DNA of 64,000 nt from Zingiber officinale (taxonomy: Eukaryota > Streptophyta > Magnoliopsida > Zingiberales > Zingiberaceae). The position numbers and the translations under genes are program-made. Each line of letters starts with the position of its first letter. Position 1 is the first letter of the stretch. The stretch spans positions 117,967,794 to 118,031,793 of the forward strand of contig NC_055991.1 of the NCBI RefSeq assembly GCF_018446385.1. Reading direction: 5' to 3'. This document shows, piece by piece, positions 1-64,000 of the stretch. A model generated the notes under the pieces. That model had not been told where the DNA came from. It did not search any database and worked only from the letters and a program-made list of their open reading frames with translations.

Positions 1-630
1 ATAGCAATGAAAGCTTAGAAAGGAAGAAGCTAAACAAAACAGAAAAGCTCACAAGTGTTGTATCAAGAATTGTTTGTTCTATCTTAGCTTCTGGACCAAG
101 GTTGTATTTATAGCCTTAGTCGGGCCACCTAGAAGGGTTCCAAGCACCTGGAAGGGGAACTTTATCCCTTTTGTAATGGATCACGGTCAAACACGATCTA
201 GATAAAAGTCCATTCCTAGCGCCCGGAGTCCGGGCGCCCGGACTGAGTCTGAGCCCTCTGCTCCGGTGCTGCTCACCTTGGTCCGGAACTTCCGCTCCGG
301 CTCTGCTCGCTTGGGTGATTTCGACCATCTGGAATAGGGCTCACCCGAACCCAACTTACGGCCTTCTCGAGCAACCTTCGGCTTCAGCTTCTCATCCCTC
401 AGAAACATCGAGCGCCTCCTTCTCGTCCGCCCGCGTACTCTTCCGAGGCACCTCGTCCCTCAGACGCACCGAACCCATCGGCTCTCTCCCGTACCGTCCT
501 TCTCACTAGCTGCGTCTTTTGCTCGACTTCCTGCGCTTCTAAGCTCCTGCACACTTAGACGCAAGGTTAAACACAACATGACCTAACTTAACTTGTTTGA
601 TCACATCAAAACAATCTTAGGGTACCAACA
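1..630 (-). repeat. 3' LTR of element C1 (left end cut by window)
   Basis: Direct repeat of 4097-4741, so this is the downstream LTR of a minus-strand LTR retrotransposon. It ends in CCAACA and is followed at once by a pyrimidine run (ATCTCTCCCTTTTT), which is the polypurine tract read on the other strand. By alignment with the other copy about 220 bp lie before the window. It holds a GC-rich palindrome near 220-238 with arms GCGCCCGGA and TCCGGGCGC. Confidence 0.85.
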
Positions 631-1500
631 ATCTCTCCCTTTTTGATGTGAGCAACCCAGGTTAAGTTAGAGTAAACAAATATAAGATAAAAGTAATAAA
701 TTTGCAATTCAAGTGCAAAAATAAAAAAAATTAATTTACCTCCCCCTAGACTTAATCTCCCCTTCTCCCCCTTTGATCACATAAAAAATGGGGCACCAAA
801 AAAAATCTAAGGTTAACTTTTATAATATTCTGATTTTCAAATAATTTTGAAAAAACTTATCAAGTTTTGTAAAAATTCTGAAAACTATTTTGAAAAAAAA
901 AACATTTTGGAATACTTTTAGAAACTTTAAGTGTAAAAAAAATTTCTAAGTGAGAAAATTTCAAGCAAAAAAGTTTTCTAAATTTAAAGAAAAAAATTTT
1001 GTAGAAATTTTGATAAAATAAATCTGATACTTAAAAAAAACTTTAAGTCTTGAAAAAAATTCTAAATAATAAAAAAATTTCTAAGAATTTTTTTTTCTAA
1101 ATTAAGGATACTATAAAATATTTAATTAACTATTAAAGCATTATTATATAATTAAATACTTTATCAGTTAGTCAATTAAACATTTTGTTTCAATACTTAG
1201 CTTCTAGGCTGTGGTGAGGCACTAGGCCTTCTTAGTTATTGGAGCAACAACCACTTTCTAGACAAAACCTCATAAGGAAATTAAACGTCTAATGTACTTT
1301 TTGAAAGCCCTAAGTCCAATTTAAATTAAAACAAGTATTTGAAACCCAAATTAGGTTCCTTCCAACTGAGTTAATTAGGAATTTCTTTGGAATGTATTTC
1401 TGAGAAATTTTCCTAATTTATCCTTTGTGATATTTAAAATACCAGTTCAAATTATATCTTCTAATACTTGTACTATATGTGCATGTAAGATTTTTTAAGT
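631..1500. other. 3' internal non-coding region of C1
   Basis: Very A/T-rich stretch between the decayed gag and the 3' LTR. I see no pol domains in any frame, so the element appears to have gag only. Runs of A and T are common, and no other feature is recognisable. Confidence 0.6.
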
Positions 1501-3835
1501 TTTTTATTTCTTTTTATAAATTATCATTTTCTAGCTTTAATTTATCAAAATCTTCTAATGGACAAGATTTTGCTAGAATTAATTTTAATTTTTTAAATTT
1601 CTTTTTCTAATTTGTAACAATTTTTAGATAATAATTTAATGAATTTAAACATTTTATCGGGAGGAAGAGATCGTACCTGACTTATCTTATCGATCTCATT
1701 GTCCACAACTCCCCATGAACTGTTGCTTTCTTCCGATGTAGCTGTTGGATCATGAAAGTCGATAGAGGGGGGTGAATATCGATCGAAAAATTCGTAGTGA
1801 TCACGCAGCGGAAAAGAAAGAGAACAATGCTAACAAGAACCGATTTACTTAGTTCGAAGTCTTGGTCGACTTCTACTCCAAGACCCGCACTCGTCGAGTG
1901 CTCTCGTTAGGTAATCACTAATAGTTCATAAAAATATTACAAATGAAAGTATAAGAACTTTTAAAGAGGAAATACCAATAACAATAAAGGAAAGAAAAAT
2001 CATCACGTTGTCGGAGAAGCTTCGCACCGTCGCAGGAGCACAGCGCAGTAGAGAAGATGTCGTTGTTGTGTTTTGCTTCAAGACTCACCCTCCTTATATA
2101 GGAGGCTCCGGGCGCCTGGACCGTGATATCATTGGACCAATCAGCGCGCTTCAAGCTATCGAGGATAAGTTTTGCCTTCCGGGGGCCCGGACCAGTTCCG
2201 GGAGCCCGAACCAACTCCGGGTGCCCGGACCACCTTTTTCCAGAAAGTCCTCCTGCAAGAAAGAGTTAGTCTGAGGCAAAATAATAGTTTAAACTGCCTT
2301 GCAAAACAGAAGTTAGCACAATAGAAAAAGAGTAGTAATTAGATTCCGTCTCACCAAGACCGGAATCTAGTCATGATCTCAACTTCGATTTCTGAAATGA
2401 ATCTAAGTTGGATCAACGCCTAAGTTCCCTACCCAGGAATGCGTCCTCCCAGTCACTCTCTTCCAGTGATTTACCTTAACTTACCTGTCAGAAATTTGGT
2501 CAGTCCGTCAACCTGTCTAAACTTCGTACCAACTATTAGGTTAGCCCGTCGACCTAGCCGGACTTCGTGCCAGACATCTGGTCAGCCCATCGATTAGTCT
2601 GGGCTTCGTGCCAGCTATCAAGTCGATTCGTTGACCTAGCTGGACTTCGTTCAAGATATTCGGTCAGCCCGTCCACCAGTTTGGGCTTCTCCTGCACACT
2701 TAGTTAAAGTGTTAGATTACAATGAAACTAACTTAACCTACTTTGTCATTCATCAAAACCTGAGTTAAACCGTTAGTGCTAACCACACCAACAGTAGCTG
2801 CCCCTTCATCGATGCTCTCGATGCTCATTTCGGACGAGCTTACTTCGTATTTATCTTCTTGATGACTTGCCATTAAAGCAAGTTCGGAGAAAGCCTTAAC
2901 TTCCGATTCGGACGATGTTTCATCCCACGTCGCCTTTAAAGTCTTGTACTTGTTCGTTTGGGCAGGCTTCTTTCCTTTGTCCTTATCTTTGTTCCTTAAC
3001 TTAGGGCAGTTGTCCTTAACGTGTCCTTCTTCGTTGCAGTGGTAGCATCTGATTGTCCTTTTCTTTCTACCCTGTGGATGGTTAGTTTTTCTTGATTTAA
3101 ATAACATTTTAAAATATCTTACCATCATTACCATTTCCTCATCGTCGAGAGAGGATTCTAACTCATGTTCGTCTCTCGTTGCCTTGAAGCGATGTTGTGC
3201 TTTGGCTCCTTTGTACCTACACATCTCGATTCATGCACTTCAAAAGTTGAAAATAATTCTTCTAAGGTAATAGATTCTAAGTCCTTAGAGATATAGAAGG
3301 CATCTACTAGTGATGCCCATGTTGTATTTCTAGGGAATGCATTAAGAGTGTACCTTAGCGAATCTCGGTTGCTTACCTTTTCTCCAAGATTCGAAAGTCT
3401 GGTAATGAGCTCCTTAATCCTTGAGTGAAGTTGTGTAATCGTTTCGTCTTCTTTAAATCATAGGTTGGTGAGCTGGTTGTGAAGTAAGTCCCATCTCACA
3501 AGCTTGGCTTCGGACATCCCTTCATGTAGCTCAAGGAACTTCTCCCAAAGCTCCTTTGCTGAGTTGTAGGTGCCGATTTAGTTGACTTCTTGTGGTCAAA
3601 GGACGCTCAGCAAATGGAACTCTACTTTGTCGTTTGCCACGTAGTCGGCCTGCTCCTTCTTCGTCCACTGATATTCTTCCTTACCCTCGGGTACTACAAA
3701 ACTGAACTTCATTATTAAAAGTAATTCAAAGTCGGTTTTAAAGAATACCTGCATTCACTTTTTCCAACTAGCGAACTCCCCCTTGAACTTCGATGGGTAT
3801 ATGCTCGGTCCGGTCATTGATTCGGTGCTTCGATT
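1500..3835 (-). pseudogene. gag pseudogene of C1, split by a solo LTR
   Basis: A copia-type gag on the minus strand. From about 3817 downward it opens with the usual MTGPSIYPSKFKGEF start, then meets a TGA after WKK and later frame breaks. The longest open part, 3224-2733, holds an acidic linker and one CCHC zinc knuckle (CYHCNEEGHVKDNC) near residue 60. A solo LTR at 1743-2793 interrupts the coding sequence. Across that insertion, counting one copy of the 5-bp target duplication, the frame stays open and runs on into a lysine-rich tail down to about 1510. The C-terminal residues of the 3224-2733 frame are therefore LTR sequence and not gag. Gag would coat element RNA in virus-like particles, but this copy cannot make a full protein. 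No protease, integrase or reverse transcriptase follows. Confidence 0.75.
1743..2793 (-). mobile_element. Solo LTR (S) inside the C1 gag
   Basis: Begins TGTTGG and ends CCAACA, and is flanked by perfect 5-bp target duplications gtagc at 1738-1742 and 2794-2798. There is no internal region and no second LTR, so it is a product of LTR-LTR recombination. Near its start it has the GAGGGGGGTGAATA motif seen in LTRs A, B and C1, so these families are related. It carries GC-rich palindromes (2106-2232) and hairpins with covarying stems (2480-2690). Orientation is assigned from that shared motif. Confidence 0.92.
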
Positions 3836-3862
3836 GGCGGTTAGTTCTCCTAAAGCATCCTT

Positions 3863-3876
3863 GCTCTGATACCACT
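3863..3876 (-). other. Primer binding site of C1
   Basis: GCTCTGATACCACT on the + strand reads on the minus strand as the complement of the 3' end of initiator tRNA-Met. It abuts the 5' LTR that starts at 3877, which fixes the orientation of C1. Confidence 0.85.
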
Positions 3877-4741
3877 TGTTGGGAACGTTGGCCGGCTAGA
3901 AGGGGGGTTGAATAGTCCTGTACAAAATCAAAACAAATGAACCCTTCTCGGACTTAAAATAGCACTTGCATAAACGATAAATAAAAGAAATTGAAAGACA
4001 GAGACTCAGAGAGTTTTTCTTGGTTATAACCGGGGAGGTTGTTAATCCAAGGAAATAATGCGCACTAATTTTTCCTTTAGGCGGAGAAGCCTCTTTATAG
4101 CAATGAAAGCTCAGAAAGGAAGAAGCTAAACAAAATTGAAAAGCTCACAAGTGTTGTATCAAGAATTGCTTGTTCTATCTTAACTTCTGGACCAAGACTG
4201 CATTTACAGCTTTGGTCGAGGCACTTGGAAGAGTTCTAGGCGCCTGGAAGGGGATAAAACTTTATCCCCTTCGCAATGGATCACGGTCAAACGTGATCTG
4301 GATAAAAGTTCATTCTGGGCGCCCAGACCAGGAAAGTCAACAGTGTTGACTTTTTTGGTCTGGGCCCTCTGCTCCGATGCTGCTCGCCTCGGTCCAAGAT
4401 TTTTGCTTCAGCTCTGCTCGCTTGGATGATTTTGGCCATCCGGAATAGGACTCACCTGAACCCAACTTCCGGCCTTCTTGAGCAACCTTCCGCTCCGGCT
4501 TCTCGTCCCTCAGAAACGTTGCGTGCCTCCTTCTCATCCGCTCGCGTACTCTTCCATAGCATCTCATCCCTCAGACACACCGAGCCCGTCGGCTCTCTCC
4601 TGTGTCATCCTTCTCGCTAGCTGTTTCTTTTGCTCGACTTCCTGCGCTCTTAAGCTCCTGCATACTTAGATACAAGGTTAAATATAACATGACCTAACTT
4701 AACTTATTTGATCACATCAAAACAACCTTGGGGTACCAATA
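3877..4741 (-). repeat. 5' LTR of element C1
   Basis: About 865 bp, beginning TGTTGGGAACG and ending GGTACCAATA, where the last CA has become TA. It matches 1-630 along its right part with many scattered differences, so the insertion is not recent. The adjacent 5 bp (gttcc, 4742-4746) should be the target duplication, but its partner lies outside the window. C1 entered the protease/integrase junction of copia element R. Confidence 0.85.
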
Positions 4742-5900
4742 GTTCCTATCGCGGGATCCTTCATAAGATAATGATGAGAATGAAATTCAAAAAATAATTA
4801 TTATTAAGAGCAAATTAACATATGGAAAGTAAATTTTTAGTGATAGAAGGAATATGAAGAGTGTTGCACATGCGAAAAGTATTACCACATGAATGAAAGA
4901 ATGTGTTCCAATGTGAGCAATTTACAAACCTGAGTCATTGTCTACTTGTACCATGTTGGGTCCATGATAAGGTGAATCTTCTGTAAGAATACATACTCTA
5001 CTGTAACATGATGAGTTGCCCTAGAATCCGGATGTCATCATGAGATTTCAAGAACCATTGACAGTGCATTAGGAGGAATGGAGAGTGAGAATGATCCAGA
5101 ATAAGATGATTGAGCACTAGATTGCCAAGATGAGGGAGGGGGTCGATTTGATGATACAAGTCCTCCTCAAAAATTTGAATCATATCTTTTTATAACAATT
5201 TTGAGTATAATGACCATAGTTAAAGCAAATCTGACAATGTCATCAACCTTGACCTCGACCTCGGCCTCTGAAACCTCCAATCTGATTTTGATGACCATGT
5301 TGGGGAGGAGGTTAATTATGTTGATTAGGTTGTAGAGTTTTGCTAATTATGTGTGTCGATAAAGATAGAGAATTTGACATCCTTTGAGATTATATTTGTA
5401 GAAGTTTTTCATGAGAGGATAGCATACCATGAAGAGTTTCAAGTGACAATTGATCCATATGAGTTGTAACTGATTGCATATAGTCATTGATAGAGGCATC
5501 TCCTCATTGCATAAACTGTAATTGTAGATGAAGTTGGAGAACTCGTACTTGAGAGTTAGATGTAAAAGAATGATTAAGAGCTTCCCAAACTTGATGAGGG
5601 GTGTTGAGCCCAACGAGCATGGGAAGTATAGACTCAATAATTGATGAGATTAACCAAGTCAAGACTAATTGATCATTTTTAAACCAAATAGCATAGGGTA
5701 GTTTAGTTTTTTGAGGTGGGGATGAAGTACCATCAACATGACCAAGTAAGTCATGAACATAAAGTAAAGAAGGAAATTACAATTTCCATAGTAAATAGTT
5801 ATCATGGTCAAGTTTAACGAAAAAAGAATGAACGTATGAATAGGGAAAGAGGTATTTTGTGATGACGAAGGGATCTCAATAGAATTGAAAGAAAATATTT
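4742..5900 (-). pseudogene. Degenerate copia gag-protease fragment (element R)
   Basis: Minus-strand reading in shifting frames recovers a copia polyprotein. Near 5750-5560 it has a UBN2-type gag segment with LVLTWLISSI and TPHQVWEALNHSF. Near 5240-5190 it has a CCHC knuckle (CQICFNYGHYTQNC). Near 5010 it has a protease remnant where DSGATHHV has become DSRATHHV. Near 4850-4760 it has HIPSITKNLL, the usual stretch before integrase. Several stops and frameshifts break it, and C1 cuts it at 4742, so the rest of pol lies beyond the left edge. The gag and CCHC pattern resembles the Retrofit/Ale group, which is an inference from pattern only. Confidence 0.7.
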
Positions 5901-7073
5901 TTCTATTTTTTTGGTTTTTCTTCTTTTTTTTTCTTTTTTTCTTCTCTAATGGAACGAAAAAAAACAAGAACAAAAATAATAAAAAAAAACAAAATGAACA
6001 AATAACAACTCTATCTTGCTACGATTGGTGTTGCCTAAGTTGCTACTGTCGACAAAAAAGAATTGTTGATGAAAGGTGAAGAAAAGTTGTTGCCGCCGAA
6101 GCTGCTATTGTCGTCATCGAAGTTTGCAAGGTTGTCGCACTGTAGACTGGGTCATAGCTAGGATTTTCGATTAGAAGGGGCAATTTTCAAAAATTCATGA
6201 AATGAGAAAGGAATAACTTACAAGTCTTGGAAGATCATTGCTTTTGAGAAAAATAGAAAAGATAAAATAGAGAGGACGAAGTAAAAAAAAGGAGAACTTT
6301 ACTTTCTTCGTTTGCAACTTTGAGTAGTTTCGATGAGTTCGGCAATAACACAAAGAGAGCAAGGTAAGACAAAACATGACTATTTTGCTGTGCCAATAAA
6401 ATCCTAAAAAATACCAGAAGAGGAAGAAGATAGGGGGGTTGATGGCTGCTTGATCTTGTTGCTAGAAGAGGGCAGTAACTGGTATTGCATTTCTTGCTTG
6501 CTGGAGAAGAAAAAAGCTCTTGTGCTTTAGAAGAGGAAAGGAAAAAAATTATAGGTTTACTAACGTTGAAAAAGAGAAAGAGAAGAAGCAAATGAGATAG
6601 AAGAGGAAAATAAATAAAAGAGAGAAATGGGCGAAGGGGTGGCATACAGTACGGTTGGGATGTAACATGCATAGGGAGAAGAGAGAGAGAAAAAAATGAA
6701 AGGTTTCGTTAAAAATATCCTAATTTTTTTTAAATCGTTCGAACTCGTTTAAACATTAAACTTCTTTTGGTCATAACTCAACTTCAAATCAATTCCAATT
6801 TGAACCAACATAATACTTATCTCCATATTTACCCGTTGAATTTAGTTCAAGCTCGATTCAATTTTAATTTAGCTTCCTTACTTTGTGCCCTACGATTTAA
6901 TTTATCCATTTATTATTATATATTTTATTTTTAAAATTCAATACTTAACATTTAAAATCGTGATATTTCCTCGTAGAAGTGGTACCAATGGATAACTTAG
7001 GTTATGAATTTTTCAAATATGTGATCAATTCTAATTGAATATCTTTGATAATCAATCAAATGAAAATGATCTT

Positions 7074-7160
<87 letters not shown>

Positions 7161-7283
7161 TAATAAAATGTGAGAGGGGGCGGTCGCACCCCCTCTCCTT
7201 AAGATGGCTATGCCCTTGATCAGGTATACGATTGATATCAAACTATGATATATTTGTAAGAAAAATTGAAAGGAAGAGAAGAT
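5901..7283. other. Unassigned A/T-rich region, probably leader of R plus insertions
   Basis: No coding sequence is supported. Open frames here are low-complexity (poly-F/K, poly-S). Read on the minus strand it lies between a decayed primer site near 7285 and the gag of R, but 1.4 kb is long for a copia leader, so it probably hides other insertions. A 9-bp-arm hairpin (GAGAGGGGG / CCCCCTCTC) sits near 7171-7198. Confidence 0.4.
7078..7158. repeat. (TA)n microsatellite
   Basis: About 40 uninterrupted TA dinucleotides. The 61-residue YIYIYI frame across it is an artefact. Confidence 0.97.
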
Positions 7284-7284
7284 G

Positions 7285-7357
7285 ACTCTGATATCATATA
7301 GAAACTAATACATAGAGAAAAATAAAATAAAATAGAGAATAATTCTTTGATCATTTT
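7285..7357 (-). repeat. Possible decayed primer site and LTR start of element R
   Basis: CTCTGATATCATATAGAAAC looks like a mutated tRNA-iMet primer complement followed by a copia LTR end (TATAGAAAC for TGTAGAAAC). If so, the LTR of R starts near 7295 and was itself interrupted by the terminal-inverted-repeat element at 7358, with more LTR sequence resuming after 37591. This is inference from one short motif. Confidence 0.35.
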
Positions 7358-7415
7358 ATTTAGAGCATCCACACCAGTTTCTCTATCCAAAATGCATAAT
7401 TTAGGATAAAAAAGT
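7358..7415. mobile_element. MITE-like element, left part
   Basis: Starts ATTTAGAGCATCCACACCAG. The right part, on the far side of the nested stack, ends with the inverse complement of ATTTAGAGCATTCACATCAG. The two ends match at 18 of 20 positions and similarity extends further inward. Solo LTR A split the element. I could not find a clear target duplication around it, so the superfamily is not assigned. Confidence 0.65.
7411..7415. repeat. Target duplication (left) of solo LTR A
   Basis: aaagt, repeated exactly at 37348-37352 on the far side of nearly 30 kb of nested insertions. It proves that 7416 and 37347 are the two ends of one insertion. Confidence 0.9.
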
Positions 7416-7914
7416 TGTTGGGACCGATATGCCCGCTAGAGGGGGGGTGAATAGAGTTTCGTCACGCTCCTTGCGTCGTTTGCTTCGTCTTGTTGTTGAT
7501 ATGCAGCGGAAATGAAATACAAGCCTCACACAACGCTAACTCAAGGATTTACTTGGTATCCACCTCAAGAAGAGGTGACTAATCCAAGGATCCACACACT
7601 CACACACCCTCCACTATGAAAACCCTCCTTTACGGTAACTACCGAAGGCGGAGAAGCCTTACAAGTTCACACTACAACAATAAGCAAGAAGAAAGCCAAA
7701 TACAAGTAACTCTTACAGGATTTTATATAAAACCCTAGCTTCTTCTTCTTCTTGTCGTAACTCGCCTCTTGACTTGGATGTGCCTCCAAGAGTCTTCAAG
7801 ACTGGTGGGGAAAGCTGTGGAGAAGTCGCTGTGAAGATCGCACAAAGTCGCAGGAAGAAGAACGCAAAGTTCTAGCGAAGAAAACGCTTCGCCCAGGCTT
7901 TATAAAGTGCTCCC

Positions 7915-8362
7915 AATCGATCCAAATTAGTGTCAATCGATTGCCATGTCACATCTGCACAATCCCAGCCATCCATTGCTCGTTTCCTACTCAATGGTCA
8001 CTTCCCAATCAATCGACCAATCGATTGGGACCATCTGAATCGATCGGTCGATCGATTCAAACCCATTCTATGCTCTCGCGTCTGCGCGAGAGCTTCTCCT
8101 CGCCAATCGATCGACCGATCGATTAGTAGATCCCAATCGATTGACCGATCGATTGGGAAAGGTTCTGTGCTTGCGAGTAATGCTCCCAATCGATCGGCCG
8201 ATTGATTGGAACCATCCCACACTCGCAGCACACTCCAATTGATCGACCGATCGATTGGGCACTAGCTCAATCGATCGACCGATCGATTGGACACTGGTTC
8301 AATCGATTGACCGATCGATTGAACACTGGTTCAATTGATCGACCGATCAATTGAACACCCTA
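7915..8362. repeat. Palindrome array in solo LTR A
   Basis: At least eight imperfect palindromes built on ATCGATCGACCGATCGAT, spaced a few tens of bases apart. Outer bases vary but stay paired: CCCAAT/ATTGGG, TTCAAT/ATTGAA, TGAATC/GATTCA. One unit has AATTGATC/GATCAATT on both arms in place of AATCGATC/GATCGATT. Confidence 0.9.
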
Positions 8363-8394
8363 AACTTGCCTCAAACTCAAGTTCAAGGTCCCAA

Positions 8395-8828
8395 ACCCAA
8401 CTCCCGGTCAACCATGACCTGTTGGGTATCCATGCCTAGCATTTGGCCACACTCGACCAACCTCGAACTAGCCTTCTAGCCTCCTCCATTAGCCTTGCGT
8501 CCCTCGGATATCTCCCCATCCTTCACGTCTTGCCTTCAAGAGCTTCCTTTGGCCTCATCCTAGTTATCGAGTTCTCCTTGCTAAGTCACACTAGGACTTA
8601 CCTTACCAAGACCATATGTTTGGACTTGCAACTTGTGCCAAGATCACACTTGGACTTCCCAATTGCCTGGCTCCTCACCAGGACTTTCTCCCTTGCCAAG
8701 ATCACACTTGGACTTTCCAAATGTCTAGCTCCTCACCAGTACTTTCTCCCTTGCCTAACCTCCAGTTAGGACTTCCACCACTGCCTAAACTCCAGTTAGG
8801 ACTTCACCACTGCCTAACCTCCAGTTAG
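8395..8828. repeat. Hairpin-repeat tract of solo LTR A, first part
   Basis: A row of short hairpins: CCAAC..GTTGG enclosing GGTCA..TGACC, then CCAAG/CTTGG, CCTGG/CCAGG, and then a tandem repeat of about 30 bp with CCTAAC/GTTAGG stems, each followed by GACTTCC or similar. The tandem part continues at 29424-29546 after element C. About seven CCTAAC units exist in total. Confidence 0.85.
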
Positions 8829-11261
8829 TGTTTGTTAGTCCTAGGAAAATCGTACCGGTTCCACTGTACAAAAATTTTGTACAAGTGTCGAACCTTTCCT
8901 TAAATAACCTATTATGTTCTTTAGAAGTTAAATTAGGAAACGCAGACGGAACTTAACATCATTGATTCCAAATTTAACTTATATGTTCTTAATGGTTTAG
9001 ATTTGAATCGCAAACAAAACTTAACACTATTGATTCAAATCCACCTATGTTATTAATTCCATTAAATATTAATTTTCAAAATTGGCTTCCAGGACTACAT
9101 GGCGAGGCACATGGCCTTCTTAGATATGGGAGCAACCACCACCGCCTAGACAAAGCCTTTTAAGGAAAGCTAATATTTAATTTCCTTAAATAACTCTAGG
9201 TTAACTAAAAAGAACAATCGAATCACAAATTCGAAAAAGAAGAAAACACAAACTTGAAAAACTAATTCGAAAAACTAGATCTAATGCCTCTTGTGTTTGG
9301 AATTCTTACAAAGAAAAATAACTAGCATGATCCGGAAAATAATTGCTAATTATACCTTCTCTTTGTATGCTAATGACCTCGAGATCTTCTGCCGTATTCC
9401 TCGCCTCGCATTGGACGTCGTGTGGGTGACGAACCTCCAAGATGATCACCACCCAAAAGCTTTCTTCCTCTTCCTCTAAAATCCGGCCACCACCACCACC
9501 AAGGAGAAGAGAGCAAAGGGAAAAGGAGAAGAGAGAGGGGCGGCCACCAAGAGATCCTCCAAGCAAGAGAATAAGAATTATGTCTCATGATGCCTCCTCA
9601 CCCCTTTTTTTATACTACTTGCCCAAGGCAAATAAGGGAAGAATTTTTACAAAAAATTAAAATCTTCCTCTAGTTTTTTCTTTCCCCTTTTAATTTTCCT
9701 TTTCCTTCCTCTTGATTGAATCAATCACCAAATCAATTTGGATGATGATTTTTTTTTTGGCCAGCCACTTTACTTGGGCACCAAGCAAGGGTGACCAGCC
9801 CCCATAAGAGGAAAGGAATATTATTTTTTATAAAATTTTACAAGAAGAAAAACTCTTATAAAATTTTACAAGCTCTCTTTCCTAAAGTAGGAGTTAAAAA
9901 AGGAAAGTTCTAAAAATTAAAAATCATGTTTTTAAAATTTAAAACTTCTCTTATAAAATTTCCTTTTTTAATATGGTGATAGAAAATTTAAATTTTAAAA
10001 CTTATCCTCCTTTTTTTCTTAAACCATTAGGATGGTTAAAAAAGGAAAGTTTTAAAATTTTTTAAACTTTCTTTTAAAACATGTGGCCTAATTCAAATAA
10101 GGAAAATTTTAAAAATTAAAATCTCTCTTTTAAAACTTATAGTTTTCTACAAAGAGAAGATTTTAAAAATTTAAAACAACTCTCCTTGTTCGATTAATGT
10201 GGTCGGCCCCTACTAGTATGTTTACCAAACAATAAGGTCGACCCCTATTGGAAGAGGATGTGGCCGGCCCTTGCTTGGTCACCAAGCATTGGGCCGGCCC
10301 CTTTCTTGGACACCAAGATGGGCTTATATTTGGATGGACTTGAGGATTTAGTGAGGCTACGACAGGGACCTAGAGGAGAAATTGATTTTGGCCTTCCAAT
10401 GAGCTTGAGTATCCCGTGCTCGCCCCGAACACACTACTCAAGTTCATCGATAATAACTCATTCCACTAGAGAGTTATTATCGCACTACCGCACCAATCTC
10501 AAATTACATTATGAGCTCCTTCATATCATGAGTGTATTAGTCTCCCTGTGTTTAAGATAACGAATGTCCACTAATTAAGTAAGTTACTGACAACTCACTT
10601 AATTAATATCTAGCTTCAAGAGTAGTACCACTCAACTTCATTGTCATGTCGGACTAAGTCCACCTGCAGGGTTTAACATGACAATCCTTATGAGCTCCTC
10701 TTGGGGACATTCTCAACCTAGATAACTAGGACACAGATTCCTTCTATAATCAACAACACACACTATAAGTAATATCATTTCCCAACTTATCGGGCATATT
10801 GATTTATCGAGCTAAACATCACCCTTTGATAAGTCAAAGAAATAAATATTAAATATATGTGCTTGTTATTATATTAGGATTAAGAGCACACACTTCCATA
10901 ATAACTAAGGTCTAGTTCTTTTACTAAGTCAGTACAAAAAGAACTTGCCTAAATGGTCCTACTCAATACACTTAGAGTGTACCAGTGTAATTTATTAGTC
11001 AAGATAAACTAATACTTAATTACACTAAAACTATTCTAATGGTTTGTTCCTTTCCATCTTAGTCGCGAGCAACTGTTTATAATTTATAAAGAACCGACAA
11101 CATGATCTTCTGAGTGTGACACCACACTCCATGTTATCTACTATATAAATTAATTGAATAATTACATTTAACAAATAAATGTAGATATTGACCAAATGTG
11201 ATTCTTTTATTTCAAAAAATAAATGTTTACAAAAGCTAGGCTTTTAGTATACACTCTAACA
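8829..11261 (-). repeat. 3' LTR of element C
   Basis: About 2.43 kb, beginning TGTTTGTTAG and ending CTCTAACA. It is collinear with 26997-29423 with scattered substitutions and small indels. On the minus strand a TATAAAAA box lies near 9608-9615, and in the other LTR the same site reads TTTAAAAG. Open frames in it (for example 9370-9588) are fortuitous and lie within A/T-rich or CCACCACCA low-complexity sequence. Confidence 0.95.
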
Positions 11262-11277
11262 ATCTCCCACTTATACT
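11262..11277 (-). other. Polypurine tract of C
   Basis: ATCTCCCACTTATACT on the + strand is the complement of a purine-rich tract (AGTATAAGTGGGAGAT) directly upstream of the 3' LTR. It is the expected plus-strand primer. Confidence 0.75.
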
Positions 11278-11283
11278 AAAAGA

Positions 11284-12213
11284 CTAAGCTGTCATATCTG
11301 TTGTCATACATCTGATTCCCATCCCCTCCACATGCCGATCAAAAGTTTTCGCCGGAAGGTCCTTAGTGAAAGGATCTGGCAGGTTATCTGCTGATGCAAT
11401 CTTGGCGACAACAACTTCTCCTCGCTTGACGATGTCTCGTATCAAGTGGTACTTGTGCTCTATATGTTTACTTGCCTTATGGGCTCGTGGTTCCTTCGAG
11501 TTTGCAACTGCACTGCTATTATCACAATAAATTGTGATAATTTTGGGCAAACCAGGAATCACATCTAAGTCCATTAGAAAGTTCCTGAGCCATACAGCTT
11601 CTTTGGCTGCCTCAAAGGCTGCCACATACTCAGCTTCCATGGTTGAGTCCGAGACGCATTTCTGCTTAACACTCCTCCATGCAATGGCTCCACCTCCTAG
11701 GGTAAACACATAGCCTGACGTAGACTTACTATTGTCCCTATCTGATTGGAAGTCCGAATCTGTGTAACCCACAGGGAGCAAATCATCTGCTTGGTAGACT
11801 AGCATATAATCTCTAGTCCTTCTCAGGTACTTCAATATATGCTTTACAGCAGTCCAATGTCCTTGTCCAGGGTTACTCTGATATCTGCTAACCATGCCCA
11901 CGGCAAAACAGATATAAGGTTTCGTACACAGCATTGCATACATTAGGCTTCCAACAGCCGAAGCATAAGGAACTTCCTTCATATCCTCCATCTCCTTTGA
12001 TGTCTTCGGAGACATCTCTTTAGATGAGGCTACTCCATGCCTAAAAGGTAAGAAACTTTTCTTGGAGTTCTGCATGCTAAAACGAGCAAGGATCGTATCT
12101 ATATATGAAGCTTGAGATAGGCACAACATTCTTTTCTTGCGATCCCTTATAACTTTGATCCCAAGAATGTGTGCATATTCTCCTAAGTCCTTCATATCAA
12201 ATTGTTTGGACAA
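11284..12213 (-). pseudogene. Element C: reverse transcriptase C-terminus and RNase H
   Basis: The open frame starts in the palm/thumb part of RT (SKQFDMKDLGE near its first residues) and ends with a copia-type RNase H. That domain shows YTDSDFQSDRDNSKSTSGYV near residue 150, then the STMEAEYVA active-site region, and a CDNSSAV block near residue 230. It joins the preceding RT frame through a frameshift near 12200 with a short overlap. RNase H would digest the RNA strand during element DNA synthesis. The domain itself looks well kept, but the polyprotein it belongs to is broken, so it is not functional as it stands. Confidence 0.85.
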
Positions 12214-12533
12214 CCAAACCCTATGTCCGATAATACCTTGACATTGTTACCAATTAACAAAATATCATTTACATATAGTACAAGAAATACCACCACGTTT
12301 CCGTTACACTTTTTGTATACACAAGACTCATCCGGACACTGAATGAATCCATATGACTGGATTACTTCGTTAAATCGGATGTTCCAAGATCTTGAAGCTT
12401 GCTTCAGTCCATAAATGGACCGATTGAGCTTGCACACTAGATGCTCTTTTCCTTTTTCAATGAACTCTTCTGGTTGCTTCATATGGATGTTTTCTTCAAG
12501 ACTTCCATTAAGGAAAGCTGTCTTGGCATCCAT
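12192..12533 (-). pseudogene. Element C: reverse transcriptase palm
   Basis: Begins MDAKTAFLNGSLEENIHM, the conserved copia RT block, and includes LNRSIYGLKQASRSW. The catalytic motif reads YVNDILL, where active copia enzymes have YVDD. The Asp to Asn change removes a metal-binding residue, so the enzyme would be inactive even if frames were joined. An in-frame TAA separates it from the upstream frame (EIW-stop-MDAK, where relatives have Gln). Confidence 0.85.
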
Positions 12534-13208
12534 TTACCAAATCTCATAATCCATATGAGCAGCAATGGATAAGAGTATCCGGATAGACTTAAGCATGGCT
12601 ACTGGCGAAAAAGTCTCCTCATAATCGATTCCCTCTATCTGAGTGTACCCTTTCGCAACAAGCATTGCTTTGAAGGTTTCTACCTTTCTGTTTGTCCCTC
12701 TTTTCCTTTTGTAGATCCACTTGCATCCAACGACTTTTACACCATCAGGTAGTTCTACAAGCTCCCAGACCTTATTAGAATACATAAATTCTATTTCTGA
12801 ATTCATTACCTTTTGCCAAGATACTGCATCTATATCTTGGAGTGTTTTGTCATATGTCCAGGGATCAGGTTCATGTTTGCCCGGGATCAAGTCTGAAGAC
12901 TCTCCCAAAAACATGAATCTCTCAAGTTGTCTTACAACCCTCCCACTACGACAAGGCACTATCGGTGGTTGTGTATCATGTTTGACACGTGTTGCGGTCT
13001 CTTGTGGTACTTCATCTTGTACTGTTGGTACTAAAGTAGACGTGTCCTCTCTAAGTTCTTCTAGAACAATTTTACTACTGGGCTTGTGGTCCATTATATA
13101 GTCTTCTTCTAAAAATTGAGCATCAGTGCTAACAATGACCTTCTGATCTTTATGACTATAAAATAAACCACCTTTCGTTCCTCTGGGATAACCCATAAAC
13201 ACGCGCAC
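12534..13208 (-). pseudogene. Element C: integrase C-terminus to reverse transcriptase N-terminus
   Basis: Contains FMGYPRGTKGGLFYS, the GKR/GYP region at the end of copia integrase, then the variable linker, then RT fingers with WELVELPDGVKVVGCKWIYK and YTQIEGIDYEETFSPVA. It ends at a TAA directly before the MDAKTAFLNG block. This is the bridge between integrase and RT, and its order confirms the copia superfamily. Confidence 0.85.
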
Positions 13209-13996
13209 TTATGTACGAGATTCTAACTTATCAGTATCCAGATTTAGCACATGTGTTGGACTACCCCAAATCTGAATATGTCTTAAACTGGGCTTTCGCC
13301 CATTTCACAATTCTATGGGAGTAGAGGATACTGATTTAGAAGATACTAAGTTCAGAATGTGTGCTGCCGTTTCCAGAGCATATCCCCAAAATGAATTTGG
13401 TAATTCTGAATAACTCATCATCGATCTAATCATCTCCATAAGAATCCTATTCCTTCGTTCCGCCACTTGGGGTGTACCAGGTGCGGACAATTGGGATTGA
13501 ATCCCGGCCTCTGATAAGTAATTCCTAAACTCTCCTAAGAGGTATTCGCCACCACAATTAGACCGTAGTGTCTTGATACTTTTACCAAGACGTTTCTCCA
13601 CATCAGCCTTGTACTCTTTGAATTATCAAAGCACTCAGACTTGCGGCGCATCAGGTAAATGTATCAGTATCTTGAATAATCGTCTACAAAATATTCAAAA
13701 CCATCTCTTGCCTGGATAGACATAGGACCACACAGATCAGAATGAACCAGTTCTAATGCTTCTTTGGCTCTATACCCCTTGGCCTTAAAAGGTCTCTTGG
13801 TCATCTTACCTTCCAAGCAAGATTCACAGGTTGGAAAATCTTCCAACTCCAATGGACCCAAGAGTCCATCAACTATGAGTCTTTGAATCCTACTTAAGTT
13901 AATATGACCAAGCCTTAGATGCCAAAGATACGTTTGGTTCATATCTGAAGGTTCTTTTCTCTTATTAGAGTTAGAAGATGTGTTATTAATTTCCAT
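13209..13996 (-). pseudogene. Element C: integrase core
   Basis: Two open pieces. The upstream one (13996-13664) has the zinc-binding GAG-pre-integrase region (YLWHLRLGHINLSRI, then CESCLEGKMTKRPF) and the first catalytic Asp in HSDLCGP. The downstream one (13601-13305) has RSNCGGEYLLGEF where active copies have RSDxGGEY, so the second catalytic Asp is lost, and it ends in WGYALETAAHILNLV. A frameshift near 13664-13640 separates the two pieces, and stops follow 13305. The core would insert element DNA; this copy cannot. Confidence 0.85.
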
Positions 13997-13999
13997 ATT

Positions 14000-15170
14000 T
14001 TACTTTGTGAGAGAAATTGGATTTAAAGTATATAAATTGCCAACCAATGCACCAGAACAAATAATCACCTTATTTCTCTTTATAACCACATTGTTACTAA
14101 AGGAAACTGAATATCCATCCAAATACAGTTTAGAAACTGAAATTAAATTCTTTCTAAAACTGGGTACATAAAGATAATTTCTTAAAATCAAATTTCTATT
14201 CCTATCAAAAGATAAGTAGACGTCTCCCACTGCAACAGCCGCCACCTTAGTAGCATTGCCCATGTAGACTGTTATCTCTCCATCAATGGCTCCCGTATCT
14301 ACACACCAGGTGCTGGTAGATAACACCGCTAAACATGTTTCAACCACTAGAGCATGAGATATACCTTTATTGTTCTGATTCCTACGAGGACAGCCCGCCT
14401 TGCAATGTCCTGACTGCTTGCAGATGAAGCACTTGCCCTTCGGCTTCTTCATTCCAGCTTTTTGTCCCTGAGGTTTATTCACTCTCTTTGCTGAAAAGAC
14501 ATGTTTCTTCTTCTTCTTGCCTTTTGGCTTAGAAGTAGAACCATTTTCAGCATAGTGAATCTGAGAACTTTGACGAAATATACCTTCTGTTGCCTGTAAT
14601 TCTGTCAGAAGTTCCGCTAACGTATACTCTCTTTTATTCATGTTATAGTTCAGGCGGAACTGCTCAAAACTTCTGGGTAGCGTTTGGAGAATTATATCGA
14701 CCTGGGTTTCCCTATCGATTTCTTCTCTAAGAACTTGTATTTCGTTCAGATAGGTCATCATTTTGAGGATATGATCCCTTACGGATGTTCCCTCAGACAT
14801 GGTGGTCGTCATTAACTTTCTCATTGCCTCTTTCCTAGTAATCCGACTCTGGTGCCCAAAGAGTTCTTTGAGATTGTTCATTATATCATAAGCTGTTGGT
14901 AAATCTTGATGCTGATGTTGTAATACATTTGACATTGATGCCAAAATATAACACCGCGCCATCTCATCATCTTTTACCCATTTCTTATGATACTCAATCT
15001 CCTCTGGGGTAGAGTCACCGTCAGGTGCATCAGGACAGGCCTCAGTCAGTACAAACTTATAGCTTTCAGCAGTAAGAGCAATGTCCAAGTTCCTTTTTCA
15101 ATCAATATAGTTGGGACTAGTAAGTTAATTTTCTTTCAGTATAATGGTCAGTGGGTTGAAAGTCATCCTA
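14000..15170 (-). pseudogene. Element C: gag and protease
   Basis: UBN2-type gag (ARCYILASMSNVLQHQHQDL; LKELFGHQSRITRKEAM) with a CCHC knuckle (CFICKQSGHCKAGC) near residue 210 of the 15088-14000 frame. It is followed by a protease remnant, WCVDTGAIDGEITV. Compared with the related copy G, about 20 codons after the protease DTGA motif are missing. The frame extends upstream of 15088, which is a TTG and not a true start, through IDWKRN-like sequence. Its Trp codon is TGA at 15098-15100, and another stop lies further up, so gag cannot be translated from its proper start. Confidence 0.85.
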
Positions 15171-15174
15171 AGAA

Positions 15175-15807
15175 TCACAAAAATAAACTTTGGTCAGCAC
15201 TCTAAATTTAGAATAATATTGATTTCTCAAACAATACTATTTTAAATTAACCAACACCTCAAATCACCGTGAATTTTGCATGCCATGATAGTGTGGACGT
15301 ATACAAAATCAGACATTTGTAAGAGGAGGTTTTACCCATTAATTTTATTCTTGTCAACCTAACTTTATGACAAATAAAATTAATAGTTGGTTTTCCTTCG
15401 GTCACACAAATAATAGCAGTGACTTCGATGGGGAGGATACTATTAGACGTGCATAAGTGTATATCATTACTTGACACTAAGTCCATTAATAAGATTGTGC
15501 CCCTTCCGATGGGGAAGATCACACGCTTTTAATTAATTTCCTATAGTCATCTTAAATGGAAGTTTGATCTAGTGATCCGCAAACAAACTCATCCGATATG
15601 GAGGAAGGCACTCAGAGCCAACACACAAGTTTGTTTGCATCACTTACAAACCAGTAATGGAAACCGTGGAATTTATTAAAATAAATCCCTCTCCCACTTA
15701 GTTATTTAAAGTGAGGAATTTTAAACTATCCTAGCATACATCACATACATACACACACATCACAGTAAATAAAAGGAATAAATATGAAAATTTATTTTCC
15801 AACTATT
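15175..15807. other. Leader of element C, part next to gag
   Basis: Non-coding sequence matching the leader of element G (62150-63120), including the block with TGGACGTATACAAAATC near 15292-15310. The rest of the leader resumes at 26526 after element D. No gene is seen. Confidence 0.75.
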
Positions 15808-15812
15808 ATGGT

Positions 15813-16530
15813 TGATCCTGTCCGAACCAGGAGTCAACGGACGCTGGGGATGTGGCGCTCCCTGCTGAATCCTCGAATGCTCCGGCGAACCTGCAACAAA
15901 ACCGAGCCGGGGGGGGATGTCCCGGCGACGGCCCTCCGACGCTCAAGTTAGGCGAAGGAATAAGAAAGTGGCTTAGAAAATGTAGACTTGTGTGTACCTC
16001 CGGTTGAAGAAGTGGAAGCCTTATATAGACCTCTCGAAGGAGCCTGGGCACACCAATCGAAGCAATCACCTGCTTTCGACCATGCCTAGGTGTGGGCCTG
16101 TCAGAAGGGCATCCATAAGACCATACTGTTGATACAATCACCTGCTTTCGACCATGCCTAGGTGTGGGCCTGTCAGAAGGGCATCCATAAGACCATACTG
16201 CTACTGTATCAACCTTTCTGTGACGTGATGGTGGGGCCTTTAATAGTGTCATCTTGCGTACAGTCTAATCATCATGCCTTTGCTGACATACTATATCCCG
16301 AGCCGAGCGAATAGGCCACTCGGCTAACCACTGTTCCCTCGTCACAATTCCGGCCGAGCGGACACCTCCGCTCGGCCATTCTGTCCTCGGCCGAGCGGAC
16401 ACCTCCGCTCGGCCACTCGGCTCCGGTTCTCCTGCTTTGGCGTCGGAAACCCAAACCTTTGGCTGGGTAATCTCTGGTTCCGCTCGGACGGGACCCCATC
16501 TGTGGGTCCCCCATTCTTACCGCCGGATCA
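15813..16530 (-). repeat. 3' LTR of element D
   Basis: 718 bp, beginning TGATCCTGTCC and ending CCGCCGGATCA. It holds a tandem duplication (16063-16128 and 16135-16200, period 72) also present in the other LTR, so the duplication predates insertion. GGCCGAGCGG/CCGCTCGGCC hairpins occur near 16341-16405. On the minus strand a TATATAA box lies near 16019. Confidence 0.95.
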
Positions 16531-16550
16531 CTTGCCTCCCCTTCAAGTCT
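16531..16550 (-). other. Polypurine tract of D
   Basis: CTTGCCTCCCCTTCAAG on the + strand is the complement of a purine-rich tract directly upstream of the 3' LTR. Confidence 0.7.
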
Positions 16551-16939
16551 AGTCGAAGGAGGCAGTGAGTCCGACTGACTGGACTGTGTGTCCGAGCGGA
16601 CGGTCGTCGCCTTATCGCTGCTGCTGATATCCCTTGAGCCGTTCGGCCCTCATGCCAAATTTAGCCGCTCGGCTCTTCGCTTTGTATGCCTTGGCGCCCA
16701 ACGTGGATGTTTGTTTGTCTAAATCCTCTCGAAAATCGCGCAAGTCTTTTTCATTAAGCCGAAGCATGCGCGGTATGGGCGCATTAATTGCGCTTGGTGA
16801 TAGAGCGCCACGTGGCTCATCTCTAGTGGCGGTGACGCTCCGTACGATGGGACGCCCTTTGTTTTGAAATGAACGGCTAGATGATGACCTCGTCTCTTGT
16901 GCCCTGCATCCGACGGACGAGGCTGAGTGGTCTCGTTTG

Positions 16940-16946
16940 TATAAAG
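16940..16946 (+). promoter_or_regulatory. TATA box for the antisense gene of D
   Basis: TATAAAG on the + strand, 217 bp before the ATG at 17163, in a region free of sense-strand coding sequence. It faces into the antisense gene. This is a position-and-motif prediction only. Confidence 0.5.
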
Positions 16947-17162
16947 CCCTCGTTTTGGCCTTCACGCCGCACTCTCTGTTTCATCGCGCGTCCTCTGTCG
17001 AAGCCGCCTGCTGCTAGCTTACTCCGGTGACTCCCAGTGCTTGCTTTCCGGCGGTTTTCGAGTTCCTGGGCTTCTTTCCTTTGATCTTCCCTCAGTAAGC
17101 TTCTTCTCTTCTCTCATCCTCTTGGTTCCGAGTATTGCTAGGCTTCCTTCCCTTCTTTAGTC

Positions 17163-19316
17163 ATGGCGAGCACTTCTGCCCCCGCTACCGAGGTTCACGG
17201 TACGTGGTATATGAGTATGGAGAGTAGGTTAGATGAGGAGCGTGCCCGGCGCGTTGTTAGGACCTACGGGATCCCGCACGACCATGAAATAGTTGTAGCC
17301 GGCCCGACCGACCGGCCCCATAACCCGCCGATCGGTACTATTTGCTTTTTTCTGGACCAATTCCAGGGCGGCCTTAGATTTCCTACCCATCCATTTATTT
17401 TGGAAGTTTGTAATTATTTCCGCATCCCGCTCGGCCAACTTGTGCCGAATTCCTTTAGGCTACTGAGCGGGGTGGTCGTCCTCTTTAGGCTGCACAGTAT
17501 CCCACTTGACCCCAAAATATTCCACTACTTCTTCTACCCCAAACAATCCGAGTTGGGTACTTTTATTTTCCAAAGTAGAATAGGCTTCAAATTTTTTGAG
17601 AACATGCCGACCTCCAACAAGCACTGGAGGGAGTTCTTCTTCTATATACGACTTCCCGGGCATTCAGAACCAAATGGCAGACCGCTGTGCCGACCCAGCC
17701 GGAGCTCAGCAAATTCAGAAGCAGTCCAGCCTACCTTCATGCGGCAAACTGGTTGTCCGGTCAGCGGTACAAAATCGACCAGTTGCTTCTCAAGGGGTGT
17801 TGTACATTTTTGGATTATCTCCCGTTCGGGCCAATCTCCCCTACCGCATGGATAAGGACTCTTTACTCCCTTCGCCTTTTTTGTCTAACTGATTTTAATT
17901 TCTTCCACTGCAGCTGAAGTCATGTGGCGCTCCAAGGCTACCGATCACCTGAAATTAAAGGCCGTGGAAATTGAGGCGGCTACCAAAAAAGAACTCGCCG
18001 AGCGGGGTCTAATCCCCAGCCGCTCGGCAGCTACAGGAGAGGGGGGGACGCAGTCCGCCCCTGAAATAGAAGTTACCCAATCCGCTTCAACGGAGGTTGA
18101 GGCGGATCCTGTTTCCTCTGCTCCAGCTTAGCTGGGAGTCCCCCAGGCCGGGGATTCACTACTGGAAGTTCGGCGGAAACGTCGAAGGGACTCCAGCCTT
18201 CCGCCGACCCCAGAGGGCGAACCACAGGCGCCGATCGAGATCGCTTCGCCAGATCGCACGCCGTCGCAGATCAGGACCCCCGTGGCCTCGCCCACCGCAC
18301 AGCCCTCTGGCTCTCCTCCACGGACTCGTCGTCGCTTACGACGGTTGGGCGAAACTTCAACCATAGGGGAGTCCTCGGGCCAGGCGACTGCGGCTGAGGA
18401 AGTGCCGGCCGGCCACCCGACCATCAAGACTACCCTTCGATTCCCATCGGAGGAATATTTATTGTCTGCCGATCGGCCATCAAGCCCCGTTCATGAAATA
18501 ACCTTGACGGGCTCGCTCGCCAAACTTTTCGAGGACGCCCAGATTCGGGTGGCCCTCATGACGCCCAAGCAGCTCGGCGATAACCACATGCAGCAGGCCA
18601 CTCAGGTAGGTTCATTTTTCTTCCTGTGCCATGCTACTGTTCGGTTCCTGATTTTATTATTTCCCTTACAGCATTGGGCTGAGCAAATCGCCACTAGCCA
18701 TCGGCTGGCCGAGCTGGAGGATCTTATGGAAAAACTCCAAGTCTCGGGGGGTCCATCGGCCGAGCGGGAGAAACAAGCCCGCGAGGCCGAACAGAAGAAG
18801 GCCGCCGACCTGGCTACAGAGGTGGCTCGACTTGAAGGCTTGGTGAAGAAGCGCGACGAAGACGTGAAGCGCGCCAATAGCCGGAAGAAGCGGGCGATCG
18901 CTGATCTGGACAAGATGAAAGTTGAAGTCCGAGCCCTAGATCAGCGATCTAAGGAGCTGGAAGCCCAACTAACTACCGAACGGGATGGGCGCTCAGCTGA
19001 ACGCACTAAAGCGGAGGTGGACCAGAAAGTTCTCCAAGATTCACTAATTGCCTCCTGGGCGGCGCTCAGAAAGTATAAGGAAGGGGAGCCGAGTCGTCTG
19101 GCTGTTGCACGTCAAGATTACCTCCGTTCGGAGAGGTTCGGCACGAAATTTGGCGGCAGCTTCTCTTCAACCTTTGCCGAGGCCGTTAAGGTCACTATGG
19201 CCTACTTGAAGAAGGGTGGCCACCTTCCTGCGGGAATGCACATTCCCGCCTCCGATCTGGCGGCCATGACAGACGACATTCCGGACGATTTCTTCAACTT
19301 CGAAGACCCCGAGTGA
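17163..19316 (+). pseudogene. Antisense gypsy-type transposase-like gene of element D
   Basis: Runs opposite to gag-pol. The first exon begins MASTSAPATEVHGTW and contains the conserved core (GLRFPTHPFILEVCNYF; PNSFRLLSGVVVLFRL) of the 'putative gypsy type transposon' family (Pfam Transposase_28 type) at residues 60-110. The C-terminal part (18700-19300) is a long charged coiled coil ending in DDIPDDFFNFEDPE. I read three exons: 17163-17851, 17914-18605 and 18672-19316. Intron 2 (66 bp, GTAGGT..TTACAG) is clear and a multiple of three. Intron 1 (62 bp) has a good acceptor, but its donor reads ATAAGG where GTAAGG is expected. Exon 1 also has frameshifts near 17665 and 17795, and exon 2 has a TAG at about 18129 (PA-stop-LG). 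The biochemical role of this family is unknown. Confidence 0.75.
18606..18671 (+). other. Intron 2 of the antisense gene
   Basis: GTAGGTTC...CCCTTACAG, 66 bp, T-rich in its 3' half. It is phase 0 and has no in-frame stop, so unspliced RNA would add 22 hydrophobic residues (VGSFFFLCH..LLFPLQ) in the middle of a helical charged protein. That favours it being a real intron. Confidence 0.75.
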
Positions 19317-19690
19317 AGAGTGTTCCTCGTCTCTATCTTGTTTTTGCGTTTCTTACGCCCAGCGCAACTTTTTGTACTTGGCGTCCGGCATGCTTTCCCT
19401 TTAATGCAATTATGTCTTTGCATGCGTCTTCCTGATCATTATCCATAATATTCTTCTGTTTGCTTAACGTTTATGCTTAGAGTCAGTCATGCTCTAAGTG
19501 TTCTCCGTCACGCGGCCGATCAACTTAACCCATTAAACAAAGTCCGAGCGGGAGGGCCTACTCGCTCTGCACGTATCTAGCCTGTGTGAAGTCAACAAAC
19601 GCCAAGTATCGAAGGACCAACGCCCGAGCGGGCCTAAATGTTTTAATACTTGTGATTTCCGCGGTTTCTTATTCTCTGATATTCGTTCGT
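19317..19690. other. Spacer between antisense gene and minisatellite of D
   Basis: About 370 bp with no supported coding sequence. It would hold the 3' untranslated region of the antisense gene. I see no clear polyadenylation signal. Confidence 0.5.
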
Positions 19691-20380
19691 CCGCCCGGGG
19701 TATTTATAGTCGCCGGACCGACTCTCGATTTTTAACGATGGTGCTCGTCGGTTTTCCGCTCGATTTTTATAGACGCTGGCTCGTCTCTCGATTTTTAACG
19801 ATGGTGCTCGTCGGCGTTGATATTTATAGCCGGTCGGCGCGGCTCTCGATCTTTAACGATGGAGCTTGTCGGTCTTCCGCTCGGACGTTTATAGACGCCG
19901 GCTCGTCTCCCGGTTTCCCGGCCGGAGGGTTTATAGACGCCGGACTGTCTCTCGATTTTTAACGACGGAGCTCGTCGGCGCGGATATTTATAGCCGGTCG
20001 GCGCGGCTCTCGATTTTTAACGACGGAGCTCGTCGGCGCGGATATTTATAGCCGGTCGGTGCGGCTCTCGATCTTTAACGACGGAGCTCGTCGGCGCGGA
20101 TATTTATAGCCGGTCGGCGCGGCTCTCGATCTTTAACGACGGAGCTCGTCGGTGCGGATATTTATAGCCGGTCGGCACGGCTCTCGATCTTTAACGACGG
20201 AGCTTGTCGGCGCGGATATTTATAGCCGGTCGGCGCGACTCTCGATCTTTAACGACGGAGCTCGTCGGTCTTCCGCTCGGACGTTTATAGACGCCGGCTC
20301 GTCTCCCGGTTTCCCGGCCGGAGGGTTTATAGACGCCGGACCGTCTCTCGATCTTTAACGACGGAGCTCGTCGGGCTTTT
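19690..20380. repeat. 58-bp minisatellite of element D
   Basis: About twelve tandem units of 58 bp with the core GGCGCGGATATTTATAGCC and CTCGATCTTTAACGACGG. Read along the element (minus strand), most units contain CTATAAATAT, a TATA-box consensus. Some units are replaced by a variant with CCGCTCGGACGTTTATAGACG, which occurs twice as a longer block (about 19862-19967 and 20260-20365). Element F has the same unit at 61365-61839. Confidence 0.95.
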
Positions 20381-20598
20381 AAGCCTAATTTGGACAACGT
20401 TTACCTGGCCGAACGGCACAGGGTCTTCAGAATTGAGCCTTTGGCTCGTACAATATACCTCCAGCTGAGCAGCTCGGGGCCTTCGTATAACCAACCGTTC
20501 GGCTATGAACACAGAATGCCTTGGGAATAATTTGTTTCCTGCGATAAAAGGAGTACAACTATTTTGAATTTACACAAAATAGAGCAAAAGCGCACCTC

Positions 20599-21810
20599 TC
20601 ACCCAGCTCTATACGGCTGAAGGTGATTTGCACTCCATGGCCGATCCAACATCCGACCTTCCGCATCCTTGAGGTAATAAGCGCCCGAACGGAGCTTCTC
20701 GACCACTTCAAAGGGTCCTGCCCAGGGAGCTTCCAACTTGCCGACATCTCCGACCGGCTTGACTTTCTTCCAAACTAGGTCGCCTACTTGAAAGGCTCTG
20801 GGGATCACGCGCCGGTTGTAGTTCTGTTTCATACGTTGGCGGTACGCCATCAACCGGACGGACGCTTTAGCTCTTTCCTCTTCGACCAAGTCTAGCTCCA
20901 TGTTCCTCCGTTCGGCGTTATCTTCATCATAATTTTGTACCCGAACGGACTCCACCCCAACTTCAATCGGGATGACTGCTTCGCCTCCATATACCAAGTG
21001 AAATGGAGTGACGCCCGTTCCCTCCTTTGGTGTCGTGCGGAGAGCCCATAGGGCGCCAGGCAGCTCTTCTACCCAGCTGCCTCCTTCATGGTCGAGCCGA
21101 GCCCGTAAAATTCTGAGAATCTCTCGGTTGGTTACCTCGGCTTGACCGTTACTCTGGGGGTATGCCACCGATGTGAAGTGCTGCTCGATGTCATAACTTT
21201 CGCACCACTTCCCGAGCAGCTTTCCAGTGAATTGACGTCCGTTGTCGGAGACGAGTCGTCTTGGGATGCCAAAGCGGCAGATGATATTTTGCCATATGAA
21301 CTTTTTAACCATCTGCTCGGATATTTTTGCAAGTGGCTCAGCTTCTACCCATTTTGAGAAGTAGTCGACTGCCACCAATAAGAACTTCCGCTGCCCGGTA
21401 GCCATGGGGAAGGGTCCCACGATGTCCATCCCCCATTGGTCGAACGGGCAGGCCACAGTTGATGCTTTCATCTCATCTGCCGGTCGGTGGGACATGCTGT
21501 GATACTTCTGACAGGATAGACAATTTGCAATGGTCCGGGCAGCATCCTTTTGAAGTGTTGGCCAAAAATACCCGGCTAGCAAAATCTTCCTGGTTAACGA
21601 CCGTCCGCCTGGATGTCCACCGCACGAACCTTGGTGCACTTCTCGAAGGATGTACTCGGCATCTTCCCAGCTGACGCATTTTAGGAGCGGACGGGAGAAG
21701 GCCTTCTTGTAGAGTTGATCTCCTACGAGGGTGAACCGACTAGCCCTTCTCTTCAGTAAATGAGCTCCTTCCCGGTCGGATGGGGTAGCTCCCGAGCGCA
21801 AAAACTCCAC
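20599..21810 (-). CDS. Element D: integrase, open frame
   Basis: 403-codon frame with no internal stop. It has the zinc-binding HHCC region (HQGSCGGHPGG..., then CLSCQKYH) at residues 55-100. The catalytic core follows with DIVGPFPMATG near residue 130 and VSDNGRQFTG near residue 190, then NREILRILRARLDHEGGSW, which carries the Glu. A C-terminal segment (QVGDLVWKKVKPVGDVGKL, then WAGPF) is typical of gypsy integrases. No chromodomain follows, in keeping with Tat. The first codon is GTG because the frame is really the continuation of pol after a one-base loss near 21815. Alone it has no proper start, so it is the best-kept part of a broken polyprotein. Confidence 0.85.
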   Translation of the reverse strand: MEFLRSGATPSDREGAHLLKRRASRFTLVGDQLYKKAFSRPLLKCVSWEDAEYILREVHQGSCGGHPGGRSLTRKILLAGYFWPTLQKDAARTIANCLSCQKYHSMSHRPADEMKASTVACPFDQWGMDIVGPFPMATGQRKFLLVAVDYFSKWVEAEPLAKISEQMVKKFIWQNIICRFGIPRRLVSDNGRQFTGKLLGKWCESYDIEQHFTSVAYPQSNGQAEVTNREILRILRARLDHEGGSWVEELPGALWALRTTPKEGTGVTPFHLVYGGEAVIPIEVGVESVRVQNYDEDNAERRNMELDLVEEERAKASVRLMAYRQRMKQNYNRRVIPRAFQVGDLVWKKVKPVGDVGKLEAPWAGPFEVVEKLRSGAYYLKDAEGRMLDRPWSANHLQPYRAG

Positions 21811-24473
21811 AATAGTGTCCTCCAGTCGCTCGGGTATGTGATGCCCTCCATCCGATCGACATGTGCTACTAAAGATACTTGCTCGATCGGCTTCTTAGAG
21901 CCGACCGGGGATAACGCGCTTGCCAGCTTGGCCAATTCATCCGCCACTTGATTCTCCGCCCGGGGGATCTTCTGAATAATCACCTCCCTAAAGTTGAGCT
22001 TAAGTTTTTCAATAGCCTCCACGTAGAGCTTGAGCCTTGTACTATTTATCTCGAAAATCCCCGAGATTTGCTGAGCAGCCAACTGGGAATCTGAATAGAG
22101 GATGACTCGGACGGCTCCAACGTGCCGAGCGGCCTGCAATCCAGCAATAAGGGCTTCATATTCTGCTTCGTTGTTGGTCGCTCGGTAATCTAGCCGGACG
22201 GAGAGCTGCATCCGCTCTCCTTGTGGGGACAGCAAAACTATGCCAATTCCGCTCCCGTGTCTAGTGGACGATCCATCCACGAACACTTTCCACACAGCTT
22301 CGGGTTCCGGGTCCTGCACCTCCGTCACAAAATCGGCTAAGGCTTGTGCCTTGATAGCCGAGCGAGGTTGATATTGGATATCAAATTCGCTTAGCTCGGT
22401 TGTCCATTTGATGAGCCGTCTGGAAGCTTCTGGATTTAAAAGCACTCGTCCCAACGGGCTATTGGTCTTGACGATAATCGTGCGCGCCAGGAAATAAGGA
22501 CGAAGTCTCCGAGCGGCCAGGATCAGAGCAAAGGCCAACTTCTCGAGTCCGGTGTAGCGGGTTTCAACATCTTTCAAGATATGACTAAGGAAATATACAG
22601 GTTTTTCCTCACCTCCCGACCGGACTAACGCTGATCCCACAGCCTGCTCGGTTGAGGATAAATAAATGTGCAACGGTTCGCCGACAGCTGGCTTGGCCAG
22701 CACAGGTAGGGAATTTAAGTACGTCTTCAGTTCTTCAAAGGCCCGATCGCAGTCTTCATTCCATTGGAACTTTGTAGCTTTGCGGAGGACTTTGAAGAAC
22801 GGAAGGCTCCGGTCGGCAGTCTTGGAGATGAAGCGTGATAGCGCTGTAATCCGACCGGTCAGCCTCTGTACTTCCCTCATGTTTCTGGGCGGTGGCATGT
22901 CCTGAAGAGCCTTCACCTTGCTAGGATTAGCTTCAATACCCCGTTCGGTCACAATATAGCCCAAGAAACGTCCTCCTTTGGCGCCGAACAAACACTTATG
23001 AGGATTTAGCTTGACCCCATATTTTCTGAGTGTACGGAAGGTTTCTTCCATATCTTTGCATAAAGTGGCCGCTCGGAAGGATTTGATGAGGATGTCATCA
23101 ACATAGACCTCCAGGTTGTGTCCGATTTGCTCGCGGAAGACCCTATTCATCAATCTTTGATATGTTGCTCCGGCATTCTTCAGTCCGAACGGCATCACCG
23201 TATAGCAATACGTCCCGTCCGGTGTAACGAAGCTAACTTTTTCCTGATCCTCCGGGGCGAGTGACACTTGATGATAGCCTTGATAGGCATCCAGCATACA
23301 TATAAGCTCGCATCTGACTGTAGAATCTACGAGCTGGTCGATTCGGGGCAGAGGGTAGAAATCCTTCGGGCACACTTTGTTCAGATCTCTGAAGTCGATG
23401 CACACCCTCCATTTGTCGCCCGGCTTGGAGACGAGCACCACATTTGCTAACCAGCTTGGGAATTGAACCTCCCGTATGTGGCCGGCCTCTAAGAGCCTTT
23501 CTACCTCCGCTCGAATGATAATATTCTGCTCGGCGCTGAAATCTCTTCTCCTTTGTTTTACTGGCCGAGCGTCCGGCCGGACGTGAAGCTTATGTTGGGC
23601 TATGCTAGGGGAGACACCGGGCAGCTCATGCGTCGACCAGGCGAAGACGTCATGATTCATCTGGAGGCATTTGACCACTTCTTCTTTCTGTTCGACCTCC
23701 AGGTCGGCGGCAATAAAGGTTGTTGCCTCCGATCGGCTCGGATGGATCTGAACCTCCTCCTTTTCATCATAAATTAAAGCAGGAGGTTTCTCGGTTATGG
23801 CGTGTACCTCGATCCGTGGAGCCTTTCGCGCGGCACTGGATTCGGCTCGGACCATTTCCACATAGCATTTCCGAGCGGCTAACTGATCTCCTCGTACTTC
23901 ACTGATTTTGTCCTCGACCGGGAATTTGATCTTCTGATAGAACGTGGACACAACAGCTCGGAATTCGCTTAACGTCGGTCGCCCCAGTATCACGTTGTAG
24001 GATGAAGGGGAGTCGACCACCACAAAGTTTGTTGTCCTCGTTCTCCGGAGCGGTTCTTCCCCTAAGGAGATAACCAGTCTTACCTGTCCGACCGGAAGAA
24101 CCTCATTGCCCGTAAACCCGTAGAGGGGGGTTGTCATGGGCAGCAGCTCGGCTTGATCGATTTGTAGTTGATCAAAGGTCTTTCTGAAGATGATGTTGAT
24201 CGAGCTGCCAGTGTCAATGAAGATACGGTGGATGGTGTAGTTGGCTATCACCGCTTTGATGATAAGGGCATCATCATGCGGCACTTCAACTCCCTCAAGA
24301 TCCTTGGGCCCGAAACTGATCTCGGGTCCGCTCGCCTTTTCTTGGCTACAACCCACCTCATGGATTCTGAGCTGTCGGGCGCTTGCCTTTCTCGCCCTGT
24401 GTGAATCTCCTCCGGTCGGCCCACCCGCAATAATATTGATTTCTCCCCGAGAGGTGTTGTTTCTGTTCTCCAC
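21753..24473 (-). pseudogene. Element D: protease, reverse transcriptase, RNase H
   Basis: 906-codon open frame. Protease active site FIDTGSSINIIF is at about residue 83. Reverse transcriptase carries WRVCIDFRDLNKVCPKD, MPFGLKNAGATYQRLM and an intact YVDDILIK near residue 456. A gypsy RNase H (TKFQWNEDCDRAFEELK, then FLSHILKDVETRYTGLEK) follows, and then the Tat-typical second RNase H with FVDGSSTRHGSGIG near residue 730 and YSDSQLAAQQ. The frame ends in a wrong-frame tail (LLWSFCARELPHP) where relatives continue into integrase. It is in the same frame as gag but separated from it by one TAG at 24591-24593, where F has CAG (Gln). Confidence 0.9.
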
Positions 24474-24593
24474 TTCCCGAGCGGACTGCCTAGGTCGCTC
24501 ATTGGACCTTCGAGAGCGATCTTCATGCCTTGGAGGGAAACGCTGTTCGGGAGATCTTCTATATGTTCGCCGACCGGACTCTTGATGCCGCTA

Positions 24594-25756
24594 CCGGCGG
24601 TCGGGTGAAGGTGATCGACGAGGGCCACCCCGTCGTACAGGATGGGTGATTGAAGGCAGGCCCCGACAATCGCGGGTGTTGTGGGAGTCAGTATTATGGA
24701 AAGAGCAAAACATTGGGGTCCATACCCTCTTTTTCTTCATCTTTGGCCGCTCGGCCGCTACCTCTTGGACCACCGGGGACTTCGCATGATGTGCCCGGGA
24801 TGCCTCAACTCTTGGTCCTCTTGGTGGCTGATGGGCAGCGGGCTGCCTCCTTTCGGCTTGGGCCGGACGTTCGGCATGAGTTCCCTTCCGTCGGGCAGCC
24901 TCCACCTCTTCCACATTTATATACTCATTCGCCCGGTGTAGCATGTGGTCGTAGTCTCTGGGCGGTTTGCGAATGAGCGCGCGGAAGAAGTCCCCTTCCG
25001 TGAGGCCTTGCGTGAAGGCGTTTACCATTGTCTCCGAGGTGGCCGTGGGGATGTCCATCGCTACCTGATTAAATCGCTGTATATACGCCCGGAGAGATTC
25101 TCTTGGTTCTTGTTTGATGGTGAACAGGCTGACGCTTGTCCTTTGATAACGTCGGCTGCTCGCAAAGTGATGAAGAAATGCCTTTCGGAACTCCTGGAAA
25201 CTAGTGATAGAGCCGTCCGGCAGCCTCCGAAACCATCTATGTGCAGATTCCGATAGAGTGGTGAGAAATACCCGGCACTTTACGCCATCGGAGTACTGAT
25301 GCAAGGTGGCGATGCTGTCGAACTTCCCCAAATGATCGTCGGGGTCGGTCGTCCCATTGTAAGCTCTGATCGGCAGTGGTGTATAGTATTTTGGTAACGG
25401 ATCCCGATGTATGGCTTCAGAGAACTGTCGGTGAACCTGCTCGAGTGGTGCGTTCGCTCGGGGAGCTTTGCCCTTCCTATGATCCCGAACGGGAGGCTCA
25501 TCGGATGAAGATCCTTGCTCCCCGTGAGCGGGCGCGATTTCTGGGGGAGTACGGAAGAGTGCCTGAGGGAAACATATTCTGGGCGGTCTGCTTGCGCCGC
25601 CCGGCCTGCTGAAGCCGAGGTTGTTTGCTGTTGCGCTCGCTCAGCCTGTGCTTTCTCCTTTTGATGCGCCACTGTCTTGGCTGCCCTCGCCTCGACTATA
25701 GCGTCAAACTCTTCTTGTGAGAGTGCCACGGTATGTAGTCTTCCAGCCTCGTCCAT
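24594..25756 (-). pseudogene. Element D: gag
   Basis: Starts MDEAGRLHTVALSQEEFDAI at 25756, matching the N-terminus of the intact gag in F. Frameshifts near 25600 and 25300-25330 move it into the frame 25331-24591. That frame holds the gag core (TLHQYSDGVKCRVFLTTL; AYIQRFNQVAMDIPTATSE; HMLHRANEYINVEE), then a basic region with an atypical zinc motif (MFCSFHNTDSHNTRDC). The core would form the particle shell. It ends at TAG 24591-24593. Confidence 0.9.
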
Positions 25757-25784
25757 TGCCTCTGCTCGGATGCAGGTGCGTTCC

Positions 25785-25801
25785 CACAGACGGCGCCAAA
25801 T
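25785..25801 (-). other. Primer binding site of D
   Basis: On the minus strand TTGGCGCCGTCTGTGG lies two bases downstream of the 5' LTR. F has the same sequence at 55858-55874. I do not assign the tRNA. Confidence 0.85.
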
Positions 25802-26520
25802 TGATCCTGTCCGAACCAGGAGTCAACGGACGCTGGGGATGTGGCGCTCCCTGCTGGATCCTCGAATGCTCCGGCGAACCTGCAACAAAACCGAGCCGGG
25901 GGGGGTGTGTCCCGGTGACGGCCCTCCGACGCTCAAGTTAGGCGAAGGAATAAGAAAGTGGCTTAGAAAATGTAGACTTGTGTGTACCTCCGGTTGAAGA
26001 AGTGGAGGCCTTATATAGACCTCTCGAAGGAGCCTGGGCACACCAATCGAAGCAATCACCTGCTTTCGACCATGCCTAGGTGTGGGCCTGTCAGAAGGGC
26101 ATCCATAAGACCATACTGTTGATACAATCACCTGCTTTCGACCATGCCTAGGTGTGGGCCTGTCAGAAGGGCATCCATAAGACCATACTGCTACTGTATC
26201 AACCTTTCTGTGACGTGATGGTGGGGCCTTTAATAGTGCCATCTTGCGTACAGTCTAATCATCATTCCTTTGCTGACATACCATATCCCGAGCCGAGCGA
26301 ATAGGCCGCTCGGCTAACCACTGTTCCCTCGTCACGATTCCGGCCGAGCGGACACCTCCGCTCGGCCATTCTGTCCTCGGCCGAGCGGACACCTCCGCTC
26401 GGCCACTCGGCTCCGGTTTTCCTGCTTTGGCGTCGGAAACCCAAACCTTTAGCTGGGTAATCTCTGGTTCCGCTCGGACGGGACCCCATCTGTGGGTCCC
26501 CCATTCTTACCGCCGGATCA
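25802..26520 (-). repeat. 5' LTR of element D
   Basis: 719 bp, nearly identical to 15813-16530 and with the same internal duplication (26053-26118 and 26125-26190). A TATATAAGG promoter motif lies on the minus strand near 26010-26020, so transcription would run leftward into gag. Confidence 0.95.
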
Positions 26521-26525
26521 ATGGT

Positions 26526-26996
26526 ATTTTCCCATCACTGTCTTACGTATGCTCCAACCCTAGCTGCTGCCATCTTTAGCCACCGCCATCGGGTCAAGTT
26601 GTTGCATCTATCTTACTTCTTATTCCGCTGCGTCTCTGGTCCTCCAAAAGCACCACGCCTAGCTAAGATACGATCCGCGACAAATATAGAATTTTACATA
26701 TATCGATCCTATATTCCATAAAGGAATGTACATGTATTCTAGATCGAACAAAAATAAAATTCTAAAAATAATACAGCTCTTGCTATATTTGATACACACA
26801 ATCATGCACATAAAATAATGCCCTTGACATGTCCAAGGGTCCAATCACACACAATATCTAAATGTCATAATAGTTGGAGCATGCAACCACAGAGTTAGCA
26901 CATCCTACTATTATCCTGCCCAAATTATGTATGACATGTGAATAATTAATTTGAAAACCAAAACACACAGAGGCAAACCCTAGCTCTGATACCAAT
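26526..26996 (-). other. Leader of element C, part next to its 5' LTR, with primer site
   Basis: Continues the C leader after D and matches 63125-63599 of element G. It ends with GCTCTGATACCAAT (about 26983-26996), the complement of the tRNA-iMet primer site. No coding sequence. Confidence 0.85.
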
Positions 26997-29423
26997 TGTT
27001 GGTTAGTCCTAGGAAAATCGTACCGGTTCCACTGTACAAAAATTTTGTACAAGTGTCGAACCTTTCCTTAAATAACCTATTATGTTCTTTAGAAGTTAAA
27101 TTAGGAATCGCAGACGGAACTTAATATCATTGATTCCAAATTTAACTTATCTGTTCTTAATGGTTTAGATTTGAATCGCAAACGAAACTTAACACTATTG
27201 ATTCAAATCCACCTATGTTATTAATTCCATTAAATATTAATTTCCAAAATTGGCTTCCAGGACTACATGACGAGGCACATGGCCTTCTTGGATATGGGAG
27301 CAACCACCACCGCCTAGATAAAGCCTTTTAAGGAAAGCTAATATTTAATTTCCTTAAATAACTCTAGGTTAACCAAAAAGAACAATCGAATCACAAATTC
27401 GAAAAAGAAGAAAACATAAACTTGAAAAACTAGATCTAATGCCTCTTGTGTTTGGAATTCTTACAAAGAAAAATAACTAGCATAATGCGGAAAACAATTG
27501 CTAATTATACCTTCTCTTTGTATGCTAATGAACTTGAGATCTTCTGCCGTATTCCTCGCCTCGCCTTGGACGTCGTGTGGGCGACGAACCTCCAAGATGA
27601 TCACCACTCAAAAGCTTTCTTCCTCTTCCTCTAAAATCCGGCCACCACCACCACCAAGGAGAAGAGAGCAAAGGGAAAAGGAGAAGAGAGAGGGTCGGCC
27701 ACCAAGAGATCCTCCAAGCAAGAGAATAAGAATTGTGTCTCATGAGGCCTCCTCACCCCTTCTTTTAAACTACTTGCCCAAGGCAAATAAGGGAAGAATT
27801 TTTACAAAAAATTAAAATCTTCCTCTAATTTTTTCTTTTCCCTGTTAATTTTCCTTTTCTTTCCTCTTGATTGAATCAATCACCAAATCAATTTGAATAA
27901 TGATTTTATTTTTTTTGTTTTGGCCGGCCACTTTACTTGGGCACCAAGCAAGGGTGGCCGGCCCCCATAAGAAGAAAGGAATATTATTTTTTTATAAAAT
28001 TTTACAAGAAGAAAAACTCTTATAAAATTTTACAAGCTCTCTTTCCTAAAGTAGGAGTTAAAAAGGAAAGTTCTAAAAATTAAAAACCATGTTTTTAAAA
28101 TTTAAAACTTCTCTTATAAAATTTTCTTTTTTAACATGGTGATAGAAAATTTAAATTTTAAAACTTATCCTCCTTTTTTCTTAAACCATGAGGATGGTTA
28201 AAAAAGGAAAGTTTTAAAATCTTTTAAATTTTCTTTTAAAACATGTGGCCTAATTCAAATAAGGAAAGTTTTAAAAATTAAAATCTCTCTTTTAAAACTT
28301 ATAGTTTTCTACAAAGAGAAGATTTTAAAAATTCAAAACAACCCTCCTTGTTTGATTAATGTGGCCGGCCCCTACTAGTTTGTTTACCAAACAATAGGGT
28401 CGGCCCCTATTGGAAGAGGATGTGGCTGGCCCTGGCTTGGTCACCAAGCATTGGATCAGCCCCCTTCTTGGACACCAAGATGAGCTTATATTTGGATGGA
28501 CTTGAGGCTTTAGTGAGGCTACGACAGGGACCTAGAGGAGAAATTGATTTTGGCCTTCCGATGAGCTTGAGTATCCCGTGCTCGCCCCGAACACACTACT
28601 CAAGTTCATCGATAATAACTCATTCCACTAGAGAGTTATTATCGTACTACCGCACCAATCCCAAATTACATTATGGGATCCTTCTTATCATGAGTGTGTT
28701 AGTCTCCTTGTGTTTAAGATAACGAATGTCCACTAATTAAGTAAGTTACTGACAACTCACTTAATTAATATCTAGCTCCAAGAGTAGTACCACTCAACTT
28801 CATTGTCATGTCGGACTAAGTCCACCTGCAGGGTTTAACATGGCAATTCTTATGAGCTCCTCTTGGGGACATTCTCAACCTAGATAACTAGGACACAGAT
28901 TCCTTCTATAATCAACAACACACACTATAAGTAATATCATTTCCCAACTTATCAGGCATATTGATTTATCGAGCTAAACCTCACCTTTTGATAAGTCAAA
29001 GAAATAAATATTAAATATATGTCCTTGTTATTATATTAGGATTAAGAGCACACACTTCCATAATAACTAAGTTCTAGTTCTTTTACTAAGTTAGTACAAA
29101 AAGAACTTACTTAAATGGTCCTACTCAATACACTTAGAGTGTACCAGTGTAATTTATTAGTCAAGATAAACTAATACTTAATTACACTAAAACTATTCTA
29201 ATGGTTTGTTCCTTTCCATCTTAGTCGCGAGCAACTATTTATAATTTATAAAGAACCGACAACATGATCTTCTGAGTGTGACACCACACTCCATGTTATC
29301 TACTATATAAATTAATTGAGCAATTACATTTAACAAATAAATGTAGATATTGACCAAATGTGATTCTTTTATTTCAAAAAATAAATGTTTACAAAAGTTA
29401 GGCTTTTAGTATACACTCTAACA
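26997..29423 (-). repeat. 5' LTR of element C
   Basis: About 2.43 kb, beginning TGTTGGTTAG and ending CTCTAACA. Collinear with the 3' LTR. Its TATA site has changed from TATAAAAA to TTTAAAAG near 27764-27772, which may have weakened the promoter of this copy. Confidence 0.95.
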
Positions 29424-29546
29424 GTTAGGACTTCACCACTGCCTAACCTCCAGTTAGGACTTCCAAACGCCTAACCTCCAGTTAGGGCTTACAGACGGCT
29501 AACCTCCAGTTAGGACTTCCACATTGCCTAAACTCCAGTTAGGACT
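29424..29546. repeat. Solo LTR A, second part: tandem CCTAAC hairpins
   Basis: Four more units of the roughly 30-bp repeat with stems CCTAAC/GTTAGG, the first being the target duplication copy of C. It ends at ggact, the target duplication of B (29542-29546). Confidence 0.9.
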
Positions 29547-31207
29547 TGTTAGGACCAAAAGTAGCTAGAGGGGGGGGGGGGGGGGGGGAATAGCTCGTCG
29601 CGTTCGCTCGGTGCGCTTCGTTGCTTGGCGTTGCTTGTTTCTTCTTGGATGTGCAGCGGAAAATACAGAAACAAATACAAAACGCTAACACTAGGATTTT
29701 ACTTGGTATCCACCTCACAAGAGGTGACTAATCCAAAGATCCACACCAACGCACACACCCTCCACTATGAATAACACTCCTTTATGGTAACTACCAAAAG
29801 CGGAGAAGCCCTACAACACTCTCAATACAAGAAGAAGAAAGGGAAATACAAGTTAAGCAAAAGCTTACAAGATGTGCAGTAAAAACCCTAACCCTAACTT
29901 CTTCCTCTTGCAATAGATCCGCCTCTTGACTTGGAAAGCCTCCAAGAACCTTCAAGAACTGGCGATCACGTGCTTGTAGAGAGCTGTGGAGGAGCTGGAA
30001 TGAATCTGAGAAGAGCTCGTGAAGGGATGCCGAAGACCACGCTCGCCTGCGGCTTTACGCCAACGGTCGGATCCCGATCGATCGGATTGTTCCAATCGTC
30101 GAGGCTTTGATCGATCCACGGATCGATTGAGCGCCCCCATCGATCAACAGCCGCTGATCGATCCACGGATCGATTCGGGCACTCCTCCAACCGAAGCCCC
30201 ACGATACGGTCGCGACCTGAATCGATCCACGGATCGATCCGAGCTTTTCACTGGAATGACGGATCGATCCACCGATCGATCCACGCCTGAATCGATCCAC
30301 GGATCGATCCGACTTGGTTTTGCCCAAAACCAAGTCCCAAACCTCCTAACCAACATCCGGTCAACCTTGACTGTTGGTACATCATGCCCAGCATCCGGTC
30401 ACTCCCTGCCAGACTCCCCACCAGTGTCCGGTCAATCCTTTGACCCACTTGGACTTTACTCGACGTCAAGTATCCGGTCACTCCATTGACCTACTTGGAC
30501 TTCCACCGATGTCCGGTCAACCTTGACCCATCCGGACTTCCCCTTGCCAAGTATCCAGTCAATCCTTTGACCTACTTGGACTTCCCAACACCAGATGTCC
30601 GATCATCCTTGATCCATCTGGATTTCCTTCCTTGCCTGGCTTCACTCACTGGGACTTTCACCTAGCTTCACTCACTAGGATTTTCCATCCGCCTAGCTTC
30701 ACTCACTAGGGCTTTCACCTGGCTTTACTCACCAGGACTTTCGCCTAGCTTCACTCACTAGGACTTTCACCTGGCTTCACTCACCGGGATTTCCTTCACC
30801 TAGCTTCACTCACTAGGACTTTCACCTGGCTTCACTCACCAGGATTTCCTTCTGCCTAGCTTCACTCACTAGGACTTTCACCTGGCTTCACTCACCTGGA
30901 TTTTCCCCTAGCTTCACTCACTAGGACTTTCACCTGGCTTCACTCACCAGGATTTCCTTCTGCCTAGCTTCACTCACTAGGACTTTCACCTGGCTTCACT
31001 CACCAGGATTTCCTTCTGCCTAGCTTCACTCACTAGGACTTCCATATGCCTAACTTGCCAGTTAGGACTTCCCAGTCAAGTATCCAGTCAACCTTGACCT
31101 ACTTGACTCTTCTTCAATCAATATCTTATTGTCAAACATCTAAACCCTAACCAAGACTCAGCTTGGTTAACCAGGTCACCCTTGACCTGAAAGATATTGC
31201 ACCAACA
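29547..31207 (-). repeat. 3' LTR of element B
   Basis: 1661 bp, TGTTAGG...CCAACA. It contains a run of 19 G at 29570-29588 (11 to 12 in the other LTR), the GATCGATC palindrome array at 30062-30320, and the covarying hairpin array at 30351-31190. Confidence 0.95.
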
Positions 31208-33569
31208 ATCTCCCCCTTTTTGATGTTTGACAATACCACAATAACACTTACAATCCCACATGTAAGTTAGGCTAATCCTATAGCCTCCTTCTTCATGCCA
31301 CTAGGTAATGAACCCATAAATTAAGCTTTTCATTCTCCCCCTAAGAGGGCAAACTCCCTCTAGGTAATGAAAACCTAACTTACTTCCTTTCATTCTCCCC
31401 CTATTGGCACACATCAACTCCTTACAAAAAAAACATCAACCCGTCTTTGGACACACATCAACTTATGCTCCAATTTTGGGCACTCTTCAACAACTCCATT
31501 TGTTGAAGACTCTCCCCCTGAAGAGTTGCTCATCGTGATCACAATTTCACTCATTGTGATCAACTCAATATTGAAGGTCCCATACCCTTCATTATCCTTA
31601 ACTTCTCCCTCAACGTTGACAAATACCCAACCTTGAGCATTTTCAACCACTTGAGTTGCCACTTGAAATGATGAGGATATCCACTCCCCATTTATCCCCA
31701 TTTCAAGTTTAAATGCTCAACCTTGAGCAAGTTCACAACAGAAGGTTAACCACCTTCCAAGGTTCATGAAAAATAATTTTCATGCCTTTAAAGAGTCCCT
31801 CCCCCTAAAGACATGGTGGTAACTTCTGTCATTGCACCAACAATGACTTGGAATCCCTAAACCTTTAGGAAACCCAGATTTAGAAGTTTTGAGGTTCAAA
31901 TGTTCAAAGTTTGAAACAAACCTCAACCTAAACTTCAATGAAGTCTTCCTTAACCATTCCATCCTTGTTTTCATCACGAAAACACCCCTTTTTATGTATA
32001 CAAATGTATTTTAAGGGTTTGGAAAGGTTACCTAGACTAAAATAGGTTCAAAGTGCTGAAATCAGGCTTTCCCAGCCAAAATCAGCAACTTGGATCGATT
32101 GGAATTGGGTTCCAATCGATTGAACCTTTCTGAATCGATCCACTGATCGATTCAGACTACCTGGATCGATCGGCTGATCGATCCAGCGAGCTACTGCTCG
32201 TGAGATTTGCCTTCTGAATCGATCCATGGATCGATTCAGGCACTCCAATCGATCCATGGATCGATCGGAGCTCTGATAGTTGCTGAAATTCAACTTCAGA
32301 AACCCCTAGAAAATCCTACAAAAATCCAAAAATTATGAAATTTCGTGTAGACATTGTTTAGGGCATATATTATCAAGGAAAAATAGTTTTCTATGAAAAT
32401 ACATCATATTTTCAAAGATTGACATAAACTTGAAAACTTGCAAAAACTTTAGTGTTTTCTTCACGTTTGTGTCTAACTACTCAATGGTGATTACTATCAA
32501 AAGATAGCCTTCACCAAGGTTTTCCAAAAACATTTTAAAAACATTTTCAAAACCAATATCCCATCATGTTCCTTGGGCATAATGCACATGACTTGTACAT
32601 TAGCTTTCCCAATGATGGGAATACACATAACTATGTGTTTTGATGAACCTAAAACTCAAAAGAATGCACTAAATCAACATTTTGAGTTTTGTTCATCTTC
32701 CTAACATCTCACTTGTATCTAATGTGCACTAAAACACATACAAGTCATCTTATAGTCCTTGTGAGATGTAAGATTTTGGTTTTGCCCTATTCTAGGGATC
32801 ATGCATATCTATCTAGGCATTTTAGATATATACTAGACATCCACCAAGGATGTCACTTGTTAATAATTGTTGTTAAATGCCTTTTGTCCTTAATTACAAG
32901 GAATTAAGCTAATGCATGATAATGTTATGGCATACATCAAAATAAAATAACTTTCAAAAGAAATATTCCTATAACTACATGATGTATGCATGACATGACA
33001 TAGTATTTTTGTATTTTTCATGATACGTCATGAATGCAAAAGTAGACATGATGTCATGGCATATGATGAGCAAACAATCATGGCAAGATTTAGCATAAAT
33101 AAAATATACCTAGATTAGCTATCTAAGTATCCTTAAAACCTTAGCTAAACTTACAACTTAAACCTAGATTGCCCTTAAGTGCGTCAAGAAAACGCCAAAA
33201 CCTAAATTGGCATTTCTAATTCCCTTGATTAATTTATGCCAATTGAAATTAAGCATATTCCTCAAATGTTGGCATATTTCATTTTTCCACAAGAGTAGCA
33301 CTTTAAGGTTAAGGCCCGGATTGCCTTAAATTTCCTAAGAACATACCAAAATCCCAACTTGGTAGCTCTTATGAATTTCCCAATGTGTGCCTTTTAAGAT
33401 TAAAATCAAATTTTCACCACTAGGCACATTTTACTCTTTCAAGGAGTAAATAATAGTTCCATTTCATTTTCAAAGGTTAACAAAAACCTTGAAAATGCTC
33501 CTTGAGTGTCAATTTCCTCAAAGTTGGGTTAACTACCCTTCTAATTGGAGTTGACACTCTCTAACCCAT
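31208..33569. other. 3' internal region of B, no gene
   Basis: A/T-rich interior between gag and the 3' LTR. Short open frames such as 31414-31701 show no recognisable domain. It includes a second palindrome array at 32088-32275. I see no trace of pol. Confidence 0.65.
32088..32275. repeat. Palindrome array in the interior of B
   Basis: Five or six palindromes of the ATCGATCCATGGATCGAT type with paired outer bases, for example CTGAATCGATCC...GGATCGATTCAG and CCTGGATCGATC...GATCGATCCAG. It is the same kind of array as in the LTRs but outside them. Confidence 0.85.
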
Positions 33570-35417
33570 TTATGGGGTAGAGAAGATGCTCCTAGGAACC
33601 CAACACCTATTGGTGCTCCTTGGATGCTCTAGGTATTCACTAGGGATAACTTCCCTAGATACCTTCCTAGTGACCTTGTTTGGCTTCTTAGAAGCCTTGG
33701 TCACATTTTCTAAGTCAACTCTAGGGATAGCCTCCCTTGTGACCTTGTTGGTGACTTTCTTAGACTTCTTAGAAGTCTTAGTCACTTTGGTTGCAAAAAT
33801 ACTCTTAGGGATGACTTCCCTAGTATTCTTGACTTGACCACTAAACCTAGGGTTTGTTCCATAACTGTATGGAACCCTATGATAACTAGGCACATCCTTC
33901 TTAGCCTTTGGTTTGTATCCCAAACCTCTATGGCTATTTGATGGCTTTGACTTTCCTAGCCCTAGGTTTTGCTCATTTTGCCCTTTTAGGATATTTTCCA
34001 TCCTGTTTAGGGTCTTTTCCATTTTATCAAGTTTTGATCTCAAGACTTGATTTTCTATCATTAAATCCTTAGAATTTGGTTTTTCATTAAGTCCATGAGC
34101 ATTTTGGTTTCTAGGCTTGTATCTAAAATCCTTAGAGTTATTGCCTAGACTTTTACCTACATTCCTAACCCTAGGAGTAATAGTCTTAGCATGTAGGGCC
34201 ACATGCTTTTCCTTAAAGCCCTCATGCTTTCTATTCTTATGGTAAATTGCATTAAAATGATAAAAGTTAGACCTATCATGCTTTTTACCATAATGTAAAG
34301 GAGTAGGCTCAATAAATGTTACCTTCTTCTTTACCTTGGAGGCTCCCCCTTGACTAGTGCCTCCTTGAGCCTTGACCTTCTTCTTCCCCTTGGGGCATTG
34401 ACTACGATAATGCCCCTTTTGATTGCAAGAGAAGCATATTATATGCTCCTTGCTCTTCTTTGTGTTGGGGATGGTCTCCTTGGGCTTCACCTTGCCCTTT
34501 TGTGCCACTTGGCCCTTCTTCTTGGCTAATTTAGGGCACTTGCTCTTGTAGTGCCCATGTTCCCTACATTCAAAGCATATAATATGATTTTTATTATTAA
34601 TTGAAATATTTATACCTTTGCTTGTAGGGGTGGCATCTTTTTCTTTGGATCCGGAGGTAGAAGCTTCCTCTTGATCGGACCTTGATTCTCCTCCATTTGA
34701 TTTTTCTTGACTTGTGGAGGTAGAAGCTTCTTCCTCCTTTTCTTCTCTTGACTCGGATGTAGAGGCTTCTCCTTCTTCTTGATCCGGTGTCACCAAGGAT
34801 TGCTCCCCCTCAATCCTAGAGGTGGAGGCTTCATCATCTTGAATATGAAACAAGGAGTATGCTCCCTCCTTGTTCCCTTCGTTGCATTCCCTTGAGGATG
34901 AAGCTTCTTGGATTTCCTCTTCTTCGGAGGTTGAGCATCTCTCAACCTCGGAATCCTCCTCTTGGTCTTGCTCCAAAGAGTCTCCCTCTCTGGATACTTC
35001 TTGATCTCGTACAGTGGAGGGGATCTCTTCATGAAGCTTGGCCAATTTGCTCCAAAGCTCCTTGGCATCTTCAAATTCTCCAACTTGAGCCAAGATGTGG
35101 CTAGGCAATAAGTTGACCAAAAGCTTGGTCACTTTGTCATTTGCCTCGCCCCTTTGAATTTGCTCCAAGCTCCATCTGCTTTTCTTTAGAAGCTTGCCCT
35201 TGGAGTTCGTTGGAGCTTTGAAGCCTTCCATTAGAGCAAACCATTGCTCTATCTCCATCATAAGGAAGTTTTCGATTCTTGATCTCCAAGAATCAAAACT
35301 TGTGGAAGTGTATGGTGGAGCCACCCTTGTGTCAAATCCAAGTCCATCTTGGAATTGCATCTTGAAGTTGAGCTTGATGAGGTCTTGAACTTGAAGAATT
35401 TGCTCCAACTTCTTCAC
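33570..35417 (-). CDS. Element B: gag
   Basis: 615-codon open frame. The first codon is GTG; the likely true start is the ATG at 35360 (MQFQDGLGFDTRVAPP). A UBN2-type gag core lies near residues 40-135 (SFDSWRSRIENFLMMEIEQW; LLVNLLPSHILAQVGEF), followed by a long Glu/Ser-rich acidic linker (residues 140-260). Two CCHC zinc knuckles follow, CFECREHGHYKSKC near 281 and CFSCNQKGHYRSQC near 327. The C-terminal half is Lys-rich with a coiled coil (residues 440-480) and ends in repeated TREVIPKS / SREVIPSE motifs. It would package element RNA; the enzymes must come from another element. It has no internal stop, which is rare in this window. Confidence 0.8.
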   Translation of the reverse strand: MKKLEQILQVQDLIKLNFKMQFQDGLGFDTRVAPPYTSTSFDSWRSRIENFLMMEIEQWFALMEGFKAPTNSKGKLLKKSRWSLEQIQRGEANDKVTKLLVNLLPSHILAQVGEFEDAKELWSKLAKLHEEIPSTVRDQEVSREGDSLEQDQEEDSEVERCSTSEEEEIQEASSSRECNEGNKEGAYSLFHIQDDEASTSRIEGEQSLVTPDQEEGEASTSESREEKEEEASTSTSQEKSNGGESRSDQEEASTSGSKEKDATPTSKGINISINNKNHIICFECREHGHYKSKCPKLAKKKGQVAQKGKVKPKETIPNTKKSKEHIICFSCNQKGHYRSQCPKGKKKVKAQGGTSQGGASKVKKKVTFIEPTPLHYGKKHDRSNFYHFNAIYHKNRKHEGFKEKHVALHAKTITPRVRNVGKSLGNNSKDFRYKPRNQNAHGLNEKPNSKDLMIENQVLRSKLDKMEKTLNRMENILKGQNEQNLGLGKSKPSNSHRGLGYKPKAKKDVPSYHRVPYSYGTNPRFSGQVKNTREVIPKSIFATKVTKTSKKSKKVTNKVTREAIPRVDLENVTKASKKPNKVTRKVSREVIPSEYLEHPRSTNRCWVPRSIFSTP

Positions 35418-35478
35418 CCTCTAGCTTTTCTTGATATGCTTGACCCTTCCGGCGATGATTCCGGTGAAGAGCGTCCTC

Positions 35479-35492
35479 GCTCTGATACCACT
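35479..35492 (-). other. Primer binding site of B
   Basis: GCTCTGATACCACT abutting the 5' LTR at 35493. This is the tRNA-iMet type. Confidence 0.85.
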
Positions 35493-37125
35493 TGTTAGGA
35501 CCAAAAGTAGCTAGAGGGGGGGGGGTGAATAGCTCGTCGCGTTCGCTCGGTGCGCTTCGTTGCTTGGCGTTGCTTGTTTCTTCTTGGATGTGCAGCGGAA
35601 AATACAGAAACAAATACAAAACGCTAACACTAGGATTTTACTTGGTATCCACCTCACAAGAGGTGACTAATCCAAGGATCCACACCAACGCACACACCCT
35701 CTACTATGAATAACACTCCTTTATGGTAACTACCAAAGGCGGAGAAGCCCTACAACACTCTCAATACAAGAAGAAGAAAGGGAAATACAAGTTAAGCAAA
35801 AGCTTACAAGATGTGCAGTAAAAACCCTAACCCTAACTTCTTCCTCTTGCAATAGATCCGCCTCTTGACTTGGAAAGCCTCCAAGAACCTTCAAGAACTG
35901 GCGATCACGTGCTTGTAGAGAGCTGTGGAGGAGCTGGAATGAATCTGAGAAGAGCTCGTGAAGGGATGCCGAAGACCACGCTCGCCTGCGGCTTTAAACC
36001 CGACGCAACGGTCGGATCCCGATCGATTCGAATGTTCCGAATCGATCGGGGAGGCTTGGATCGATCCACGGATCGATTGAGCGCCCCCAGTCGAAAAACG
36101 CTACCGGATCGATCCACGGATCGATTCGGCCATTCCAATCGATCCGTGGATCGATCGGGAGACTTGCCTTCCGAATCGATCCACGGATCGATCCGAGCTT
36201 TCACTGGAATGATCGGATCGATCCACCGATCGATCCACGGATCGATCCACGGATCGATCCAAGGACTGATTTTGCCCAAAACCAAGTCCCAAACCTCCTA
36301 ACCAACATCCGGTCAACCTTGACTGTTGGTACATCATGCCTAGCATCCGGTCACTCCCTTGACCTGCCATGACTCCCCACCAAGTGTCCGGTCAATCCCT
36401 TTGACCCACTTGGACTTTTACTCGACCTGCCAAGTATCCGGCCACTCCATTGACCTACTTGGACTTCCACCAGATGTCTGGTCAACCTTGACCCATCTGG
36501 ATTTCCTTCCTTGCCAAGTATCCAGTCAATCCTTTGACCTACTTGGACTTCCCAACACCAGATGTCTGATCATCCTTGATCCATCTGGATTTCCCCTTGC
36601 TTGGCTTCACTCACCAGGACTTTCACCTAGCTTCACTCACTAGGGTTTTCCATCTGCCTAGCTTCACTCACTAGGACTTTCACCTGGCTTCACTCACCAG
36701 GATTTCCTTCTGCCTAGCTTCACTCACTAGGACTTTCACCTGGCTTCACTCACCAGGATTTCCTTCTGCCTAGCTTCACTCACTAGGACTTTCACCTGGC
36801 TTCACTCACCAGGATTTCCTTCTGCCTAGCTTCACTCACTAGGACTTTCACCTGGCTTCACTCACCAGGATTTCCTTCTGCCTAGCTTCACTCACTAGGA
36901 CTTTCACCTGGCTTCACTCACCAGGATTTCCTTCTGCCTAGCTTCACTCACTAGGACTTCCATCTGCCTAACTTGCCAGTTAGGACTTCCCAGTCAAGTA
37001 TCCAGTCAACCTTGACCTACTTGACTCTTCTTCAATCAATATCTTATTGTCAAACATCTAAACCCTAACCAAGACTCAGCTTGGTTAACCAGGTCACCCT
37101 TGACCTGAAGGATATTGCACCAACA
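35493..37125 (-). repeat. 5' LTR of element B
   Basis: 1633 bp, same layout as 29547-31207. Palindrome array at about 36015-36262, long hairpins at 36302-36588, short alternating hairpins at about 36598-36985, and a last long hairpin at 36993-37025. Confidence 0.95.
36302..37025. repeat. Covarying hairpin array in the LTR of B
   Basis: Long units share an inner stem (GGTCAA/TTGACC) reached through a TCC spacer, with outer stems that differ from unit to unit: CCAAGTG/CACTTGG (36380-36413), CCAAGTA/TACTTGG (36430-36462, 36514-36546), CCAGATG/CATCTGG (36470-36500, 36558-36588), GTCAAGTA/TACTTGAC (36993-37025). In 36558-36588 the inner stem is GATCA/TGATC. Short units alternate CCTGG/CCAGG and CCTAG/CTAGG around the same CTTCACTCA loop in a 56-bp tandem repeat. 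Confidence 0.9.
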
Positions 37126-37130
37126 GGACT

Positions 37131-37347
37131 TTCACAATCAAGTCTCCTGTCATCCCTGACCTACTTGACTTGTATTCTCATCAACCTAGTCAACCCTTTG
37201 ACCATCTCGACAACCGGACGATTGTCCTAGCAATCTCCATATATTGTCAAACATCAAAACTCAAATCTCGACTCAAGCTTGACTCAACTCAAGCTTAGTC
37301 AAACTGGTCAAACTGGTCAAACTTGACCAAAGGAAATTACCCCAACA
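37131..37347. repeat. Solo LTR A, third part
   Basis: End of LTR A after the excursion into B. It runs from the CCTAAC repeat remnant to the terminal CCCCAACA and is followed by the right target duplication aaagt. Confidence 0.88.
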
Positions 37348-37352
37348 AAAGT

Positions 37353-37591
37353 TAGTTTATTAAATTTGGAAATCCACTTTTTAATACATCATATACCAGC
37401 TTCCCTATTTATTTTCTCTCCTCTATAATGTTTAGAGAATGGAATTCATTCTCTAAATTTAGAGAAGTACTGTTCATAAATGCAAAATTTATGCAATAGA
37501 TAGGGTAGCTGATGCAAAGTGTTTTTAACTATCTTATCTAAAATTTAGGGTAAAATTTTTGAATAGGGTATCTGATGTGAATGCTCTAAAT
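37353..37591. mobile_element. MITE-like element, right part
   Basis: Continues the element begun at 7358 and ends ATGCTCTAAAT, complementary to the left terminus. Taken together the element is about 290 bp, A/T-rich and without coding capacity. Confidence 0.65.
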
Positions 37592-37772
37592 CCAATAGAC
37601 TTATTTATATAAATTGTCCAAACAAGAATGGAAAGATTAAATATGGCATACAATTATAATCATAGTAATGAATATAATATATTTGAAAATAGTATTTTTA
37701 CTATTTGATTCATGTCGATTTTGATTGTGATATCAAATATAATAAATTTTAATTGATTAAAATTAACTTAAG

Positions 37773-37804
<32 letters not shown>

Positions 37805-37861
37805 CATCATCATCATCATCATCATCATCAGTTGGATGATTGGGTGCAAAATGTGATTTTT
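37592..37861. other. A/T-rich spacer with trinucleotide repeat
   Basis: No gene. Contains (ATT)n then (ATC)n at 37773-37830. The first part may be the rest of the LTR of R. Confidence 0.6.
37773..37830. repeat. (ATT)n-(ATC)n microsatellite
   Basis: A compound trinucleotide run, about ten ATT followed by about nine ATC. Confidence 0.95.
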
Positions 37862-37864
37862 TTA

Positions 37865-38471
37865 GGCTACGTTTGGTAGGACATAATGTAATCCAACTTA
37901 TAATGTAATCAAATTTGTAATGTAATATAATATAATCAGGATTACATTACTATGTTTGGTGATACTATGAATGTAATCTTTGATTACAAGGGTGATTACA
38001 TTCCTTTGTTTAGTGTACATTATTTTTGATAATGAATGTAATTCATATTATTGTAAAATGACAAAAATAACCTTATAATAGAATTTAAATAATTTTATTC
38101 TTCCTCTCAATTGATAGTGAGGAACATATCTCCCAATTTTGTATTAATACAAAATTTTGTGGTCAGACAAGTAATATCTCCCATGATAGTGAGGAACACA
38201 AAAATAACCTTATCATATTTACGTTACTTGGATGCATGCACGGGCTGCTAACTTCCCTGCAAAGGAGCTCCTAGTGAGAAAGCAATGGCATCAAAAGCAG
38301 TTCACCTTGCAAAATATCATAATCATATACATGATCCTGCACCACCTTTTCAAAATCTAGAGCAGCATGGCCAAGTAACTAACACTGAAAGAATAAACCA
38401 GAGCGCAAGTCAATGAACTATTTGATTTAACAAGAAACAACAAAACTAGCAAGGATAGCATAATTCTGCTA
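37865..38471. other. 3' subterminal region of H
   Basis: TIR followed by GTAATC-rich sequence. The part 38220-38420 has more balanced composition and an open stretch of about 44 codons on the + strand from an ATG near 38287 (MASKAVHLAKYHNH). I do not recognise it, and it could be a scrap of another captured gene. Confidence 0.4.
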
Positions 38472-38605
38472 CCTATACAAATAATGAATTCCAAGAATGA
38501 GCACGTATATATTTTTTAAACAAGATCAAATTAAATCAAACTAAATTTAATCATAGGAACAAAACTAAACTAAAGTAAATCAAATCAAATTTTAATAAAC
38601 CGAAC
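38472..38605. repeat. Direct repeat, copy 1, flanking the captured fragment
   Basis: 134 bp matching 40295-40424 with few differences (shared TGAATTCCAAGAATGA and TTTTAATAAACCGAAC). The two copies enclose the sacsin segment. Confidence 0.88.
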
Positions 38606-38884
38606 TTCCCGAGATAAGTGTCAAGAAGGATCTAACATCTAAGTGAATCATTCTTTGTTTTTCCATTTGGAATCTGACAATCAGAAGCATACAACTCTAC
38701 ATAAGGTAGCTAAAGAGCATCAACAACGAAGCAAAAGATTAAATATTTTGACCCTTCTAGAAATTAGTAAGACATAAGTGCTACAAAAAAAATCATGGGC
38801 AAAGTGATTTTTCATGTGGATTTGTTTGACTTGTCAAACATGTGAGATAAAGCAATTGAATTGCATGCAAAGACATAAGAGGCA

Positions 38885-40290
38885 GTGTCAAACCTATTAG
38901 AGAAAATAATCTTGCAGAAGGGGCACCATTTGAGTGTGCAGATAGAGCCAAGCCAAGAGGATCAAAAATGTAAAAATAACCTCCAGAAACAATAGTCATG
39001 AGGTCACAGAGGAAGTATCCACTAATCATTCCCAGCCCATAGTAAAGAGCACTGCCTTGAACTTTCCATGGTGGAGGCAGGTGCAGACTGCATACTTCTT
39101 CCATGCTTAACGTTGTTCCTTCAAAAACAACTGTCAAAGAAGCAGCCTGGAAGTCACCTAAAATATAAAAGATCAAAATCAATTAGGAAAACACTCATGT
39201 CTAGCCAGTCAAAAAATTGCCTTCTTCAGTATCTTTACACTAATAAATAAACAGCATTAACCATCAACAAGATGAGATCAAAACTATGCCCAAAGCTATT
39301 TTTACCTAAATTCTGTTGGAGCAAAGATTGTCGAGGATGTTCCCGTTTGTCATATATCTGGTGCAATTTCTTTGCTTTGCATTTGTCAGCCAACTCTAAA
39401 AGATGTACAAAGTCACTTTCACCATAAATGCCAACAGCTCGCAGATGCTAGCATAATCAATGCATGGCAGGTCCCTAGTTGTCTGCTCATCAACTAATGA
39501 CAAGTTCCGTAGTGATTGAACACCAAGGATTTTGGCAAGATCATCATTGATACTTGGATGCACAAGATGCTTCTCACCAGGGGAAATGTTCTTCATCCAT
39601 GCTGCATCATTGTAGACAAGAGCTAAAGCAGGCATCAGTATCCCCAATGAATCAGGAATGAGAAGTGAGTTTATTAACACATCAGGTACATGCTTCTCAG
39701 TAAAACAATCAGAAAAAGCTTCCAAAACACGACGAACAAACCCTAACTGTTCAGCAGATAATGGTTCTTCTTTGACATCATGTTGCAGGCGTTGCAGTAC
39801 ATGCACATAATCAGTTGCATCAAAAGTTAACTTGACACCTAATCCAGAAAGTAAAGATTTAAATTTAGATAACTCACAGGGAACAACATAAAGATAAGGG
39901 TGGTACTTCACAGGAGAGTCAAATTCAAGCACCATGGGAGATACAAAATTGTCGCCTATATAAACCCAAGGAACATCATCCAAGTATTCTTTAAGAACAT
40001 GAAATTTATGGGAGCCAACAAATTCCTGTAAATATGAATACATAGACAGGATTTCTCTTGCTAGCACAGCATCAATTGATAGCTCATTCTCTGGCAAAAG
40101 TTTTAGTTTATCATAGGAACTCGAAAACTGAATCAACTAAGAACACACAACATCTATACTTGGATTATCCTTCCAGCCAAGCTTTTGCTCAAGGTAAAAT
40201 GAATGACAATCACCATCAAGAATTCACATTTTAGATGAAACCACCCACATCTGAGATTTTGGCCTAGTACAATTTGGAGATGCCACAAAA
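38885..40290 (-). pseudogene. Captured sacsin-like gene fragment
   Basis: Minus-strand reading matches the plant sacsin-like giant chaperone-type protein (HSP90-like ATPase repeats). It has SQMWVVSSKM near 40250, CHSFYLEQKLGWKDNP near 40190, then the frame 40136-39396 with VPWVYIGDNFVSPMVLEF, LRNLSLVDEQTTRDLPCIDY and neighbours. After a frameshift near 39425 come LELADKCKAKKLHQIYDKRE and, beyond a 148-bp intron (39158-39305, GTAAAA..TTTTAG), LGDFQAASLTVVFEGTTLSM, YYGLGMISGYFLCD and GGYFYIFDPLGLAL, part of an ATPase domain. Stops at 40224-40226 (TGA) and 40137-40139 (TAG) are C-to-T type. The retained intron means it was copied from genomic DNA. Only a small part of the several-thousand-residue protein is present, so it is not a working gene. 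Confidence 0.85.
39158..39305 (-). other. Intron kept in the sacsin fragment
   Basis: On the minus strand GTAAAAATAG...ATATTTTAG lies between codons for QQNL and GDF. Splicing restores the family sequence across the junction exactly. Confidence 0.8.
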
Positions 40291-40294
40291 TTCG

Positions 40295-40424
40295 CCTATA
40301 TAATGAATTCCAAGAATGAACACATATATATTTTTTAAACAAGATCAAATTAAATCAAACTAAATTTAATCACAGGAACAAAACCAAACTAAAATAAATC
40401 AAAACAAATTTTAATAAACCGAAC
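40295..40424. repeat. Direct repeat, copy 2, flanking the captured fragment
   Basis: 130 bp, next to the 3' end of the Myb gene. It pairs with 38472-38605. Confidence 0.88.
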
Positions 40425-40536
40425 AAAGTTAACCACTAAGTTTGCATTAAAAACAAAGTTTAGCCACCAAATTCTCTAGGAAATTACAAGTTTAACTTGT
40501 CCAAAGAAATTACAACAAAACCTACAAGTCTACGCC

Positions 40537-41527
40537 TCAAATATCTCCTTTCAATAATGCTTTCACAAAAACTTCTTTCTCATCATCTAGTATGGTGAAG
40601 AAAATATCTATAATCTCACGATCACAACCAATTTTTCTTGTCGCTTTGTGTCGCTCCAACATGCTAAGCCCAGGTAACTTTGTTAAAATCTCATTGATTT
40701 TCATTCTTTTTTCAGTGCCTTCATCATATTCCAATGCTTTACTTAATCGGTTACTTGCATTGTTAAGTTCTTCCCCAAGAATAGTTGTCGCCTCTCTAAT
40801 AACATGAGACAAATCTTTAATGCTCTCGGTCTTTCTCCTTTTTGGCTTAGATTTCTCTTCGTTTGATCCAATTATGAAATCTTGGCCATATGAAGCATAA
40901 TCCCCATCAACGCCTATACTTTTATCATTATCAACTGTAACTTTGTCTATTTCTTCCACAATATCAACAGGAACTTGAGCATCTTTCCCAGATGCACGGT
41001 CTCCACCAAAAATGACAGAAAGTTCCTCATAGTAAGCTAATGACTTGTATCTAAATTGTTCTGCATCTCCATGAGTCTATAAAATAAAATTTATATTACT
41101 AACTAAACAAAGTAAAATAAAAATAAACCATTTTAATAATAAACTAAATTACCTTAATATATTCATCCCACACGGAATTCTCAGCCGTAATAAGTTTTTT
41201 TTCTGAGTCCCAACCAAAACCGCTGCTACCAACTCCATACAACATGTCATGCACAACATTGTGCAGCTTCTGGAAAGTTCTTAACCTTGATTCAATGTGT
41301 GGTTTTGCCTTAATTCCATGTCCAGGCAAGCTAACCTCAAGCATTTATTGTAGCTTTAGTCCATGTCCTGGCCTAAAACCTTTCTCATTCTTGTTTCTAA
41401 GATCTCCAGCATTATTTAATTGCATCAATGCTTCAATAAGTGCAACATCTTCTATAGTAGACCATTGATGTTTGTTTTTTCCTGATCTTTTTGGGTTGTA
41501 AGATTCGCCTGAAGGATTAGAAGTCAT
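40537..41527 (-). pseudogene. Myb/SANT-like protein of Harbinger element H
   Basis: The second gene typical of PIF/Harbinger elements, whose product helps the transposase bind element ends and enter the nucleus. Exon 1 (41527-41153) has the helix-turn-helix Myb_DNA-bind_3 region: HQWSTIEDVALIEALMQL, then KAKPHIESRLRTFQKLHNVV and SGFGWDSEKKLITAENSVWD. A 76-bp phase-0 intron (41077-41152, GTAATT..TTATAG) follows. Exon 2 (41076-40537) continues with AYYEELSVIFGGDRASGKDA, a basic stretch KPKRRKTES and a helical C-terminus (DIFFTILDDEKEVFVKALL). The only lesion is TAA at 41345-41347 in exon 1, where relatives have Gln. It lies just upstream of the sacsin fragment on the same strand. Confidence 0.88.
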
Positions 41528-42096
41528 GTTCACCTATATCACAAAAAATCAATAGCTCAAATAAAGAGAAATAGCAACCGGCCTTCTATTGAGAAAAGAT
41601 TACAGAAATGATTGATGATCTACTTTCTACTAATGAATGGAAAATAGAAATAATATTGGTACTGCTTTTATATACATTCCTCCCCCCTTTCGCTCCTATC
41701 ATTCCACCCAAGTAAACCAACTTTGTTCATAATTTATCAAGTAATCAGGCAGAACCATGAGGCTAAAAAATCTGTAAATCAGCTCCCTTGCTTGAGTACT
41801 GAGATAGCACGTACAAAGTTACAAATTACCAATCTGGTAGGGCGTTTAGGAGTTTGTCTGTCTAGTCTAGATGCCACATTTGATTTGAATTAATGAAATG
41901 TTAATAAAAGTAAAGTTGGTTACAAATTCATTTTGGTGGTAAACATCCACTTTGATCCACTGACACTTGGTCTAAAAATTCATTTCTATAATATAATCCC
42001 ACTTGGAAGTACTAACTTCAAAGAAACAGAATAAGGACTATGGTCTTTGTCCATTTACAAAAATTTAATAATTCATAAGAATTACACAAATGATCT

Positions 42097-42119
42097 CATC
42101 TAGATCTTTTCCATTCATT
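42097..42119 (-). pseudogene. Last codons of the H transposase, cut off by E
   Basis: After element E the minus strand continues the transposase frame with codons for NEWKRSR and a TGA at 42097-42099. The target duplication of E (aaaca) supplies the junction, so E entered only eight codons before the stop. Confidence 0.75.
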
Positions 42120-42349
42120 AAACATGTAACGACCCGCCTTCTGGGTACTAGGCTGTAAGGCGAACCGCTACAGTTACGCTAAGCTATACTACTGTAGCTA
42201 AATTACTAATGCGGAAAACTGGGCTGAATAAAATTTTTCTTTTACTAAACTATTGGGGTTGCCTCTGTTAACTCTGTGAGAGTGAGATTCCACGTCCCAC
42301 TACCTTCTAGATGTTCATAGCTAGGCTGAGGAGGCGAAATTGGAGCTTT

Positions 42350-42600
42350 GGATCGGTCCGTGGAACGATCCATTGAGCCCCACGCGAACACTGGCTGGAT
42401 CGGTCTGGGGACCGATCCAGTAGAGGCTGGATCGGTCGGCAGACCGATCCAGGTATGCCTGGATCTACTGTATCGCGCTGGATCGGTCGGCAGACCGATC
42501 CAGGATGATACAGTATGCTACTGTATCCGTCTGGATCGGTCGGCAGACCGATCCAGTGGCACAGTTCAGCCTCTGATCGGTCTGGAGACCGATCAGAGTC
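42350..42600. repeat. Palindrome array in the 3' LTR of E
   Basis: Several GGATCGGTC-NNNN-GACCGATCC hairpins plus one with stem CTCTGATCGGTC/GACCGATCAGAG (42571-42598). The 5' LTR has a different set at 49490-49745. Confidence 0.92.
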
Positions 42601-44178
42601 TGATTTCGCCTCTGGAACTCTGATTTCAGCACTCTGGCGTGCCGAAATACCCCATACGACTATCTAATACCTGATAAGCTATTTAAATAACATGTAGAAA
42701 CATTCTAACAAGGTTAACAGCAGTTTATAATTGACTTGTAGGGTTTAAACATTCTAAGGTTTGAAATACTTGAAATGAGAAACTAAACCACAAGGTGCTA
42801 AAGTTCAATTGCTAAGTCCCCTAAGGACCTTTGATTCCAGTTCCTGCCACACACACCACCTTCGCATTGACCTCCAGCCTCCACTGCTAGTCCATTTTCC
42901 TTTTACCTGTATCTGCAGTATAAGGAAAATAGTATCTGTAAGCTAAGAGCTTAGTAAGAAACCATCTACCTCACTAAATCATGCATACGATGCAAATATG
43001 CTTGTAAATCATGCTTTTGAAAAAAAAACATACTGAAGATGCAAGCATGGCATGGCATGGTATCATACAAGCATGGCATATCTAATACTGAACATATAAA
43101 CTGAACTTAAAACTAGCATCGAAACTGCACTGAAACAACATGCTGAGCTAAACTATCTAAACTGAAGCTGCAATCAAACTCAACTAGCATAACTGTTTTT
43201 GAGTTTTGAAAACTAATACATAATAAGTGAACATAATAAACATACTTTGCGGTGCGCGCATCCCTAACTAGACCCGGGTTTGCAAGTCCCGAATTTAGTA
43301 GGGTCTACTAGGTTATCTAAACCTAGCGACTAGGTTATCTGAACCTTACTAGGATATCTGATCCAGTACAGTGCCACTGAAAATAAAATACTGAATAGCT
43401 AATGCTGTTTTGCTGAAACTAGGTTATCTGAACCTAGGACTAGGTTATCTGAACCTAGAGGCGACTATGGGAGCCCACCCATTGGATATCTAATCCATAT
43501 AAGCTGAAATAACTATTTTACTGGTTTAAATGCTTCTAATGCATTTATCTAAGCTGTTAAAATGCCTAAGTTGCATTTTAGCTGATCTAATCATTTTATC
43601 GAACACTTGGTGTGCCTAAACCCTCCTCTCCATTAGGGAATCGCTTCTAGGCACCCAACAGCGTCTATGATCCCCAACTGAAGGAGAATAGACGTATTCG
43701 GCCCATCTAAAAGCGCTAAACTAATCCCTAATTGGCGAAGAGAGCTAAATACACCCTAGGTATCGATAAAAATCTGCATACATCCTAACTAGAGCATAAA
43801 AACTCAAGCGGAAACTATTATACTGCAGGTGAGGGGTTTCTTACCTTCTAATCGTAATTTCTTACGATTCTATTCGCTAGAACTCCGGTGGAGGTGGTCC
43901 TCTCGACGATCCGCTCACGTCTTCGCGTTCCTCTCGCGGAGGAGAGCCTCTTTCGTGTAGGAGTCGTCGCCGGAAGATGGCCCTAGGGACCTTGGGGCTT
44001 GGTGTGCCGTGCGTGAGGGAGAGGAGAGGGTGGCGTCGGCGTTGAGGGTTTGGAGAGGGAGAAGGTTGCCGAACCAAGCAAAAATAAACCAAACCCACTT
44101 AAACCTTCTATTTATATTAAGTGGTTAATTCGGCTAAACCCAACTTAAATATAATCGTTCCCCTTCCCTTTCAGCACA

Positions 44179-44253
44179 GCCCTGCTGGGTCAACTGGTTA
44201 TGACATTGTCCCTCTAAACCATAGGTCTCGGGTTCAATCCCCGCCTAGGCCGT
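44179..44253 (+). other. tRNA-like sequence in the 3' LTR of E
   Basis: On the + strand, antisense to the element, TGGGTCAACTGG (44186-44197) fits the pol III A box and GGGTTCAATCC (44230-44240) the B box at tRNA-like spacing, with a T-rich stretch downstream. The acceptor arms do not pair, so it is not a functional tRNA gene; a SINE or tRNA relic is likely. Copy in the other LTR at 51343-51417. Confidence 0.55.
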
Positions 44254-44409
44254 TTTACGCTTATATTTCTTTTTGCTACTTCCGCTACTCGGAAAATTCC
44301 GGAAAAATATCTAAAAATTCCAGAAAAATCCTAGAATATTTCTAAAATAGTTTTGAGAATTTTCGGGCGTTACAATCCCCCATACCTTATAAAAAGTTCG
44401 TCCTCGAAC

Positions 44410-47400
44410 TTAGAACAATTCTGGGTACTTCTGTCTCATGCTGGCTTCTGTCTCCCAAGTTGCCTCATCTGCTGTGTGACTGTGCCAAATGACTTTGACT
44501 AATGGTACCTCCTTGTTCCGCAATTTCTTAACTGCTCGGTCTATTATCTGAATAGGCCGACTATCATAGCTGAGGTCCTCGCGGATCTGTACCGACTGGG
44601 GCTCAATCACCTGGGTGGCATCTGGGGTATGCTTCTTCAGCATAGAGACATGAAATACATTGTGGACAGCTGACATCTCCTGAGGTAGCTCTAACTCATA
44701 TGCTACTTTGCCCACTCTCTTCGTGATAAGGTATGGTCCCACGTATCTGGGAGCTAGCTTGCCCTTCTTCCCAAAACGCATTACTCCCCTCATGGGAGCT
44801 ACTCTGAGGAACACTGAATCCCCAACTGAAAACTCTAAGGGTCTGCGCCGCGTATCAGCATAGCTCTTCTGGCGGCTCTGAGCTGTCTCTATCCTCTGGC
44901 GGATCTGCTGTATAGCTGCTGTGGTATCTGCTACTAGATCTGTCTGAAGCTCTAGTTCCTTCTGTTCACCACTCTCATACCAGCAGATTGGAGATCTACA
45001 CCTCCGCCCATAGAGAGCCTCGTAAGGTGCCATGCCGATAGTGGCCTGATAGCTGTTGTTGTATGCAAACTCTGCTAAACTCAGATATTTGCACCAACTC
45101 CCCTTAAAGTCTAGGGCACAAGCTCGGAGCATATCTTCGAGTACCTGATTTACTCGCTCCGTCTGTCCATCTGTCTGAGGATGGAATGCTGTGCTGAACT
45201 TTAGCTTTGTACCCAATGCTGACTGTACACACTCCCAGAAGTGTGATGTGAATCGGCTGTCTCTGTCTGAAATGATGGTTCGTGGGACTCCATGTAGTCT
45301 GACGATCTCCTGGAGATACAACTGAGCTAGCTTCTCCATGGAGTAGGATATCTTGATAGCTAAAAAGTGGGCTGATTTGGTCAACCTGTCGACTATTACC
45401 CAGATGGCATCAAAACCATTCGTGGTTCTGGGTAGTCCCACTATGAAATCCATCGAGATATCCTCCCACTTCCATTCTGGAATCTGTATAGGCTGCAGAA
45501 CTCGTCGCTGATGTTCTGCCTTGACCCTCTGACAGGTGAGGCAGATGCTAACATATCTGGCGATGTCTCGCTTCATCCCGGGCCACCAAAAACGCTTCTT
45601 CAGGTCTTGATACATTTTGGTGGAGCCTGGATGCATCGCGTAGGGAGTCCTGTGAGCCTCATCTAAAATCTGTCTCCGTAGCTCCTCCTGATCTGGAACA
45701 CAGAGTCTGTCGCCAAAATACAACACCCCGCTATCGGACACTCTGAATTCTCTACTTTCTGATTCTGCTAGCCCTTGCTTGATTTTCTGAATCTCAGGGT
45801 CCTGATCCTGAGCTGACTGAATATCACCAAGCAAGGTAGACTCTAAGGTCATAGTAGAGAGCTGTCCCTCGATGAGCTCGAGACCGAAATCCACGATCTC
45901 CTTCTGTAGGGGCGGCGACATGGCTGTAAGAGATAATAAGGTAGCACTGGATTTTCTGCTAAGTGCGTCTGCTACCTTATTGGCTTTCCCTGGATGGTAG
46001 AGGATGTCTATATCGTAGTCCTTGACCAGCTCAAGCCATCTGCGCTGTCGCATATTCAGATCCTTCTGAGTGAAGAAGTACTTCAGACTCTGATGATCTG
46101 TATACACTCTGCACTGAGCTCCATATAAGTAATGTCTCCAAATTTTGAGAGCGAACACTACTGCTGCAAGCTCAAGGTCATGAGTAGGGTAATTCTTCTC
46201 ATAATCCTTGAGTTGTCTGGAGGCATAGGCAATCACCTTGCCGTTTTGCATCAGTACTGCTCCTAGTCCCAACTTAGAGGCATCACTATAGATGTCAAAG
46301 CTGCTGGTGTCGTCTGGTAGAGCCAAAACGGGAGCACTGGTCAACCTCCTTTTTAGCTCGCTGAAGCTGTTCTCACAGTCCTCTGTCCACTGAAATTTCC
46401 TGTTCTTCCTGGTAAGAGCTGTCAGTGGGGAGGCTATCCTGGAGAAGTCCTCTACAAACTTCCGGTAATATCCTGCTAATCCCAGAAAGCTCCTGATTTC
46501 GCTGGCGTTCTTAGGTCTCTTCCAGTTACTTACTGCTTCTATCTTGCTGGGATCCATCATAATACCATCCTTTGAGATGATGTGACCCAGAAAGGACACC
46601 TGATCTAGCCAAAATTCACATTTCGTGAACTTGGCGTAAAGCTGGTTCTGCTGAAGTGTCTGCAATACTAGTTTCAGGTGCTCTGCATGTTCTTCCTGAG
46701 TTCCTGAGTAGATAAGAATGTCATCGATAAACACAATAACAAACTTATCTAAATACTCCCTGAATACCCTGTTCATGAGATCCATGAATGTAGCTGGAGC
46801 ATTGGTCACGCCAAAGGGCATGACCACGAACTCGTAGTGTCCGTATCTGGTTCTGAATGCTGTCTTTGGTATATCCCCTTCTTTAACCTTTACTTGATGA
46901 TAACCTGATCTGAGATCTACCTTAGAGAACACTGATGCCCCCTTCAGCTGATCGAATAGGTCATCTATTCTGGGAAGAGGATACCTGTTTTTGATTGTGA
47001 CCTGGTTCAGTGATCTGTAGTCTATGCATAGTCGCATGCTTCCATCCTTCTTCTTCACGAACAACACAGGCGCTCCCCATGGTGAGTGACTCGGGCGTAT
47101 GAAACCCTTGTCGAGCAGCTCCTGTAATTGCTCCTGAAGTTCCTTCAGTTCTGCTGGAGCCATGCGATAAGGCGCTTTGGAAATGGGATTAGTACCGGGG
47201 AAGAGCTCTATCTCAAATTCAATCTCCCTGTCTGGTGCTAAGCCTGGTAATTCCTCAGGGAAGACTGCTGGGTAGTCACATACGACTTGGACCTCTGCTA
47301 GCTGTTGGTCCTTGCCCTGACTAGTACTGACTACATGTGCTAGGTACCCCGTACATCCCGAATCCATCAACTTCTGGGCCTTCATTGCTGAGAGAAATCT

Positions 47401-47463
47401 TCTGGCTTTTCTCTTCGGTTCGCCGAGGTATTCAAACTGTGCTTCTGCTTCGGGTTGGAACAC
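44410..47463 (-). CDS. Element E: pol (reverse transcriptase, RNase H, integrase, chromodomain)
   Basis: 1017-codon frame with no stop. [27 protein letters not shown] near residue 120 (first 20 shown are typical), [20 protein letters not shown], and intact FIDDILIYS near 241. RNase [17 protein letters not shown] near 395 and [11 protein letters not shown]. Integrase: HHCC zinc region ([20 protein letters not shown].. [11 protein letters not shown]) near 615-660, catalytic [23 protein letters not shown] and [10 protein letters not shown]. The chromodomain-like end ([19 protein letters not shown]) could direct insertion to chromatin. Catalytic residues all look intact. The frame begins with GTG because it is separated from the protease by a small deletion near 47500, so it would not be made from gag without a frameshift. 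Confidence 0.92.
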
Positions 47464-47483
47464 GACTTTCTGTTTACGGCACT

Positions 47484-49052
47484 CTATGGAAGCACCGTAT
47501 CCATTCCCAGGATGACGTCGTAGTCAGTCATTTCTAGCAGGATCAGATCACAGAAGAGTTCCCTGTCTGCTATAATGACTGGCACTGCTCTGAGCCAGTG
47601 CGTGGATGCCATAACTTCTCCTGAAGGTAGTGTCGTCAAGAACTGACCACTGAGTAATTCTGATGGTATTTCTAATTTTTCGGAGAACACCCTGGCTACG
47701 TATGAATGGGTTGCCCCAGTATCAAATAAAACAGTAGCACTATACTGAAAAATGCTAATCTGACCTGTGACGACTGTCGAGGCATTGGCTACGTCCTCTC
47801 TGGTGAGTGAGTAGATCCTCGCGTTCGCCATAGCTGGAGGGGCTTCTAATCTGCCCTGGCTGATAAGGGGACCTTCTAGAGCAGACTGCATCTGATATAA
47901 CTGCGCTGGCTGGCCTGCATGCTGAATCTGCTGTGGCTGAGGAAGACCAGTCTTGTTCGGGCACTGCTTGGCCATGTGCCCTTCTTGTCCACATTCAAAG
48001 CATCCTCGCGTGCCCTTGCGGCAAACCCCAGGGTGGAATTTCCCACAAGTAGCACACTTTGGATAACTGGGTCGCTTGCTAGATGGTCCTCCTTTTGAGT
48101 CACTCCCTGATTTGCGCTTGCTGTTGGAGTTCCCCTTCCAGTTAGAGCTGTGGCCTTGCTGTTTTTGAGTGTGAGAGCTTCCTTGGCCTTTGGACTCTGA
48201 GGAGACCTGCTTCTGCTGCTTTATGCTGTTCTGATAATGTTCTGTGGTCAAGGCGCTGCTCACTAACTCCTCTGTGGTTTGTGGCTTATGTACGCCACCA
48301 GCCACGTTCACTGCTATCTCTGGCCTCAGCATCTTGAGCATCAACCGGATTCGCTCCTTCTCTGTGCTGACTAGCTCTGGGCATAAACGAGCCAACCTGT
48401 TGAATTTCTTCACGGCTTCCTCCACTGAGAGGTTGCCCTGGCGAAATTCAATGAACTCGTCGTAGCGGCGGTCTGTAACTCGCATGTGAAAGAATTCCTC
48501 GAAGAACTCTTTCTCGAAGTCAGCCCATGACATCTGATTCACTGGGCGCTTCGCTCTAACTCTCTCCCACCATATGCTAGCGTCCCCTGTCAGGCAGAAG
48601 GAAGCACATTTAACCTTCTCCTGTTCCGGCCAGTCTAGAAGCTCCATTATCCTCTCCAGTGTTTTGAACCATGCTTGAGCATCCCATGGTTCGCTAGTGC
48701 CTGAGAAATTCTCGGGCTTAACTCTCTGCCACTGGATTAGGTAAGCTTCTTTCCTTAGCTCAGCTGCTGGGACCACTGGTGCTGGTATTGGTGCTGTTGG
48801 CTGAACTGGTGGAACCTCTATAAATGCTGGGGTTGCTAAGTTCGGTTCCGGGGTGACGGTAGGAGTATGCTGCTGGTTAGCCTTTAAGGTGGCTATTTCC
48901 TGTTGCTGTTCAGCTAGCTGCTGCTGTAACTGAGCCACCAACGCTGCAAGATCTGGAGGGGGCACTGAACTGCCTGCCTCCTGCTGGGGCTCAGTAGCTG
49001 GTGCCCGCTTAGCTGGGCGTCCTCGTGCCATTTCTAATGACATAGAGAACAT
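47484..49052 (-). CDS. Element E: gag and protease
   Basis: 522 codons. [15 protein letters not shown] near the start (the ATG at residue 8 is as likely as the first) is followed by a Gln-rich coiled coil. The gag core follows ([40 protein letters not shown]), then a basic Ser/Lys linker, a CCHC knuckle ([14 protein letters not shown]) near residue 354, and the protease with [15 protein letters not shown] near 441. It ends [13 protein letters not shown]. The codons expected next ([11 protein letters not shown]) are present in another frame, so about ten bases were lost after GMD. Gag and protease domains themselves look intact. Confidence 0.9.
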
Positions 49053-49240
49053 ACATAACTAAAGCATTCATAGTTTCACAACTACTGATATCATGTCTAA
49101 AAACTATCATATACTAGCATGCTTCAGGTATATATAAACATGAACTGAAATAAGAAAGCAAGGAACATATAGAGAGTAGAGGTATTCTTACTTGGAAGCT
49201 GCAGGTACAATGCTGATGTGTGTGTAGGAAGTATGGAACC

Positions 49241-49257
49241 TGGCTCTGATACCACTC
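49241..49257 (-). other. Primer binding site of E
   Basis: GGCTCTGATACCACTC complements initiator tRNA-Met and abuts the 5' LTR at 49258. Confidence 0.85.
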
Positions 49258-51538
49258 TGTAACGACCCGCCTTCTGGGTACTAGGCTGTAAGGCGAACCG
49301 CTACAGTTACGCTAAGCTATACTACTGTAGCTAAATTACTAATGCGGAAAACTGGGCTGAATAAAATTTTTCTTTTACTAAACTATTGGGGTTGCCTCTG
49401 TTAACTCTGTGAGAGTGAGATTCCACGTCCCACTACCTTCTAGATGTTCATAGCTAGGCTGAGGAGGCGAAATTGGAGCTTTGGATCGGTCCGTGGAACG
49501 ATCCATTGAGCCCCACGCGAACACTGGCTGGATCGGTCTGGGGACCGATCCAGTAGAGGCTGGATCGGTCGGCAGACCGATCCAGGTATAGCTGGATCGG
49601 TCGGCTGACCGATCCAGGTATAGCTGGATCGGTCGGCTGACCGATCCAGGAGGATACAGTATGCTACTGTATCTCACTGGATCGGTCGGCCGACCGATCC
49701 AGTGGCACTGCTCAGGCACTGATCGGTCTGGAGACCGATCAGTGTCTGATTTCGGCCGGGAATTCTGATTTCAGCACTCTGGCGTGCCAAAATACCCCAT
49801 ACAACTATCTAATACCTGATAAGCTATTTTAGTAACATGTAGGAACATTCTAACAAGGTTAACAGCAGTTTATAACCATCTTGTAGGGTTTAAATATTCT
49901 AAGGTTTAAAATACTTGAAATGAGAACTAAACCACAAAGTGCTAAAGTTCAATTGCTAAGTTCCCTAAGGACCTTTGATTCCAGTTCCTGCCACACACAC
50001 CACCTTCGCATTGACCTCCAGCCTTCACTGCTAGTCCATTTTCCTTTTACCTGTATCTGCAGTATAAGGAAAATAGTATCTGTAAGCTAAGAGCTTAGTA
50101 AGAAACCATCTACCTCACTAAATCATGCATACGATGCAAATATGCTTGTAAATCATGCTTTTGAAAAAAAAACATACTGAAGATGCAAGCATGGCATGGC
50201 ATGGTATCATACAAGCATGGCATATCTAATACTGAACATATAAACTGAACTTAAAACTAGCATCGAAACTGCACTGAAACAACATGCTGAGCTAAACTAT
50301 CTAAACTGAAGCTGCAATCAAACTCAACTAGCATAACTGTTTTTGAGTTTTGAAAACTAATACATAATAAGTGAACATAATAAACATACTGTTGGGCCCG
50401 GCAACTGTACTTGCTGTGCGCGCATCCCTAACTAGACCCGGGTTTGCAAGTCCCGAATTTAGTAGGGTCTACTAGGTTATCTAAACCTAGCGACTAGGTT
50501 ATCTGAACCTTACTAGGATATCTGATCCAGTACAGTGCCACTGAAAATAAAATACTGAATAGCTAATGCTGTTTTGCTGAAACTAGGTTATCTGAACCTA
50601 GGACTAGGTTATCTGAACCTAGAGGCGACTATGGGAGCCCACCCATTGGATATCTAATCCATATAAGCTGAAATAACTATTTTACTGGTTTAAATGCTTC
50701 TAATGCATTTATCTAAGCTGTTAAAATGCCTAAGTTGCATTTTAGCTGATCTAATCATTTTATCGAACACTTGGTGTGCCTAAACCCTCCTCTCCATTAG
50801 GGAATCGCTTCTAGGCACCCAACAGCGTCTATGATCCCCAACTGAAGGAGAATAGACGTATTCGGCCCATCTAAAAGCGCTAAACTAATCCCTAATTGGC
50901 GAAGAGAGCTAAATACACCCTAGGTATCGATAAAAATCTGCATACATCCTAACTAGAGCATAAAAACTCAAGCGGAAACTATTATACTGCAGGTGAGGGG
51001 TTTCTTACCTTCTAATCGTAATTTCTTACGATTCTATTCGCTAGAACTCCGGTGGAGGTGGTCCTCTCGACGATCCGCTCACGTCTTCGCGTTCCTCTCG
51101 CGGAGGAGAGCCTCTTTCGTGTAGGAGTCGTCGCCGGAAGATGGCCCTAGGGACCTTGGGGCTTGGTGTGCCGTGCGTGAGGGAGAGGAGAGGGTGGCGT
51201 CGGCGTTGAGGGTTTGGAGAGGGAGAAGGTTGCCGAACCAAGCAAAAATAAACCAAACCCACTTAAACCTTCTATTTATATTAAGTGGTTAATTCGGCTA
51301 AACCCAACTTAAATATAATCGTTCCCCTTCCCTTTCAGCACAGCCCTGCTGGGTCAACTGGTTATGACATTGTCCCTCTAAACCATAGGTCTCGGGTTCA
51401 ATCCCCGCCTAGGCCGTTTTACGCTTATATTTCTTTTTGCTACTTCCGCTACTCGGAAAATTCCGGAAAAATATCTAAAAATTCCAGAAAAATCCTAGAA
51501 TATTTCTAAAATAGTTTTGAGAATTTTCGGGCGTTACA
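49258..51538 (-). repeat. 5' LTR of element E
   Basis: 2281 bp. Identical or nearly so to the 3' LTR over the first 330 bp and over the last 1.5 kb, but clearly different between about 49590 and 50010, and with a 20-odd-bp insertion (TGTTGGGCCCGGCAAC) near 50391. Contains a palindrome array (49490-49745) and a tRNA-like copy (51343-51417). Confidence 0.95.
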
Positions 51539-51543
51539 AAACA

Positions 51544-52900
51544 TGTCATTGGCCAAATTATCTCGCCAATCGCTAAATTCACTCGAAGTCTCAATGGTTA
51601 ACACCATGTTTTCACCAATGTCATCTACTTCATCTGGTTGACTATCCAGCCTTCTCTCCAACCTTCTTTCTGTAAGATCCCCAGTCATTTCTCTCCTTAT
51701 AAAATTGTGAAGAAGGCAACATGTCATAATAATTCGATTGTGAGTTTGAATCGGATAATAAGTCGGACTTCTAAGTATTGCCCAATGTATTTTCGGTAGG
51801 CCAAAGCATCTCTCTATCACGTTTCTAGCAGCCGAATGCTTCATATTAAAAACCTCTCGTGGGCTTCTAGGTACTCGACCTTCTTTCCACTCATTTAAAT
51901 GATATTTTTGGCCCCTATATGGTGTTAAAAAGCCTTCACAGTTTGTGTAACCGGCATCGACAAGGTAATAATATCCTATAAATTGAATAAATGTATTAAA
52001 ATAGATCACAAACTCAAAACACAGTAAAGTATTTAGGATATTTTGAAAAATTAATTAGCAAACCATATGGGACTTTTAATCCATTTTTCCTTGTGATTGC
52101 ATCTCGTAGTACTCTACTATCTGCTGTTGAACCTTCCCATCCAGACAACACATATGTAAATTGCATATCTTGGGAACAAGCAGCAAACACATTAGTAGCA
52201 ATTTCACCCTTTCTTGTCCGATATCTAGGTCTATCCTCTGTTGGTATTCTAACTTTAATATGTGTCCCATCTAAAGCTCCCAAACAATTCTAAAAGGAAC
52301 AACAAGAAGAAAATGAGAAAAAAACTTCATAAATCATTACTTTAAAAACAAATATAATAATTACCGTAAACTATTTTCATCTCCAATCTATTGAGTCTGC
52401 TGCAATTGGCTCTGGATTTTCAAAAAGTACATTTTGTAGACGAATAACAGCATTCAAAAATAGGGAAAAATGTCTACTTAATGTTTCACCAGACCTTTTA
52501 AATCAAAATTATATAGTTCTATTCTTGACATGATGAGCTAGCAAATGTAATGATATTGTACTTGCTCATCTACTTCCATATATCTTGTTTCTTTCAGGCC
52601 CCCTTCACTTTCGAGCATACAACACAACTTTGTAAAACTACTCCTATTCATTCTTAGCTGTGCTATGCAAGTAGCGTCACTTTCATATGCTAAATTATAT
52701 ATCATCCTCTCCTAGCAAAAACATCATTCACATATCGCCTTTTCAAGCAATAAGATCTATTACGCCTTTCACTAAAATACAACACATTTGAAAAAACCAA
52801 TTCACTATATTCAAGATCTCCAACCAATGCATTAACACAACAACTAGTTTCCTTTTTCTCATTATATTCCTGGTCTTTAAACTAAGACGAGTCATGGCTG
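51544..52900 (-). pseudogene. DDE transposase of Harbinger element H
   Basis: HARBI1-type nuclease on the minus strand. The N-terminal part (52900-52365) is decayed, with recognisable LRMNRSSFTKLCCMLESEGG. After an intron at 52290-52364 (75 bp) comes NCLGALDGTHIKVRIP with the first catalytic Asp, then ATNVFAACSQDMQFTYVLSG. After a second intron near 51977-52068 comes YYLVDAGYTNCEGFLTPYRG with the second Asp, and AARNVIERCFGLPKIHWAIL with the catalytic Glu, so the DDE triad is visible. It ends LANDMF at the insertion of E, with the last codons at 42097-42119. Several stops and frameshifts in the first exon make it inactive. Confidence 0.88.
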
Positions 52901-53611
52901 CAAAAGAAAAAGATAAGATATTTTAGAGGGGAAATAAAAGACTCACCCGATATAGATTATATATAAAGCAGTAATCTAAAAATAGTGGGAGTAATGGTTG
53001 TAACTATTATTATATTTCTTGCACTGACAGAGTCTATTTCGAAGAAAAATAGCAAAGATAACCACCCATCAAGAAAAATTATGTATCTACAAGCAGTTAT
53101 GAATTTCAGAAAAAAAAATTAAAGGTGGAACTTGAGAAAAGATGACAAGGGAGAGGTTCTATAGGCACCGTTGAGAGCCGAGGGAGGGGTTCTGCCGAGG
53201 AGAGGGAGAGGTCTGTCGACACCGTTGCGAGGCGAGGAAGAGGTTCTGTCGGCACCGGAGCGAAGTCAAGGGAGACTAAGTCAAATTAGATTTTAGTGAG
53301 GCGAGGAAGGTTAACCACCAAATTTGCATTAGAGATTAACCAAGCAAGGGTTTAAGGAGGGAGAGTTGTGTCGGCGATTTTGAGGAGGAATTGGTGCGAT
53401 GAGATGAGATTAGGGCTAGATTTGGTATTAAAAAATTTGGGGTTGTAATGTAATCAGATTACGTGTTGTTTAGTTTGTAATCTGGATTACAAAAGGTTAT
53501 TACCTTTTGTAATCCAGATTACATTACATTACGAGTTTAGAATTATACCAAATAAATTAATCAACCGTGTAATATAATCTCAAGGCAGATTACGGTGTAC
53601 CAAACGTAGCC
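52901..53611. other. 5' subterminal region of H
   Basis: Non-coding, presumably promoter and TIR region. Contains a purine/GTC-rich part (53150-53290) and a near-terminal perfect inverted repeat at 53477-53522. Confidence 0.6.
53477..53522. repeat. Perfect 21-bp inverted repeat near the H terminus
   Basis: Arms 53477-53497 and 53502-53522 are exact complements around a 4-base loop (TATT). The arm sequence starts GTAATCTGGATTAC. Confidence 0.93.
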
Positions 53612-53614
53612 TTA

Positions 53615-54072
53615 ATGTCAAGCATGCTTATGCATTCCTAGGCCTAAGGCCTAGTGCAGATACTTTATAATACACTTTGGAAATATAAAGCACCTCTGAA
53701 ATACTCCTTCCCACGTTGGGTGGGTGCAAAGCTTGAGCAACTTTTGACAAAAGATTGAATCTGCTACTTAGAGATGAATAGAATAGACTTATACCACCAT
53801 ATGAAATTTGTCTAATCAGCCAACTTGTTGCTTCTAACATAATAATTAACATAGTTAACCACAAGGAGTATGACTACACTCAAAAGTTCTTGCAAGTGGA
53901 TCCACAAAGAAGCCCACGGAACTTCATAGCGAACTTGGGCTAGAAGGATTAGTTTCTCTTGCACGGTATACCAAAGTTGGAGGCTTCGAAGCCTTGCTAC
54001 CTTCGAAGGTCATCATTCACTATCGGAGTAGGTTGTTTGTAAGATTAAAATAAGAATTTTTAAAATTTTGTA
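53615..54072. other. Intergenic sequence, nothing recognised
   Basis: No domain or repeat structure is visible in any frame. The frame at 53628-53864 has no family resemblance. Confidence 0.5.
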
Positions 54073-54082
54073 CTCGGATATC

Positions 54083-54281
54083 TAATTGTGACAAAAGGTG
54101 AATACGCTCGTCCTCAGCACCCTTATCAACGGGCCAACACCCCTGTTAATCCGTTCCAGGGCGGCTACTAGCCTTTGGAATAATGACTAGCATATAAGGG
54201 AGGTATTTACCTCGGCTTTGTCAAAATTCGAACCTCATATCTCATTATGGTAATACCTCATGCGCTAGTCACTAGACCTAT
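54083..54281 (-). mobile_element. tRNA-derived SINE
   Basis: 199 bp on the minus strand. A box-like TAGTGACTAGCGCATGAG is followed by a B box GGTTCGAATTTTG, and the 3' end is CACCTTTTGTCACAATTA. Flanked by perfect 10-bp duplications ctcggatatc at 54073-54082 and 54282-54291. Confidence 0.8.
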
Positions 54282-54291
54282 CTCGGATATC

Positions 54292-54939
54292 CAAGCATTA
54301 TATGAACATTTGATATAAACTCTTTATGAAATTTGATGAACATTTTAGGTTAGAAATGTGAATGGAAAATAAGAGGAGGAAGGAGACTTCCTTGGGTATG
54401 AATTTAGTTTCATATTGAAAGTTTTATGGTATTATTATTGATTTATATTGTTGCATATGCATGTATAATATGAATAAATATATATGGAGAGACTCTTTCA
54501 CAATGGGTGAGTAGGGAGTAGAAATCTAGTGTCCGGATTGTATTGAATCAAATTAACTTGTATATGAGCACGATCTATGCATGCTAAATGTTGAATTGGT
54601 CGGGGAGTGAAACAACTCATATTTTGCCACATGGATTCTTTTTGACTGCTCAAGAGCGTAACAGAAGCATTAACTATTATTAATTGTGATTTCGTAACCT
54701 CCCAGATAGTGATGAGAAAGCATGACTTTTACATTATTTTTGAGTCGGACAGAGTTGTTTTGTCCAAAACTAGAATATGTTTAGGAAAGAGTTATATAAC
54801 CAAAGGGCTATTAAGCTCAGTATAATGGCTATTACACCTAAGGTTAATAAAATATTACACCTAAGGCATATAATATTTATGTTTGTAGCATGGTAGAGTA
54901 GAACATATTAACTATGATATATTATGTAGATTAATTAAC
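54292..54939. other. A/T-rich intergenic sequence
   Basis: No gene, repeat array or domain recognised. Confidence 0.5.
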
Positions 54940-55124
54940 ATGCAAAATATACCTACATTTTTCTTTGATCCGAAATATAAGGGTGAAATTTATATTGAAG
55001 TAAAAATGACAAAATCATTCTTTCAACATGTTGAAAGAAGCAACGAACCACTCAGGACAATATGCGGCCTAAAAGGCACACTGACACATGATGGAGATAA
55101 ATACTTCATCACTTTTATAGATGA
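54940..55124 (+). pseudogene. Scrap of a copia integrase
   Basis: Plus-strand frame ending GLKGTLTHDGDKYFITFIDD, preceded by ERSNEPL. This is the zinc-to-core junction of a copia integrase (RSNEPL..TRGGxKYFITFIDD in relatives). The first catalytic Asp region is degenerate (RTICGLK for HSDVCDLK). Element F starts in the middle of the FIDD motif, so F inserted in an old copia fragment. Confidence 0.6.
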
Positions 55125-55856
55125 TGATCCGGCGGTAAGAATGGGGGACCCACTTCCTGAAGGGTCTCAGCTTGAGGACCGATGAAGGGCTGACTAAGCG
55201 GTTAATGGCCGCGCCGAGCTGCTGAGTAGGTCCGAGCGGATCTAGAGATAACCCATCCAGGGGCTTGGGTTTCCGACGCCAAGGCAGGAGGATCGAAGGG
55301 CCGAGCGGGAGTCCGCTCGGCTGGGGCCAAAGGGCCGAGCGGGTTGTCCGTTCGGCCAAGATAAGGGCAGGGGTACAAAGGTGGCCGAGCGGCCTATGCT
55401 CTCGGCTCGGGATATGGGATATCGGCAGAAGCATGTCTGATGATTAGGCCGTACACAAGATCGCACGATGGGGGATCCTGCCGTCACATCATGGAAAGGT
55501 TGATACAGTAGCAGTATGGCCTCATTGACGTCTTCCTGCCAGATCCATATCTGGGCATGGCCCTTCTGACAGACCCATGCCTGGACATGGTCAAAGGCAG
55601 GTGGTTGCTTTGATTGGCACGCCCAGGCTTCTCCGAGAGGTCTATATAAGGCCTCCATTTCTTCACCGGAGGTATGAAAGAGTCTTCATCTTGAGGCCAC
55701 CTTTTTGTTATTCCTCGCCTGACTTGAGCGTCGGAGGGTCGTCGCCGGGACACCCCTCCCGGCTCGGTTTTGCTGCAGGTTCGCCGGAGCACTCAAGGAT
55801 CCAGCAGAGAGCGCCACGTGCCCAGTGTCCGTTGACTCCTGGTTCGGACAGGATCA
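55125..55856 (+). repeat. 5' LTR of element F
   Basis: 732 bp, beginning TGATCCGGCGGTAAG and ending GGTTCGGACAGGATCA, the inverse complement of the D LTR termini. TATATAAGG box at 55643-55651. Contains CCGAGCGG/CCGCTCGG hairpins at 55290-55360. It lacks the 72-bp-period duplication of D. Confidence 0.92.
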
Positions 55857-55874
55857 AATTGGCGCCGTCTGTGG
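55857..55874 (+). other. Primer binding site of F
   Basis: TTGGCGCCGTCTGTGG, one or two bases after the LTR, the same as in D. Confidence 0.85.
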
Positions 55875-55892
55875 GAACGCTCCTGCATCCGA

Positions 55893-58800
55893 ATGGGAAC
55901 GATGGACGAGGCTGGACGACAACACACGGTGGCGCTTTCAACAGAAGAACTCGATGCTCTGGTCGAGATGAGGGCCGCCAAACTGGTGGAGCAAAAACAG
56001 AAAGCAGCGGCCGAGCGGCCGGAGCAACAAGCAACATCTGCGTCGGGTGGCCGAGCGGAAGCACCTCAAACCACCGTCGCATTCCCTCGGGCCTTATTTC
56101 ACACCCCTGAAGCCGCACCAACTCGAAGAGATAGAGGTTCTTCTTCAGACGAAATGCCAAGGCGGGATGACAGAAAAGGGAAAGCTCCCCGGGCGGACTC
56201 ATCTCCCGAGCGGATCAATCGCCAATTCTCGGAGGTTATTCTACGAGACCCTCTACCCAAGCACTACGTGCCTCCGACGATCGGCGAGTACAACAGAACA
56301 ACGGACCCGGATGATCATCTGGGTAAGTTTGATAACACAGCTACACTCCATCAATATACAGATGGAGTAAAGTGCCGCGTCTTCCTTACGACTCTCTCGG
56401 GATCGGCTCAACGGTGGTTTCGGAGGCTGCCGGACGGATCCATCACTAGCTTCAAGGACTTCCGAACGGCCTTCCTCCACCACTTTGCTAGCAGTCGGCG
56501 TTATCAGAAGACAAGTGTCAGCTTGTTTGCCATCAAGCAAGAGTCGAGAGAATCGCTTCGAGCTTACATCCAGCGATTCAACCATGTGGCGATGGATATC
56601 CCAACGGCCACATCGGAGACGATGATGAATGCCTTCACGCAAGGCCTTGTGGATGGGGACTTCTTCCGGTCGCTCATCCGAAAGCCGCCCCGAGATTATG
56701 ATCATATGCTACATCGGGCCAACGAATACATAAACGTGGAAGAAGCGCAAGCCGCTCGGAAAAAGGAAACTCCTACCGAGCGGGCACCTATTCATGCCGA
56801 GCGGAAACAGCACGCCGCTCAGCAGCCACCTAGAGGACCGAGGGCCGAAGCAATCCGATCCCCCCACGCCAGGTCGCACGTACAAGAAGTATCTGCCGCT
56901 CGGCCCAAGATAAAGAAGAAATGGACCCCTATGTTCTGCTCCTTCCACCGGACGGATACACACAACACCAGGGATTGTCGAAGTTTTTCCTTCGTGACTA
57001 ATCCCGTTCCCAGGAATGCCGGACGACGGTCTCCTCCTGTCGATAGGAGACAGAGGACCCATGAAGCCGACCGGACCCAAACCGATAGGCGACAGCAACA
57101 AACGCCTGATCGGCATCGTTCTCCAAGACGGGAGAATCACCGAGCGTCCAGAGAACGGTCCCGACCGTCCGCTAGGGAAGAGGAAAATAGAAGCAATACT
57201 TTCCGAGGCGAGATCAACGTTATTGCCGGCGGGCCCACCGGAGGAGACTCCAACAGAGCTAGAAAGGCGAGCGTCCGACAACTCCAGATTCACGCAGTCG
57301 GTTGCAGCCAAGAGCGGGCGAGCGGACCGGAAATCATTTTTGAGCCCTGGGACTTGGAAGGAGTTGAAGTGCCCCACGACGATGCCCTGCTCATCAAAGC
57401 GGTAATCGCCAATTATACTATTCACCGCGTATTTGTTGACACAGGGAGCTCAGTCAACATCATATTCAAGAAGGCGTTCGATCAGCTGCAAATTGATCGA
57501 GCCGAGCTGCTCCACGGGTTTACGGGCAACGAAGTACAGCCGTTCGGACAGATCCGGCTAGCTACCTCGCTGGGAGAGGAGCCGCTCAGGAGGACCAGGA
57601 CAATAAATTTCGTGGTGGTTGACTCTCCCTCGTCCTACAACGTCATTTTGGGACGACCGGAATTCCGAGCGGTCGTCTCAACCTTCCACCAGAAGATGAA
57701 GTTCCCCGTCGAAGACAAAGTGGGAGAAGTACGGGGAGATCAATTAGCAGCTCGGCGATGCTATATCGAGATGGTCCGAGCAGAATCCAACTCTGCTCGG
57801 AAGGCACCTCGAATCGAGGTAAATGTCATCACCGAGAAACCTCCTGCTTTAATTTATGATGAAAAGGAGGAGGTTCAGATCCATCCGACCCGATCGGAGG
57901 CCACGACTTTTATCGCCTCTGATTTGGAGGAGGAGCAGAAGGAGGAACTGATCCAATGCCTCCAACGAAATCATGATGTTTTCGTCTGGTCGACACATGA
58001 GTTGCCCGGAATTTCATCGAGTCTGGCTCAGCATGAACTGCATGTCCGACCGGACGCTCGGCCAGTGAAGCAGAGGAAAAGGGATTTCAGTGCCGAGCAG
58101 AATGTCATCATCCGAGTGGAAGTAGAGAAACTTTTGGAGGCCGGCCACATACGAGAAGTGCAGTTCCCGAGCTGGCTGGCTAACGTAGTATTAGTCTCCA
58201 AGCCGGGCGGCAAGTGGAGAGTCTGCATCGACTTTCGGGACTTAAACAAAGCATGCCCCAAGGACTTCTATCCTCTGCCCCGGATAGATCAACTGGTGGA
58301 CTCTACGGCCGGCTGCGAATTAATTTGCATGCTTGACGCCTATCAAGGATATCATCAAGTGCCGCTCGCCCGGGAAGATCAAGAAAAAGTAAGCTTCGTA
58401 ACGGCCGACGGCACATATTGCTATAATGTGATGCCGTTCGGATTGAAGAATGCCGGGGCCACCTATCAACGCTTGATGAACAAGGTGTTCAAGGAGCAGA
58501 TCGGGCGTAATCTGGAAGTCTATGTGGACGACATTCTTATCAAATCCGTCCGAGCGGCCGATCTTTTCCAGGATATGGAAGAAACCTTCCGAACGCTGCG
58601 CAAATATGGAGTCAAGCTAAATCCCCAGAAGTGCCTGTTCGGAGCAAAAGGAGGGCGTTTCTTGGGGTACATAGTGACCGAGCGGGGAATCGAAGCAAAT
58701 CCCAACAAGGTGAAAGCTCTGCAAGACATGTCGCCCCTAAGAAATACAAGAGAAGTGAAGAGGTTGACCGGTCGGATAACTGCTTTGTCCAGATTCATCT

Positions 58801-59564
58801 CCAAAACCGCCGACCGGAGCCTTCCATTCTTCAAGATCCTGCGCAAGGCTACTAAGTTCCAGTGGGATGAAGAATGTGACAGAGCGTTCGAAGAATTGAA
58901 GACATATCTTAATTCTCTGCCAGTGTTAGCCAAGCCGATCGGGGGTGAGTCACTTTATATTTATTTGTCATCGACTGAGCATGCTGTAGGCTCAGCACTT
59001 GTGAGGGCAAGCGGCGAAGAGCAGCCGGTGTATTTTCTAAGCCACATTTTAAAAGATGCTGAATCTCGTTACACCGGGCTCGAGAAGTTGGCCTTTGCTT
59101 TGGTTCTAGCCGCTCGGCGCCTTCGACCGTATTTCTTGGCTCACACCATCATTGTCCGGACGAACAGTCCACTCGGAAGAGTACTGTTGAATCCAGAAGC
59201 GTCCGGACGGCTCATCAAGTGGACGACAGAATTAAGTGAATTTGACATCCAATATCAGCCCCGCTCGGCGATCAAAGCCCAATCCTTGGCTGATTTTGTG
59301 ACCGAAGTGCAAAGGCCAGAGCCGAAAGCTATGTGGAGAATATATGTGGATGGGTCCTCCACTCGGCTCGGAAGTGGGATTGGAATATTGCTGCTCTCAC
59401 CTCAAGAAGAGAAGATGCACCTATCCGTCCGGCTGGATTACAAAGCTACCAACAACGAAGCAGAGTATGAGGCCCTCATAGCCGGATTGCAGGCAACCCG
59501 ACATGTGGGTGACTCTCTATTCGGATTCACAATTGGCCGCTCAACAACTTTCTGGCACCTTTGA
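55893..59564 (+). pseudogene. Element F: gag-protease-RT-RNase H polyprotein
   Basis: 1223-codon frame from ATG (MGTMDEAGRQHTVALS). Gag core lies at residues 140-290 (TLHQYTDGVKCRVFLTTLSG; HMLHRANEYINVEEAQAAR), with atypical zinc motif MFCSFHRTDTHNTRDC near 350. Protease FVDTGSSVNIIF is near 512. RT carries WRVCIDFRDLNKACPKD and intact YVDDILIK near 876, followed by gypsy RNase H and the second RNase H (YVDGSSTRLGSGIG near 1150). Compared with D, a few codons are missing in the protease region (LLHGFTG for LLPMTTPLYGFTG, and RPEFRAV for RPTLSEFRAV). The frame leaves the true path near 59505 after ATRHVG through a small deletion, and the real continuation is in the next frame. Confidence 0.92.
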
Positions 59565-61001
59565 AATCAATAGTGTTCGGCTTAAACTCTACGTTGAGGC
59601 CTTTGAAAAACTCAAAGCTACTTTCCGAGAGGTTCTTATACAGAAGATCCCCCGAACGGAGAACCAGGCAGCAGACGAGTTAGCCAAACTCGCGAGTTCA
59701 ATAACACCAGTTGCCATTCAGCAACCAATTGAAAAAGTACTGCCCGGATGCAAGGCCTCACGTTTCCAAGCGACTGGAGGACACCTATTATAGAATTTCT
59801 CCATTCGGGCACCACACCCTCCGATGAATATGCAGCCCGGCTCCTCAGAAGAAGAGCTGGTCGGTTTACACTCATCGGAGATCAGCTTTACAAGAAAGCT
59901 TTCTCGCGTCCTCTGCTGAAATGTGTAAGCTCGGAGGACTCAGCTTACATCCTCCAGGAAGTACATCAAGGATCATGCGGGGGTCATCCGGGCGGGCGCT
60001 CATTGGCCAAGAAGATCCTCTTGGCCGGATACTTTTGGCCAACTTTACAAACAGATGCCGCTCGGACAGTATCTACCTGCCTTTCATGCCAGAAGTATCA
60101 CAACTTCTCCCACCGACCGGCCGAAGAAATGAAGGCGTCAAGCGTTTCATGCCCGTTCGACCAATGGGGAATGGATATTGTCGGTCCATTTCCGATGGCG
60201 GCCGGGCAGAGGAAATTCTTACTAGTGGCGGTAGACTATTTCTCCAAGTAGGTGGAGGTCGAGCCGCTAGCAAAGATCACTGAACAAATGGTTAAAAAAT
60301 TCATCTGACAACACATCATTTGTCGGTTCGGCATCTCTCGCCGACTAGTGTCCAACAACGGGCGGCAATTCACAGGGAAGATGTTAGAGGATTGGTGCAA
60401 GAGCTACGGCATTGAGCAACATTTAACATCCGTGGCCTATCCTCAGAGCAACGGTCAAGCTGAAGTGGCCAACCGGGAAATTCTCCGTATTCTGCGCGCT
60501 CGGCTCGACCATTTGGGAGGAAGTTGGCCGGATGAAGTGCCGAGCATCTTGTGGGCCATCCGAACGACGCCAAAAGAAGGGACAGGAGTCACACCGTTCC
60601 ATTTGGTATATGGTGGCCAGGCCGTCATTCCGGTTGAAGTCGGCGTGGAGTCCGCCCGGATCCAGAGCTACGATGAGGACAACGCCGAACGGAGAAACAT
60701 GGAGCTGGATTTGGTAGAAGAGGAGAGGGCAAAGGCGTCCGTTCGGCTGATGGCGTACAGTCAACGAATGAAGCAAAACTATAACCGGCGCGTCATTCCC
60801 CGATCATTCCAGGTCGGCGACCTTGTCTGGAAGAAAGTCAAGCCGGTCGGCGACGTCGGCAAGCTTGAAGCTCCATGGGCAGGTCCCTTCAAAATCATCG
60901 AAAAGCTCCGCTCGGGCGCGTATTATCTGGAGGATGAGGAAGGTCGACAGCTAGATAGGCCGTGGAGCGCGAACCACCTCCAGCCTTACCGGGCAGGGTG
61001 A
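59503..61001 (+). pseudogene. Element F: RNase H end and integrase
   Basis: Continuation of pol in broken frames. YSDSQLAAQQLSGTFEINS ends RNase H (59503-59793). After a frameshift near 59750, SDWRTPIIEFLHSGTTPSD opens integrase, with HHCC residues (HQGSCGGHPGG, CLSCQKYH) and DIVGPFPMAAG. A TAG at 60249-60251 and a TGA at 60306-60308 each replace Trp codons that are TGG in D. From 60348 the frame is open again to 61001 (NNGRQFTGKM, where the second catalytic Asp of D's SDNG is Asn; NREILRILRARLDH; GDLVWKKVKPVGDVGKL). Not functional. Confidence 0.9.
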
Positions 61002-61364
61002 AAGGTGTGCCTATGTAAATCATCTTGTGTACTTTTTTCGACTGAATACTTGAAATGCAGAAACGAAAAATCAAGAGAACAAATAAGACATCGCCAACAA
61101 AAGAACGAAGGCCCCGAGCCGCTCGGCCGGAGGTAAATGGGTCGGGCCAAGCGCTCTAAAATTGAAGGCCCCGTACCATTCGGACGGAGGTATATTATCC
61201 TAGCCCAGATGCTCGACGAAGCAGACCCTGAGCCATTCGGCCGAGAGTACGTTATCCGAGCTAGGTGAAAGGAACCAAAAGTGATAAAAAGGAGGGCAAA
61301 AAGCTTCGCCGAACGGAAGAATTAGAGTCATCTAGCCCAGACGTTAAACCAGAGAGCCGCGCCG
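61002..61364. other. Post-integrase spacer of F
   Basis: About 360 bp of non-coding sequence with repeated GCCGAGCGG-type words and blocks such as GGAGGTATATTATCC. It matches the position of 20381-20598 in D. Confidence 0.6.
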
Positions 61365-61839
61365 GCTATAAAACCGAAGCGGAAACCGACGAGCACCGTT
61401 AAAGATCGAGAGCCGCGCCGATCGGCTACAAATATCCGCGCCGACGAGCACCGTCGTTAAAGATCGAGAGCCGCGCCGATCGGCTATAAATATCCGCGCC
61501 GACGAGCACCGTCGTTAAAGATCGAGAGCCGCGCAGATCGGCTATAAATATCCGCGTCGACGAGCACCGTCGTTAAAGATCGAGAGTCGCGCCGATCGGC
61601 TATAAATGTCTGCGCCGACGAGCACCGTCGTTAAAGATCGAGAGCTGCGCCGATCGGCTATAAATATCTGCGCCGACGAGCACCGTCGTTAAAGATCGAG
61701 AGCCGCGCCGATCGGCTATAAATATCCGCGCCGACGAGCACCGTCGTTAAAGATCGAGAGCCGCGCCGATCGGCTACAAATATCCGCGCCGACGAGCACC
61801 GTCGTTAAAGATCGAGAGCCGCGCCGATCGGCTATAAAT
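61365..61839. repeat. 58-bp minisatellite of element F
   Basis: About eight units of 58 bp containing GACGAGCACCGTCGTTAAAG, ATCGAGAGCCGCGCCGATCG and GCTATAAATATCCGCGCC. Same family as 19690-20380 in inverse orientation. Units differ from each other by one or a few bases. The last unit breaks off in CTATAAAT. Confidence 0.95.
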
Positions 61840-62150
61840 CAGGTTCTTTCTAAACTTGGTACGTAAAGACAATTACTTAAAATCCATATTTTATTCTTAT
61901 CAAAGGATAAACATCTCCCACTGCAACAGTTACCACTTTTACAGTAGTGCCCATGTGGACGGTGATTTACCTTTCATTTAGTTGTCGGGTTTCCTGGAAC
62001 CCTGCAATGAATTGCAGACATGATTAATGGCATCTTGTATCTACACTCCAGGTTCTGGTAGATAACACCACTAGACATGTTTCAACTAATGAATTAAATA
62101 CACCTAAATTGTTCTTAGTTCTAAGAAGACAGTCTACCTTAATGTCCAAG
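61840..62150 (-). pseudogene. Element G: protease-region remnant
   Basis: Collinear with 14137-14400 of C on the minus strand. It includes the residues between the protease active site and GEITVYMG that C has deleted, but it is frameshifted and has stops. It is joined directly to leader sequence at about 62140. Confidence 0.75.
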
Positions 62151-63599
62151 TCTTATTTCCAATCATTACAATTGGGACTACTAAGTCTTTTTCTATAGTA
62201 TGACTACTAGGGATTGACAAACATCCTAAGAATCACAAAAACATTTGGTCAAGATCAACTCCTTAAAATCTCCATGAATTTTGTGTATACAAAATCGAAG
62301 AGGAGATTTTATTCATTAATTTTATTATCTCGTCAACTTTACTTTATGACGAATAAAATTAATAGTTGATCTGTCTTTGATCAAATATTTGGTCAAAACT
62401 CTTTGAATTTAAAATAACATTGATTCCTCAAACAATATTATTTAAATTTACCAACACCTCAAACACCGTGAATTTTGCATGCCACGTTAGTGTGGACGTA
62501 TACAAATTCAACATTTGTAAAAGGAGGGTTTTACCCATTAACTATCTTGTCAACGTATCTTTATGACAAATAAAATTATCTCAAACTGTTAATTTTGTAT
62601 GCCACGTTAGTGTGGACGTATACAAAATCAATCATTTGTAAGAGGGTTTTAACCCTTTAATTTTATTATCTTGTCAACCTAGTTTTATGACAAATTAATA
62701 GTTGGTTTCATTTGGTCACACAAATAATAGCAGTGACTCCGATGGGAGGATACTATTAGATGTGTCTAAGTGTATACCATTACTTGACACTAAGTCCATT
62801 AATAAGATTATGCCCCTTCCGTTGGGGAAGATCACACGCTCTTAATTAACTTCCTATAGTCATCCAAAAATGGAAGTCTGTTCTAGTGATCCACAAACAA
62901 GCTCATCCGTTATGGAGGAAGGCACTCAGAGCCAACGCGCAAGCTTGTTTGCATCACTTACAAACCAGTAATGGAGACCATGGGATTTATTTAAAAATCC
63001 CTCTCCCACTTAGTTATTTATAAATGAGGAATTTTAACTATGCTAGCCTACTAGTCATGTATACTAACATGCACACACAGCACAATATAAAAGCAATAAA
63101 TAGAAAATCTAATTTTCAACTATTATGGCTTTTATCTCTTGTTGTCCTCCGTGTGTTGTCATCCCAAGCTGCTGCCATATTTGGCCACTGCCACCGGGTC
63201 TAGCTGTCGCATCCATCTTGCTCCTAGTTCCGCTGCGCCTCTGGTCCTTAGAAGGTTCCACGCTTTGCAAGATTCGATCCGCGACATAAATAGAATTTTA
63301 CATTTTGATCCTATATTCCTCGAAGGAATGTACATGTAACTAGATCAAAAATAAAATCCTAATAAAACTAAATACAGCTCCTGCTGTATTTTATAATACA
63401 ATCATGCACACACATATAAATGCCCTTGACATGTCCAAGGGTCCAATCACACACATAATAACTAAAAGCCATAATAGTTGGATCCTGCATCCACAAAGTT
63501 AGCACATCCTACTATTAACCTGCCTAAATTATGTATGGCATGTGCATAATTAAACTAATACCAAATACACAGAGGCAAAACCCTAGCTCTGATACCAAT
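62150..63599. other. Leader of element G with imperfect tandem repeats
   Basis: Three related blocks near 62260-62380, 62455-62580 and 62581-62700 share AATTTTG..ATGCCACGTTAG and TGGACGTATACAAA. C has a single such block near 15270-15370. The rest matches the C leader including the part right of D, and ends in the tRNA-iMet primer complement. Confidence 0.75.
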
Positions 63600-64000
63600 T
63601 GTTGGTTGCTACTCGGAAAACCTAGAGGTTCCACTGTACAAAATTTTGTACAAAGGTCTGAACCTTTTCCTAGCTACCATGTGTTCTTTTAAATTAAATT
63701 TTGGATCGCCTGCGGAACTTAACACGTTTGATCCAAAACTTAATCTATTTGTTCTTTTAGGTTTTGACTTGGATCTCCTGCGGAACTTAACACGTTCGAC
63801 CCAAGTCTCCTTAAGTTATTAATTCCATTAAATATTAATTTCCATAAAAGGTTCCCAGTACTGACGTGGCGAGGCACATGGCCTTCTTGGATATGGGAGC
63901 AACCACCACCGACTAGACAAAACCTTTAATAGAAAGCTAATATTTAATTTCCTAAAATAACTTTAGGTTAACCAAAGAGAACAATCAAATCACAAGGAAA
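63600..64000 (-). repeat. 5' LTR of element G (cut by window end)
   Basis: Begins TGTTGGTTGCTACTCGG and follows the start of the C LTR with many differences, including the shared CCACTGTACAAA and GAGGCACATGGCCTTCTTGG blocks. Its end lies outside the window. Confidence 0.85.

What the first reader, a model, noticed from the sequence alone, without database searches (positions are those of the whole stretch)
36302..37025. Array of hairpins with covarying stems in the LTR of element B
Successive long units keep the same inner stem (GGTCAA/TTGACC) and TCC spacer, but their outer 7-bp stems differ: CCAAGTG/CACTTGG, CCAAGTA/TACTTGG, CCAGATG/CATCTGG, GTCAAGTA/TACTTGAC. In one unit the inner stem is GATCA/TGATC. 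The short tandem units alternate CCTGG/CCAGG and CCTAG/CTAGG around an identical loop. Changes occur in pairs that keep the pairing, which a plain tandem repeat would not do. Either the folded RNA or DNA is selected, or the units arise by a process that copies one arm from the other, such as template switching at hairpins during reverse transcription.
Basis: seen in the sequence. Interest (0 to 1): 0.88.

Follow-up and report, generated by a model that had tools for sequence, protein, structure and literature searches.

The report
Covarying hairpin array in Sirevirus LTR
A plant jumping element of a known kind (a Sirevirus) carries a row of small hairpins in its control region, and comparing related units across the same genome shows that the two sides of the outer stem tend to change together, so the pairing itself, and not one fixed sequence, seems to have been kept.

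Summary
The hairpins are there, at the stated coordinates. Element B is a gag-only Sirevirus-type (Ty1/copia) retrotransposon on the minus strand, with Sirevirus PBS, PPTs, junction and poly-C signal. The array lies in U3, where Sireviruses are known to carry palindromic repeated motifs. So the kind of feature is known.

The covariation claim is partly supported. Genome-wide, 16,746 units fit a pattern with both outer arms free. In 200 listed units there are 12 perfectly paired arm types; stem pairs rank 1-4 and 9 of 120 column pairs and jointly exceed 1,000 tree-based simulations, though only one pair is significant alone on the stricter tree. Arms are conserved on internal branches.

Against it: in 41 orthologous LTRs of family B compensatory change is nearly absent. 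Rare arm variants are mostly one-sided decay. At one pair a G-C form exists in 38 copies, but unpaired C·C is commoner. The alternating short units amount to one paired change amplified in tandem.

Stepwise compensation under selection fits better than arm-copying, which is not excluded. Which strand folds is undetermined. Verdict: new variant of a known kind.

The parts
35493..37125 (-). 5' LTR of element B (sense strand is minus; TG...CA)
   Evidence: self-BLAST LTR pair 90.5% identical; junctions and PBS
29547..31207 (-). 3' LTR of element B
   Evidence: 5-bp TSD GGACT at 29542-29546 and 37126-37130 read
36302..37025 (-). hairpin array in U3 of the 5' LTR, about 100-823 nt from the LTR start in sense direction
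36302..36329 (-). long unit 1, CCAACA/TGTTGG with inner GTCAA/TTGAC
36339..36371 (-). long unit 2, CCTAGCA/TGCCATG, degenerate here; the unit that reads A-T, A.C, C.C, C.T or G-C at pair 4 in other copies
36380..36413 (-). long unit 3, CCAAGTG/CACTTGG
36430..36462 (-). long unit 4, CCAAGTA/TACTTGG
36470..36500 (-). long unit 5, CCAGATG/CATCTGG, inner GGTCAA/TTGACC
36514..36546 (-). long unit 6, CCAAGTA/TACTTGG
36558..36588 (-). long unit 7, CCAGATG/CATCTGG, inner GATCA/TGATC
36604..36966 (-). short units CCTGG/CCAGG and CCTAG/CTAGG around loop CTTCACTCA, 56-bp dimer repeated
   Evidence: TRF; 13 exact loops in this array, 14 in that of the 3' LTR
36967..36984 (-). short unit CCTAAC/GTTAGG
36993..37025 (-). 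last long unit, GTCAAGTA/TACTTGAC
30350..31107 (-). the same array in the 3' LTR
36041..36265 (-). second palindromic array (AATCGATCC/GGATCGATT type) between the hairpins and the probable promoter; ends approximate
35993..35998 (-). TATA-like TTTAAA, at the place that reads CTTTATAAAG in the related LTR near 7905
   Evidence: no exact TATA[AT]A in 41 copies, so weak
35479..35487 (-). PBS TATCAGAGC after the intervening AGTGG
33570..35420 (-). gag-like ORF (616 codons stop to stop), CCHC zinc knuckles, weak copia-gag match
31210..31217 (-). terminal PPT AGGGGGAG followed by AT/TG; four more in the linker begin at 31806, 31519, 31402, 31342

Best explanation
The array is the palindromic cis-region of a Sirevirus-type LTR, in U3 upstream of the probable promoter, so it is present as promoter DNA in both LTRs and as RNA near the 3' end of the element's transcript. 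Each long unit has a nearly invariant inner dyad (GGTCA/TGACC, holding the W-box core TTGACY as I recall it) that is probably read by sequence, and an outer 7-bp stem whose sequence is free but whose pairing is kept by selection on the copies that still transpose. Outer stems change mostly one base pair at a time through mismatched or wobble intermediates; unit types are then multiplied by tandem duplication and transposition, and after insertion the arms decay one-sidedly. Shown: location, palindromes, covariation across unit types, conservation of arms on internal branches, a G-C form one base away from a common A.C form. Inferred: that selection acts on a folded hairpin (RNA, or extruded DNA), and what the hairpin does (promoter regulation or RNA 3'-end function).
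For: Genome-wide 16,746 units with both arms free, 0 for the reversed control. Of the first 100 listed there, 71 pair 7 of 7; of the first 100 listed in a second loop family (1,844 matches), 69 do. Twelve perfect arm types pooled; variable stem pairs rank 1, 2, 3, 4 and 9 of 120 column pairs. The joint score was not reached in 1,000 null runs on either of two trees. Pairs 3 and 5 covary by transversion. Substitutions in stems 16 internal/96 terminal against linkers 78/160, Fisher p = 2.6e-4; without CpG columns 7/70 against 55/120, p = 1.1e-4. Compensated CCTGGCA/TGCCAGG in 38 copies, all the same 33-mer, one base away from a form seen in the list; the six fetched copies form one clade among A.C and A-T copies.
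Against: Within family B, compensatory change is nearly absent. Taken one by one, only pair 5 is significant on the stricter tree (E about 0.0025; pairs 7, 6, 3 E 0.16, 0.38, 0.41; pair 4 E about 11), and one loop column pair that is not in the stem scores as high as pair 3. The pair 3 exchange is confined to the CCT class, so it may be one event. At pair 4 of unit 2, unpaired lineages are commoner than the compensated one: 13 of 100 listed units (5 CCTCGCA/TGCCAGG, 7 CCTCGCA/TGCTAGG, 1 with a further mismatch), none of those 100 compensated, 38 compensated genome-wide. Of 40 units chosen by 3' arm only, 12 are fully paired. One-sided deviations show no strand bias: 21 G-T against 15 A-C in short units, 17 against 18 in long units. 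Unit types may have been perfect palindromes at birth.
Confidence: 0.5

Rival explanations
1. The units are dyads for dimeric DNA-binding proteins (for example WRKY factors on the paired TTGACC boxes), and pairing of the outer arms reflects two identical half-sites, not a folded strand.
For: TTGACY occurs 13 times in the 724-bp array (both strands) against about 1.3 expected from the window average, which itself includes such arrays. Inner stems have 0 internal-branch and 30 terminal-branch substitutions outside CpG columns. Bousios 2010 recovered mainly stress-related factor sites in Sirevirus motifs (PMC2829016, section read).
Against: The outer arms come in at least 12 sequences, which one factor would not be expected to accept; a half-site model must invoke many factors.
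Confidence: 0.22
2. Template switching or quasi-palindrome correction: during reverse transcription or DNA replication one arm is copied from the other, creating and mending perfect stems without selection on structure.
For: The process is described for RNA genes (PMC8794818, abstract, opening text and outline seen). A reverse transcriptase passes through this region at every cycle (general knowledge).
Against: Mismatched units have spread without correction (29 of 100 listed S1 units are not perfect, 21 of them at pair 4 of the CCTAGCA class). Linked paired types differ by single pairs in 12 of 13 links. A unit with arms of two different types was found once. Each single-pair correction would however look like ordinary compensation, so this rival is weakened, not excluded.
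Confidence: 0.13
3. Frozen descent: a few perfect palindromes arose long ago and spread by duplication, and the covariation only records that ancestry, with no constraint on pairing today.
For: Little covariation within family B; the short-unit alternation is one 56-bp dimer; unpaired lineages are successful; only 11 of 23 fetched units with the four commoner 3' arms were fully paired.
Against: Arms evolve slower than linkers, more so on internal than on terminal branches, though conservation of arm sequence could also reflect factor binding. At least 14 paired replacements are needed to link the paired types. Most other column pairs with the same ancestry covary less.
Confidence: 0.13
4. Paired C-to-T decay: methylated CG or CHG sites in both arms decay independently and mimic compensation.
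For: Several paired differences are transitions at CG or CWG sites, such as CCTGG/CCAGG against CCTAG/CTAGG.
Against: Pairs 3 and 5 covary by transversion; mixed short types expected from independent decay are rare (7 of 394 among the two main types and their mixtures); the arm-conservation result survives removal of CpG columns (CHG columns were not removed).
Confidence: 0.02

Closest known systems
Sirevirus palindromic repeated motifs (RM) of Bousios et al. 2010 (PMC2829016; passages, one section)
   Same: Ty1/copia Sirevirus; many palindromic units clustered in the upper half of the LTR, upstream of the TATA box; the palindrome differs from element to element; some share CGGTC/GACCG, close to the inner GGTC/GACC here.
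   Different: Here the units lack a symmetrical CGG-CCG core, have two stacked stems with a 3-nt bulge, come in several arm types within one LTR, and include a second class of short hairpins. A covariation test is not in the parts I read.
[quoted passage not shown] 2016; not held; described in passages of PMC10760457, and PMC5311732)
   Same: Hairpin-forming palindromes in the regulatory part of the LTR, with high sequence variability.
   Different: There the evidence is small-RNA mapping and one main motif, CACCGGACNNNGTCCGGTG; here it is paired divergence of many arm types, with no small-RNA data.
Template-switch maintenance of RNA hairpins (PMC8794818; abstract, opening text and outline)
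   Same: Explains perfect stems and compensatory changes in hairpins.
   Different: Its abstract stresses multi-base compensatory change; here nearly all links between types are single pairs and mismatches persist.

Membership tests
Sirevirus (Ty1/copia) | PBS TATCAGAGC after a 5-base intervening sequence (ATTGG or AGTGG) | tested here: met
   AGTGG then TATCAGAGC next to the 5' LTR; definition from PMC2829016
Sirevirus (Ty1/copia) | multiple AGGGGGAG PPTs near the 3' LTR, terminal one followed by AT/TG | tested here: met
   five in the linker (beginning at 31806 to 31217) plus two inside the gag-like ORF, none on the other strand; AGGGGGAG-AT-TG junction
Sirevirus (Ty1/copia) | poly-C-rich integrase signal at the LTR 3' end | tested here: met
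   C-runs ending about 24 nt before the end of both LTRs (read)
Sirevirus (Ty1/copia) | copia-type gag and pol | tested here: not met
   gag-like ORF only (CCHC knuckles; PF14223 at E = 0.0025, below its cut-off); no other stop-to-stop ORF of 150 codons or more between the LTRs. Short pol remnants were not sought by homology. Hence filed as a non-autonomous, Sirevirus-type element. Database search of the gag: 7,997 candidates scored, none at E <= 0.001
Sirevirus (Ty1/copia) | conserved TATA box after the motif cluster | tested here: inconclusive
   TTTAAA at the homologous place; 0 of 41 copies have TATA[AT]A in the piece searched
Sirevirus RM array | at least 8 palindromic copies per element, LTR copies mostly in the upper half of the LTR | tested here: met
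   eight long units (one degenerate) and 13 short loops between about 100 and 823 nt of a 1,633-nt LTR; definition
Sirevirus RM array | symmetrical CGG-CCG core | tested here: not met
   units carry (C)GGTCA/TGACC without the closing G; Tnd-1 is a published exception
structured RNA supported by covariation | covariation of stem pairs above a phylogenetic null | tested here: met
   joint test across unit types; one pair significant alone on the stricter tree; nearly absent between orthologues
structured RNA supported by covariation | structure formed in the transcript | not testable with these tools
   needs probing; fold z-scores only, similar on both strands

The most novel reading that the evidence does not exclude
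The outer stems are a pairing-only code: a hairpin in the U3 part of the transcript is required for the element's cycle, while its arm sequence is free and diversifies (perhaps away from host small RNAs), giving a large natural series of compensated variants of one LTR hairpin within a single plant genome.
Probability: 0.25. Interest if true: 0.75.

Novelty: new variant of a known kind. Interest (0 to 1): 0.5.

Why it matters
Sirevirus palindromes have been discussed as promoter motifs and as hairpins that feed small-RNA silencing. Covariation of the outer arms separates the two ideas: sequence-reading factors explain the fixed inner dyad, not the freely changing but paired outer arms. With more than sixteen thousand units in one genome, including paired, wobble and unpaired states, the question becomes directly testable.

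Tried and rejected
The 8 double changes left after the C·C position are, by inspection, in L020 (3, unit replaced), L026 and L027 (2, units swapped), L029 (1, unit of another type), L005 (1) and L040 (1); L010 and L017 lack one unit. I dropped no rows. Short-unit alternation as independent covariation: rejected, two types in one 56-bp dimer. Strand test by wobble direction: no bias. Relatives of the gag: none found. Papers: Sirevirus with covariation and Sirevirus with compensatory gave one paper each, neither about LTR hairpins by title and abstract start; a wider search gave two unrelated ones. The count of CCTCGCA/TGCGAGG did not complete; by reading, none is among the places listed (first 100 or so of 2,915). 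The first version of the pair script failed on a repeated string and was replaced.

Full report
What is there. The window lies in a 3.09-Gb assembly of 211 contigs. The size, and hits mostly on contigs C1 to C22, of about 89-194 Mb where a length was shown, fit the haplotype-resolved ginger genome (11 pseudochromosome pairs, 3.1 Gb; abstract start of PMC8342452 seen in the listing), but the species is my inference. Element B occupies 29547-37125 on the minus strand: LTRs 29547-31207 and 35493-37125, 90.5% identical, flanked by the 5-bp duplication GGACT. It has the Sirevirus PBS, linker PPTs, AT/TG junction and poly-C signal (definitions from passages of PMC2829016). It carries a gag-like ORF with CCHC knuckles and a weak copia-gag match and no other ORF of 150 codons or more between the LTRs.

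Where the array lies. In sense direction the array runs from about 100 to 823 nt of a 1,633-nt LTR. A second palindromic array (36041-36265) and a TATA-like TTTAAA follow it downstream; in a related LTR in the window the same place reads CTTTATAAAG. None of 41 copies has an exact TATA[AT]A in the piece searched, so the promoter is probable, not shown. On this reading the array is U3: promoter DNA, and RNA only near the 3' end of the transcript. Published Sirevirus motifs start 200-400 bp into the LTR and lie upstream of TATA (section read).

Chance. The array folds at z = -7.4 in the sense strand and -6.5 in the other, none of 20 shuffles reaching it in either case. Of 2,077 GG[AG][CT]TT anchors in 90 loci and three window pieces, 408 have a perfect 6-bp complement just upstream, against 22.9 on average with swapped arms. 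This count leaves out most short units, whose stem is 5 bp on the plus strand.

Within the family. I aligned the long-unit region of 41 LTRs: the 40 best-scored genome copies (of 3,904 first-look candidates; one is the window's 5' LTR) and the window's 3' LTR. Of 3,487 cells over 87 pairs, 3,373 have the majority state, 18 a double change to another Watson-Crick pair, 72 an A-C or G-T deviation and 24 another mismatch. Ten of the 18 are A-T at unit 2, pair 4, where the majority state is itself C·C; 6 of the other 8 lie where a unit is replaced by another type. So orthologous units hardly covary. Yet the arms are constrained: on a tree from the adjoining LTR part, stem columns took 16 internal and 96 terminal substitutions and linkers 78 and 160 (Fisher p = 2.6e-4). 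With CpG columns removed the counts are 7/70 and 55/120 (p = 1.1e-4); inner stems then have 0 internal and 30 terminal, outer stems 7 and 40 (p = 0.028). Terminal branches mix pre- and post-insertion change, and stems are slower there too (96 in 173 columns against 160 in 145), so this is a coarse test; it shows constraint on arm sequence, not on pairing as such.

Across unit types. A pattern with both outer arms free except the outermost CC/GG has 16,746 matches in the genome and none for the reversed control. Only the first 100 are listed; 71 are fully paired. In a second loop family (1,844 matches, first 100 listed) 69 are fully paired. The two lists share some places; pooled they give 72 unique 33-mers and 12 perfect arm types. 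By corrected mutual information the variable stem pairs rank 1, 2, 3, 4 and 9 of 120 column pairs. Against null alignments that redistribute the substitutions of each branch, pair 5 alone is significant on the stricter tree (E about 0.0025; pairs 7, 6, 3 and 4: 0.16, 0.38, 0.41 and 11), and pairs 5 and 7 on the loop-only tree; a loop column pair (15, 16) scores as high as pair 3. Jointly, the stem sum of 186.8 was not reached in 1,000 null runs on either tree (maxima 88.6 and 71.2), and the true pairing is best of all 120 pairings of five arm columns, at 85.6% Watson-Crick cells. Pairs 3 and 5 exchange purine-pyrimidine for pyrimidine-purine, so methylation decay is not the cause there; for pair 3 this is confined to the CCT class.

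A check blind to pairing. I fetched 40 units from the places listed (the first of 1,433), chosen by their 3' arm only and favouring rare arms: allowing a shift, 12 pair 7 of 7, 18 pair 6, 9 pair 5 and 1 pairs 4. By arm, fully paired: CATTTGG 5 of 10, TATCTGG 3 of 4, TAGCTGG 2 of 5, CATCTGG 1 of 4, TAGTTGG 1 of 7, TATTTGG 0 of 3, other arms 0 of 7. So new paired types appear (CCAAATG, CCAGATA, CCAACTA), but rare arms are mostly one-sided, often C-to-T. Likewise, of 61 units picked for a G or C at the 3' partner of pair 3, none is Watson-Crick there (some are T-G wobbles). Mismatches can be transmitted, since several recur in hits 5-6 kb apart as expected for LTR pairs.

One step caught. At pair 4 of unit 2, 47 aligned copies read C·C 17, A·C 11 (G·U in the sense RNA), A-T 10, G-C 6 (the fetched ones), C·T 2 and one gap. 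The compensated CCTGGCA/TGCCAGG form exists in 38 copies genome-wide, all the same 33-mer, which is one base away from a CCTAGCA/TGCCAGG form in the list. The six fetched copies form one clade among A·C and A-T copies (FastTree on the aligned long-unit region, midpoint root, support not examined). Compensation thus seems to have happened by one further change, but pairing at this position is not strictly required, as the unpaired C·C form is commoner.

Mechanism. Fourteen paired types need at least 14 paired replacements; 12 of the 13 links are single-pair steps and the CCT class needs a two-pair step. Wobble or mismatched intermediates between several neighbouring types are present. This favours stepwise compensation over block copying, although single-pair corrections by template switching cannot be told apart. 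The wobble direction shows no strand bias, so RNA and extruded DNA remain open. The inner dyad holds the W-box core as I recall it, 13 times in 724 bp, and may be a factor site.

Known or new. Palindromic, hairpin-forming LTR arrays are a described Sirevirus feature (PMC2829016, passages and one section; PMC10760457 and PMC5311732, passages; the 2016 Genome Research paper itself was not held). For two-stem units with freely changing, covarying outer arms I found no description in the held library, which lacks most subscription papers.

Noticed in passing
36041-36265 and 32090-32290: Palindromic units of the AATCGATCC/GGATCGATT kind stand just upstream of the probable promoter and again in the linker before the 3' LTR; the core resembles the published Tnd-1 motif ACAATCGATTGT.
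   Followed up: no
7408-8828, 29424-29546, 37126-37340 (approximate): A related LTR with its own hairpin units is interrupted twice inside its array: by a copia element (TSD GTTAG by reading) and by element B (TSD GGACT). Whether hairpin arrays attract insertions was not tested.
   Followed up: partly
8829-11261 and 26997-29423: LTR pair of about 2.4 kb, 95.8% identical, of a copia-type element that holds a nested Ty3/gypsy-type element (about 15812-26520, LTRs 98.3% identical).
   Followed up: no
2498-2677: Two-stem units of another family (CCAGCTA/TAGCTGG and similar arms).
   Followed up: partly
19949-20268 and 61386-61839: 58-bp tandem arrays, about 92% alike, in inverse orientation, each next to a gag-pol region with reverse transcriptase.
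   Followed up: no
42125-44375 and 49258-51539: LTR-like pair, 97.0% identical, around a gag-pol region, with tandem CTGGATCGGTCGGC...GACCGATCCAG palindromic units.
   Followed up: no
genome-wide, for example G000:C1:1418206 and C1:1423769 (5,563 apart), C1:4241386 and C1:4247335 (5,949 apart): Many unit hits come in pairs about 5-6 kb apart on one strand, as expected for LTR pairs of a large family of short elements.
   Followed up: no
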